Assembly (NCBI GenBank): GCA_964017155.1 | Contig: OZ024863.1 | Location: 37,856,038-37,920,037 of the forward strand | Length of the DNA: 64,000 bases | DNA from: Oasisia sp. SBJ-2009 | Taxonomy: Eukaryota; Annelida; Polychaeta; Sabellida; Siboglinidae | Reading direction: 5' to 3' | In this document: in pieces, positions 1 through 64,000 of the stretch | Layout: the number at the start of each line of letters is the position of its first letter | Numbering within the stretch: position 1 is the stretch's first letter | Translations under genes and position numbers: made by a program | Notes under the pieces: generated by a model | Seen by the model: only the letters and a program-made list of their open reading frames with translations | What the model was told of the DNA's origin: nothing | Database searches by the model: none

Positions 1-333
1 ATTTATGCTAGTAATATAATAGTACAAATAAACACTAACTTCAATCTGATAGCCTACAATATAATCATCTTGATACTAAAAACCTAAACTCATGTAGTGT
101 CGCTGTAGTTCTGACAGACTATATTTGACTGAAATTATTAATTAATATAACATGACTAATGTCTACAGTGTTCGTTTTGGCTCCATCTCCTTGTATTTGC
201 TCAATGACGATAATAATCCTTTAACACGTTTCTATCGGCTACACATTCTAACTGAGTCATGTATATACCGGGTAACTCTACTAATGTTCACAATGTTCAT
301 TTTACTACACTAAGATTGTGAACTTCACAGTGT
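1..333. other. AT-rich flank of the Gypsy copy, no gene seen
   Basis: This should hold the polypurine tract and 3' LTR of the minus-strand Gypsy copy. I see no stretch that matches the sequence next to the primer-binding site, so the 3' LTR is deleted, diverged, or further left. Confidence 0.5.
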
Positions 334-2277
334 TCACAGATTCAGTCTCTCCGGCGGTTTCCGAGTTCTCTCTGATCTGCGAAGCTGTGTTGGCGGCACA
401 TTACACCGTACGTCAGATGGCGTCGCGTTTGCATCATCAGATGGCGGTGCGTGTGTGTCAGACGGCAGTGCTTGTGTGTCAGATGGCGATGCGTGTGTGT
501 CAGACGGCGATGCGCGTGCGTCATGCAGTTGTGCCTGTGCGTCGGACGCCGGCCGATCTTCCTGAATAGCTACCTCCGGGGGCAGTTCAGGAGATAGTGT
601 TTTCTCAGGCACCGAGCTCTCTTCCTCCTCCTCGTCATTTACACGACGACTTCTCACATGATCGATGTGTCTCCGCACCACTCTCCCATCCTCCAGGCGA
701 ATCCTGAATGAGACTGGACCAGTCTGCTCCACAATAACGCCATGCAGCCATTTTGTTTTGCCGCTGAAGTTCATGACAAACACGGTGTCACCCACTCGGA
801 GTGTACGATCTTTCGCATGGGCATTGTGCGACTCTGTTTGCTTCTGTTGCCGTTGAAGAACACGCTGACCTATGTCTGGGTGCATTAAGTCCAGGTGCGA
901 ACGCGGACGTCGTCCTAGTAATATCTCAGCTGGAGACAATCGGGTTGTGCTCTGAGGTGTATTCCGGTAGCGGAATAAGAATCTGGAGTCTCTCGTTGCA
1001 ACTGTGCCTCCCGTGAGCTTCGCGTACGCCTGCTTGAAGCTCTGCACCGCTCTCTCAGCTAAACTGTTCGAAGCTGGATGATACGGTGCCACACAGATAT
1101 GTTGAATGCCATTTTTCAACATACATGTCGCGAACTCATCGCTTGTGAAACAACTGCCAATGTCGGTCACAATTGTTTCCGCGAGGCCATGAATGGCGAA
1201 TGTTTTTCTCAAACACTCGAGTGTAGCACTTGTTATTGCACTGTGCACAGGGAACACATCCATCCATTTAGAATGCGCGTCGATTAGAACCAGGAACATT
1301 GTTCCGTATATAGGTCCAGCATAGTCGAGATGGAGTCGAGACCACGGTTTCTCTGGCCAATCCCAAGGATGTAGTCTTGCTACCGCAGGTGCTGCTCTGT
1401 GCTCTTGGCAGACTGAGCACGTCTTCACTTTGTTTTCCAGTGCCTCGTCGATACCTGGCCACCAGACCAAACCTCTGGCTAGGGCTTTCATTCTTGCGAT
1501 ACCAGGGTGTGCTTCATGTAGCCCATCAATCACACGAGCTCTGCCCTGTGGTGGTACCACTACTCTGTTTCCCCACAGGAGAACTTGATCTTGAACACTG
1601 AGTTCACACTTTCGCTGTAGGTAGGGCTTTAGATCCCGGTCCGATTTCAGAAGTTCGGGAAAACCGCACTGAACCAGTTTTCTCACTCGTGACAACAACG
1701 GCTCTTTGTTTGTCCACGTTCGAATCTGGGACACATTCACTGGGAATTCGTCCATCTTCTCGAGTAGCATGATCGTGTCACCTGGAATTGGAGGTGTAGG
1801 TACACTCTGTGGCATCGGTAGTCTACTCAGACAGTCAGCATTTGCAAGCTTGGATCCTGGTCGATAGATAATGGTGTAGTCATATGCAGCTAGCATGAGT
1901 GCCCATCGCTGCAGTCTTGCAGAAGCCATCACAGGAATGCCCTTCTGTGCGTCCAGTGGCTTGTGGTCGGATACCAACTGAAACGTCCTTCTGAAGATGT
2001 ACTGGTGGAATCGTTTCACCCCGAAGATAACGGCCAATGCCTCCTTGTCAAGCTGGGAGTAGTTTTTCTCCGCTGTCGCCAGTGATCTTGAAACATAGGC
2101 GACCGGCTTCTCCGAGCCGTCAGGCATGATGTGTGATAGCACAGCGCCTACTCCGTAGGGCGAGGCATCACACGCTAAGGTGAGTAGAAGCTTGGGGTCA
2201 TAGTATGCCAGTACTTTGCAGGAAGACAGGTGCGATTTGACCTTCTGGAAAGCGTAATCTTCCTTCTTCGTGCCCAA
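334..2277 (-). pseudogene. pol: Gypsy RNase H and integrase
   Basis: The 647-codon open stretch begins with RNase H (LACDAS Asp, QLDKEALA Glu, LVSDHKP Asp; residues about 30-110). A retroviral-type integrase follows: an HHCC zinc module (HEAHPG ... CSVCQEH, about 255-295), the core with HLDYAG, VTDIGS and SLAERA for the D, D and E residues, and a C-terminal chromo-less basic tail. The usual VTDNG has become VTDIG, a sign of decay. The C terminus contains a short repeated ASPSDTH-type run. The frame ends at 334 without an env-like gene beyond it. Confidence 0.9.
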
Positions 2278-3398
2278 GGAACATCTTTCTGTAACAGCCG
2301 ATGTAGTGGTGCTAGTGTCGTTGCGAGATTTGGCAGGAATTTCTGGTAGTATTGTACCATGCAGAGGAACGATTTCAGTTCCATAACATTCTGTGGAGCT
2401 GGTGCTGACACCAAAGCTTTCACTTTATCCTCGAGTGGATGCAATCCGTTTGCATCGATGCGGTAACCGAGGTAGTTTACTGCTTCTTTCTTGAAGGCAC
2501 ATTTTCCAGCATTCAATCTCAGACCAGCTTTACTGAGTCTATCCAAGACTCTGGCCAGATTGCCATTGTGTTCAACGTCATCCACACCAGTGATCAGGAT
2601 GTCATCAAGGTACACGCAAACGTGAGGAATGTCGCGCAGTATACATTCCATAGTACGTTGAAAGATTGCAGGTGCAGCTGATACACCGAAAGGTAAGCGT
2701 CGGTATTGGTACAACCCCTTGTGTGTGTTGATCGTGGTCAGTTTCCTCGATTCCTCATCAAGAACCAATTGCTGATATGCATTGCTTATGTCGAGCTTTG
2801 TGAATGTTTCACCATTGGAGAGGGATGCGAACAAGTCCTCAATTCTGGGAATTGGGCAGTAGTCAGGCTTTGCTACCTGATTAACAGTCATCTTGTAATC
2901 GCCACAAATCCGTACTGATGACTGGTTGGATTTCAGCACTGGTACTATGGGCGCTGCCCATTCGGAGTATTTGACCGGTTCGACCACACCTTGCTTCTCC
3001 AAACGATCCAGCTCTGATTCTACCCGTTCACGGAGAGCATAGGCGATGTTTCTGTGCTTGTAGAAACGTGGCTGTGCAGGAACAGTGATGTCAATCTTGA
3101 CCGTGGTGTCCTTCAATTCACCCAGTTCTTCTGTGAATACATCAGCGTATGTATTGAGAATGTCCTCTAATTCTGTTCCTACCCTCATGATGGATCCCCA
3201 GTTCAGCTTTATCTCCTTCAACCAGTCACGTCCGAAGAGATTTGTTCGATTCCCTTGGACGATGAGTACTTGGACATCAGCTGACTGATCCTCGTACTGT
3301 ACGGTTACTCTGGTAGATCCCAACAGAGGTATCTTCTCTCCCAGGTAAGACCGTAACGTTTCATGGGCTGGTTCCAGAACTGGAGGATTACTCCACAA
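2175..3398 (-). pseudogene. pol: Gypsy reverse transcriptase
   Basis: The 407-codon open stretch starts one frame away from the protease and contains the reverse transcriptase core. Visible motifs include KLDISNAYQQL (metal-binding Asp), the QYRRLPFGVSAAP stretch and the catalytic YLDD box at about 2,601-2,612, with the thumb region after it. It breaks frame near 2,270 just before RNase H. It would copy element RNA into DNA in the cytoplasmic particle. The motif set is that of Ty3/Gypsy rather than BEL or Copia. Confidence 0.92.
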
Positions 3399-4386
3399 TG
3401 TGTGATGTTTCTTCGTTGATGATCGATGTCGCGGCTCCAGTGTCCACCTCCAACGTCAATGGTTGTCCGTTTAGCAGCACGTGTGCTAGAATCGGTGGCT
3501 GTCTCTCCTTTCTCAGCACACGGACAGGTGGTCTTGTGTCCACCCTGAATTTGTCATGCTCCGGTGGGTCAGCGACGACTTGGTGGGTAGTATACCGGCC
3601 GCGTCCACCAGTCTTCCCTCCATAGCCACGATGAAACGAACGGAGCACTCCGACATAAACGAGCAATGTGGCCAACTTTGCCACATTGTCGGCATGTAAC
3701 ACTTTTGAAACGACAGTTAGGTGATGTGTGGTTGAGACCACCACAACGATCACATGGCGTGACCACCTGCCGTTTATGCGCCGCCAGTTTGTTCACTTGC
3801 CCGTAAGGTGGCGCGGACGACCCCTTTGGCATGTCGATTTGACGTTGTTGCTGAATATCTTTAACATTTTGATCGGCCAGTTCCATGCTTTGAGCAAGCG
3901 CTAACGCTTTACTACAGTCCAGAGTTTTTTCTGCGAGTAGTCTGCGTTGTATGGCGTCGTCGTTGATTCCGCAAACTAAACGGTCCCTGAGCGAGCTGTC
4001 AAGGTTGTCCTAGAAGTCGCACGTGCCAGATAAACGACGCAGCTCTGACACGTAAGCCGCCACACTTTCAGCGGGGCGCCTGTCACGTTTGTGGAATTTC
4101 AGGCGTTCGACGATGACCGATGGTGTGGGGCGCTGATGCTGGCGCATTAGCTTAACTAATTCAGCGAACGTTTTATCACCGGGCTTTGCGGGCGCACACA
4201 GGTTCCTGAGTAAGATGTAAGCTTTCTTGACCATCTCGCTAAGCATAATCGCGCGTTTAACATGAGTGTCGTCATCATTAATGTTTCTCGCAGCGAACAG
4301 TGGGTCAGCCGCTCGCAATAAATATCCCAACTGTCCGTATCGGGATCGAATTCTTCTATTTTCCCGAAACTGCTAGCCGCTGCCAT
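3388..4386 (-). pseudogene. gag-pro: Gypsy gag and protease (frameshifted)
   Basis: The gag start at 4,386 is followed by acidic text ending in DSWDIY and then shifts frame near 4,320-4,330 into the capsid-like part (4,330-4,010). That part ends in a stop, after which gag-like sequence continues in frame. Near 3,790-3,670 there are two zinc knuckles, one reading CDRCGGLNHTSPNC and one CRQCGKVGHIARLC, as in nucleocapsid. The protease follows with the active-site triad DTGA near 3,450. Broken frames mean no functional polyprotein. These are retroelement genes, not host genes. Confidence 0.85.
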
Positions 4387-4540
4387 GGTTGTTTTGTTTA
4401 CGCAGTCGGGACAACGTAGCGCTAGGCGGGCGGTAGCCGGGCTGTAGCCGTAGGGTGTTAATCGACTTACTGGTGCCGATTAATGGCTCTGCGGGTCGCC
4501 GGCGGTCAACTGCGATGGTGCCCTCGAATGAAATTCAATA

Positions 4541-4557
4541 TCCCATCCTCGTCGCCA
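4541..4557 (-). promoter_or_regulatory. Primer-binding site matching tRNA-Ser 3' end
   Basis: The minus strand reads TGGCGACGAGGATGGGA, complementary to the 3' end of an animal tRNA-Ser(GCU) including its CCA tail. It lies about 155 bp upstream of the gag ATG on the same strand, where a retrotransposon primer site belongs. The 5' LTR should end a few bases to the right, near 4,558-4,562. The tRNA match is from memory of the conserved tRNA-Ser sequence. Confidence 0.75.
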
Positions 4558-4921
4558 TTTATGTGATGTCTGCATGTTCTTGTGAATGAACAAGTCCAAG
4601 TGTTACTGATAACTAACTTTAATCACATATAAATAAGAGTTACATCTGCTGTGTCAGCGGACTGACACACGTTCACTACTCAGGCTCCGGGCTGACCTCG
4701 TTCTCAGGTCACTCCCCAGTCTCCTGTCAGCTGTCACTCCAGGGAGCATCCATTAGTTGTCTATACGATAAGTGACACAGATATCACAGAGGTGCTAGGT
4801 GGAAATGAGCAGAAAACATTGACATTGGCTGGCTGCATGGAGACAACCATATAATTGGAAGCGTCACACCTCAGCATGTCTATAGTTATAGGTCTGTATA
4901 TCTCCTGAACACAGTGACCAT
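4558..4921. other. Possible remnant of Gypsy 5' LTR and flank
   Basis: The stretch lies directly outside the primer-binding site and opens with TGTGATGTCTGC on the plus strand, compatible with an LTR edge. It contains a TATAAATAAG run near 4,629. Without a second copy in the window the LTR limits cannot be set. No gene is seen. Confidence 0.35.
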
Positions 4922-5590
4922 GGTAGTTGCCTGCACGAGCGGGACATGGGTTTCCTCTGCCATTGTACATTGTGTCCCTGTTGCTTGTAGGTGGAGCCAC
5001 AGAGCCGAGGTAGTTGCCTGCACGAGCAGGACATGGGTTTCCTCTGCTATTGTACATTGTGTCTCTCCTGTTGTTTGTAGGTGGAGCCACAGAGCCGTGG
5101 TAGTTGCCTGCACGAGCGGGACATGGGTTTCCTCTGCCATTGTACATTGTGTCTCTCCTGTTGTTTGTAGGTGGAGCCACAGAGCCATGGTAGTTGCCTG
5201 AACGAGCGGGACATGGGTTTCCTCTGCCATTGTACGCTGTGTTCCTCCTGTTGCTTGTAGGTGGAGCCACAGAGCCGTGGTAGTTGCCTGCACGAGCGGG
5301 ACATGGGTTTCCTCTGCCATTGTACATTGTGTCCCTCCAGTTGTTTGTAGGTGGAGTCACAGAGCTAAGGTAGTTGCCTGCACGAGCGGGACATGGGTTT
5401 CCTCTGCCATTGTACATTGTGTCTCTCCTGTTGTTTGTAGGTGGAGTCACAGAGCCGATGTAGTTGCCTGAACAAGCGGGACATGGGTTTCCTCTGCCAT
5501 TGTACTTTCTGTTCCTCCTGTTGCTTGTAGGTGGAGTCACAGAGCCAAGGTGGTTGCCTGCACCAGCAGGACATGGGTTTCCTCTGCTGT
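4922..5590. repeat. 90-bp minisatellite, about 7.5 units, open on both strands
   Basis: Units start at about 4,924, 5,011, 5,101, 5,191, 5,281, 5,371, 5,461 and 5,551; all are 90 bp apart except the first, which is 87 bp. Each begins TAGTTGCCTGCACGAGC. Because 90 is a multiple of three, the minus strand keeps an open frame of 298 codons (5,657-4,761) made of 30-residue repeats with the core GRGNPCPARAGNY. Other frames are open too, so the open frame alone is not evidence of a gene. No signal peptide, start context or splice structure supports expression. Confidence 0.85.
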
Positions 5591-7660
5591 GTTTTGCTCG
5601 TATGTCTAGCATTGTTTCCCAGGCCAAGGTAAATTTACATAATAATAGTTGTGGCAATGGGTGTCACCTCACTGAGGAGTGATTATACTTTTATTTATAG
5701 GTAGGGTGAAAATGGTTATGATGTTTGCTCCATGTGGAGACAGGGGTCGCCCGCATCATTTACTATAAAATTTAGACCTTATTTACTTTATATTTAATGC
5801 TATGTAAGTGTAGTGGTGTTTGCTCCAGGTGGAGACAGGGGTTGCCCACACCAACCAGTGAGTGTAGTCATGTGTATTAGTCTTTTTATTCTTACTGTGT
5901 CTATTGTGTGGCCTTTTGGTCATGAGTTGTTGGTGTTGGCGCAATCCAAGGATGGATACACACAAACCTTGGGCAGATATATATGTCATGGACAGCCATG
6001 ATGCTATTATATTTGTATATGTATTTTGTGATTTAATTTGGTTCCATGATTTGTGACTCCACCTGGTGATTAATGACCAAGGTTACTAAGCAGTGACAAT
6101 AGGTGTCACTGCTGTTTGATCAGCGGGAAGATGGCGGGATTTGGGGACAATGGGAGAGCAAGCAATGAGCCGAACCACGAGGCTGTGTTTTCCTGTGTGA
6201 GGGAAATAAGATTTTGCTGTCTGTGATTGATTCACTGATGCTTTCGGAGTAAGAAGCATTCATGAGCATGTATTCCTGACGTCTGACTATGGGCAGGGTC
6301 TTGTGTTGTTTGTGTGTCAATAAAGAATTGTGAGAGATCCAACGCTTCGCATCCATCCATTTTGAGAACAAGAGTAGTGGGCGTCTTGAGCAAAGGCACA
6401 TTATTTATTTACAAGTTTATTTATCGAATAAATACAATCAATGGGCATTGATTAAAAGCATCAATTGATACAACTTACACACAGTAACACAGCGCAAAGA
6501 ATTTTATTTTGCGGTCACGCAAAAATATTTATGCTGTCTGCAACCGTTTGAAAATTATCACGGTTTGAAATTGTATAAAATTAGTAGAGAAAAGTGTGAT
6601 ATTACCTTGCTGCCGCTCCACTGTGGTTTTATCTACTCTCGAGTCTCGTTCACTGCGCGCGACGCCAACAAGTCAACGTCAACGAGGGGTCGTCCCATTT
6701 TGCAACATCTTACGTGCCTACGTATTAGTATTGGCCGGATTTCCGTGAAAGTGGGGTGTGCGTTTTAACCTAGGAACAGGCAGCGCTATATGCATTTTAC
6801 CCTACAATAGGCTACATGTTAGTAATTCTCCGTCGGTGATGTCACTCCGTATTAAAACATACCAGTTAATGACTTATACGAAGTTTAGTTAGCGTCGTGA
6901 TGATATGCACATTGAATGATTGATATTGTAGCAATAGCAGTTGATTTGAACGTTCATATGGCATACATTTTCAGTTGAAGACGCATGAAACATCGCTACT
7001 ACTTACAATAGGTAGTTTCTTTCAACCGGTTCGTTCGTTTTTGTGACCACTCCACTTTTATCTAAAATCTGCCTACTACAGCGTCGTGTCGCTCAGTGTG
7101 CCTCGTCCTCGGTCGTTCACTATGGAGAATGAGCATGCGCACTACCAACATTTACATTACTTCCTGTCTAGCGCGCGCGTACGTCTATAGTCTCGTCTAC
7201 CATTATTATCGATTCAGCGGTGGACGCGGTAAAATGCTCTTAGCCTTAGGCAATACACTATCGTTTTACAGAGAATAAAATTAACAGACTTTTGAGATCG
7301 AAAAGCCGGCGCGGTCGGCATAAACAAACTGTTTATTGTTCATTCCATGGGCACGGCTCAGTGACACGTGCATCGTTGGCGTTGCGCTTGCGGCTGGCAC
7401 ACATCGGAGCGCTATAATTTGGGTCTCAAAATGCAATATTTGTGAAACATAAATATACCTGGGAATGCTGACTGATTATGTTAACACTTAAGGATTAGAG
7501 TTTGTGTGAGGTATCCAATAAAGGCAGTTATTATTGCAAAATTGAGGTGAATTGTTTGCGTGTGGCAGGTATATATTGTTTGGATTCATTCATTTTCTGC
7601 CAGTCAAATGTGACCGTCGTTCTGGCGTGCCTGTTAGGTGCACAGGGAAGGTGCAAATAC
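5591..7660. other. No gene recognised; diverged repeats
   Basis: A phrase GTTTGCTCCANGTGGAGACA recurs near 5,725 and 5,818, so this part contains an old short repeat. The stretch 6,600-7,420 is richer in CpG than its surroundings and could be a decayed regulatory or coding stretch, but no conserved open frame is visible. Open frames here are short and lack recognisable motifs. Confidence 0.4.
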
Positions 7661-7668
7661 CGTATATG

Positions 7669-7670
<2 letters not shown>

Positions 7671-7738
<68 letters not shown>
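7671..7738. repeat. (TA)n microsatellite
   Basis: About 68 bp of uninterrupted alternating A and T. Confidence 0.98.
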
Positions 7739-7741
<3 letters not shown>

Positions 7742-7982
7742 GACTGTACTGTACTTTTAATTATTTATACTTTATTTTCAATAGAAAACGTAACAGTGGT
7801 TGTGTCAAATTGAATGTTTGTTAATTAACAAATGAAATGGTAAATTGTAAAAATTCATTTTATATACTATAATGTTATCATCATATTTTTATATCAATTA
7901 ATTTTAAAATGTTTTTTAAATAGTGTTTTATTAATGTCATTTATTATAATAAATTGTATTATTATATGTATAATATATAATC

Positions 7983-7984
<2 letters not shown>

Positions 7985-8030
<46 letters not shown>
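7985..8030. repeat. (TA)n microsatellite
   Basis: A second alternating AT run of about 46 bp, 250 bp after the first, in very AT-rich sequence. Confidence 0.97.
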
Positions 8031-8035
<5 letters not shown>

Positions 8036-10122
8036 TGTACTTTTTTGTAATTACGGTTTAATTACACATTTCGATTTTTTATTTCTATTATGATTTTATT
8101 AGTATTATCGTAAACTATATATTTTATCTAAAGCTTTATTGTATAATTAATTATGTATGTATATATGTATGTATGAGTGTTGAGTGATTTGAAAATCACG
8201 GTTTACCACGTGACATGGTTACCATCCATATATAAATATACAGCTTTTACTTATTTTTTAGCTTTTTTCTTATTTGGGCGTAATCGTGATTAGCCGGTGC
8301 GATGCAATGGGGGCAGAAGGGGAAGGGCGGGTAAAGTGGGCCCCTTAAACGCAGATCGACCTTCATTTGACACTTATGTACAAAAAAGGTTCTTTTTGCT
8401 ATACCTAGTTTTGTAGATTGACTATAAGTACATATACACCTGCAGTCTATAGTAAACTCTATCTGAATTAGTCGATTTTTTAAAAGATACCCATTTTATA
8501 AAATGTGGATGCCAAAGTGGACCCGGGCCCTCACGACTTAGTCGTTGGCGCAACTCTCGAACATAAACACACCGCGCTCATGCCCGATACGCTTACGGTG
8601 TGCCCTCAGGCCATACTCCTGCAATGCACCCAACCATCACTATTTTTGTTGTTGGAATACAATTTTAAACAATCCGGACAAGGCCTGGTGTCACTGCCTC
8701 CCTTGTTTTTTTTTTCTTAGCTTTTGTGTGCCCTCTCTTCTTTGAACCGGTTGGTTGTATAGGCCCTACATGGGACCCACTTTGACTTTTGCGATAGATG
8801 ATCAATTGGATGCCATGTTTGGATTAATGCGTTTATTCACGTCAAACTAAAATTGCCCATTCAACTAACTCGCTGACAACGCCACCATTAAAGACTTTCC
8901 ATATTCTATGCCTCAAGCGCATCTTTATTATCAGCTGACAGGATCGTGTCTCATACGGGGTCTAGGCCCTACTGTATCGGGCTAGGATCCAAGCATATAA
9001 TATAGGTCTATTAATTACTGGGCCAGAGACGTCTGCATTGGCTGCGCGACTATTATGGCTCGGCATTAGGAGGACGGCCACTTCCGAAAGATATCTATGA
9101 GACGAGGCCAGTGGGACGTCTGCAAGTGCAGCTTGAAGGTCCGCCACGTAATCTCACAAGATGGGGAGACAGTGATCAAAAAGCGCACTACTTGGCGTCA
9201 GGCCATGTAGGCCGACATACGCAGGTATCTGTCGGATATAGACTCCAGCTTGGAGTTGAAAGGATGCGACGCAAACATCAACTCACATCATCTTTGTCAT
9301 CATGCTTCATACAACAATGTGATTATTTTCGCCTTTGTCATTTATTTATTATTTTGAATGGGATGATCCGTCTAACGATGGTTTGACGTCGTATATACGC
9401 TGTCAAGAAAACGACGCCATCTTGGAACCTGCATGGTTTCAGGGAACTTTTGTGAGACCAATTTATAGGCTGTCGGTGCGTGTTTATTCGGTAAAGTATT
9501 AACAACAATACACAACTGCGTTAACCAATCCAACAAACCATCTTCACCGACGTCAGACCGAAATGATCATTCGTACTGGGGGAGGGGGCTGGGCTAAGCT
9601 GATGCTTCAGCGCCATTACATGACGCTCTCCAGAGAACTTTTGCACAAAAACAGACACCCCTTCCGTATGTATTTCTCTTCAACCCCACCGAAATAAATT
9701 AACACCATGCTTATAAATGCTATGGAACCAAGTCCCCTTCGACACAAACAATGGGTGAGGTCTCTTACGACGTCTATGTTCATCAAGATTGGCACCCGTC
9801 TCAATGGTGCTTCCTCATAGCCGACGCTATGGTACAATCAAACAAAATGGCATACTTGTCACCTAAAGAACCACGATTTTGCCCAACTTGTTATCCAACA
9901 GTGGTCGTAATTAACATTAGTTTAATTTCTGGGTTCCCCCATTAAATTAGTTCAAAACGCGAGGAATATATGTAATGCCATATTGGTCTGATATCGACAG
10001 ATCTGCAAGTAACAAATATTTTCCATCTTCACTCCCTAAGCATCTTGTGTACCACACACAACGGAAACTTTGTAAAAGAAACACGAACACAAACTAGAGT
10101 ACATTGAAACATATATCCAAAA
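8031..10122. other. Gene-free stretch
   Basis: No open frame with a recognisable motif and no clear repeat unit. It lies downstream of the FKBP12 gene, which ends on the minus strand near 10.1 kb. Confidence 0.5.
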
Positions 10123-10128
10123 TTTATT
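10123..10128 (-). terminator. Candidate poly(A) signal of FKBP12
   Basis: AATAAA on the minus strand about 680 bp beyond the TAG stop. It is the first perfect hexamer I noted after the stop; usage is inferred. Confidence 0.45.
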
Positions 10129-10804
10129 GCCTGAATGTATAACAATTTCTGAATATCATTAAAAATACCAATATCTCTAACGAAATGCTCACAGAGCAGA
10201 TATTTATGTACGTAGATAGTGTCAAAAACTACCTATAAAATGCATTTCTGGTGTTTCAAATAAATCAGAAACCTCCTCTGTTGGCCAAACTAACGGTTAA
10301 CCATCCACTAAGTGAAACACTAAACAGATTATTAAAATGCCCATTCAAGATATGAATCTGAGGTAGCGACACTGATGATGATGTCTGCTAGTGAAATGGA
10401 ATTTCTACATCTAATTTACCAGGCACATTAAAACCTGCTTGAATGCATTCACTAGATCACGGACTTCATAGAGGTGGTGACCCTATTAATTCTGCAAATA
10501 ATTTACAATATGTTTAACAAGCTGTCAATATTACAGATGGCACTTGTGAAGTGAAGTTCTCTATTAAACGCTTGATGAGAAATATATTTAACATGCTCTA
10601 CCAGGGCAAACATCAGTCTGTTTTCAAATGTAACTCATTTATGAACGGTCCCGCAATAAAGTGTACACACAACACAGAAGCCTACGTATGAGTTACAACC
10701 TAGAGAGACTGACACACACACACACCTGCACGTCACTAGTACATCTAACAGGAATATATTGTGATATTTGTAATGATGTCGATGGACTGCACATGAAGTG
10801 CCCT

Positions 10805-13800
10805 CTACTTGACTCCCAGTAGCTCGACGTCAAACAGCAGCGTGGCGTTCGGCGGGATAGTGTGAACTGTCAAGGAAGGTAACAGTTTCACTTTCAAAAT
10901 TGGTATGTCAAGTACTCCAATTTTTTATTATAAACAAACATGTTCTCAACAATTTTTAACAAGGGAAAGCAACATTCTACAAAATGGGTATTGTCATAAT
11001 TTTTTTTTAATATTACTTTATACCTATGGAGGCAGAACAAGAACACATTTTGACTAAAAACAAAATGTTTATGAACACACAACACATGGATGCTCAGGTA
11101 AAGTTGTGACATCTAATTAGCTTATCAAGTTGTGTCGGTTATGTAGCATTATTATAAAGCTGACTAAAAATAATCATTGAATATAATAGCTGAACCTCTC
11201 TTTATGGTCACCTTGACTATAAAAAGCCATCTCAAAATTATGAACAATCCCTGGTTACCCGGTACTATCCAAGAGTGATATGAATTTAATTAATAATGTT
11301 AGTCACCTCATCATCTTGGTTACTGGCCCTGTGGATGCCTTAATTTCAACAGTGAGATTTCATTCTAATGTACATGCAGTATACTCATGTTTACATGTCT
11401 GAACCATGAAAAGGATATACGCCTTCGATGCCTTGAGGCCCGTAGGCGTAGTCTGGAGAACACGTCAGTTTAGCGCGTTGTCCCACACTCATCTGGAAGA
11501 ACACAATGGCAATTCGTTGGAGACACAGCAGTCATATGGTTTGTAAGAATATGTGAAATATTTTCTTTTACTAACAAGCTCACTATATATAAAAAATATT
11601 TGTTTGAAATCAACAAAGCATATATATATATATATATGGGCTAACAAGATGAGGTTGGGTGATAAAACTGTTAAAATTTCAGAAAAAATCTATTGAGAGG
11701 TACAATGCACCCAAAGTTTATCAGTGATAAATTTAAGAACTTGTTCATTTGACAATCACTCATGTTCAATAGGGCCTGTAAGTCGGTCACGATACATGGC
11801 GAGACTCCGCACGACTGGAGCTGATTTGGGAACTGGTCACAAGAATAATATTCGATGGATGACAGTTGTAACTTCCGACTGATGAATACTAGGAAAATCA
11901 GGACATAAATATCTTGTATTATACCTTTCTTATCTTAATTGTCCGATTTAATATTGAGTTTACCATACTATCATAGACAGGGTTCAAACATGTCATTATT
12001 CACTATATCAGTAAATGATGCTGGCTGCTGCCTGGGGTTGGGATGGCTGTGTGGGTGGCAGAAGGTTGCTGCCCATTGTCAGGGTTAAAATTGATTGACA
12101 AGGGGTTGCCAAGGTCCCACTCATTTTAGGCTAAATTCTAACTCTGCATAGACATAGTGATTTATGTAGTGCAGAAAATAGACACTCCCCACTAATTTAG
12201 GACGTATACATGGGTCTTTTACGGGATTTGCATTCTACATAGCTGTACGTTGTGGTTTCGATAAGCACTTATATCTGACAAGTTGTCTAAATGCACACAA
12301 TCATAAAACATGTATACGTTTGCCCCCAACAGGTTGTACTGCGCGAAAAATGGCACTTTTCATTCATTATTATTGAAGATGGCCAAACACAAGTACTAGC
12401 TGGCGATGCCATGGCAACCACCATAATAATCGATTAAAATTCATGATTTCCATGATCATTGTCACCGGAAAAGTGTTCCACTGCTTCTGCTTGTAATAAT
12501 CCTTCGGACAGTATAACTGAAATAGTTAGACTGGAACAACCAAAAACAAAACGAAGTCCTATACGTTAACATGGAGAATATGGACTTTCTGCCCCCAACC
12601 TCGTTTTCGCGCGCAAGACTTGCACGCACTATAGTTAACCTATAAATGTTCTATCCTATGAATGTCTTTTGAATGATTGAATCTTAGAATTGCTTGTGAA
12701 AAATTTGCTCCGAGGCCACTTACCTGGATGACTCCCTCGTCCCAGCCTGCAAGAGACAGAGACAGGTTTGAGACATCTGATCACGTAAAAGTTAACAGGG
12801 TTGCCACTCATGGACTCTTTCAAAATTCCCTGACATTTTCCCTCACCATGCTGGCTGAATAATCATGAAAATGTATGCGCGATGTGCATATAATTAGCAA
12901 TTAACTTACAAAATGTAATCAGTGTTCGATGCCCACTCAGATTGCTGGACAGTCAAACCTATATATATATATGTTAAAATTGCTAAAAGAACAGTTATGG
13001 CATTATTACAACAGCCAACTGAAGAACGTATGGTATCCACATTTTTAACAGCATATGTTTGTGGTATGAACATTGTTTCATGATCGCTCGTTACGCATAA
13101 TGAATTTGAGTTCGCGGCGTTACGCGTATGACATGAGAAAGTCAAATTTCCCTGACTTTCAAGGGATTTTCCTGTTTCCCCGACTTTTCTCAAAATCTCA
13201 AATTTCCCTGACCCAGGACAAAATTCCGACTTTTCCCTGACCTTGAATTTCCCTGACTTTTCCCTGACCAGTGGCAACCCTGAAGTATTATCTAATGTGT
13301 ACATTCTGCAAGATCATACTCCAAGTGCATTGTATTCTATAAATCCTTGCCGAACCTAATTATAATAAAAAGCTGTTAACTCTGTTTTATATAACAAATA
13401 TTTATATACGATCAGAACCATGCATGACAACAATATCATGTTTATGTGTTTGAGTTCTACATTCAAGTAGTTAGTGTGTGCCTAGATAATTAAGCCAACA
13501 AATCTATGTGCAAAATGTTATTACCCAGATTGTTAAATTGTTTTGGAAATAAAAACAGTTTTAGATCTACATGCTGACTCAAACTTTTTCATTTATTTTC
13601 TAAATATCAATGGGAGAAAATAAAAATGCACCCATCTTCCATCTCCTCAACAATACCCTTATAACCCGAATGACCAGATTGTGTTCAAACGACCACTTGC
13701 ATCTCATGTTACCCATGGGAAACACTAACAGGAAGACATACCTTTAATGACCTGGCCCACTCCAACTTTGAAGTTGAACGGCCTGCCCTTGTCACGCGAT

Positions 13801-15274
13801 GAGTCAAACTTCTTGCCATTTTGCAACGTACCTAAATCAAGAAACATGTTTATAGACACCATCTGGCAGCGCAACAGAGTTCTCATGAACTGGACTTCCT
13901 GTTATTTTCTCTTGATGGCTTTCAAAATAGTTGTCACTCTACCTACCAACACTAACAGCTGTTTTGTGTTAGTAAATATTCTTTTGAGTCTGCTACTATC
14001 TCAACACAATGCACAATCAGTCACTTGGTTCTCATTGTTATACCATAAGGCATTCAAAAAAATTGCCAAATCAGATGCAGCAAGGACAGATGTAACATTT
14101 GTGGTAGCTTTGCCTGAATAAACAGAACCAAGATTACTGATTTGTAGTGCTCAATAAGTGTGTTTATATTCTAGCTTTTATTTTTAGTTTACTTCTTCTT
14201 CCACCTGTATAATTCTCAATAGGAATTCCAAAAGGTTCAAATATACTTACGAATGAGCCATTTTAAAGTAATTTATTTTAAAGTTTCCGAGTGGCTCGCC
14301 CTCAGACCCACTGAGGGCGGGCATCTTAGCTGCTTGCCTGTACCACCTGGCCCTCTGTTTTACCCAGGGGAAACTGGATGTGCTTACCAGTATAGTGGAC
14401 AGTTACTGTCTGGCCCTTCATTGGGAAGGTGACACCTGCAAAGAAAGAGGTACAACTTAACTTTTGCATTTTTTTTATCATTTGTATGCAGTCAACTGTT
14501 ACACTGTGAACACCTGGACGTCATTTATAACCCAACAATGGCAAACTAACAGGCCATATAAATTTGTATGTAATGTATTTATTGAAAATTACTCAGTTAC
14601 AATGCTGAGTGGGAGTGTTATTTGGATATGTGCATAGATATGCCTGGGGTTATACTGAATGACTGAATTAACACATGATCTCTGAAAGTTTCAAGTTTAG
14701 TCAGACATGTGTAGTTATTACGGTGACATTGAGGTGTTTATGGATTCTACACAAGTGACTAGAAACAGTTACACTGCATAACATACTTCTGTGGTAGTTA
14801 TCAACTAATAAGCCATCCGTTCGTGAATATTCAACTTCAGTGTTCTATTCTCACGTGATTTTATTTTCCATCCAGTAATGTAATGATTTGCATGAATATT
14901 AATTACTTCGGTAATATATTATTTCCCACAATTAGCTGAAGTATATATCCACCCCTAATCACACCTATCAATATGCATTTCAACTGTTACAATTATGATG
15001 CCACCGAAGGCTTGTCGGCGGCTGAACCTTTCAAGAATCAAGGCACCGGCTACATGCACTCGGCGAAGGCCTAACCGAAGGGCTTGGTCAGTCGGTGCCT
15101 CGTGGAAAATCGCGAAGCCGGGCTTTGTCTAAGAATCAACACATCAATCTATGACAATACCGGAGCAAAAACAATCAACCACAAAGACATATGGCATTTA
15201 CTGGTAATGCATTTTACATGTATCAAGGTACAATTACCATCCCCTGGTGTTACTGTATCTATTTCAACGCCCAT
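10805..15274 (-). CDS. FKBP1A: FKBP12-type peptidyl-prolyl isomerase, six exons, apparently intact
   Basis: Exons (minus): 15,274-15,238; 14,435-14,388; 13,831-13,742; 12,746-12,724; 11,492-11,419; 10,859-10,805 including the TAG stop. All phases agree and give exactly 108 residues, the usual FKBP12 length. Landmarks are [53 protein letters not shown] and the C-terminal [14 protein letters not shown]. Known FK506-pocket residues are kept (Tyr27, Phe37, Asp38, Phe47, Val56, Ile57, Trp60, Tyr83, Phe100, counting Met as 1), but the usual Glu55 is Gln and the usual Arg43 is Lys. The family catalyses cis-trans isomerisation of Xaa-Pro bonds in the cytosol and binds TGF-beta receptors and calcium-release channels. 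FKBP1A and FKBP1B cannot be told apart here. The gene is divergent from the MDC1-like gene. Confidence 0.95.
10860..11418 (-). other. U12-type AT-AC intron of FKBP12
   Basis: On the minus strand the intron starts ATATCCTTTT (11,418-11,409), has the branch motif TTCCTTGAC (10,877-10,869) with its A ten bases from the 3' splice site, and ends in AC (10,861-10,860). Using these ends the phase is 2 and the join restores GIEGVIPPNA, which aligns without gaps to the FKBP12 family. No GT-AG pair at this junction keeps the frame. All three signals match the minor spliceosome consensus. Confidence 0.93.
12400..12625 (+). mobile_element. MITE-like repeat, copy 1
   Basis: This stretch, ending GCCCCCAACCTCGTTTTCG near 12,610, reappears in opposite orientation at about 16,120-16,312. 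Both share GCCATGGCAACCACCATAAT-like and CCTTCGGACA words. Identity is moderate with indels, so the copies are old. Exact ends are not determined. Confidence 0.6.
12724..12746 (-). other. 23-nt FKBP12 microexon
   Basis: This exon encodes only the last two bases of a Gly codon plus WDEGVIQ. It lies between CAG and GTAAG splice sites in phases 1 and 0. It carries the pocket Trp60, so skipping it would shift frame and destroy the enzyme. Confidence 0.9.
12796..13282. mobile_element. Short non-autonomous TIR element in FKBP12 intron 3
   Basis: The ends are CAGGGTTGCCACT and its inverse AGTGGCAACCCTG, giving a 487-bp element with a perfect 13-bp inverted repeat. Inside, TTCCCTGAC-type words repeat near both ends. 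A CAGGG start is typical of hAT non-autonomous elements. The flanks AAAGTTAA and AAGTATTA are only a rough match, so an 8-bp target duplication is not proven. Confidence 0.75.
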
Positions 15275-17023
15275 TGTAAAATATTTTCACTGCTTTCAGC
15301 GCGAAAATGGAGTGGCGTGTTAAAAATATGAAATTGGCTCTACCATTATGAAACAGTCTGCCAAACTGAATGTAAAAATAATTTTGGAATATTAATTTAT
15401 TTGCCATGTGTTTAGCAGCAGTATGCCAATGAATGTAATTGAAATAACTAACAGAAATACATATACAAAATATCGACATAGTACAGGAGAGTTAAATCAT
15501 ACAGTGTCAAATGTCAATGCAGGTCTATATACATGTGCATTATTTTTTTTCTGCAAAATATTAATTATTATATTATAGGAGTGTATACATATTTTACTAA
15601 GAGTGAACTGATATATGTACAATTAGGCAATGTTAAAAATGTGTGCCTATTTTATGTGTTGTATGTATAGCATTATAAATAAATAACAACTGAAGTACAA
15701 ATACTTTTATTGCGCCATTATAATTATATTTCCTATTAAAGCTTGCAGGAATAAGTATTTAGACTTACTGGAATAATTATTAAAACAGCTACTTGATTAA
15801 TAAAAAACATAGTTGGGATCCGAGCATTATTATACTCCATTTACCCATTTCCAGGGTGGCCTTTTTGGTGCCAATTTCGTTGTTATTTGTGCGCATGATC
15901 GGAAATCGATGCGAAAATGCGCGAACAGTTTGCTCGAGGTGATTCTCCTTCTTGGGTTATAATATCGCTCGTCCTTAGTTTATTTAACCAGTGAGTTATG
16001 TTTTATCGTATTCGCACAGAAATGTGGGATATGGGCAGTTGTGTAGAATTCTGGCACATCTCAGTTGTGCTATTATAACTATATTTGCCTACATTGCATA
16101 GCCATAGGCCATGGAAATCACGCGCTCGAAAACGAGGTTGGGGCAGGATGTCTATTTAAGACTTTGTTTTGTTTTTCGTTGTAATAATCGGGCTGTCGCC
16201 AAATAGCTAATGTCCGAAGGATAAACAGTATGGCACATTGCTAGTAAAATTGATCACGCAAATCATGCATTTAATCGACTATTATGGTAGTTGCCATGCG
16301 TATGATTTCCTTACGTGAGCCTTATCAGGCTTATGATCTTTAGACTGTTTAGACTTTAGTAGCTGTCAATTCCAAAAGTGGAATAATGCAAAGTCTGCAC
16401 ATTGTTCTTCAATTGAATCAAGGCTGTTTTGATTGACAACATGTTGAGGGAGGGAGTTTCAAAGTCAAATGGTACTTGGGGGAAAATGAATACAATAGGT
16501 AACCACCATGGTTGGGTCCAAATATACATTTTGGGATCAAATACAACTTGCCCAAATCAAATATAAATACATTGGTTTCTAGATTTAAGTACAGATAAAA
16601 CATGTTAATACAAATACACTGCCATTTTTTATTCAGATATGATTACAATACAATGCCACTTTCTAAATTTGATTAAAGTACGATTCATATAGATGGACTA
16701 TGTTTCCATTATAATTGAAGTGTGTCACAGTGGGTGCCTGACATAAACTTGCTCAGGAGTCTAGACAGAATGTTTATCACACCTGTAATATGGTCAACAG
16801 TGGGCAGACAGCACTAAGAAAATTGGCCTACAGTGAAGCTGGTTAAACATTAACCTCAATGAATGAATGGGAAGCCAGTGAAGCGTATCTATAGCGATAA
16901 AGGCAGCCAGGGGTACTGTAATGGAACACCAGGACCCCTGACTTGGGATGCACAGTGCTACTTACTTACCTTCAGAAACGTGACACCTGTAAAATTCCAT
17001 GATCTATTCCACAGTTGGCCTAG
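15275..17023. promoter_or_regulatory. Divergent intergenic region FKBP12/MDC1-like
   Basis: The two ATGs face away from each other 1.75 kb apart, so this stretch must hold both promoters or leader exons. I see no convincing TATA box. A CG-containing patch near 15,880-15,985 is the best candidate for a shared start region. The MITE copy at 16.1 kb lies inside. Confidence 0.4.
16120..16312 (-). mobile_element. MITE-like repeat, copy 2 (inverted)
   Basis: This is the inverted partner of the 12.4-12.6 kb copy, lying between the FKBP12 and MDC1 start codons. The pair brackets the first three FKBP12 exons. Confidence 0.6.
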
Positions 17024-20000
17024 ATGGCAGACTTTGACGCTACTCAGGCCATTGACTTGAGCGACTGTGACGATGAGACTGACGATGAAGTGGCAGAAGA
17101 GGACAAGAAACCGGTAAATAAATTTCTTGGTCTAATTAAGTGCATTGAGGTAAACAATAAACTTTATAAAAATATTTATTTTTACAATACCGGTACTGAA
17201 GCTATTTCATCATGACGAAAATAGCTATTTTTGTGGTGATTCTTGCTGTGCCAAAAGATGATAAATGCTGAGATCTTGAACATCAGAATAATATTCTCAC
17301 ATTCTCCTTATGCGAACTAAGACGTTTCCTTGATATAGATTTAGCAGCAAAACGCAACATCTAAGTTCATTTTAGTATGATTTACTTACTTTGGAGCATT
17401 TTAGTCGAAGCAAGTACGACGTTTCGACCCGTCATCTACGGGACTTGATCACGTACTGATGTCACGTGTGTTGCCTCAGATTTCGGCGGGATGATTTGAT
17501 TGTAGATGGCAGGCAGATGGTATCCCTGATCTCTGTTCATGGTAGGGGCTCTCTGTTTGATGTATATGGCCTCCTTCACTTTTCTCTTGTACCAGTTGGA
17601 TTCACGGGTCAGTACTTTAGTGTTCTTCATGGACACTGAGTGTCCTGTGGCCCGGCAATGATCTCCTACTCCTGTTGGTTTGTCCAGGTTTGTGTGTTCT
17701 TTGAATCTCTGGCTGAGTGTTCTCTTAGTTTCACCTATGTATGTGTGGCTGCTGTCGATGTCACACGTGATGTTATAGATAGTTCCACATTGGTGTTCTT
17801 TGGGTGTTTTGCCTTTGGGGTGTACTATCATCGAGCGGAGGGTGTTCGCCGGCTTGTGGTACATGTGTATGTTGTGTGACTTATAAATCCGGCCAAGCTG
17901 TTCTGATAGTCCTGCCACGTATGGTAGTCCCAACATAGATCTTCGTGGGTTGTTGTTCGTGTTAGGTGGTCTTTTTGCACTGGGTGGTGGGAGGTGCAAG
18001 TGCCCACTCTGGGTATCCGTTGTGGACATGTGCCAGTTCTTACTTCCTGTCTTCAGCTGTGGTGACATACTGCTGTGCCCCGTTGGTGAGAATGCGTACC
18101 ACTGATCGTTTGTGTGTTAGAGGGTGATGTGACTTGAAGTTGAGGTACTGGTCCGTGTGCGTCGGCTTCCGGTAGATGGTTATCTTCGTGGATCCATCAT
18201 CCAGAATATGGGTGCATAGATCCAGGAAGGGAAGCTTGCTGTCCTTCTCAGGTTCGATAGTGAATTTGATGTGTGGATCAATGCTGTTTATGTGTTCAGT
18301 GAACTCTTCCACGTCGTATTCGTGGAGTACAGTGAAAGGGTCATCCACGTATCGTAGCCACAGTGATGGGGGGTGCGGTGCTGTAGAGATGGCTACTTTC
18401 TCAAACTGTTCCATGTAGCAGTTAGCTACTAGTGGAGATATGGGTGGTCCCATAGCTGCACCATGTGTTTGCTGGTAGTATGTCCCATCGTATATGAAGT
18501 AGGTCGTATTCAGGCAGAAGTCGAGAAGCTCAACTATCTGAGGGATTGTCATTTCCGTGCGGCTGGTTAGGGTGTCATCTGCATGTAGTCTCTCTGTGAT
18601 GACTTCCAGTGCCTTATCCACCGGAACACTGGTGAAGAGTGCTGTGACATCATATGACACATACATGTTAAGTCTCCCGCATTCGGCGGGAGACTCCCGC
18701 AATTTACAGGAAATCTCCCGATCTCCCGCACGGTAGAACCAATCTCCCGCAATTTCACTGAAATGTAAGTGAAAAAAATTACGGGAGACTCCAACACGAA
18801 AAACAAACAAATTTGACCTAAGTTGCCTAACTGGGTGCGGATAATTGGTTTATTTCTGGCTGGGTATTGTCGTGTGTGCTTTTCTGTGTCACCTCACAAT
18901 GTAGTGCCAGTTAACTAATTGCAATCGAGTCTGAGACTGAGCTAATGCTCACAGACATCGCCGGGCGCTCGCCGGTGCAGACAATGATTTGAACAATGAC
19001 CTGAATTGGAACTATTTAAATCCCGTCTTACTGTGATGACTGAACATTAAAAACTGTCTAATAAATATCTAAGTACAAAGCCTACACTTTGCCTGTCGCT
19101 GACATTGTTTATTAGCTTGGTAGAATCACCGCGAGCCGCTTTGATACCCTATTATCGCCCGCTGTGTACGTTCCAGTCTTGTAGTACAAAGTGCAATCCG
19201 TTTAGATCTAATGGAATAATGGCCATCCATACATCTACACTACATGTGCACGTTTGTAAATATATGTACTTTTGCTAAGCTCTTTACTATTTGAGTACAT
19301 TTGACATGTAAATGAAAAACATTCTCAACAGTTGAGAAAGCATAGTTATTTAAATGGCTCCAGTCGAGCCTATGTCACCATGGCTCAGTCCAGCTCATAA
19401 ATAATGAATTCCCTATTCAAGTTTTACATGTAAAGATTATATTAGTTGTGTAATAAAATATCATGTAGATGCTGCTGCTTTTCATCCAAGGGATTTTTTT
19501 GCAACATATGATTCATATCAGAAGTTCAACAAACATGCCAATGAGATTAGCAGGGAATTTATTATATTTGTGGTATTATGACTAGTGATAATAAAACATC
19601 TATTGTTCATGGCTCCAAGAATGGTTTTGCTCCAAAATAAGTTAATTCATATAACAAAAAATCTATGTAAATATCTTAATCAGTGCAATTTATTCCTTTT
19701 TGTATTATATTATTTGCATTTATGGTTAAAAACCTAATTTACGTATAATAGCCCAATTTTCCAAGACCCTCCGATTTACGTATAAAATGCCGTTTTCCCC
19801 GAGACCCTCCGATTTACGTATAAATCTCCCACATTGGCATTTCCAAAACTTAACATGTATGTATGACACCAGTTTCCGGGCGGGTGGTATTTCCAGGTCT
19901 CTTAACTTGTCGACTAGCTCCTTGGTGTTCTTGATGCTGTGACAGTTCTTTACCCACAAGGGGGGTGAGTATACTAGCCAGGTATTTGGCTGCATTGTAC

Positions 20001-20931
20001 GTAATGCTGCCACAACTGGATACAATAGGCCTAAGGGGTGTGTTGTTTTTATGTATCTTAGGCGTCCCATACAATTTTGGGGGTTCTTCCGACTCAGGGT
20101 ATAGCTTCCAGTACAGCTTGTCTGAGATGGACCCATTTCTCTGCCTGCCATCTACAATCAAATCATCCCGCCGAAATCTGAGGCAACACACGTGACATCA
20201 GTACGTGATCAAGGCCCGTAGACGACGGGTCGAAATGTCGTACTCGCTTCGACTAAAATGCTCCAAAGTAAGTAAATCATACTAAAATAAACCATTCTTG
20301 GAGCCATGAACAATATATTTACTATCTAAGTTCATGTTAGTTATATACGTGCACATTGTTACAAGCATTACATTTGTAGAACTGACTTGTGATTCTTAAC
20401 CTTGTGTTTTGTCAGTGATTGTGGCCGGTTGTAGGTGGCTCATCTGAAGGTGCTCAGTAACAAAGGTTTTCCTGAAACTTTGTTTCCTATCTACGATGGT
20501 AAGTTGTAGCACTAATGCCATTCCATTTATTTAACTCAACCCCATAAATGGTGTTTTAATGAAATGCATGCCAACTCCGTAGAGAACTTGTACATTGCCT
20601 AATAGATACCTGCCCTGTTTTACAAAAGTGAAATGCATGAAACCGATTTTCACTAGTGAACCTGTATTCACTACTGCTAGCACCACCCTTTGGATATTTT
20701 CTAGATAACAAGGAAACTAAACATTCTGTGCTGTTTGTTTGCAGGCAATAATGTTGTCGGGAGACAGGAGGGCACATGTAATGTGTTCATTCCACTTAAG
20801 GTAATACTGGAGTGACCCAGTTACACATGGGTTTGTGACAGACACATTTTATAAAGTAAAAAAATCCAAACAAGTATGTTAGGTCAAGTCTAAGGAATGG
20901 TCAACAGTAATGATAGTGTTCAGGTACTAAT

Positions 20932-20991
<60 letters not shown>

Positions 20992-23900
20992 TTAAATGTG
21001 ATCCACAGAGGAGGGAAAACAGGAGAGGAATGTTGTTTGATGTTCTTAAATATGCTACTTCTGTACTTCTCACGTAGTTGACATTTTGCCAAGTAAAACT
21101 GACTAACTACAACTATTCGATATTTCAAAAACCAAAGTACAAATACTGATAAAATGTATTCAAGTACAGCTATATTGACCAGTTTCTGTTAGTTATTTTG
21201 GTTTTCCATATTTAAAGAAATAAGCAGGAGACTTGAGTTCTTGTAAATTGTTAGGACGTAGGTCACCACTTGGCTGATGGCGACAAGTCGCTGCCAACGA
21301 GACACCAGGTTTCAGTTCATGTGTAGATTACGTGTGGAACCAGACAGTCTTATTACTGACTAAAGCCTTGCTTGGAGCATTAGAGGTAGCGATTAGTGAT
21401 GCGGTCACATGACTTTGTCTTCAGGCTCTCTCCAAGCAGCACGCTTGTATTGAAATCCGCGGAGAACAGCATTTTCTCGTTGACAAGGGAAGCCGCAACA
21501 AAACCCGACGAGGAAAGGTGAGTAGGTTATTTGGTCCACTCCATTCCACTGAGTCTTATTACCTGTAGCAACCTCCCCTAGCGCAATCGACATAGATCAA
21601 ACATTGTGCTGATTTTCTGTACATTCACTTTAGTCAGAATTTCTAATAAATTTATTTGTATAAAAATGTAATCTAGAGAACCGGTGGTGTGTTGAGATGT
21701 TTTTGATTGTACATGTACACACAAACACATACACTCAACTACATGCGCACACTCAAACACATACACTCAACTACATGCGCACACTCAAACACATACACTC
21801 AAACACATACACTCAACTACATGCGCACACTCAAACACACCGCTTCTTTGCCAGAGACTGCCTGCTCTTTTTAATGTACTATTAATTTTATTGATCTATT
21901 TATTCTAATATTTTATTAACTTTTTATTTTTATCTATTTATTAAATTTATCTTATTAATTTATTCATCGTTTTAATGTACACTTAATGTACAGTTAACTG
22001 GATTTATCTATTGTCATATTTATTTTATTAACTTATTATTTTAGCGCACATTATTTTAATCACGACTGCAAGATAGTGAAATATCACTTTTAAGCAGTAA
22101 AATACTTGAAGACTTGAAGAGTGGTTCTCTATTTACAGATGTTCTTGTTACCCGAGGCGAAGTATGAGCTTCAGTCAGGCGACCAGCTCATGTTTGCAGA
22201 CATTAGCTGTGTCTACCTGAGGGAAGGCGCAGACAACATAGCAAAGGTAAGACAGATGCAGGTCTACATGAAAACAGCAGCTTTGTGGACTTTACAGTAA
22301 TTTCCGACACGAACAGCAGAACACATAATTGTGCCTCCAGACACCAGAATTCCAATCAGAATGTATGACATTATTTAATTCTGCTGCCACACAACAAAGT
22401 TGTCATGTAACTGGTATAGCTGTCAGTGATTAATACAATGCTACTAGACTTAGTTTGGTAAAAAAGGAGTTTCTGTTTTTGTGAGCTGGTAGATACTATT
22501 TATATTTAAACATTAAGAATGTTTTTAATGTAAGTAAATTTATGTCTCATGCCATTTTTACACCATGTCTTGTGTAACTACATGACACGTGGTAACTGTT
22601 TACACCATCTATTGTGGTAACTGTTTACACCATGGCTTGTATAACTCTACATGACACACGTGGTAACTGTTTACACCATGTCTTGTGTAACTCTACATGA
22701 CACATATGGTAACTGTTTACACCATGTCTTGTGTAACTGTATGTGACACATATGGTAACTGTTTACACCATGTCTTGTGTAACTCTACATGACACATATG
22801 GTAACTGTTTACACCATGTCTTGTGTAACTGTATGTGACACATATGGTAACTGTTTACACCATGTCTTGTGTAACTCTACATGACACATATGGTAACTGT
22901 TTACACCATGTCTTGTGTAACTGTATGTGACACATATGGTAACTGTTTACACCATGTCTTGTGTAACTATGTGACACATATGGTAACTGTTTACACCATG
23001 TCTTGTGTAACTCTACATGACACATATGGTAACTGTTTACACCATGTCTTGTGTAACCGTACATGACACATATGGTAACTGTTTACACCATGTCTTGTGT
23101 AACTCTACATGACACATATGGTAACTGTTTACACCATGTCTTGTGTAACTACATGACACATGTGGTAACTGTTTACATTGTATGATGTTAGTTTCCATTC
23201 TGTGTGTGTTAGACGACAGTTGACATCACAGAGAAAGAGGATTCGGGTTCGGAGACGGGATCAGAATCGATGCTTCTGCCTGAAGAAGGAGATGGGGAGA
23301 AGGCATTAATTGATGACACCGTTTATGATGAAACCAGCGAACCAAGTAGCGACCTATTACAGCCAACACAGGTACACATGGGAGGTTACATGTGACCGTA
23401 ATGTCCTCATCACACATTCTTTACCTGCCCACAAGATGTCTCTTCTGTTATTTTCTCCGTCGTATGCTTAATTGAGATATTCAGAGTTCAAATAATGTTG
23501 ATGACATTTTGAACGTTGGGCGGTTTTGTTCACTCTTGCGTTACCAAAATTCACACATTTGTGTAAATGAGGACTTGTGCTACTGATGGATGTTTGTATA
23601 TGAATATACTTTATGTAGAGCAAGCAGTGGTAGGTGGGGTGGTCCACCAAAAAGTAAAGTGTAAACCGCATTGAGCATTCCTCAGGATTGGATACTGCAC
23701 TAAATACAAACTTACCTCTACATTTACATATGTTCCTTTACGCTATCCTGCCATTTTACGATTACGCTGCCCTGTAATTTTATGATTACAATGTGCTGCC
23801 ATTTTACGATTACGCTGCCCTGTAATTTTATGATTACACTGTCCTGCCATTTTACGATTACGCTGCCCTTCAATTTTATAATCCCCCGGGCACTTTAAAA

Positions 23901-25727
23901 ATTATAGTTTCGCTCACGTTTTTGTCAACCCTCCACTGTATTGTGGTTTAGACTGAATGTTTTATGGGATTCTGTAAACCAGGTCTTTCCTGCAGACGGC
24001 ATTGGACTGCACCCCCCACCCACGTCAACCTCTGTACCAGATTCTGACCCAGAAACTGACCCAGCTGAACAGACTCAAGGTGAGGTTTGGTGCAACAGGG
24101 GAAATGGCACTTAAAGACAGGAATGTATAGGGAGAAGATTTTGGGGTGGGAACAAATTGGGAGACACGACGGGGAAGATAGCAGGGCTGAGAAAACCAAT
24201 AACAAGGATCAGCCCCGAGTGCAACGTCAGCCCAGACTTGGCAGAAGAGAAAGTCATAACACAATGTTTTGTGCATAAGACATGTAACTCTGGTTGACAG
24301 GACAAGCACTGTCAAGTGTCACCTGGTCACTACAAGGTCATGGTGCATCAAAACAAAGCGTAAACAATGTCAAACTTGACAATGCTAACATAATTAACTC
24401 ATGGATGAAAATACAAAAGGCTCTAGGAGCGATGACATGGTGAAAAATATGTCTTTGGACGGCAATGAAATTGACTTGTTCCCTACTAGCTTGGCTTAAT
24501 TTGTGCTGCGCTTAATGGCCCTGTGATTGATAAGCAGTGGAATTGCAGCAGCGAAGGCAAACCAAATTCTTGGATTAATTAGGCGAAATATAGTATACAA
24601 AGAAAAAGAACTAATAATACCGCTTTATAAAACAATAGTTAGGCCTCATTTAGAATATTGTATACAAGCATGGAGGCCATATCGCAAGAAGGATATTGAT
24701 ATGCTAGAAAGAGTACAAAGGAGAGCAACAAAAATGATACCAAAACTCAGGAATATTAGTTATGAAATGCGTCTAAAAGAATGTGGTCTAACAACACTAG
24801 AAACCAGAAGATTGAGAGGAGATCAGATTGAGGTTTTTAAAATATTGAATGGGTATGAAAATATTGACAGAAATATTTTTTTCACGGTCAAGGAAGAGAG
24901 AAGGACTAGAGGACATGGAGTTGCATTAGCAAAGAAGCAGTGTAGACTAGATATTAGAAAATTTTCATTTTCCCAAAGAATAGTAAACGAATGGAACAAA
25001 TTATCAGCTGATTGTGAAGGTGCTAGAAGTGTTAATATGTTTAAAAATAAAATTGACATATACCTAAGACGGGCAGGGTATACTTAGATAGATAGGTTGG
25101 ACTCTCGATAAGCCAAACGGCTTCCTTGTCCACCTGCCATCTAGAGTTGATTCTCTAGGTGGCAATCTTGTTAAATCTTGTTAAATCAAACGATGCTCCC
25201 TTCCTTACATTCAGTGAGCATCGGTTACTCTGATGTGTGACCAGCGTTTGTACCAAGTTACCAACTGATCATGTGTGGAATTAGAGGATGTTCCCAACGG
25301 TTACCATTTACCTGGAAATACAGTCCTGTTTTGTTTGTTTAATCAACCAACGGGATGTCCAGTGGGGTGTATTTTGCATGTATGTATGTGGGGTACGTCT
25401 TCATGTTTGACCTCCAAACTTGTAAGTAAGTTTCAGTTAGTCTAAATACGGGGAGGGGGTTACTGTTGCAAGTTCTTGGTGGAGGGACTCATGAGAGGTA
25501 ACACTTAGAAGCTTATGCTAGGCTTCTGTTGAGTTCAGTCGGTTTATGGTGAACATCAAGAGGTACTGAGGGGTTGCTCCCCATGTCTCAAAACCTGGAT
25601 TCATCTGTGATACGTGCTGCATTACATACAATTGAAATACTGTATCTTATTTCTTTATTGGTTGTAGAGGACTGTGGACTGGACACTGTTGCTGAGACTC
25701 CGGCCACTCAAAGGACCAAGAGTCAAG
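17024..25727 (+). CDS. MDC1: MDC1-like FHA-domain DNA-damage mediator, N-terminal exons
   Basis: Eight phase-consistent exons: 17,024-17,113; 20,435-20,498; 20,745-20,800; 21,425-21,517; 22,139-22,246; 23,213-23,371; 23,983-24,079; 25,668-25,727 (242 residues so far). The N terminus has an ATQAID motif before an acidic run, like MDC1. Exons 2-5 form an FHA domain with NNVVGR and [10 protein letters not shown], the phosphothreonine-binding signature. Later exons are acidic with Ser-Glu-Thr clusters ([17 protein letters not shown]) and SQ/TQ sites (PTQ, QTQ, ATQ, KSQ), as expected for CK2 and ATM targets. MDC1 is a nuclear adaptor binding phospho-H2AX through C-terminal BRCT domains; those are not seen in the window. 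The last exon ends in phase 1, so the gene continues or is broken. Other FHA adaptors are less likely because of the ATQAID start. Confidence 0.82.
17436..18068 (-). pseudogene. GIY-YIG endonuclease domain of Penelope-like element
   Basis: The frame shows GTIYNITC followed by [19 protein letters not shown], the GIY-YIG nuclease core with its Arg, and then a family tail with [14 protein letters not shown]. In Penelope-like elements this domain nicks the target. A Cys-His-like group ([13 protein letters not shown]) is visible. The last residues run into the terminal repeat. The domain looks complete but is out of frame with the reverse transcriptase. Confidence 0.88.
18040..20191 (-). pseudogene. 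Penelope-like reverse transcriptase, split by an insertion
   Basis: The upstream part (20,191-19,850) contains [12 protein letters not shown] and LRPIVSS, typical of Penelope-like reverse transcriptases. The downstream part (18,665-18,040) resumes with [13 protein letters not shown], then [17 protein letters not shown], the catalytic YVDD and LPFLDL. The two parts are separated by a 1.2-kb TIR element. The first residues before the LYGTPK region read through the inverted terminal repeat and are not original N terminus. A frame change near 18,060 separates this part from the nuclease. Confidence 0.9.
18660..19861. mobile_element. 1.2-kb TIR element nested in the Penelope-like element
   Basis: The ends are CATACATGTTAAG and its inverse CTTAACATGTATG, a perfect 13-bp TIR. 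The flanks repeat TATGACA (18,653-18,659 and 19,862-19,868); one more base matches if the TIR is counted as 12 bp, giving an 8-bp TATGACAC duplication. The element is AT-rich, carries TCTCCCG words at its left end and CTCCGATTTACGTATA words at its right end, and has no long open frame. It is a non-autonomous DNA transposon, hAT-like if the 8-bp reading is right. Confidence 0.87.
20937..20988. repeat. (TA)n microsatellite in MDC1 intron 3
   Basis: Alternating AT run of about 50 bp, with one interruption. Confidence 0.95.
21715..21840. repeat. Short tandem repeat in MDC1 intron 4
   Basis: The words ACACTCAAACACATACACTC and ACTACATGCGC alternate over about 120 bp in a higher-order pattern. Confidence 0.85.
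22559..23178. repeat. 46-bp minisatellite in MDC1 intron 5
   Basis: About 14 units of roughly 41-46 bp, each with GTAACTGTTTACACCATG followed by TCTTGTGTAACT. Units alternate between CTACATGACAC and GTATGTGACAC versions, suggesting expansion of a two-unit block. The array ends just before exon 6. Confidence 0.93.
23735..23885. repeat. About 50-bp tandem repeat in MDC1 intron 6
   Basis: About three units containing CTGCCATTTTACGATTACGC followed by TGCCCTGTAATTTTATGATT. Confidence 0.85.
24527..25195 (+). mobile_element. 5'-truncated LINE tail in MDC1 intron 7
   Basis: An open 186-codon frame (24,527-25,087) matches the C-terminal end of a CR1/L2-type LINE reverse transcriptase: [16 protein letters not shown], then [13 protein letters not shown], then a basic conserved tail ending LRRAGYT. 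The rest of the polymerase is missing, as expected from incomplete reverse transcription. The 3' end carries two copies of CTTGTTAAAT, the short tandem tail common in such LINEs. Sense to the host gene. The frame is still open, so the insertion is fairly young. Confidence 0.85.
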
Positions 25728-26423
25728 GTCAGTCCACACTTCACATATGGCGCATTCTCATGTTCTCATCTGTCAGATTACTGACATACACTATCATCAC
25801 ATCTGAGAGTTATGTAATCCAATAATCTAAATTGTAAATTAATTTGTTTAGTCTTGTCTTAGGAAGTAAGACATTTAAATATTCTGTGTTTAGATGCCAG
25901 CATATGTCAAGGTAGTCATTTGGCCGCGCTTATTTTCCTAGCCGGAAATTCATATTGTAGAATAGATGTTGATCATTGCATGTAGCATCCATGATTTCGC
26001 TGTAGTAGTCTTGTCATTGTTTTGTAGCAAGTTGTCGTTGTAAGCTGTGTAGTCTATGTTACGCATGCACCATGTCACTGTGTGCAGGGTGGTGGCGGGT
26101 CGGTTTCCCTGCCAGTTTCCAAGACTTGTCTGCAGTCTTGGATTGCAATAGCGCTGGTTTTAGAGATGAGTACCATGAATCCTTTCTCGGTTTTTGTTTT
26201 TGTTCCTTCTGTCTGGACTTCTTTGCAGTGGCATCTACAGAGGGTTTGTATAGTTGTATATTCACTGCATGCCTTTGGTGGTTGGGTTACAAGGGTCAGT
26301 CAGTGATGGACTTTTCATACTGGCCACTCAGTGTGTAGGATTGTTCCATGTTTACGTCCTTCCACTGTTCTATCAACCACAGGTGTGTGTGGGGGGGGGG
26401 GTTCTCAGTTCTCAGGTTATTAA

Positions 26424-29065
26424 CCCTTTCAAACCCACGTGATCGCCATCAAAATTTGACCCAGGAACCACAGTTTTTTCAGCGATTCTAATTTCCATTA
26501 CCACCAGTAGTAGATTGCCCAATAAATGGATAACTGTAAGTGATAGGCCGATATAAGTATACATTTTCTGAAAGCTGAATAAATAAGCTATCCAAACATC
26601 TACATTTTATTCATGAAAATACAAACAGGTGCATGGCAACCTCCATTGAAAGAAACAACAAAATTTAGGTAAATCGAAAAAACAATTGGCAGAAATAAAA
26701 AATGGTTCTCTGCTATAAATGTTCAACTTCTCTGAGTAATATCAGTGTTTACATATCTTGGAACAAGAATATATAACACTCAACAAATGTGAGTTGTTGC
26801 AATGTAAAAAAACATGCAGAAACTATGAAAATTGAATAAAAAAACTACTACTAGAAAAACGTCCACTTTCTGGAGCAGCAGCAGTGTCTGCACAAGCTGG
26901 AGTGTCTGCTAGTCTACACAACTACACTACTCTATGTTCTACGGCAGTCAACTCCAGTCTGATCTGTGATCACACATCAGCGCTTCCTCTTCCTTGCTGG
27001 AGCAGCACTGGCTTTGCTAGGGTCACTGAAGGCGTATTCGTGCATGTAGTGGTATCGATGGAAGCACGGTACAGGGCACATCCGGACCTTGCAGACACTA
27101 CAGGCATACAGAGTATCGACTCTGTGTGTGTGAACTGCACACTTTGACTGGGTTTCGTGCTTCATGGGGGCATGCTCCAGTGCCCTGTCGAAGCGCACAT
27201 CAGCTGACGGCGGTGCACTTGGTGTGTGTCGCTTCTGCGCAAACGTGCGCCCCGAGATCAGCCCATCGATCATGGCAACGAAGAACTTGAGCTGCGTCTC
27301 GTTCTTCGTAGGGTGTAGCTCTCTGTGCAGGAGGAAGGCTTGCACGCCAGACAGCTGGACGAGATGGAAGAACACCTGGAGGTACCAGGTCAGCGACTTC
27401 ATGTGGCGACGATACGACGACACGCGTTGGTGAGACAGGTCGACGCCACCCATGTACATGTTGTATAACTCGATTGCACTTGGCCTGCTGACAGTGACCT
27501 CTGCTCCGCCTTTCTTGTCATGCCTCTGCACAGGGGCATCATCCATGCAACCAGGCACATTGCACAGCAAGTTGACAACTCGGGTGTCCCTCCATGTGAT
27601 AGCCAGCATCCGTCCTTTCATCCTCTTCAGACTGTCGCCACGCTTCAACTTCTTGACAGCAAGACACGTTTTCTTCATGTCTTTGGGAAGGCCGACACGG
27701 TTGGAATTGACAGTTCCACAAGACAAAGTGTTCCTTTCCACCAGCTTTGTCATCAACTCGACACTGGTGTAGTAATTGTCAGTGAAGAATCTGTGACCCT
27801 TGTCCAGGTAGTCCTTGCCGACATCCAGCACCGTCTGTGTTGTCTTCCCTACACCAGTGTCCTCCCGTTTGCCAACGTATGGCAGCAAGTTCAGAACATA
27901 CCCAGTCTTGGCTTCGGCAATGGTGAACAGCTTGATTCCCCACTTCACGGGTTTGATTTTTATGTACTGTTTGATGCTGAGTCGTCCCTTGAACTTCAGC
28001 GTCGTCTCATCGATGGACAGTTCGCGACGTGGGTGGTAGGCAGCACATCACGGACACGTTTGTTGATGTAGTCAATGACATTCTGGATCTTCCACATCTT
28101 GTTTCCTTTGTTGACAGTCTGATCTTCATTATCCACAAAGTGGATGTAGCGCAGTATCTGGAGAAAACGGTTTCTCGGCATGGTGTCGTTGAAGCCAGGG
28201 GTCTGAGTCAGCCAGTGTGTCGACCAGTATTCCCCCAAACGTCCCTTCTTCTGTACAATCCCCATGACTAGTAACAGACCCAGCCATGTCTTCATTTCGG
28301 GAACTGTCACATCCGTCCACCCAGAATGTTTCTTCCCCTTCTTTGGTGCCTGTTTCATGCACTGGCTGGCATAGCGATTCGTCTCGCCAACGATCAACCG
28401 AAACAACTAGTCGGTGAAGAATAGGCCGAAAAGTTGTCCAGCTGTCATCTCACGGCATCGATCAGCGTCACTGACCCCAACGTTTGCTTCGTCAACAAAC
28501 GCGATGTCCGGCTGATCAACGAGACGGTTGCTCCATTCTTTCTCCGGAACATCGACAACTTCTGCGCCAACAACTTCTGACTCCATTTCATCTAGGTCGG
28601 AACTGGCGATGTTGCTCTCTACGAAGTCTGAAACGTCGACTTCGTCGTCACTGACCCGGCCAGACCCGCCAGATCGATCCCGGATTCGTGTCTCGGTTCT
28701 TTCAATATTTTGTGCCGAAAATCCCTCAAATTCGTCTTCACTTGAGGTCTCAAAAGACACATCAAATGACACATCGCTAGCGGCACTCGACGCGGCCATT
28801 TTCGATTTTTCAAACTACCAAAACTTTCGATCATACGACACGGAAAATTCACTTATTTCTTCACAATGCAAAACATTGAGAAAAGATGGCGGACATGTTT
28901 ACACTGCGCATGCGTGCCTCTTTCTGAAAACGTAACTCCCAGGTCTACTAATCCTGTGATTGGACAGTATTTATTAATGGAATTCCGGGTACGTATATTT
29001 ACGTACGCGGGTCGCAAAGGCGTATAAATAGAGTACGTATATATACGTACTCGGGTCTAATTGGG
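26424..29065 (-). mobile_element. piggyBac transposon, 2,642 bp, TTAA-flanked
   Basis: The ends are CCCTTTCAAACCC and, inverted, CCCAATTAGACCC, each next to a TTAA (26,420-26,423 and 29,066-29,069), the piggyBac target. The transposase runs on the minus strand. At the 5' side two near-palindromes TACGTATATNTACGTAC (about 28,990 and 29,035) sit close to the end. One stop and one frameshift make the copy non-autonomous. Confidence 0.9.
26977..28799 (-). pseudogene. piggyBac (PGBD4-like) transposase with one stop and one frameshift
   Basis: The protein starts at 28,799 with an acidic N terminus. An in-frame TAG at 28,405-28,407 interrupts it, and the same frame goes on with GETNRYASQCMK and WLGLLLVMGIVQ. 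A one-base shift near 28,033 follows; the third part gives RELSIDET (first catalytic Asp), FFTDNYYTS (second Asp) and MGGVDLSHQ (third Asp). The C terminus has a Cys/His-rich ribbon (YACSVCKVRMC). These are the DDD transposase landmarks of piggyBac. Only two lesions separate it from an intact gene, so the insertion is fairly recent. Confidence 0.92.
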
Positions 29066-29069
29066 TTAA

Positions 29070-29325
29070 CTCCAAACAGCCCAATCTTGGGCTAACGCAG
29101 GAGTCACTGAGGATGGTCACTGCCAGGGTGCTTGTCGTCCTTAGTAGTTACGTCACAAATTGAGACGGGACCGACATTAACATGATTCTCCGATTCACGA
29201 GCGATACACAGTCCCCAATGTTGAGAGACAGATTTTTATATCACAACTGTCGATACCGGGGATTGAACCCGTGACTCCGGCATGGCAGGCGGATGTGGTA
29301 ACCACTACACCACCCACGCTCTCAC
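29070..29325 (-). mobile_element. tRNA-Gly-derived SINE
   Basis: On the minus strand the head has an A box (TGGTGTAGTGGTTA, 29,312-29,299), a GCC anticodon in a Gly-like loop (29,286-29,284) and a perfect B box (GGGTTCAATCC, 29,270-29,260). The acceptor stem does not pair, and the sequence goes on as a body toward 29,070, so it is a SINE rather than a working tRNA gene. It ends at the TTAA of the piggyBac element. Limits are approximate. Confidence 0.7.
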
Positions 29326-29504
29326 ACACAGTTGAGAAGCACACAGTGTGATGTCCGAGCGACTACAGTAGTTGAGGTCAGGTAGCACAGGATCATGTGT
29401 GGTCAAGCAGTGTGGAGGTGTAGACTGCCTCTAGACAGGACATGGACTCCACTCCATGCTACTGCTGATGATTTAACTGGAGGATGTGATGAAAGCGGAA
29501 TGAA
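29326..29504. other. Short gene-free spacer
   Basis: No recognised feature between the SINE head and the LINE endonuclease piece. Confidence 0.4.
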
Positions 29505-29820
29505 GAGCCTCGGTAGCCAAGGAACGTTGGTGTAGTGGTGTCATCACCACATACAAATCCATGCTCAGTATAAAACCCACAAAGTAATTTGTCTCGTTTG
29601 TGGGGTTTCTGTCATTGAAACGAACCATTGAGGTCACCAAGCCGTATTACATCTGAGGTATACGAGTATTTAGTCAGTCAGTCAGTCACGAATTACGTCG
29701 AGAACCTTTTGATACTGTGGCACATCTGAGGGAGAGTAGAACAACTAGAACGACTCACAGCCACATTCCAGTGGTTTGACCTTTATCCGTATCAGTGCGC
29801 CAAAAGGCCAGTACTCCGCC
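29505..29820 (-). pseudogene. LINE APE-type endonuclease fragment, copy 1
   Basis: The stretch closely matches 35,939-36,300. On the minus strand it encodes the middle of an exonuclease-endonuclease-phosphatase domain (GDLNGS- and KPHKRDKLL-like text, then TTPTFLGYRG). It is broken by indels and cut off where the hAT element starts. Confidence 0.75.
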
Positions 29821-31660
29821 ATCAGGGGTAGAAATAACTCCAAAAATTGTGGTAGTCAGCAGGACTACCTGGCTGCAAAATCTGGTAGTCCTCAGAAATA
29901 TCTAGTAGTCCACAAATAGCCCACAACATTTGAATTCGAAATTTTTTAGTACACAAACAAAATAAACAACATATATACATCTACACCAGGCCTGATGTGC
30001 ATTCTTGCTGCGCTGGTCACTCTGCAGATTCTGCCAATCTGCTGAGAGCTGCCTCGAGATAACAGTCCTCACTGTCATTGTCTTCTCTGATGCTGCCACA
30101 CATCTGGTTTGGCCGCCACACAGTCTTGGCGTACCGCTTCTTCCGGGTTGTAGTCAGCCTCGGCATGGGTGTGTAGGATGATGGTCAAGCTGTCTGTGAC
30201 GGCAGTGTCATGCAGCTTGTTCCGCCAGTCGTTTTTCAAAAGCTTGGCAAGCAAAAATCCACGCTCACAGTTGGCCGAGTGTGCTGGCAGTGTCAACACC
30301 AAGTCGATCAGCTGTAGCATGTCTGGGCACGGGTCGAAGTGCAGGTCGTTGACAGCCGACCAGGTCTGCTTCCTGAATGATCCCGGCCTGAAACACAGAG
30401 TGTAAAATTATACAAAGCACTAGTTTCACACTCTTAACAGTCAACTGTCTTCATGGAGAACTCCAACCTGGAATATACACAGCTGGACATCATTTTATGT
30501 TGCAACTACTCACTGAAATGCAACCTGAAACATATATGTGCAACTATATATATATACCACTACAGCAGGCCTGCACTACACCACTTGCTACAAAAAAGTA
30601 GAAATGTTGTTTAATTTCATTAGTTCAAGTGTATGACTGTTAAATAATAACCACTCACTTGCTGTACATCTTGTCCTTGAGCAGAGTCCATTGTGGCTCT
30701 ATCTCATACACGGAAACACCAGTTGACAGGAGCACTAGCTTGAATCTCGTCATTAAGAAGTCACAAAAATCTGAAAATGTGTTCTGTTGTGAACATGAAC
30801 ATTTCTTAGGTGGAAACTTTTAAATTTTATTGTTAAATCTTGCTATGGATTCACAAGTCAATATGAATGGCAGTTTACCTTTTAATGCATATACTATAAT
30901 GATAAGTACTTTTAGAATAGGGACACAATACCTACATTTCAATTACTTTATATGGTTCTGCCAAGAAAAGACTATACTCACCACTAGTGTCACCGGCGTC
31001 CGGCCAGTATTGCAGACTGGCGATCTGGGTCACTTCAAGGACGCCTTCCTCCATGTCCGCAAACCGGCTGCGCAAACTCCTGATGAGACCATGAAACCCC
31101 TTCTCCCGAGCAGATGTAAAGGCCGTCAGGTTGCCTTTCAGAGACTGTGCCGAAGACATCGTTATCTTCAAACACTTCAGCGAGTCTTGGTCCAGGTCTG
31201 CAAAATATTAATTTATGTCAAACGCGCAAGAGCTTGTCATGCAACATTGGCTTTGCTCCACAAACGAATAATCAAACACAAATATTATTGTAGCACAGGA
31301 CTGGGTATTGTTTTACTTCCCCTAGCCTTGGTCCAGGCATGCAAACGATTGATTTCATTTTTGTCAAACATGCAGTAACTCGTCATGTAAACTTGGTCAT
31401 GCTCTGCAAATGAATAATCAAACATAAAGATTATTGTAGCGTAGGAGTGGAATTTTTTACTAAAGTATAAATTATTAGAAACAGCATACCTGGTTCGGAA
31501 CTTCCGCAGCACTTTCTCGGTCGTTGAGAGAATGGAATGGATGTCAGCCACCGTTGCCTCCCTCCTGTGCATCGCCAGTGACAAGGTTGACAATGCACTT
31601 GTCACATCTCGGAGAAAATGCAGAAACAGCACCACATCCTTCCTCAGGAGATGGCCCAGG

Positions 31661-32196
31661 TAGTTTTTCGCCCTGCCCCTGGCATCTGCATCTGTCACTA
31701 CCCAAGTCTCTGTTGCCTTGGCAGTCGAACTTCTTTAGTTGGTAACCTTCGTATTATCCACTGGAGAAGACATGTCGTCTCAGTGGACATTCATGGGTCG
31801 TCACACGAAGTGGACACACATGGGTCGTCACACAAAGTGAACTCTTCTAGTCGGTGACACACCACAGTCATATGTGCTGGAAGTGTAGTAGGCAGTGTTT
31901 GAGTCAGGATTTGAAATTTAGGGGACATACTGGGTATGAAAAAAAGTGAGCCATCACATTTTAGATAGAGACATGTATTTGTAAATAAATTATCAGCAAA
32001 CTAAAAGAATCCAACATGCACCGCCTGGCCAGCACCGCACTGACTTGGCCCACAGCCCAGCCAGCACCGCACTGACTTGGCCCACAGCCCGGCCAGCCCC
32101 ACACTGACTTGGCCCACAGCCCGGCCGGCCCCACACTGACTTGGCCCACAGCCCAGCCTGCACCACAATAAATAGTTTTTCGCCCTGGCATCTGCA
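31661..32196 (+). mobile_element. 482-bp LRR/minisatellite insert inside hAT, with long target duplication
   Basis: The insert (31,691-32,172) consists of the LRR-like block and the 32-bp minisatellite that also build the 48-61 kb array. It ends CCACAATAAA. On either side hAT coding sequence is duplicated: TAGTTTTTCGCCCTG and then GGCATCTGCA on the left (30 bp, with 6 extra bases) and the same without the extra bases on the right (24 bp). A long duplication plus a 3' AATAAA suggests LINE-driven retroposition. Confidence 0.75.
32030..32160. repeat. 32-bp minisatellite, four units
   Basis: Units read CACTGACTTGGCCCACAGCC with variant GCACCG or CCCCAC starts. The same unit occurs in the macrosatellite at 51.3, 55.1, 57.2, 59.5 and 60.7 kb. 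Confidence 0.92.
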
Positions 32197-34120
32197 GAAC
32201 TGCCCATGTTCTGCTCAATCTATAACACAAAATAGTCATACCACTAAGCTTCATCTATGTGGTACACTATACATTTTACATCGCTAATAATAAAATTATT
32301 ATTAAAAGCATCTTCAGAGCGGTTTGTATTCGCCTCAATCTGTAACACAAAGTAGTCATGTGTAGCCACTAAGTTTCATCTATATATTACACTAAATATA
32401 TTACAATAATTATAAAATTATTATAATATTCAGTATTCATTTTGCATGTTAATTACCTGCACCAGATGAGTGGTGATGCCATCGTAGCCTCGGATGATGT
32501 TGTCGAGACCCGCTGACGTGTGCGGGATCCAATAGGTCCGTCCAACTCCAGTCGGCAGCAGTGCAGGGAGCCTCAACATCTCATATGTTCGCAGCAGCAT
32601 CGAGCGATTCAGTGGCGATTTCTTGTAGAACATGTAGAGGCCAGTCACCAACCCTTCCACCTTCGAATGGAGTGGCTGCTTCCCCATGGCGTCTCGGTAC
32701 GCCAGCTCCATGCGGTGGGCAGCACAGTGCACGCCTTGCACAGCAGGTTGCAGCTGTCGCAGGAGAGCAGTAACGCAACATTTTTACGGAAGTGGAAACA
32801 TAGCACAGTATATCACCACGACGGCGTCCAACTCATCGTCCGCCGCGGTCCTCTTTCGAATGCGACGGGTACAACTACCGCGCGACATGTGACGTTTCCA
32901 GTTGTCTTACCTCGAGAAGGCCGTGCTACAGTGCGGGCACTCGAACCCTGCCCGCGATGGTGGTGGTGGTGGTTGGATGGCGCGGACTTCCGACTACAAG
33001 AACGAACGAGAGTTTTAGTCATGTAATTTACAATAATATACGTATTCACGTTTTTTCAAACATTGTTAACACGAAAAAATTTAAATCAAAATATGCCATT
33101 GACAAAGACTTACCATACGAACCCCATCCGGGGCTATCACCGACACTATCGCAGTCGGGGCAGGTGTTGGTGTCGGTGGCGGTCCCAACGGGGGGAAGCC
33201 TCCCCATATGGCGGGATGTATGCCAATCCTGCAATGCTACCACTGCGTGGTACAGGGACGGGGCCCCTGACGGCTTCTGCGTGTGAAAAACCAGGTCTCG
33301 ACATGATTGCGTTTTCTCTTCTCTCCCGAAACCAACAAGCTTCTGTTGCCAATCCGCTGCCGTCACGTCCAGTCTGGTTATGGCTGTTGAAATGGCATCC
33401 AGAATCCCTGGGGCGTTTGCTCTCCACATTCACATACCCCGCGAAGTTCATCAAAATAGCCCCACGATGGGCATAGCGGACGTAGACCGTCTCAGCTTCC
33501 AGGGCGGCCGAGTTGGTAGAGCCGTCTGAGATCAGTGACAGGAATTTCGCAGTCACCACATCGTCGCGAATCTTTTCCCGGGCGACTTCCGCAATGGGGT
33601 GCGTGAAGAGTCTGGCCTGTTTGTCGTTGCGGTAGGCTGCCCCGACACCAAGCCCCTTCCTCTCGTCCACGTCACAGAGCCACACGTAGTCCATGTATGG
33701 CCGAGCATGCTTCGCCAGGGCAGGGCATGGCATGTGCGAAACATGCGACACAACCTGTCGAAGGTCTGCTTGTTGAGGGTGGTCAGCATCTTCTCAGCAG
33801 GTGTCGACCCGACTCGCCAGCTGTGCCGCGTGTGTACCAGACGCCCTCAGGTGCACTTCGGACTTGGCGTGCTTGACGATGGTGTCTCGTCGGAAGTTCA
33901 TAAACCCCGCAGACAAAGGGGAAATTTAATTGGTTAATTCACTTTTAGTTAGCAATCCGTCAGGGTCACGACTGTCATTTTTGTTTTATATTTGGTCAGT
34001 AGGCGTCGTTGTCAAAGATTATCCCGCATTTGGCGGTAGCCCGTCGGGTTACCGTGGACGCCAGCGTCGGTAGTCCGAACGAATTTCTGGTAGTCCCCGG
34101 ACTACCGCTATTTCGACCCC

Positions 34121-34645
34121 GTCATCAGTGACATCTGTCGTGATGGTTGCATCGTCCATGCCGATGTAAGTTTCCCACGCAAAAATCACCCAACAGGCGC
34201 TCTGCCCCTTCCCAGGGTTCGTCTTGGTCGGTGGCAGCCACCACGTCTTCTACCATGTCTTCTTCCACGATGCCACACTTGGCAAAGCACTTGGTGATCG
34301 TGGCTGGAGAGACGCTGCACCACGCCAGCCACGGCCAACCAATGGCGTCCAGCACGTCCACTCGTTTGCTCAGTTCAGTGGCTGTGTTGGCGGTGTCCAT
34401 CTCCGCAAGGATGTGTCACATCAGCCGCATCCTGTAATGCGCCTTCGGTGTTGCGATTATTCCGGCGTCGCAAGGTTGAAGGCGCGACGTTGTGTTGGGC
34501 GGTAGAAACACACAAGTTTCACGTTTGCGAGCTGGACGTCACGGTGCGCACCGCAGTTGTCCAGAAGCAACTGGATGTTGCGCTTCTGTGCCCGCATCTT
34601 GCCGTCGAGTCGCTGCAGCCACCCATTGAACAGAAGGCCCAGCAT
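34121..34645 (-). pseudogene. Tigger/pogo DDE transposase fragment, copy 1
   Basis: Minus-strand text includes FNGWLQRLDGKM, then ILLLLDNC-like sequence with DNCGAHRDVQLANVKL, and LSKRVDVLDAIGWPW. This is the C-terminal half of a DDE_1 (Tigger/pogo) transposase; the DN of the second catalytic Asp is visible. It is frame-broken near 34,500. It matches 37,306-37,823 closely and is cut on its left by the hAT element. Confidence 0.83.
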
Positions 34646-34936
34646 CCATGCCTATATCAAAGAAGAACTAACAAATACAAGTCACTAGCAGCGTACAAGC
34701 TCTTCCAGGATGGGTTGATACATCACTTTGGTCTACACAGGTTTGATTAAACATGGCCAGGATCTGATCAAAAATCTATACCCTCGATCTAAATTTCACT
34801 TGATTGATCAGGAATGTTGTCGGAATGTGAAATATTTCTAACACAAATATTCGCAATGACAGTTGGGGCATGTCCCTAGAAGCAACAGGACCTTGCGCTT
34901 CTGTGCCCACATCTTGCCGTTGAGACGCTGCAGCCA
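34646..34936. other. Spacer between Tigger piece and array, copy 1
   Basis: The spacer is nearly identical to 37,824-38,112. It includes a second short Tigger-like stretch (FKEWLQRLNGKM side). No separate gene is seen. Confidence 0.5.
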
Positions 34937-35342
34937 CTCCTTGAACAGAAGGCCCACCATCCACTCCTTGAACAGAAGGCCCACCATCCACTCCTTGAAC
35001 AGAAGGCCCACCATCCACTCCTTGAACAGAAGGCCCACCATCCACTCCTTGAACAGAAGGCCCGTCATCCACTCCTTGAACAGAAGGCCCGTCATCCACT
35101 CCTTGAACAGAAGGCCCACCATCCACTCCTTGAACAGAAGGCCCGTCATCCACTCCTTGAACAGAAGGCCCGTCATCCACTCCTTGAACAGAAGGCCCGT
35201 CATCCACTCCTTGAACAGAAGGCCCGTCATCCACTCCTTGAACAGAAGGCCCGTCATCCACTCCTTGAACAGAAGGCCCGTCATCCACTCCGTGAACAGA
35301 AGGCCCGTCATCCACTCCTTGAACAGAAGGCCCAGCATCCAC
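34937..35342. repeat. 27-bp minisatellite from Tigger coding sequence, about 15 units
   Basis: The unit is CACTCCTTGAACAGAAGGCC plus seven bases that vary as CACCATC or CGTCATC. On the minus strand one frame reads WMTGLLFKE repeated, another GVDDGPSVQ repeated. The last unit runs into FKEWLQRLNGKMWAQKRK, the normal Tigger sequence, showing where it came from. Confidence 0.93.
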
Positions 35343-35496
35343 TCTCACTGAAGTCCTTACGCGTGTAAGGCCTTCCCTCATAAGATCCTTGAAACACCAT
35401 GGATAACTCCTTCAGCCGGTCCCACGAATCCCCCAGAGTGCTTGCCATCTTCCTTACGAACCTGATATCCCTCAACAGCCTTCTCCCGAAACACAT
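35343..35496 (-). other. Unrecognised minus-strand ORF fragment
   Basis: A frame reads FVRKMASTLGDSWDRLKEL and then SYEGRPYTRKDF before it runs into the array at the low-coordinate side. I do not recognise it. It may be upstream transposase sequence or unrelated flank. Confidence 0.3.
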
Positions 35497-35697
35497 TTTA
35501 ACAAATAATTAGTTGACTGCATAATAAATAATTCAAGCAAAATGGGCAGTTATTGACGATAGGCCCCAAGTTTTTAATAATAATAAAGTTTATTCACTGG
35601 CAGCCAAAGCGGCTGAATAGTAAAGTCATTTATGTCCCCACAACTTGTGGATGATGTGACCCAAAAAGATCATAAGTAATGTTTAACTCATTCCCTA

Positions 35698-35934
35698 CTA
35701 CATCACTTGTACAGAGATACACTTGTAGCAGTCACCGATGCAGAGGTTCACATCACACACGCTGCAGCCAGTGCGAGGCTCCGAATGCTTGCCTTTCTTG
35801 CTGCATTCTTTGCAGCGGCCAGCCTTGCGTTTCTCTGGCCAGTGGTCAACGTCAACTGGCACAAGAACTTCTTGGGTTGCCCTCCGCTTCCGGTCACTCT
35901 GGAAGTTGCCGATCATCAGCTTCGCCAGCGCCAT
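35698..35934 (-). pseudogene. piggyBac C-terminal zinc-ribbon fragment
   Basis: The 78-codon frame has RCKECSKKGKHSEPRTGC and then CDVNLCIGDCY, the Cys-rich C-terminal ribbon of piggyBac-type transposases. The catalytic core is missing next to it. It may belong with the N-terminal piece at 39-44 kb, separated by the composite block, but that is inference. Confidence 0.72.
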
Positions 35935-35938
35935 GCGG

Positions 35939-36560
35939 GATGAAGAGCCTCGGTAGCCAAGGAACGTTGGTGTAGTGGTGTCATCACCACATACAAATCC
36001 ATGCTCAGTATAAAACCCACAAAGTAATTTGTCTCGTTTGTGGGGTTTCTGTCATTGAAACGAACCATTGAGGTCACCAAGCCATATTACATCTGAGGTA
36101 TTCATATTTCACAGTCAGTCAGTCACAAATCACACGGAGAACCTCTTGATACTGGGACACATCTGAGTGAGAGTTACCAGATGGCATATATGTGTTGATG
36201 ACAACAATACTCCTATCTAGTTTCAGTCTAATGGGTAGGACTCACAGCCACATTCCAGTGGTTCGACACATTTATCCATGTCAGTGCACCATAAGGCCAG
36301 TACTCCACCATGCCCTCTATGTCTATGCATCATAGGCTGCTGGTTAAATTCATCACAACATTTCACAATGTTCCCAATGTCTGGGAGTTGGTCAGCAACA
36401 TAGGATTTTTCATAAATATACAGCCAATGTTCATGTAAGAAAAATAGATCACAGTCCTTCATGAGGATATCTATGTACACATGGTTGGTTTTGATATTTT
36501 CTACATTGTCTGTTCCCAGGACTATATTGTGTGCGATCTTGTAGTCTCGGTGATAGGTGG
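35939..36560 (-). pseudogene. LINE APE-type endonuclease fragment, copy 2
   Basis: The minus frame shows DILMKDCDLFFLHEHWL, then GHGGVLALWC, RSIVVINTYMPSGNSH, VIWLGDLNGSF and TTPTFLGYRGSS. These are the exonuclease-endonuclease-phosphatase landmarks: the Glu of EHW, the NTYMPSG strand and the GDLN motif. In a LINE this domain nicks target DNA. Stops and shifts break it, and the reverse transcriptase is absent. Part of it is duplicated at 29.5-29.8 kb. Confidence 0.83.
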
Positions 36561-37037
36561 AGGCTGGTCAGGTCTAAGAAAGGTCTAAGGCTGTTATGGC
36601 GGTATTCCGTAATTCCAGGGCCACAGTCAGAGCAGGTGTTGTAATGACACTTGCTCGACGACCGGCACTGTGCTAAGTAAAAGTACAGTAGTCCCCCTCT
36701 TCAGGTTCCAAGCAAAAAGTGTCCCTACATTGGGGGTGTCCCCTCATCAGGGGGACAGATATTCCGGGATGGGCGGTGTCAGTTATGTGCATAATGTAGT
36801 GTACGTGAACAATAATAACCCCCAAATGCCATACACTATACATATCTGCATGCACTGTTCTACAACTGTTTTACATAAGTTATACACCTGTGATAAGTAA
36901 CAAAGACATTTTATAAATCACAATTTTATTAAAAAAAAATCAACACTCCCACAGCATACAAAAAAGAACAAAATTCAACAGCACCAACACCTCAACAACA
37001 GTCACAAGCTACACTACCACGTCTACACCACTGCAAG
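36561..37037. other. Gene-free spacer
   Basis: No coding motif is recognised. This stretch is missing from the equivalent place in copy 1, where the hAT element lies. Confidence 0.4.
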
Positions 37038-37823
37038 TCACTGCCGCTGACAAAAGTCAGTGATGCTCTTCTGTTCAGCAAGGGCAGCGTGTCGGATGGA
37101 ATGTCCTTGCAGCAGGTCTCGAACTGTTGAAGCAGCCTCGAGCATTGCTGCGTCATTTGTACTCGGTGCAAAGCTGATGATGTCCTTCATCTGCAGTAAG
37201 CCGTCCTTTGCAGTGATGAGAGGACGGCCCTCTGGTTCATTTTCACTGTCTTCATCATCCTCTATGACAGCACCCCTGGCCTTGGCAACAAGTGCCTCCT
37301 CCCAGTCATCATCAGTGACATCCGTCGTGACGGTCGCATCGTCCATGCCGACGTAAGTTTCCCACGAAACACCACCCAACAGGCGCTCCACCCCTTCCCC
37401 GGGTTCGTCTAGGTCGGTGGCAGCCACCATGTCTTCTACCACGTCTTCTTCCACTCCACAATGCCACGAGTGGCAAAGCACTTGGTGATCGTGGCTGCAC
37501 CACGCCAGCCACACCCAACCAATGGCGTCCAGCGTATCCACTCGTTTGCTGAGTTCAGTGGCTGTGTTGGCGGTGTCCATCTCCGCAAGGATGTGTCGCA
37601 TCAGCCGCTTCCTGTAATGCGCCTTCGGTGTTGCGATTATTCCGGCGTCGCAAGGTTGAAGGCGTGACGTTGTTTTGGGCGGAAGAAACACAAGTTTCAC
37701 ATTTGCGAGCTGGACGTCAAGGTGTGCAACACAGTTGTCCAGAAGCAGCAGGATGTTGCGCTTCTGTGCCCACATCTTGCCGTCGAGTCGCTGCAGCCAC
37801 CCATTGAACAGGAGGCCCAGCAT
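37038..37823 (-). pseudogene. Tigger/pogo DDE transposase, C-terminal part, copy 2
   Basis: An open frame of 261 codons begins GLLFNGWLQRLDGKMWAQKR, then NILLLLDNCVAHLD (second catalytic Asp), VKLVFLPPKTTSRLQPCDAG (the LPPNTTS-LQP-D signature, third Asp) and a family tail with acidic WEEALVAKA. The DNA-binding half and first catalytic Asp are missing. Tigger transposases cut and paste with TA targets. Upstream sequence is replaced by a spacer and the minisatellite. Confidence 0.92.
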
Positions 37824-38112
37824 CCATGCCTATATCAAAGAAGAACTAACAACTACAAGTCACTAGCAGCGTACAAGCTCATCCAGGAAGGGTGGATACA
37901 TCACCTTGGTCTACACAGGTTTTATTAAACATGGCCAGGATCTGATCAAAAATCTATACCCTCGATCTAAATTTCTCTTCATTGATCAGGAATGTTGTCG
38001 GAATGTGAAATATTTCTAACCCAAATATTCGCAATGACAGTTGGGGCATGTCCCTAGAAGCAACAGGACCTTGCGCTTCTGTGCCCACATCTTGCCGTTG
38101 AGACGCTGCAGC
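37824..38112. other. Spacer between Tigger piece and array, copy 2
   Basis: The spacer matches 34,646-34,936. It ends in Tigger-like sequence with FKEWLQRLNGKM on the minus strand, into which the minisatellite is fused in frame. Confidence 0.5.
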
Positions 38113-38957
38113 CACTCCTTGAACAGAAGGCCCACCATCCACTCCTTGAACAGAAGGCCCACCATCCACTCCTTGAACAGAAGGCCCACCATCCACTCCT
38201 TGAACAGAAGGCCCACCATCCACTCCTTGAACAGAAGGCCCACCATCCACTCCTTGAACAGAAGGCCCACCATCCACTCCTTGAACAGAAGGCCCACCAT
38301 CCACTCCTTGAACAGAAGGCCCACCATCCACTCCTTGAACAGAAGGCCCACCATCCACTCCTTGAACAGAAGGCCCACCATCCACTCCTTGAACAGAAGC
38401 CCCGTCATCCACTCCTTGAACAGAAGCCCCGTCATCCACTCCTTGAACAGAAGGCCCACCATCCACTCCTTGAACAGAAGGCCCACCATCCACTCCTTGA
38501 ACAGAAGCCCCGTCATCCACTCCTTGAACAGAAGGCCCGTCATCCACTCCTTGAACAGAAGGCCCGTCATCCACTCCTTGAACAGAAGGCCCACCATCCA
38601 CTCCTTGAACAGAAGGCCCACCATCCACTCCTTGAACAGAAGGCCCACCATCCACTCCTTGAACAGAAGCCCCGTCATCCACTCCTTGAACAGAAGGCCC
38701 GTCATCCACTCCTTGAACAGAAGGCCCGTCATCCACTCCTTGAACAGAAGGCCCGTCATCCACTCCTTGAACAGAAGGCCCACCATCCACTCCTTGAACA
38801 GAAGGCCCACCATCCACTCCTTGAACAGAAGGCCCACCATCCACTCCTTGAACAGAAGGCCCACCATCCACTCCTTGAACAGAAGGCCCACCATCCACTC
38901 CTTGAACAGAAGGCCCACCATCCACTCCTTGAACAGAAGGCCCACCATCCACTCCTT
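38113..38957. repeat. 27-bp minisatellite from Tigger coding sequence, about 31 units
   Basis: Same unit as at 34.9 kb but twice as many copies. Three types (CACCATC, CGTCATC and a CCCCGTC variant) are arranged in blocks, indicating expansion by multi-unit duplications. Frames on both strands remain open throughout because the unit is a multiple of three. The left edge abuts piggyBac sequence at about 38,958. Confidence 0.95.
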
Positions 38958-38981
38958 GTTTGCCCAGTATATGTGGAAATG

Positions 38982-39795
38982 CTAGCCAGTGATGCTGTTG
39001 CAAAGTAGCAGCACAACGCTTTCACCGAGGCCAACTTCCACCCGATTGCTGTCCTTTCCTGTGTACATGCTGAATTCACACACATAGCCATTGTGTGAAT
39101 CAGCGCGCACCCACACCTTGATGCCGTACTTGTGTGGCTTCGCAGGTATGTACTGGCGAAAACCAAGACGCCCACGAAAAGCAACCATTGCCTCATCGAT
39201 CGCGTTTTCTCGAGGGGAATAATGCAGCACGGCATTCTCTTGGATGACGTCTGTGGCAGGTCGGAGGTCGTGAAGTTTGTCGTGGCCAGGTTGTCCTCTT
39301 CCAGGATTTTGGGTAGAATCACTGGCATGGAAGTACTGCAAGATTTTTTCAAATCGAGTACGAATCATGATTGCTTTTACTGGAAAGTTGCCAAAGAGGT
39401 GATCAGAGCTCCAGTACATCTTGTAGCTAGGCAACTGCACGCTGGACATGTAGATGTGAAGCCCAAGAAAACAGCGGATTTCCATTGCCGATGTCGGCTT
39501 ACCTGCCCACAGCTTGTCGACCTTCCCAGATTTCAGCTGACACTGACTGGCATAGCGATTAGTCTCAGTCGCAATCCACTCGTACAGTGTCGCCGGAAAC
39601 AGTAATTCAAAGAAATCGAGTTCATGTTTCTCTCCTGGTAGCGTCAGCGTAGGGCCTACTGGTTCTTGGAAAGCACTGACGGTGATCGGTGCTTTGTCAG
39701 CATCTTAAGTTAGCTCCATCGAACTATTAGATCACGGGCCAAGTCCACTCGTTGTCGCTGCTTTGCGATAAATCGCAGGTTTTTACAGACGAAAC
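38982..39795 (-). pseudogene. piggyBac-like transposase, N-terminal and first catalytic part
   Basis: The minus frame reads FFELLFPATLYEWIATETNRYAS and then MEIRCFLGLHIYMS, YWSSDHLFGN, ENAIDEAMVAFRGR (first catalytic Asp, IDEAM) and YIPAKPHKYGIKVW. These are DDE_Tnp_1_7 landmarks. Stops occur near 39,705-39,730. The second half is lost where the 27-bp array begins. The extreme N terminus is displaced to 44,245-44,340 by the 4.4-kb insertion. Confidence 0.9.
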
Positions 39796-40252
39796 ACTTG
39801 TGTAGGTATGTGACAAAAAAAATCAAACTCACAGTATCACCCCAACTTTGATATCATTGGAAAGAGCTTTAAAAGACCTTTCCCATGATACTAAGATCAG
39901 CTTCATAGGACAAATAATAAGCAAATGGCAGCCAATTAAAGGATCCAAATTCGCTTGTTTCCGGTCAATCTAAATAATGATAAACAATAGAGAAACAACT
40001 TAGACTTTGTGACCTGTTTTGTCATTTTGTGGTATAATTGGAGGAGGGATATTTCCCTTGTTCCTTGGTCAATTTCAGCAAACTAGGTATCATTTTAAAG
40101 CTTATGGAATGCAAATTCCTATAAATGTTAAAGAAAATGAATATTCCCAGAGATAATTAAGATTTAATTGTTACCCTTTAGACCCTTAACCGACTTCTGC
40201 TAAAATCAAAATATTTGAAAAATCCTTTAAAAAAAAAACCAAATCCTGCCAA

Positions 40253-40303
40253 GTTGGTATTCATTGGAAAGTTCTCAGCAAGAGCTTTTCAATGAATACC
40301 AAC
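40253..40303. repeat. Hairpin near the 3' end of the novel element
   Basis: GTTGGTATTCATTGG and its inverse CCAATGAATACCAAC-like partner form a stem of about 17 bp with one mismatch and a short loop. One arm is repeated at about 40,423. It lies just downstream of the ORF stop and could be a subterminal binding site or an RNA end structure. Confidence 0.7.
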
Positions 40304-40511
40304 ATCCCAGACATAATTATAAGATTTAGTTGTTTTAATCCCTTGGACCCTAAACCGAGTTCTGGTAAAATAAAAAAATTGAACAAAAACTTAAAAAATT
40401 ACTATACCGAAATCCTACCAAGTTGGTATTCATTGGAAAATTCTTAGCAAGAAACACTCACAATTAGTTCTCTACTCCAGTCGGTATGTCATCATAGTCT
40501 CTATTTCCACA

Positions 40512-42926
40512 TCAGCACAAAACCAAGTCCTCATACAGAAGATCTGCCCCAAGGGCCCACGGAGTCATCTCATAGTCTGTTGCATCTTCGTAACTTTCAT
40601 TGTCCAACCAGTATGCAATTACATAGCATTTCTTCAGTTTGGTCTTTTTCAGTTTTTCAACCCTCCCTGAATAAACAACCTGCTCATTTGTGTCTCCATC
40701 ATACCATGTGTGGCAGATGTCAAGTTCCACAATGGTACCGTTCAGAATTTGAAGCAAAGATTGATGAGTCTCATCCGAAATATTGGGGAATTCCGTCCGC
40801 AATTTGCCAATATCCACCGAATGCAACTTCTTCTCTGTTTCCTTCCTCTCCTTCTCATTCTTCTTCTGTTGCTTGAGTGCTGCCCTTCGTGAAAGTTCTA
40901 CCCGGACTTCAGACTGTTTCTGTCTTGCAACCCGTCTCTTCTTTCTGCCCCACCCTATGGCCCAGCTCACAGCACGCTCCCTCTCATCCTCATACATTTC
41001 ATCCAAATAGGGTACAACAGCATTTTTTTTGGCACGCATCCTAGCTACAAGGAAGTCCATGCTAGCATGTTTCGCTCGCTCCTGCATGGCCCCAAACATG
41101 CCCATAACCTCCTCTGCATCAATGTTATGTAGGCGGGCAGAACTGGTCTCCTCCTTCAGAATATCCGTCATGGTCATACTGAAGTATCGTTGATACTGCC
41201 TTTCAAGAACAGCAATGATGGCCTCAAAGCAAGCAGACATCATTCGGGCAAATAGGTCCATGTTGGAAGGCTGTCCTTGGAGACTTACAAGGGTGGGATC
41301 TTCACTAAGGGGTCGGCCGAAGAAATCAGAGTTGCGAGTCAGAGCAAGCTGTGGTGACTCTCTTGTCCTCTTCAGTTCCGAGATGACATTTTTTACGACG
41401 CCAATCCCTTCGATGTGGTCAATGGTAGCGGAGCTGGAACTTGCATAGAAGATCGACATCCACGGTCCCGTCAGAAGTTTGCCAATGAGCCCAAGACACT
41501 GGATTTGCATTTTGGCTATCTCATTGGTGAAATCTGTCCTTATACACGACTGAAGCCTCCCACATGAAACTGTACCCTTCGTGAAAAACTCCAAGAAGAG
41601 ACTGTAGTTATGATGCAGTTGCCCACAGATATGGTACAAAATGTGGAGTCTATTTCCACGATACCTTGGGAGAATTCCCTTTGGTATCTTTTTGTCGATC
41701 AAGAACGTAACAAACCCTTTTGGGTCCCCTTTTCCTGCTTTGTAACGAAATTTGTTTATGGACAAGACTAGATTTCCAGCAAGACAATCTTTTCCAAACA
41801 GTTCTCCACGTCCCGTCTCCATTTGTTTCAATGCTGACCTGCAGGAACTTGCCATCGTGTCCAGCGGGTGGAGATGGCAGTTTAATTCGTTTAAACTTTT
41901 TCCCCACTTCTCGCTGACTTTCGAAATTGCTGCATGATCAGCAGCCACTCTGTCCGTCATGGTATTGGCTATGTTACCAATAATCGTCGAACGACAGAAC
42001 TGATAATCCTCCTTGTGGTAGTCGGCATACACGTCCGCAAGATTATCTACCGATGAACACACGTGATCACAATAATCCGCCGCTGTGCCTCCGGCAAGTT
42101 CATCAATAGCTACTACTTCACATGTGGTGAAATGGATGCTATTTAGATGAACATGCTCCTGGGTCGTTGCATCGAATCCTAGAGTGAGGTTGCTGGTCTT
42201 CATAGACATTTCTGCGGTTTTCAGATCCGCCAAGGAGTCCAATTCCCTGGCCATCTGTTCGACAGTTGTTCGGCAATTAATGGCACTTAGTTTGTCCCCT
42301 GTGCGTTTTGCGTAACTTGCAATTAACGTTGGAATGTTTTGGGTAGGGACCATATTGACGATGGCATCGTACACTTGCATGCGCATTGCACTACTGTATG
42401 TTTTGCCATCCCTCTTGGTTTCCTTCTCCTTCTTGTCTTTTTCCACTTCCTCAAGCTTATCCCTGAGTGCACACATATCATTTTCATAAATTCGAATAAT
42501 TTCATCCTTTGCACTTAGTTCTTGTTTTAACTTGGCAAACCCCTTTGAAACTGTTTTCTTTGGACCAATGTTTTTTTTTTGGTTGTCCTTCAAAAGTTTA
42601 TGTGTACGCTTAAGCCGTTTGAAAAGTTCTGCATCACAGGAAAGGTTTGCGTCCTTCTTCGCCCCCATAATTTGTCGTTTTAATAATGTAATTGTCGCGT
42701 CCTTTGTTTTCATAGAGAGTTTCTTGCGTTCAATGTCCTGATTGAGGTATTTGATCTGATTCACCCTTTGTATATCAATATTTGCCCTAAGTTTTCTGAC
42801 GCGTTTTAGATACCTTTTCTTTTCCGCCCTGCGTCGATTTGACACAAAATGTAGTCGCTTTCTAAGTAATACTTTACGTGGCGTGAGAACCTGTCCAGAT
42901 GAAGGACCACGGTGCGGATGTGGCAC
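40512..42926 (-). CDS. Putative novel transposase, about 800 codons, uninterrupted
   Basis: The first codon shown is GTG, so the real start is probably in an upstream exon: a TTCAG acceptor precedes ATTCGGTGCC at about 42,931, and a matching donor GAAG|GTGAGT lies at 43,959. Residues 20-170 are very basic and coiled-coil-like. A conserved core follows: NLTLGFDATT (Asp about 252), NTMTDRVAAD (Asp 325) and NCHLHPLDTM (349-358). It resembles an RNase H-like fold with a C-H insertion, as in hAT-type enzymes. The C terminus (about 735-804) looks like a small beta-barrel, tudor- or chromo-like, with HTWYDGD, GRVEKL, YWLDNESYEDATDYEM and ADLLYEDLVL. It is the only long gene inside the TIRs, so I infer it mobilises the element. 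Catalytic residue assignment is tentative. Confidence 0.8.
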   Translation of the reverse strand: MPHPHRGPSSGQVLTPRKVLLRKRLHFVSNRRRAEKKRYLKRVRKLRANIDIQRVNQIKYLNQDIERKKLSMKTKDATITLLKRQIMGAKKDANLSCDAELFKRLKRTHKLLKDNQKKNIGPKKTVSKGFAKLKQELSAKDEIIRIYENDMCALRDKLEEVEKDKKEKETKRDGKTYSSAMRMQVYDAIVNMVPTQNIPTLIASYAKRTGDKLSAINCRTTVEQMARELDSLADLKTAEMSMKTSNLTLGFDATTQEHVHLNSIHFTTCEVVAIDELAGGTAADYCDHVCSSVDNLADVYADYHKEDYQFCRSTIIGNIANTMTDRVAADHAAISKVSEKWGKSLNELNCHLHPLDTMASSCRSALKQMETGRGELFGKDCLAGNLVLSINKFRYKAGKGDPKGFVTFLIDKKIPKGILPRYRGNRLHILYHICGQLHHNYSLFLEFFTKGTVSCGRLQSCIRTDFTNEIAKMQIQCLGLIGKLLTGPWMSIFYASSSSATIDHIEGIGVVKNVISELKRTRESPQLALTRNSDFFGRPLSEDPTLVSLQGQPSNMDLFARMMSACFEAIIAVLERQYQRYFSMTMTDILKEETSSARLHNIDAEEVMGMFGAMQERAKHASMDFLVARMRAKKNAVVPYLDEMYEDERERAVSWAIGWGRKKRRVARQKQSEVRVELSRRAALKQQKKNEKERKETEKKLHSVDIGKLRTEFPNISDETHQSLLQILNGTIVELDICHTWYDGDTNEQVVYSGRVEKLKKTKLKKCYVIAYWLDNESYEDATDYEMTPWALGADLLYEDLVLC

Positions 42927-43958
42927 CGAATCTGAAGGACTTATTAATCACCACAGGGAAATTACAGTTCTGCTTGTACGAAAATGCAAAGGCAAATATC
43001 ACCAATTTGTTTTATAAAATCACACTAAAACACAGACATAGACATTAAAAGCATTATTGAAATATTAAAATCTCACAAAAGTATTAAATACAAAACAAGT
43101 AGAATGACCCCCATACACCCTCATCCCTACATTAAATAAAAACATTACTACCACAGTTTAAAATTGCATAATACAGCATGCTGTTTTGCTAAGAGAAGTC
43201 ACCCAGGAGCTCAGCCCACAGGGCAATCAGTCATCCATAGGCATGTAGGAACCCTCACTACCACACCTCTGTTTAAGTGTTTTGTAATAGTAGACTGGTC
43301 TAGATAAACTGTGAGCCCTAAAGCTGACATCATCCAAAAAAGACATCAAGATAGGGTGAATGACAAAAGAAATTATAATAAAATGCAAAATATTTGTTGT
43401 CATTGAGTTTCATCATCAATGAACAGTTTGTGAATAGAAAAGATCTCAGTCACATCAAATTAAATATCCTTTCCAACTCACTATGAGCAAAAACCCTGGA
43501 AAAACCAGTGAAATACATGTCTAAAAGAAATCAGCTGAACAGACCACATGGCAATGTTTACAAAACACAGGCGAGTAGCTAATCAGATGGCGCCAATCAG
43601 GTCACGTGACCTAAATTCTCCTGCTGCATCTATTTTTAGCAGAACATGCCCTACAAAATCGCCCATCATCTGCTAATCAAAAGCGTATTCTGATAAAATA
43701 TCACCCTAGATGCCTTCTTAAACATCTTATTTCATCTTTATATCCAAGTTTGATTCGTATTTCGTGGCTAGATTACATATTTTGGACGATATTTGAAGGG
43801 TGAAAATCCTACAGATCGACCCTCGGTCGTGTTGAGAGCCATTACAGGGGGACCAACAATGGCCATGGGAATCGGTCAATTGCCACCAATTTTTGGGAAA
43901 TAATTCATGAATAATTAATAAAACATATTATCCAACTTTAGATAGATACTTTACTCAC

Positions 43959-44060
43959 CTTCTGCAAAATCGTCGAGCGTTTTGATGGTTGAAAAAAATG
44001 CAAAATTGCGGACGAAACTGCGAAAATTTGCAAAGATCGTTTTTCAAAAGACTGACAATT
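43959..44060 (-). other. Candidate upstream exon of the novel transposase
   Basis: The minus strand has an open stretch ending TIKTLDDFAE followed by a strong donor (GAAG|GTGAGT). Its phase 1 joins exactly to the phase of the acceptor at 42.93 kb. No ATG is seen in this frame after an upstream TGA, so the exon could be non-coding or the true start is elsewhere. Confidence 0.4.
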
Positions 44061-44244
44061 GCAAATGGCGATGTGTGTATAACGTCATTGAAGTATGTGT
44101 ACATATGGGAAGAACGTCAATAACACGAATAAAATGGATTTTTTGAGTGCTATCGTTGAGCAGCACTCGGCATTGAGAAAAACGAAAACGAGGCTTCCTG
44201 CCGAAGTGCGCTGCGCTTGAAACCAGAATTTTGTCACATACCTA

Positions 44245-44340
44245 ACTTGTGTCAGAGTGGCTTTCTAAATCAGCAGGCAATGTCTGATTTAAATCAGAAA
44301 CATTAAATCCAGTAAACTCAGAATCGGAATCGTCGGTCAT
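44245..44340 (-). pseudogene. Displaced N terminus of the piggyBac-like transposase
   Basis: From an ATG at 44,340 the minus strand reads MTDDSDSEFTGFNVSD and runs up to the target duplication. The acidic start is typical of piggyBac-like proteins. It continues beyond the 4.4-kb insertion at 39,795. Confidence 0.75.
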
Positions 44341-44554
44341 AAAACTGCCAAACTGCCGGCAAACGTGTTGACAATATGGCGGGTGCTCAACTTCCAATCA
44401 AAAATTCGCTTAGAAATCAAACGGTGACCTATATCATTTGTTATGTTAATTCAAAGCTATACATCTTAGGCCAACGAATCCACTTCAATGTACTGATGAG
44501 CCCAAATCATGGCCATCTTAGGGTCGAGCGTCGCCCCCAGGAGCAGAAATCGAC

Positions 44555-46100
44555 TCACCTTGCTTGGGCGTGAGCTGGGTGGCACCCGACAAATGTTGCA
44601 GCGCACTGGTCAGCAGAGCCTGGTAGTCGGGCTCGTGGCTGGCAGTCGAAGACCTCCCAGGCTGTGGCGCCAGACCAGGGGTGGAGGATGCTGCAGCCAT
44701 GTCCAACAGGGGCAGGGCAGTGAGGGCGGACCTCCCAGGCTGTGGCCAGACCAGGGGTGGACGATGCTGCAGCCATGTCCAACAGGGGCAGGGCAGTGAG
44801 GGCGGACCTCCCAGGCTGTGGCCAGACCAGGGGTGGAGGATGCTGCAGCCATGTCCAACAGGGGCAGGGCAGTGAGGGCGGACCTCCCAGGCTGTGGCCA
44901 GACCAGGGGTGGAGGATGCTGCAGCCATGTCCAACAGGGGCAGGGCAGTGAGGGCGGACCTCCCAGGCTGTGGCCAGACCAGGGGTGGACGATGCAGCAG
45001 CCATGTCCAACAGGGACAGGGCAGTGAGGGCGGACCTCCCAGGCTGTGGCCAGACCAGGGGTGGACGATGCTGCAGCCATGTCCAACAGGGGCAGGGCAG
45101 TGAGGGCGGACCTCCCAGGCTGTGGCCAGACCAGGGGTGGACGATGCAGCAGCCATGTCCAACAGGGACAGGGCAGTGAGGGCGGACCTCCCAGGCTGTG
45201 GCCAGACCAGGGGTGGACGATGCTGCAGCCATGTCCAACAGGGGCAGGGCAGTGAGGGCGGACCTCCCAGGCTGTGGCCAGACCAGGGGTGGACGATGCT
45301 GCAGCCATGTCCAACAGGGGCAGGGCAGTGAGGGCGGACGTCCCAGGCTGTGGCCAGACCAGGGGTGGACGATGCAGCAGCCATGTCCAACAGGGACAGG
45401 GCAGTGAGGGCGGACGTCCCAGGCTGTGGCCAGACCAGGGGTGGACGATGCAGCAGCCATGTCCAACAGGGACAGGGCAGTGAGGGCGGACGTCCCAGGC
45501 TGTGGCCAGACCAGGGGTGGACGATGCAGCAGCCATGTCCAACAGGGACAGGGCAGTGAGGGCGGACGTCCCAGGCTGTGGCCAGACCAGGGGTGGACGA
45601 TGCAGCAGCCATGTCCAACAGGGGCAGGGCAGTGAGGGCGGACCTCCCAGGCTGTGGCCAGACCAGGGGTGGACGATGCAGTAGCCATGTCCAACAGGGA
45701 CAGGGCAGTGAGGGCGGACGTCCCAGGCTGTGGCCAGACCAGGGGTGGACGATGCAGTAGCCATGTCCAACAGGGACAGGGCAGTGAGGGCGGACGTCCC
45801 AGGCTGTGGCCAGACCAGGGGTGGACGATGCAGTAGCCATGTCCAACAGGGGCAGGGCAGAGAGGGCGGACGTCAAAGGTTTGTCAGAATGCTGTGGTCG
45901 ACCTCGGACAACTGGGCCTCCAACGCCTGTATACGCCGCTTGAGATCTGAGTTGGTGGCACGCAAGACGTCAGCATCCACATCGCTGTCAGAGTCCAGGG
46001 TAGCCTCCACCAGTCGCGCAGGTGGACGTGTCAACTCGTGGAGTGTCGACGGGCAGGTAGCGGCCCACTTTCCAACCTTGTATCACTTTAGGCATCGCTG
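44555..46100 (-). pseudogene. Possible host exon pair hosting the 76-bp array
   Basis: On the high-coordinate side (46,080-45,890) the minus strand encodes a leucine-zipper-like DLKRRIQALEAQLSEV stretch, preceded by DSDSDVDADV and ended by TGA. On the low side (44,640-44,565) it encodes PDYQALLTSALQHLSGATQL followed by a good donor (AAG|GTGAGT). Non-repeat coding text on both sides hints that the array expanded inside a gene. I do not recognise the gene, and the frames do not join cleanly. Confidence 0.3.
44664..45885. repeat. 76-bp minisatellite, about 16 units, open in all minus frames
   Basis: Units carry ATGTCCAACAGGGGCAGGGC and CTCCCAGGCTGTGGCCAGAC. Because 76 is not a multiple of three, each frame cycles through three readings every 228 bp; all three minus frames stay open for 379 to 452 codons. 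Two sub-types (ATGCTGCAG and ATGCAGCAG or ATGCAGTAG) are arranged in blocks. Open frames alone are not taken as a gene. Confidence 0.93.
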
Positions 46101-47842
46101 AAAGAGAGGAAACACACTAACGCAGTATGCCATGCAGAACAAACGAACATTACAGATCCAGCTGGAGATATAGCACCACCTAAATTGAACGAAGGACATG
46201 CAGCAATAAAACAATGGCCGGGTGAGCCAGCACGAGTAGCTGTGTACGTAGCCAGAAGCCCCAGGAGGGCAGACACACCAATGATACAATGAACCCACCG
46301 GTGATGCGTTGGGTGCCGTGACCTAACAAGAAAAAACAAAACAAAAGGTCAGATGCAACGACACCAAACCGAGTGCCAGGCATGTTGTCATTCCTCCACC
46401 TAACGAGAAAATAAAAACAACATGACTACTAAAGGGGTCGATGCCTTCAACAAAACAGCAAACACAATAATAAATACGTGGCACACACCAAGAGCACAGC
46501 ACGCATAAATGAGCTATAACTGACCAACGCACAGGAAGCAAACAGACAGCCGAAGCCTGCAAAAAACCATGTCAGAAGCCAGACAGTGTGAACTGAAAAG
46601 CAGAAAACCAATCATACAACACAGTGTAACAGGAAGCCAAGTCCAATAGGAAAAGGCAACAAAACAGAGCCAGTGTTTACTAAACTTGTGCTCTGTTTAG
46701 TTTATTTCCGCGTAACATAAAGTATTAACAGTTTACACTTCTCTTGATTGACCTAGTATCGCAATGATACAGCAATGTGCTCAACATCGTTTCTTCTCAC
46801 CTACCAACGTTATCCTCACTACCACTGTTGTCAAGCGTCTTGACGATACGCGAGAACTTAGGCCAGCTGTATTATCCTCCTTCGTCTGATGTCGACGATG
46901 CTGCAGTAAATGGACGTATGTATGACAGTTGCTAATGTCTTAGTTGATTGTATTCGTGGCCGGGCGTATGATTTCAGTATACAACAGTATTTTATTTGTT
47001 TTCATAACGTGTTTATCAGCCGAGTAGGCCAGTAGGCAGAACGAAGCTGTTGACATAACTGCAAAGATGCAGTGCGTTTGCAACGTCTCGTTGTAGTGTT
47101 TTGATGCAAGGTTTAAGTTCGGTATAGCGCAGTAGTTGGCGAAAGTGTTGCCATCTTCGTTAAAATATCAGTATTAACTAACCAGCAAACCAGCGACGGG
47201 GGTGGGTAAGTAGCGTGTGGAGTTAGTGAAACAGTCAACAATTATATCAAATTTCAAGCCCGGGCGCTAAGGAATGGGAGCAAGGGACATCCAAAAACAC
47301 GCCCCGAAGTAAAGCAAACAACGACATGGCACAAACAACCGGCGGATAACCCGACCGGCAACGCCTGAGACTGATATATAAACCATCGCCAGCGATTACG
47401 CATCATCTAGACAGCGGCACCTTCTGCGATTTGCTGGTGTTATCCGGCCCCACTTCTCATGATACCATTCTCATTGGTGTGTCACAATTGTTCATAAAGA
47501 TATTTCATTTTTAAATTGGAGAAAATCGACTTCGAAGGTCCATTCACTTATTTTATTTTGGAAGGATTACATTGAAAACCGTCACAGTATTTATGCATAC
47601 ATCATGTCAGACAGACACGTGTGAAGAATCTTTCTTGCAAATGAGTTTCATAAAAACATTTTTGTATTATTATTGTTATTTTATTTGCAGTAACGTTATT
47701 TGTTCACAAAATGAAAAAATCATATTTTTCAGTTGTAGTGCTTTATTCTGCAATTTAACCGTGCTCTGAAGGCGACTGATAATGGATGGCAATCAGTAAT
47801 GTCAGTTGTCTTATATGTCGAACTTAGTCATGTGACTGACTA
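46101..47842. other. Gene-free stretch
   Basis: Only short open frames without motifs. No tandem repeat noted. Confidence 0.5.
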
Positions 47843-47984
47843 GTGGCACCCCCTCTGTCCACGTTTTGCTGCAGGATGTTCATCAATATTTGGCTGAGCT
47901 TTTCCACGACCACGACTGTGGCTAGTAGACCCAGCTCTCCGTTGCACTACTGGCTGCACCAAGCTCTCACTCTGGCTCTCACTC

Positions 47985-48215
47985 TCAGACTGGTCGTCTG
48001 GCTGAGGACATGTGATATCCTAGGTATCTCTTGCTGGCTTTGCCCAGGCCAGGTGGTGTGCTGGGTCGAGGCCGGAGGATTGGTGGCAACACCTCATCAT
48101 CCAGAAATAGTTCACACCTCTCCTTCTCCGAATCTGCGAACTCCTTCCTGAACACCACTCCAGGTTGAGTCGCATCAAACCGGAAATGGTGATACTGTTT
48201 GGTGCCTTTCATCAC
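47985..48215 (-). pseudogene. Unassigned conserved-looking ORF fragment
   Basis: The minus frame has KGTKQYHHFRFDATQPGVVF, then DSEKERCELFL and a proline-rich tail, and stays open upstream past 47.99 kb in a related frame. The YHHFRF...PGVV...DSE pattern looks like the C-terminal end of a transposon-encoded protein, but I cannot name it. It sits directly before the macrosatellite. Confidence 0.35.
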
Positions 48216-48419
48216 GCGGGAAAAAGGCCTCAGAACTGACTGTCAGTGAGCCCGGGGCACAGCTACTTCACCTTCTTCCTTCAGTTATTACAATCAGTAC
48301 AATCATACAGTATTTACATGTGTTGAAAAAGTAGGCATCCCTTAATTGTATCCCAGATGAGCCCAACAGTTGTTACCAGGAAACCTCCTCCCTAACCCTC
48401 CTTCTGTCTAGACACTGTT

Positions 48420-48690
48420 GGGTGTGACAGGGAATGGTGACAGTCACTGTCTTTAACTGGTGACATTCTCACAGCCGGTGACAGATTGTGTCGTGACAGT
48501 CGTCACCCAAGTCTCTGTTGTCTTGGCAGTCGAACCTCTGTAGTTGGTGACATACTGGTATCCCCTGAGAAATGACAGCGAGTGACATTGACGTGAGATG
48601 ACATTCGCACAAGTTTAGTTTTCGTAGACTTGTCCAGTGGAGAAGACATGTCATGTCGTCTCCTAAGTGGACACACATGGGTCGTCACCC
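48420..48690 (-). pseudogene. NLR-type leucine-rich-repeat fragment (block L1)
   Basis: The minus frame reads WTSLRKLNLCECHLTSMSLA and then ISQGIPVCHQLQRFDCQDN and RDLGDD, the spacing of ribonuclease-inhibitor-like LRRs found in NLR receptors. No other NLR domain is nearby. Related pieces lie at 50.9-51.1, 52.96-53.25, 54.65-54.85, 56.73-56.95, 58.8-59.27 and 60.24-60.44 kb, and at 31.7 kb. Confidence 0.65.
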
Positions 48691-48787
48691 AAAGTCAGTC
48701 GATACTACAGGGCTTACCACACCTACCTCCACTCCTCATTCCACATTACTGTTGACATATTCACGCTTCACTGATTTAGTGATTACC

Positions 48788-49024
48788 TCAGCACTCGTGC
48801 GCATCTACCTGCCTCTCTTGCATGGCTTTCACGTTGCCTGGAGAATAGCGAGGTTTCTCCACAATCTGACAGTCTCGTGCAATGGGACCCTGTTTGTTGC
48901 ATAACAAATATTGTACACACTCATATACATGGTTCTCAGTCACACGACCAAAATAGCCCCCCCCCCTATCGACGGAAGCCATGGTGTGTGTCAAGCGGAC
49001 TACAGCGTCATTAGCAGCCGCCAT
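48788..49024 (-). pseudogene. Retroelement zinc-knuckle fragment, copy 1
   Basis: The minus frame has YLLCNKQGPIARDC, a CCHC knuckle in which the first Cys is Tyr and the His is Pro, followed by VEKPRYSPGN. Gag-like origin is likely. Confidence 0.55.
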
Positions 49025-49120
49025 TGTTTAGACAGAGATATCCTCCGCATTCTATATAAATTTCGAAGCAGTCAATTATGATGGCCACCATAAGTCCCAA
49101 ACGTTTGTGAAACTGAAGGG

Positions 49121-49555
49121 TCATTGTTCACGTCCAGACCAGTAGACTAATGACTTTAAGCGTTCATGCATGACATGTATTGTAGAAATAAAGGTTCGTG
49201 AAACAGTAGATTTTGAAACTCCAAATCGGTATCCTAGGTCTTGCACTGGTGAATTTAGTCTTAATTTCATCAGCATAAGGACAAATTTGTGAAATGTTGA
49301 CAAACTTGACATGACACCTTCAAGCAGATGTGACAGTGCTATCAGTGTCACATAGCTAGGTAATCCAGTCATGTAGAGCACTTTCTTGTCATTTCCCGCG
49401 AAAGATTCTTTTGTAAATTGGGTGTTTAGCAGTTGTTGCTTGAGTGTCATGTTTTCAGTTCTAAGAGTCTGAAGTTCAGAGTTGAGGTTCATTTCCGAGT
49501 TATGATCAACGCTACAGGTACATTTCAATTCACTGTGCTTCAAATGTCCTGACAA
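49121..49555 (-). pseudogene. PIF/Harbinger helix-turn-helix half, diverged copy
   Basis: The frame has ELQTLRTENMTLKQQLL (coiled coil), LYMTGLPSYVTL, KFVLMLMKLRLNSPVQDL and FGVSKSTVSRTFISTI, ending in a LVYWSGRE motif. This is the N-terminal half of Harbinger-type DDE_Tnp_4 proteins, in which the helix-turn-helix binds DNA before the catalytic domain. The ...FDIIQPHLP part is replaced by a short deletion. A similar copy lies at 53,700-54,090. Confidence 0.82.
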
Positions 49556-49802
49556 CTTAAACGAACATATGTCTCTGTTGTCTCCTAGGAGACCCTCCTC
49601 TCACTCTTCTGGTGGAGTGGCAATGGACCAATCTAGCAGTACTTGTGCTGCAGTGTGTTGAATGTTCAGTTCTTTTCGAATTGTTGCTCTGTTTGGACCT
49701 TAACAAAAAGTTGAAGCTATTAAACATACAATGTTCCTACACTTGAACAACTAGAAAATTTCCACGAGTGTTTTCCATGCACAATCTTGAAGTGAACGGT
49801 TG

Positions 49803-50411
49803 TTATTCGTGGTCTGCATTGATGGGTAACTTAACGTTACAGGTGCCAGCCAATTTATTCTGAAATTTATTTCTTGCAATAGTGCTTTGTGTGCATGCTT
49901 TATGGATTTTTCGAACCTTCTGTCGAAGTCTTTGAACTTCATCATGTGGTTCGTTCAATTCTTTCCGAGACACACAACTGTGAAAATATAAATGAGTTTG
50001 TAATGACTTTAAGCGTTCATACATGACATGTATAGGTGAAATAAAGGTTCGTGAAACTGTAGATTTTGAAACTCCAAATGGGTATGCAAGGTCTTGCACT
50101 GGTGTACTCAGTCTTAATTTCATCAGCACAAGGACAAACTTGTGAAATGTTGACAAACTTGACATAAAACCTTCAGGCAGATGTGGCTGGATAATATCAA
50201 ACAGTGCTATCAGTGTCACATAGCTAGGTAATCCAGTCATGTAGAGCACGTTCTTGTCATTTCCCTCGAAAGATTCTCTTGTAATTTGGGTGTTTAGCAG
50301 TTTTTGCTTAAGTGTCATGTTTTCAGTTCTAAGAGTCTGAAGGTCAGAGTTGAGGTTCATTTCCGAGTTATGATCAATGTTACAGGTACATTTCAATTCA
50401 CTATGCTTCAA
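49803..50411 (-). pseudogene. PIF/Harbinger helix-turn-helix half, full-length copy A
   Basis: A 202-codon open frame: KHSELKCTCNIDHNSEM, coiled coil, YMTGLPSYVTLIALFDIIQP, FHKFVLVLMKLRL, VQDLAYPFGVSKSTVSRTF. After the helix-turn-helix the text (SCVSRKELNEPHDEVQRLRQ) departs from the usual YWPSRE junction, so the catalytic half was lost and replaced. Nearly identical copies follow at 51,885-52,493, 55,633-56,241 and 57,648-58,322. Confidence 0.85.
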
Positions 50412-51249
50412 ATTTCATGACAGCGTAAACGAGCATATGGCTCTCTGGTCTTCTAGGAGACCGCTGTGCTGAACTTTCAGTTCTTTTCGATTTGTTGATA
50501 TGTTGTACCTTAACAAAAAGGTAAAACTATTAAGGGACAACCTGGGGCTGGATTTTGTCAAATTTGGCCAAAAACTGTGATTTTGTGATGTTTGTGTTTG
50601 CAAAGAAAAATTGATCACTACATACCAATTTTTCCGCCTGAGCAAATTGGCTATACTACCTACAAAGCCCACTAGGGTAATACTAGTACTGGCCTAATCC
50701 ATTATATGTCGCCGCTTGCATTATCACCTCACATAAGATTATTCTACAATCACGAATCCTACTTCAGTTATTACAATCATTACAATCATACAGTATTTAC
50801 ATGTGTTGAAAATGTAATCATCCCTTAATTGTATCCCAGATGAGCCCAACAGTTGTTACCAAGAAACCTCCTCCCTAACCCTCCCTCTGTCTAGACACTG
50901 TTGGGTGTGACAGGGAACGGTGACAGTCACTGTCTTTAACTGGTCACATTCTCACAGCCGGTGACAGACTGTGTTGTGATGTCACTACCCAAGTCTCTGT
51001 TGCCTTGGCAGTCGAACTTCTTTAGTTGGTAACACCTTCGTATTATCCACTGTAGAAGACATGTCGTCTCAGTGGACATTCATGGGTCGTCACACGAAGT
51101 GGACACACATGGGTCGTCACACAGAATGAACTCTTCTAGTCCATGACACACCACAGTCATACGTGCTGGAAGTGTAGTAGGCAGTGTTTGAGTCAGGATT
51201 TGAAATTTAGGGGACATACTGGGTATGAAAAAAAGTGAGACATCACATT

Positions 51250-51573
51250 TTAGATAGAGACATGTATTTGTAAATAAATTATCAGCAAACTAAAAGAATC
51301 CAACATGCACCGCCTGGCCAGCACCGCACTGACTTGGCCCACAGCCCAGCCAGCACCGCACTGACTTGGCCCACAGCCCAGCCAGCACCGCACATGTGGC
51401 TGGATAATATCAAACAGTGCTATCAGTGTCACATAGCTAGGTAATCCAGTCATGTAGAGCACATTCTTGTCATTTCCCTCGAAAGATTCTTTTGTAATTT
51501 GGGTGTTTAGCAGTTTTTGCTTAAGTGTCATGTTTTCAGTTCTAAGAGTCTGAAGTTCAGAGTTGAGGTTCAT
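51250..51573 (-). other. Chimeric ORF: Harbinger N-terminal part fused to minisatellite
   Basis: The 107-codon frame reads Harbinger text to FDIIQPH and then turns into minisatellite-coded CGPSQCGAGWAVGQ and a hydrophobic tail (SFSLLIIYLQIHVSI). The same fusion occurs at 54,998-55,321 and 57,080-57,403 with identical protein. The junction lies at a shared ATGTGGCTGG word. Confidence 0.8.
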
Positions 51574-51884
51574 TTCCGAGTTATGATCAATGTTACAGGT
51601 ACATTTAAATTAACTGTGCTTCAAATGTCCTGACAACTTAAACGAACATATGTCTCTGTTGTCTCCTAGGAGACCCTCCTCTCACTCTTCTGGTGGAGTG
51701 GCAATGGACCAATCTAGCAGTACTTGTGCTGCAGTGTGTTGAATTTTCAGTTCTTTTCGAATTGTTGCTCTGTTTGGACCTTAACAAAAAGTTGAAGCTA
51801 TTAAACATACAATGTTCCTACACTTGAACAACTAGAAAATTTCCACAAGTGTTTTCCATGCACAATCTTGAAGTGAACGGTTTC

Positions 51885-52493
51885 TTATTCGTGGTCTGCA
51901 TTGATGGGTAACTTAACGTTACAGGTGCCAGCCAATTTATTCTGAAATTTATTTCTTGCAATAGTGCTTTGTGTGCATGCTTTATGGATTTTTCGAACCT
52001 TCTGTCGAAGTCTTTGAACTTCATCATGTGGTTCGTTCAATTCTTTCCGAGACACACAACTGTGAAAATATAAATGAGTTTGTAATGACTTTAAGCGTTC
52101 ATACATGACATGTATAGGTGAAATAAAGGTTCGTGAAACTGTAGATTTTGAAACTCCAAATGGGTATGCAAGGTCTTGCACTGGTGTACTCAGTCTTAAT
52201 TTCATCAGCACAAGGAAAAACTTGTGAAATGTTGACAAACTTGACATAAAACCTTCAGGCAGATGTGGCTGGATAATATCAAACAGTCGTATAAGTGTCA
52301 CATAGTTAGGTAATCCAGTCATGTAGAGCACGTTCTTGTCATTTCCCTCGAAAGATTCTCTTGTAATTTGGGTGTTTAGCAGTTTTTGCTTAAGTGTCAT
52401 GTTTTCAGTTCTAATAGTCTGAAGGTCAGAGTTGAGGTTCATTTCCGAGTTATGATCAATGTTACAGGTACATTTCAATTCACTATGCTTCAA
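51885..52493 (-). pseudogene. PIF/Harbinger helix-turn-helix half, copy B
   Basis: Same 202-codon frame as copy A, with a few substitutions (LPNYVTLIRLFD). Confidence 0.85.
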
Positions 52494-52937
52494 ATTTCAT
52501 GACAGCGTAAACGAGCATATGTCTCTCTGGTCTTCTAGGAGACCGCTGTGCTGAACTTTCAGTTCTTTTCGATTTGTTGATATGTTGTACCTTAACAAAA
52601 AGGTAAAACTATTAAGGGACAACCTGGGGCTGGATTTTGTCAAATTTGGCCAAAAACGGTGATTTTGTGATGTTTGTGTTTGCATAGAAAAATTGATCAC
52701 TACATACCAATTCTTCCGCCTGAGCAAATTGGCTATACTACCTACAAAGCCCACTAGGGTAATACTAGTACTGGCCTAATCCATTATATGTCGCCGCTTG
52801 CATTATCACCTCACGTAAGATTATTCTACAATCACGAATCCTACTTCAGTTATTTCAATCATTACAATCATACAGTATTTACATGTGTTGAAAATGTAAT
52901 CATCCCTTAATTGTATCCCAGATGAGCCCAACAGTTG

Positions 52938-53250
52938 TTACCAAGAAACCTCCCTAACCCTCCCTCTGTCTAGACACTGTTGGGTGTGACAGGGAACGGT
53001 GACAGTCACTGTCTTTAACTGGTCACATTCTGACAGCCGGTGACAGATTGTGTCGTGACAGTCGTCACCCAAGTCTCTGTTGTCTTGGCAGTCGAACCTC
53101 TGTAGTTGGTGACATACTGGTATCCCCTGAGAAATGACAGCTAGTAACATTGACGTGAGATGACATTCGCACAAGTTTAGTTTTCGTAGACTTGTCCAGT
53201 GGAGAAGACATGTCATGTTGTCTCCTAAGTGGACACACATGGGTCGTCAC
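52938..53250 (-). pseudogene. NLR-type leucine-rich-repeat fragment (block L3)
   Basis: The longest open copy of the LRR piece (100 codons), continuing after RDLGDD with CHRLSECDQLKTVTVTV. Nearly identical to the 48.4-kb copy. Confidence 0.6.
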
Positions 53251-53349
53251 CCAAAGTCAGTCGATACTACAGGGCTTACCACACCTACCTCCACTCCTCA
53301 TTCGACATTACTGTTGACATATTCACGCTTCACTGATTTAGTGATTACC

Positions 53350-53583
53350 TCAGCACTCGTATGCATCTACCTGCCTCTCTTGCATGGCTTTCACGTTGCC
53401 TGGAGAATAGCGAGGTTTCTCCACAATCTGACAGTCTCGTGCAATGTGACCCTGTTTGTTGCATAAAAAATATTGTACACACTCATATACATGGTTCTCA
53501 GTCACATGACCAAAATAGCCCCCCCTATCGACGGAAGCCATGGTGTGTGTCAAGCGGACTACAGCGTCATTAGCAGCCGCCAT
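53350..53583 (-). pseudogene. Retroelement zinc-knuckle fragment, copy 2
   Basis: Second copy, reading YFLCNKQGHIARDC; here the His is kept but the first Cys is still Tyr. Confidence 0.55.
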
Positions 53584-54997
53584 TGTTTAGACAGAGATAT
53601 CCTCCGCATTCTATATAAATTTCGAAGCAGTCAATTATGATGGCCACCATAAGTCCCAAACGTTTGTGAAACTGAAGGGTCATTGTTCACGTCCAGACCA
53701 GTAGACTAATGACTTTAAGCGTTCATGCATGACATGTATTGTAGAAATAAAGGTTGGTGAAACAGTAGATTTTGAAACTCTAAATCGCTATGCTAGGTCT
53801 TGCACTGGTGAATTTAGTCTTAATTTCATCAGCATAAGGACAAATTTGTGAAATGTTGACAAACTTGACATGACACCTTCAAGCAGATGTGACAGTGCTA
53901 TCAGTGTCACATAGCTAGGTAATCCAGTCATGTAGAGCACTTTCTTGTCATTTCCCGCGAGAGATTCTTTTGTAAATTGGGTGTTTAGCAGTTGTTGCTT
54001 GAGTGTCATGTTTTCAGTTCTAAGAGTCTGAAGTTCAGAGTTGAGGTTCATTTCCGAGTTATGATCAATGTTACAGGTACATTTAAATTAACTGTGCTTC
54101 AAATGTCCTGACAACTTAAACGAACATATGTCTCTGTTGTCTCCTAGGAGACCCTCCTCTCACTCTTCTGGTGGAGTGGCAATGGACCAATCTAGCAGTA
54201 CTTGTGCTACAGTGTGTTGAATGTTCAGTTCTTTTCGATTTGTTGATATGTTGTACCTTAACAAAAAGGTAAAACTATTAAGGGACAACCTGGGGCTGGA
54301 TTTTGTCAAATTTGGCCAAAAACGGTGATTTTGTGATGTTTTTGTTTGCATAGAAAAATTGTTCACTACATACCAATTCTTCCGCCTGAGCAAATTGGCT
54401 ATACTACCTACAAAGCCCACTAGGGTAATACTAGTACTGGCCTAATCCATTATATGTCGCCGCTTGCATTATCACCTCACGTAAGATTATTCTACAATCA
54501 CGAATCCTACTTCAGTTATTACAATCATTACAATCATACAGTATTTACATGTGTTGAAAATGTAATCATCCCTTAATTGTATCCCAGATGAGCCCAACAG
54601 TTGTTACCAAGAAACCTCCTCCCTAACCCTCCCTCTGTCTAGACACTGTTGGGTGTGACAGGGAACGGTGACAGTCACTGTCTTTAACTGGTCACATTCT
54701 CACAGCCGGTGACAGACTGTGTTGTGATGTCACTACCCAAGTCTCTGTTGCCTTGGCAGTCGAACTTCTTTAGTTGGTAACACCTTCGTATTATCCACTG
54801 GAGAAGACATGTCGTCTCAGTGGACATTCATGGGTCGTCACACGAAGTGGACACACATGGGTCGTCACACAGAGTGAACTCTTCTAGTCTATGACACACC
54901 ACAGTCATACGTGCTGGAAGTGTAGTAGGCAGTGTTTGAGTCAGGATTTGAAATTTAGGGGACATACTGGGTATGAAAAAAAGTGAGACATCACATT

Positions 54998-55321
54998 TTA
55001 GATAGAGACATGTATTTGTAAATAAATTATCAGCAAACTAAAAGAATCCAACATGCACCGCCTGGCCAGCACCGCACTGACTTGGCCCACAGCCCAGCCA
55101 GCACCGCACTGACTTGGCCCACAGCCCAGCCAGCACCGCACATGTGGCTGGATAATATCAAACAGTGCTATCAGTGTCACATAGCTAGGTAATCCAGTCA
55201 TGTAGAGCACATTCTTGTCATTTCCCTCGAAAGATTCTTTTGTAATTTGGGTGTTTAGCAGTTTTTGCTTAAGTGTCATGTTTTCAGTTCTAAGAGTCTG
55301 AAGTTCAGAGTTGAGGTTCAT
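54998..55321 (-). other. Chimeric Harbinger-minisatellite ORF, copy 2
   Basis: Same open frame and same junction as at 51,250. Confidence 0.8.
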
Positions 55322-55632
55322 TTCCGAGTTATGATCAATGTTACAGGTACATTTAAATTAACTGTGCTTCAAATGTCCTGACAACTTAAACGAACGTATG
55401 TCTCTGTTGTCTCCTAGGAGACCCTCCTCTCACTCTTCTGGTGGAGTGGCAATGGACCAATCTAGCAGTACTTGTGCTGCAGTGTGTTGAATGTTCAGTT
55501 CTTTTCGAATTGTTGCTCTGTTTGGACCTTAACAAAAAGTTGAAGCTATTAAACATACAATGTTCCTACACTTGAACAACTAGAAAATTTCCACAAGTGT
55601 TTTCCATGCACAATCTTGAAGTGAACGGTTTC

Positions 55633-56241
55633 TTATTCGTGGTCTGCATTGAAGGGTAACTTAACGTTACAGGTGCCAGCCAATTTATTCTGAAATTTAT
55701 TTCTTGCAATAGTGCTTTGTGTGCATGCTTTATGGATTTTTCGAACCTTCTGTCGAAGTCTTTGAACTTCATCATGTGGTTCGTTCAATTCTTTCCGAGA
55801 CACACAACTGTGAAAATATAAATGAGTTTGTAATGACTTTAAGCGTTCATACATGACATGTATAGGTGAAATAAAGGTTCGTGAAACTGTAGATTTTGAA
55901 ACTCCAAATGGGTATGCAAGGTCTTGCACTGGTGTACTCAGTCTTAATTTCATCAGCACAAGGACAAACTTGTGAAATGTTGACAAACTTGACATAAAAC
56001 CTTCAGGCAGATGTGGCTGGATAATATCAAACAGTGCTATCAGTGTCACATAGCTAGGTAATCCAGTCATGTAGAGCACGTTCTTGTCATTTCCCTCGAA
56101 AGATTCTTTTGTAATTTGGGTGTTTAGCAGTTGTTGCTTAAGTGTCATGTTTTCAATTCTAAGAGTCTGAAGTTCAGAGTTGAGGTTCATTTCCGAGTTA
56201 TGATCAATGTTACAGGTACATTTCAATTCACTATGCTTCAA
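55633..56241 (-). pseudogene. PIF/Harbinger helix-turn-helix half, copy C
   Basis: Same frame, kept open over 202 codons. Confidence 0.85.
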
Positions 56242-57079
56242 ATTTCATGACAGCGTAAACGAGCATAAGGCTCTCTGGTCTTCTAGGAGACCGCCGTGCT
56301 GAACTTTCAGTTCTTTTTGATTTGTTGATATGTTGTACCTTAACAAAAAGGTAAAACTATTAAGGGACAACCTGGGGCTGGATTTTGTCAAATTTGGCCA
56401 AAAACGGTGATTTTGTGATGTTTGTGTTTGCATAGAAAAATTGATCACTACATACCAATTCTTCCGCCTGAGCAAATTGGCTATACTACCTACAAAGCCC
56501 ACTAGGGTAATACTAGTACTGGCCTAATCCATTATATGTCGCCGCTTGCATTATCACCTCACGTAAGATTATTCTACAATCACGAATCCTACTTCAGTTA
56601 TTACAATCATTACAATCATACAGTATTTACATGTGTGGAAAATGTAATCATCCCTTAATTGTATCCCAGATGAGCCCAACAGTTGTTACCAAGAAACCTC
56701 CTCCCTAACCCTCCCTCTGTCTAGACACTGTTGGGTGTGACAGGGAACGGTGACAGTCACTGTCTTTAACTGGTCACATTCTCACAGCCGGTGACAGACT
56801 GTGTTGTGATGTCACTACCCAAGTCTCTGTTGCCTTGGCAGTCGAACTTCTTTAGTTGGTAACACCTTCGTATTATCCACTGGAGAAGACATGTCGTCTC
56901 AGTGGACATTCATGGGTCGTCACACGAAGTGGACACACATGGGTCGTCACACAGAGTGAACTCTTCTAGTCTATGACACACCACAGTCATACGTGCTGGA
57001 AGTGTAGTAGGCAGTGTTTGAGTCAGGATTTGAAATTTAGGGGACATACTGGGTATGAAAAAAAGTGAGACATCACATT

Positions 57080-57403
57080 TTAGATAGAGACATGTATTTG
57101 TAAATAAATTATCAGCAAACTAAAAGAATCCAACATGCACCGCCTGGCCAGCACCGCACTGACTTGGCCCACAGCCCAGCCAGCACCGCACTGACTTGGC
57201 CCACAGCCCAGCCAGCACCGCACATGTGGCTGGATAATATCAAACAGTGCTATCAGTGTCACATAGCTAGGTAATCCAGTCATGTAGAGCACATTCTTGT
57301 CATTTCCCTCGAAAGATTCTTTTGTAATTTGGGTGTTTAGCAGTTTTTGCTTAAGTGTCATGTTTTCAGTTCTAAGAGTCTGAAGTTCAGAGTTGAGGTT
57401 CAT
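57080..57403 (-). other. Chimeric Harbinger-minisatellite ORF, copy 3
   Basis: Same open frame and same junction, 2,082 bp from copy 2. Confidence 0.8.
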
Positions 57404-57647
57404 TTCCGAGTTATGATCAATGTTACAGGTACATTTAAATTAACTGTGCTTCAAATGTCCTGACAACTTAAACGAACATATGTCTCTGTTGTCTCCTAGG
57501 AGACCCTCCTCTCACTCTTCTGGTGGAGTGGCAATGGACCAATCTAGCAGTACTTGTGCTGCAGTGTGTTGAATGTTCAGTTCTTTTCGAATTGTTGCTC
57601 TGTTTGGACCTTAACAAAAAGTTGAAGCTATTAAACATACAATGTTC

Positions 57648-58322
57648 CTACACTTGAACAACTAGAAAATTTCCACAAGTGTTTTCCATGCACAATCTTG
57701 AAGTGAACGGTTTCTTATTCGTGGTCTGCATTGAAGGGTAACTTAACGTTACAGGTGCCAGCCAATTTATTCTGAAATTTATTTCTTGCAATAGTGCTTT
57801 GTGTGCATGCTTTATGGATTTTTGAACCTTCTGTCGAAGTCTTTGAACTTCATCATGTGGTTCGTTCAATTCTTTCCGAGACACACAACTGTGAAAATAT
57901 AAATGAGTTTGTAATGACTTTAAGCGTTCATACATGACATGTATAGGTGAAATAAAGGTTCGTGAAACTGTAGATTTTGAAACTCCAAATGGGTATGCAA
58001 GGTCTTGCACTGGTGTACTCAGTCTTAATTTCATCAGCACAAGGACAAACTTGTGAAATGTTGACAAACTTGACATAAAACCTTCAGGCAGATGTGGCTG
58101 GATAATATCAAACAGTGCTATCAGTGTCACATAGCTAGGTAATCCAGTCATGTAGAGCACGTTCTTGTCATTTCCCTCGAAAGATTCTTTTGTAATTTGG
58201 GTGTTTAGCAGTTGTTGCTTAAGTGTCATGTTTTCAATTCTAAGAGTCTGAAGTTCAGAGTTGAGGTTCATTTCCGAGTTATGATCAATGTTACAGGTAC
58301 ATTTCAATTCACTATGCTTCAA
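57648..58322 (-). pseudogene. PIF/Harbinger helix-turn-helix half, copy D (frame-extended)
   Basis: One missing base near 57,823 shifts the frame after RLRQKVQ, giving a longer 224-codon open frame with a different tail. Confidence 0.83.
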
Positions 58323-60653
58323 ATTTCATGACAGCGTAAACGAGCATATGTCTCTCTGGTCTTCTAGGAGACCGCTGTGCTGAACTTTCAGTTCTTTTCG
58401 ATTTGTTGATATGTTGTACCTTAACAAAAAGGTAAAACTATTAAGGGACAACCTGGGGCTGGATTTTGTCAAATTTGGCCAAAAACGGTGATTTTGTGAT
58501 GTTTGTGTTTGCATAGAAAAATTGATCACTACATAGCAATTCTTCCGCCTGAGCAAATTGGCTATACTACCTACAAAGCCCACTAGGGTAATACTAGTAC
58601 TGGCCTAATCCATTATATGTCGCCGCTTGCATTATCACCTCACGTAAGATTATTCTACAATCACGAATCCTACTTCAGTTATTACAATCATTACAATCAT
58701 ACAGTATTTACATGTGTTGAAAATGTAATCATCCCTTAATTGTATCCCAGATGAGCCCAACAGTTGTTACCAAGAAACCTCCTCCCTAACCCTCCTCCTG
58801 TCTAGACACTGTTGGGTGTGACAGGGAACGGTGACAGTCACTGTCTTTAACTGGTCACATTCTCACAGCCGGTGACAGACTGTGTCGTGACAGTCGTCAC
58901 CCAAGTCTCTGTTGTCTTGGCAGTCGAACCTCTGTAGTTGGTGACATACTGGTATCCCCTGAGAAATGACAGCTAGTGACATTGACGTGAGATGACATTC
59001 GCACAAGTTTAGTCTACGGAGACTTGTCCAATGGAGAAGACATGAGTGGACACTCATGGGGTCGACACACAAAATGAACTCTTAGTCCCTGACACACCCC
59101 AGTCGTAGCAGGTGACAGACTGTGTTGTGATGTCACTACCCAAGTCTCTGTTGCCTTGGCAGTCGAACTTCTTTAGTTGGTAACACCTTCGTATTATCCA
59201 CTGGAGAAGACATGTCGTCTCAGTGGACATTCATGGGTCGTCACACGAAGTGGACACACATGGGTCGTCACACAGAGTGAACTCTTTTAGTCCATGACAC
59301 ACCACAGTCATACGTGCTGGAAGTGTAGTAGGCAGTGTTTGAGTCAGGATTTGAAATTTAGGGGACATACTGGGTATGAAAAAAAGTGAGACATCACATT
59401 TTAGATAGAGACATGTATTTGTAAATAAATTATCAGCAAACTAAAAGAATCCAACATGCACCGCCTGGCCAGCACCGCACTGACTTGGCCCACAGCCCAG
59501 CTAGCACCACACATGTGGCTGGATAATATCAAACAGTGCTATCAGTGTCACATAGCTAGGTAATCCAGTCATGTAGAGCACATTCTTGTCATTTCCCTCG
59601 AAAGATTCTTTTGTAATTTGGGTGTTTAGCAGTTTTTGCTTAAGTGTCATGTTTTCAGTTCTAAGAGTCTGAAGTTCAGAGTTGAGGTTCATTTCCGAGT
59701 TATGATCAATGTTACAGGTACATTTCAATTCACTATGCTTCAAATTTCATGACAGCGAAAACGAGCATATGTCTCTCTGGTCTTCTAGGAGACCGCTGTG
59801 CTGAACTTTCAGTTCTTTTCGATTTGTTGATATGTTGTACCTTAATAAAAAGGTAAAACTATTAAGGGACAACCTGGGGCTGGATTTTGTCAAATTTGGC
59901 CAAAAACGGTGATTTTGTGATGTTTGTGTTTGCATAGAAAAATTGATCACTACATAGCAATTCTTCCGCCTGAGCAAATTGGCTATACTACCTACAAAGC
60001 CCACTAGGGTAATACTAGTACTGGCCTAATCCATTATATGTCGCCGCTTGCATTATCACCTCACGTAAGATTATTCTACAATCACGAATCCTACTTCAAT
60101 TATTTCAATCATTACAATCATACAGTATTTACATGTGTTGAAAATGTAATCATCCCTTAATTGTATCCCAGATGAGCCCAACAGTTGTTACCAAGAAACC
60201 TCCTCCCTAACCCTCCTTCTGTCTAGACACTGTTGGGTGTGACAGGGAACGGTGACAGTCACTGTCTTTAACTGGTCACATTCTCACAGCCGGTGACAGA
60301 CTGTGTCATGACAGTCGTCACCCAAGTCTCTGTTGCCTTGGCAGTCGAACTTCTTTAGTTGGTGACATCTTCGTATTATCCACTGGAGAAGACATGTCGT
60401 CTCAGTGGACACTCATGGGTCGTCACACGAAGTGGACACACATGGGTCGTCACACAGAGTGAACTCTTCTAGTCCATGACACACCACAGTCATACGTGCT
60501 GGAAGTGTAGTAGGCAGTGTTTGAGTCAGGATTTGAAATTTAGGGGACATACTGGGTATGAAAAAAAGTGAGACATCACATTTTAGATAGAGACATGTAT
60601 TTGTGAATAAATTATCAGCAAACTAAAAGAATCCAACATGCACCGCCTGGCCA

Positions 60654-60830
60654 GCACCGCACTGACTTGGCCCACAGCCCAGCCAGCACCGCACTGACTT
60701 GGCCCACAGCCCAGCCAGCCCCACACTGACTTGGCCCACAGCCCAGCCAGCACCGCACTGACTTGGCCCACAGCCCAGCCAGCACCGCACTGACTTGGCC
60801 CACAGCCCAGCCTGCACCACAATAAATAAA
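60654..60830. repeat. 32-bp minisatellite, longest copy in the macrosatellite
   Basis: About five and a half units, ending CCTGCACCACAATAAATAAA and then a unique tail. Shorter versions (1-3 units) lie at 51.3, 55.06, 57.14 and 59.47 kb. Confidence 0.9.
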
Positions 60831-60900
60831 AGTCCGGGCTGTAGGCCCTCGTGGATTGGGGCCGAAACCCGCTCCGTGCAGGGCTTTAGTGACTACATCC

Positions 60901-61362
60901 AAACTATTCCAAGAAAACTACACTAATGTAATTCAAAAAGATCACAATGCTGATACCATTAGGACACAGTAACAGTGGCATAGTATGATATGCCCTTCTC
61001 TCTGGTGTGGCCGAATTTGCCCATGAGGCGGGAACAATTGAATTGGTGCTAATTCAGTATGTCTCAAAATAACATTAATTCAATATAACCGTGAAGGTGT
61101 GAGCATTCATTGTACATTAGAAGCAGCTTACATTTGTATAGAGTCTGCTTTACTAGAGGTACGCATTGTATAATACAATACAAAAGCACTTGGCAAACTA
61201 GTATATTGATGTTAATAAACAATATAAGCCGTTTTTCATTCACTCTGCCTGATATATTTCGTAATTCATAGGCTTCTTGGAGTTCCTTGATAATTCTGAG
61301 TAGTGGATTGATTTTTCATGGAGAGAATTCCCTATTTCCCCCCATAAAATTGTGTTTGAATC
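60901..61362. other. Gene-free spacer
   Basis: No motif or repeat recognised between the macrosatellite and the Harbinger catalytic domain. Confidence 0.4.
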
Positions 61363-61980
61363 TTACTTGACGAGAGGGTCCTGGGCGTTTACAAGGCATC
61401 CAGCTACAAACATCATTTGACTAAATACAGGCTGCAGAGATAATGGGATTACTCTTTTCAACAATCTGAATTTTTTACATCCGTTCAATTGCTCTGAACG
61501 GATAAAAAGAATTTGGTTAGTTGTAATTTCGTCTCCCACTGTTAGTCTGATCCTTCCTTGAAGAAAAGGTGGGATGTTCACATCTACTTGTTTCGCATAC
61601 AGCATGTCTCTTATTGTAAATCCGGTCTCCTGCATCCAGTTTATCAAGGAAACCTGACTTCTTCACAATATCATTGTCTGAGATAGAGGCCTTTGAAGAA
61701 CCCTCAAAGGCCTCTGAGACAAACATGACACCTCCATTTGGTGAAATGCCAATGAGACATTTAAATGTTGAGTGGTGTTTATAACTAGAATACAAGTTAC
61801 CCTGTCTACGGAAGTGCATGGACTGTTCCACAAAAACTCACAGCAGTCAATTACGACTCTGATACCTTTGAATGTTGCAAAACATGATGGGATGTTGTGT
61901 TTAAGAAGCTGACGGCTAGCAAACATTATTACGCATTCTACCAAATTGGAGGTACAGAAACTGGATCCAGCTGGTAACAA
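61363..61980 (-). pseudogene. PIF/Harbinger DDE_Tnp_4 catalytic domain, frameshifted
   Basis: Three overlapping frames give, in order, GIRVVIDCCEFLW (first catalytic Asp; usually IDCTE), YSSYKHHSTFKCLIGISPNG, VSEAFEGSSK, LDKLDAGD (second Asp region) and NIPPFLQGR with EQLNGCKKFRLLK. These are the family's landmarks. Two or more frameshifts break it. The helix-turn-helix half that should precede it (at higher coordinates) is not next to it; related halves are in the macrosatellite at lower coordinates. Confidence 0.85.
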
Positions 61981-62232
61981 TGTTTGGATGTCGACACATC
62001 AGGTAGTGTGGACATTTCATTGTCTCCAGGTGCATCTGCAAAGGACATTGTAGTGACCAGTGAGACAGTTAAGATGGTAGCTTGCTAGGCAACTAAAGGC
62101 GCAATTGTAAAAGGAATGGATTTGGGTCACAGACCCATTTCTTAGCCTTTCCGTTGACGGCAATCCACAACATTCTCAATTTATCGGCATTTAGCCTCAG
62201 ACCCCAGCATCCCAACGCCTTCTCAAATGTTC

Positions 62233-63104
62233 CTATCCGTCGTGGTCTATGAAGCAAGTGCCTTCCTTGCACAGATGCACATTGCATGTATAGCAGCCGA
62301 AACATGTTTCAACCGATCGGCCCGATGTCGTCTGTCGGCCTTGCCTTCGGCAGGACTGCACTCTCTTGCGGCCACCAAAGCGAACATGCAAGTGCCCTGG
62401 CACCACATTTCCCTGCATTGTGTACAGGGCCTCGGGCTGCTGGGTTGGTGGTGCCACACGTCAAATGCGCATGGCGATGGCGGGGTTGCACAAGTTTTGT
62501 ACAAGTTCAGTTTGAAAAATCTTGAGTTCGTGCAAACCTTTATTCCCGGGTAGGGGCCGGTTGCTGGCTTTCCACAGGATGTAGGCGTTCACAACGGCGA
62601 TGTTCATGAACCCCCAGAAGAGGTACTTCCACCATCACTGCCCTGAACGCCCAACCGGGAAGTACGCCCGCAGCTGGTCCAGCCGATCGACACCACCTAT
62701 CGACGCGTTGTACCGCTGCACAACGTGAGGCACTGCCAGCTCGATCACCTGGCCTCTACGTCGCACTGCTTTCACGGCGTCCTTGCCGTCGTCGTCTGTG
62801 GCAATGAGACAGACGTCATGCCACTTCACAAACACGCCGTTCTCATTGGTCCACTTTGTGGATTCTCCTTGCCGTATGTACAGCTCCCCAAGTGCGTTTG
62901 GGAACTCTTTGTGGCTCCCACGGGTAGCGCCACAGAGGTAAATGTTGTGTCGCAGCAGAGCTTCACTGACGTGAAGTAGTTATCCGTGAACACATGGCGG
63001 TTCGTGTTCAGGTATGTGTCCATCAGACCCATGACGACGCGGTACCCGAGACCCTTGTCTTGGGCGACGTTGTTTGCGGCACCAGTGTATACCTCAAACC
63101 GCAT
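62233..63104 (-). pseudogene. piggyBac transposase C-terminal half, decayed
   Basis: Minus-strand text: RFEVYTGAANNVAQDKGLGY, then NRHVFTDNYFTSV (second catalytic Asp), a frameshift near 62,830, VVQRYNASIGGVDRLDQLR (third Asp, GGVDRLDQ) and a Cys-rich end (ETCFGCYTCNVHLC). A stop near 62,460 and a frameshift break it. It differs in sequence from the 27-28 kb piggyBac and represents another family. The first catalytic part is missing upstream of 63.1 kb. Confidence 0.88.
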
Positions 63105-63570
63105 GCAGTATCCGGGTCAGTCACACAGACACTCTGGATTTTATAATAGGGCTGAGATCACTTGTCTACCGATGATAAAGAGCGTAGACTGGAATAGTGT
63201 CTCGCGTTTGCGTTGTTTTCTTCTAGTTTGCAAAACATTAATCTTGAATTTTGAACACCAGAAAGGGATGTAATTCATCTTCAAAATGTTCAAAGTTAAA
63301 ATGAACGTAAATTTAGCACCTGGGCACAGCCAGTTTTTCAACCATCGTTCTCACGACATTCCTACGTTTCATGCTGGTGCCTGGCTGCACAGCCAGAAAG
63401 TTTACCTAAACGAAGAGAAGGCAAAACATTATCCATCATAATTATCAGGTCCACATATTGCATGTGTGGATTAAAAACAGATTTTACATAAATTATAATT
63501 AAATAGCATACACTACATAATATTAACATTCTCGCGCGCCTGGCACATCCCTATATAACTTCAGGTGATT
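63105..63570. other. Spacer between two piggyBac fragments
   Basis: No gene recognised. Confidence 0.4.
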
Positions 63571-64000
63571 TCAGCCACACGCGATCCCGTTATAAAGCTG
63601 TACGGTGTACAGGGCCTCGGGCTGCTGGGTTGGTGGTGCAACACGTCGACTGCGCATGGCGATGGCGGGGTTGCACAAGTTTAGCACAAGTTCAGCTTTA
63701 ACAAACTTCAGTCCGTGCAACCGTTTATTCCCGGGTAGGGGCCGGTTGCTGGCTTTCCACAGGATGTAGGCCTTCACAACGGCGATGTTCATGAACCCCC
63801 AGAAGAGGTACTTCCACCATCGCCACCCTGAATGCCCAATTAGGAAGTACAACCGCAGCTGGTCCAGCCGTTCCACACCACCCATCGACACGTACCGCTG
63901 CACAACGTGAGGCACTGCTCCATTACCTGGCCTTTGCGGCGCACTTCCTTCACGGCGTCCTTGCCGTCGTCGTCTGTGGCAATGAGACAGACGTCACGCT
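63571..64000 (-). pseudogene. piggyBac transposase fragment, second copy, runs off the window
   Basis: The frame includes VVQRYVSMGGVERLDQLRLYF, GWRWWKYLFWGFMNIAVVKA, YILWKASNRPLPGNKRL and FVKAELVLNLCNPA. It closely matches 62,440-62,830, so the family is present twice in tandem orientation. The third catalytic Asp has become Glu (GGVER). The upstream part continues beyond 64,000. Confidence 0.87.

Follow-up and report, generated by a model that had tools for sequence, protein, structure and literature searches.

A probable cut-and-paste transposon family with a hAT-like transposase, 7-bp target duplications and a Tudor-like C-terminal barrel in the annelid Oasisia

The 64,000-nucleotide stretch of Oasisia sp. 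SBJ-2009 DNA analyzed here (the window) carries a transposon of 4442 bp at 39803-44244, between two ACTTGTG direct repeats (Table 1). In all likelihood it belongs to a family of cut-and-paste DNA transposons with a hAT-like DDE/CxxH transposase, of which the window copy is an internally deleted and probably inactive member. The family, widespread among animals and apparently unclassified, combines TAG[G/C]TATGTG ends, a 7-bp duplication and full-length copies that are young and hold an open 974-aa gene with conserved D, D, CxxH and E residues.

Table 1. Features of the transposon and its insertion site (window positions; residue numbers refer to the 804-codon frame; TSD, target site duplication; TIR, terminal inverted repeat)
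Feature	Position	Strand	Basis or remark
Piece of interrupted piggyBac-like gene, already broken	38982..39485	-	Pfam DDE_Tnp_1_7, E 1.6e-41
Left TSD ACTTGTG	39796..39802	.	read from sequence
Left TIR TAGGTATGTGACAAAA	39803..39818	+	gene's 3' end; identical 16 bp in the other four copies
Subterminal repeats	39834-39876, 40241-40283, 40410-40452	.	all inside 39834..40452
Inverted subterminal repeat	40281-40310	.	inside 39834..40452
Open frame, 804 codons, 5'-truncated transposase gene	40512..42926	-	ORF list and full-copy comparison
Tudor-like barrel, residues 733-804	40515..40730	-	cage-position aromatics W741, Y752, Y772, Y779
RNase H-like catalytic core with alpha-helical insertion, residues 244-643	40998..42197	-	model, structure search
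Candidate catalytic Glu E605	41112..41114	-	E in 80/81 rows, one gap
CxxH motif, C350 to H353	41868..41879	-	81/81 rows
Candidate second catalytic Asp D325	41952..41954	-	D in 80/81 rows
Candidate first catalytic Asp D252	42171..42173	-	D in 80/81 rows
Coiled-coil segment, residues 16-161	42444..42881	-	model helices; PDB profile matches there are coiled-coil proteins
Internal deletion junction	42940..42941	.	1185 (L027), 1232 (L026) and 1258 bp (L025) present in full copies
Right TIR	44229..44244	-	gene's 5' end
Right TSD ACTTGTG	44245..44251	.	read from sequence

An earlier, sequence-only reading had claimed perfect 16-bp TIRs and a perfect 7-bp duplication for this insertion, and both are borne out. 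The window has a single TIR pair of this kind next to a perfect 7-bp repeat, and none of 200 dinucleotide-preserving shuffles has one. Taken alone, the window insertion can also be read with an 8-bp duplication, ACTTGTGT, because a T, the opening base of the TIR, comes after the right-hand repeat as well; copy L026 elsewhere in the genome rules out 8 bp in either direction. The duplication is perfect and 7 bp long in all 19 insertions read, and perfect 16-bp TIRs bound each of the five near-identical copies. Of 17 TSDs tallied, 14 begin with C or T and 15 end in G or A, which amounts to a weak palindromic preference. The subterminal repeats, whose core CATTGGAAA recurs at positions 53, 455 and 624 of the full copy L025, are candidate binding sites of the transposase. 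Elsewhere in the window, at 49358-59558, GATTACCTAGCTATGTGACACTG is found nine times on the minus strand in a long-period repeat whose unit is similar to the TIR, either coincidentally or through descent.

A search of the 764-Mb host genome with both ends, as the sequence-only reading had proposed, yielded other copies with the same ends rather than copies lacking them; all counts are minimum values. The left end (101-bp query) gave at least 40 scored matches: five near-identical copies including the window's, 12 extending to the terminus at 73-75% and 23 confined to the interior at 80-84%. Both of the first two groups were read completely, together with one of the 23 internal matches. The right end gave at least five full matches, being the same five copies, and one partial match. 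The other near-identical copies are flanked by CTTGTAT (L025), TACTAAG (L026), ATTAAAC (L027) and TAATATA (L012). The 12 related elements measure 1257-1420 bp, have TAGCTATGTG ends and carry perfect 7-bp repeats in every case; wherever more than one right end came into question, the one bearing the repeat was chosen. TAG-type ends were looked for at nine loci of relatives, including one known copy, and were pursued in two autonomous relatives, one of 4422 bp on C4 (TSD CACATCG; the internal match mentioned above) and one of 5650 bp on C3 (CCTCTTG).

Full copies differ from each other by 0.37-0.41% and from the window copy by about 1%. L025 (5710 bp) and L026 (5679 bp) each contain an open 974-aa ORF, two residues apart, while the coding region of L027 (5635 bp) is divided over two frames. 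The L025 and L026 ORFs differ by five synonymous and two non-synonymous changes, with non-synonymous sites 3.59 times more numerous. Near-identical open copies and this ratio of changes indicate that the family has been recently active and constrained. Around residues 120-165, the L025 and L026 proteins contain four tandem DAVPDPQPGPS repeats (three in L027), which lie at the margin of the segment deleted in the window copy. Two distant relatives with open frames of 812 codons (G000 C14:27912479-27914308) and 605 codons (G000 C6:33118029-33119345), at 25-36% identity, are possibly further subfamilies or host genes.

Comparison with these copies also clarifies the state of the window element. 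The uninterrupted frame of about 800 codons described previously is present, with 804 codons, but it is not the intact ORF it was taken for: the 1185-1258 bp missing at the deletion junction remove the first 166 of 974 residues, and the listed GTG start differs from the family's own. The N-terminal domain does not reside in an upstream exon of the window copy, since full copies reveal a deletion instead, and tblastn and an unfiltered HMM search gave nothing above chance. Relative to L025, the window protein has in-frame losses of one and three residues and 12 substitutions. N330D and P217N fall in columns at least 97% conserved among the other rows, and G734E replaces a G found in 68 of 73 rows. 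With departures from 3 of 66 conserved columns against a median of 1, the window copy ranks only 11th of 81. It is likely dead, and may have been moved in trans or else deleted after landing.

The insertion had also been described as interrupting a piggyBac-like frame that rejoins cleanly. Once the element is taken out along with one repeat, a single minus-strand frame of three is indeed open across the junction, but two stops follow about 25 codons on, so the piggyBac-like host copy is itself broken; the Pfam match lies on one side of the junction. Minisatellites are found on either side of the insertion, at 38112-38958 (27-bp unit, 31 times) and 44651-45871 (76-bp unit, 16 times), and both yield long spurious ORFs. 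A minus-strand ORF at 37038-37823 is a piece of another transposase (Pfam DDE_1, E 7.4e-21). Further away, a 1202-bp element at 18660-19861 has perfect TIRs starting CATACATGTTAAGT, which differ from the ends of the main transposon, and a 7-bp repeat TATGACA; it is surrounded by a larger perfect inverted-repeat pair (CGTACTGATGTCACGTG...) at 17452-20205 with TGATCA flanks.

The structure model and fold matches support the proposed transposase, in which a coiled coil is combined with an RNase H-like core and, at the C terminus, a Tudor-like barrel. By sequence, the PDB returned nothing, coiled coils or chance rows only. In the structure search the core and its helical insertion track Hermes across 339 residues, and the top folds are Hermes. 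The Hermes-type core has its helical insertion ahead of the Glu, and the 81-row alignment contains the DDE triad together with CxxH, both as in hAT transposases.

The resemblance to Hermes and hAT covers the RNase H core, CxxH, the large helical insertion and short TIRs, and the TAG-type ends resemble hAT ends. The transposon works like hAT, yet several hAT features tested are missing: the duplication has 7 bp instead of the 8 bp of the hAT definition and of Hermes, and Pfam finds neither an N-terminal BED zinc finger (E <= 10) nor the hAT dimerization domain PF05699 (hATC) in the window and 974-aa L025 proteins. Unlike Hermes, it ends in a Tudor-like barrel. The profile comparison with hAT transposases, based on a hAT profile from Hermes relatives alone, was not significant, although it pairs D252, D325 and C350/H353 with D180, D248 and C265/H268 of Hermes. 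Pfam gave no family at E <= 10 for either protein, whereas 59 of the 60 Hermes relatives listed carry one or more of their group's Pfam domains. These last two results speak against an ordinary hAT member, from a 7-bp branch like hAT7 and already in Repbase as hAT, and we regard that identity as possible but somewhat doubtful. In its favor, besides core, motif and ends, are the recorded groups hAT5, hAT6 and hAT7 with 5, 6 and 7 bp (PMC12730594) and the example query of the Repbase paper, a hAT with a 7-bp TSD (PMC4455052). The hAT7 elements of rust fungi share the 7-bp duplication, but they are fungal, their transposase groups with fungal and plant hAT, and 20 of their families are reported to encode a TET/JBP dioxygenase (PMC12730594).

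Other superfamilies were compared in the same way. In the P superfamily a coiled coil and HTH-like helices precede the core, and the like order here would suit a P member with a DDE core, an insertion and Galileo-like duplications; the P profile score of 25.2 roughly equals that of hAT. P duplications have 8 bp, and 7 bp lies within the 7-8 bp of the superfamily. On the other hand, neither the window nor the L025 protein has a Pfam match to the THAP, GTP-binding or P RNase H domains, whereas PF21787 or PF21788 is present in 119 of the 120 P relatives listed, often with THAP, and the top folds are Hermes. The P-element transposase structure is not in the best 50 rows of the core search, which excludes nothing. 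Altogether we consider membership in P very improbable, even with the 7-bp duplications of Galileo (PMC2775673). Dada shares duplications of 6-7 bp (PMC3706591, PMC8869645) and the C/DxxH group, but is described with two zinc fingers, no TIRs and small-RNA genes as targets (PMC3706591). It was rejected: the CCCC and CCHC fingers are absent, with only C350 (and C381, in the 81-row alignment) conserved in at least 90% of rows; perfect 16-bp TIRs are present in five of five copies, and the target in the window is a piggyBac-like gene. KDZ transposons (Zisupton) are given an 8-bp duplication (PMC12730594), one longer than here, and the KDZ transposase domain has no Pfam match in the window or L025 protein. 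IS3EU was set aside, as its duplications are usually 6 bp and its transposase belongs to a different group (PMC10045372).

The sequence-only reading had taken the 7-bp duplication as a sign against known systems, which does not hold, since Galileo, hAT7 and Dada have such lengths. Its expectation that the ORF falls outside the named superfamilies agrees with the Pfam HMMs, none of which assigns it to one. The undescribed system for which it saw a candidate is recast as a deep hAT-like lineage because the core resembles that of Hermes. The Hermes match over 339 residues also weighs against a separate C/DxxH DDE superfamily, distinct from hAT, P, Dada, Kolobok and MuDR. Such a superfamily is conceivable, and we hold it only tentatively: the profiles are equally distant from hAT and P, the two compared, the protein has its own N-terminal and C-terminal domains, and a family without a Pfam entry is spread over animals.

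At least 175 relatives were found at E <= 0.001 (7993 candidates scored). Named sources among the 120 matches listed fall in seven animal phyla and include a priapulid, molluscs, echinoderms, Hydra, fishes and a hagfish, arthropods and an annelid; many of the relatives listed carry no source name. When 35 relatives were scanned with Pfam (E <= 1), the families listed were scattered and mostly of the coiled-coil kind. A model of the N-terminal domain matches 45 of the 47 relatives that are at least 900 aa long, from which it was partly built, and also the L025 protein, outside its building set, at 5.5e-31. Pattern matches in viral_contigs (53) and genome_contigs (26) confirmed no relative. Keyword searches of papers, with Repbase entries outside the search, found no description of the transposon family.

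The C-terminal barrel has a Tudor fold by structure search, where the top 24 rows are Spindlin, followed by other Tudor domains. Spindlin Tudor repeat 2 provides the best rows and a like spacing of the aromatic cage, but Spindlin has three Tudor repeats and is not a transposase, and identity in its rows is 16-21%. Cage positions are aromatic in 52 of 68 rows. Pfam Tudor matches occur in 5 and 3 of 34 relatives, and the window's own barrel fragment has none. It is a serious possibility, though short of probable, that the barrel has a purely structural role at the protein's end and does not read chromatin: small barrels resemble many folds, Foldseek gave no significant match for the barrel, and one cage position is variable. 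The Spindlin and other Tudor rows and the Pfam matches of some relatives argue for a reader instead. The furthest-reaching reading, an unrecognized superfamily-level animal lineage outside hAT proper whose Spindlin-like reader of H3K4me3 type directs insertion to that mark, appears unlikely.

For the hAT-like family favored here, we infer cut-and-paste transposition with a 7-bp stagger directly from its products. Further, we infer that the transposase would be recruited to the transposon ends through its N-terminal helical domain, absent from the window copy, and through the subterminal repeats, that the coiled coil would multimerize it and that the RNase H core would cut with the 7-bp stagger. 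As CxxH is kept, cleavage may proceed via a flanking hairpin, as in hAT. The Tudor barrel may then hold a methylated histone tail, a tether that would bias the landing site.

The 7-bp duplication itself is no novelty. The papers searched gave no description of a Hermes-like core joined to a Tudor-like barrel in a family whose ends and duplication are consistent. Some LTR retrotransposons and retroviruses are known to integrate under the guidance of chromatin; if a DNA transposase indeed carries a domain resembling methyl-lysine readers, chromatin targeting in cut-and-paste transposition would become directly testable, and a reader-bearing transposase could serve as a gene-delivery tool whose site bias differs from that of others. 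The two near-identical open copies make the family practical to study, and a large set of animal 'uncharacterized proteins' is now supplied with ends and a duplication length.
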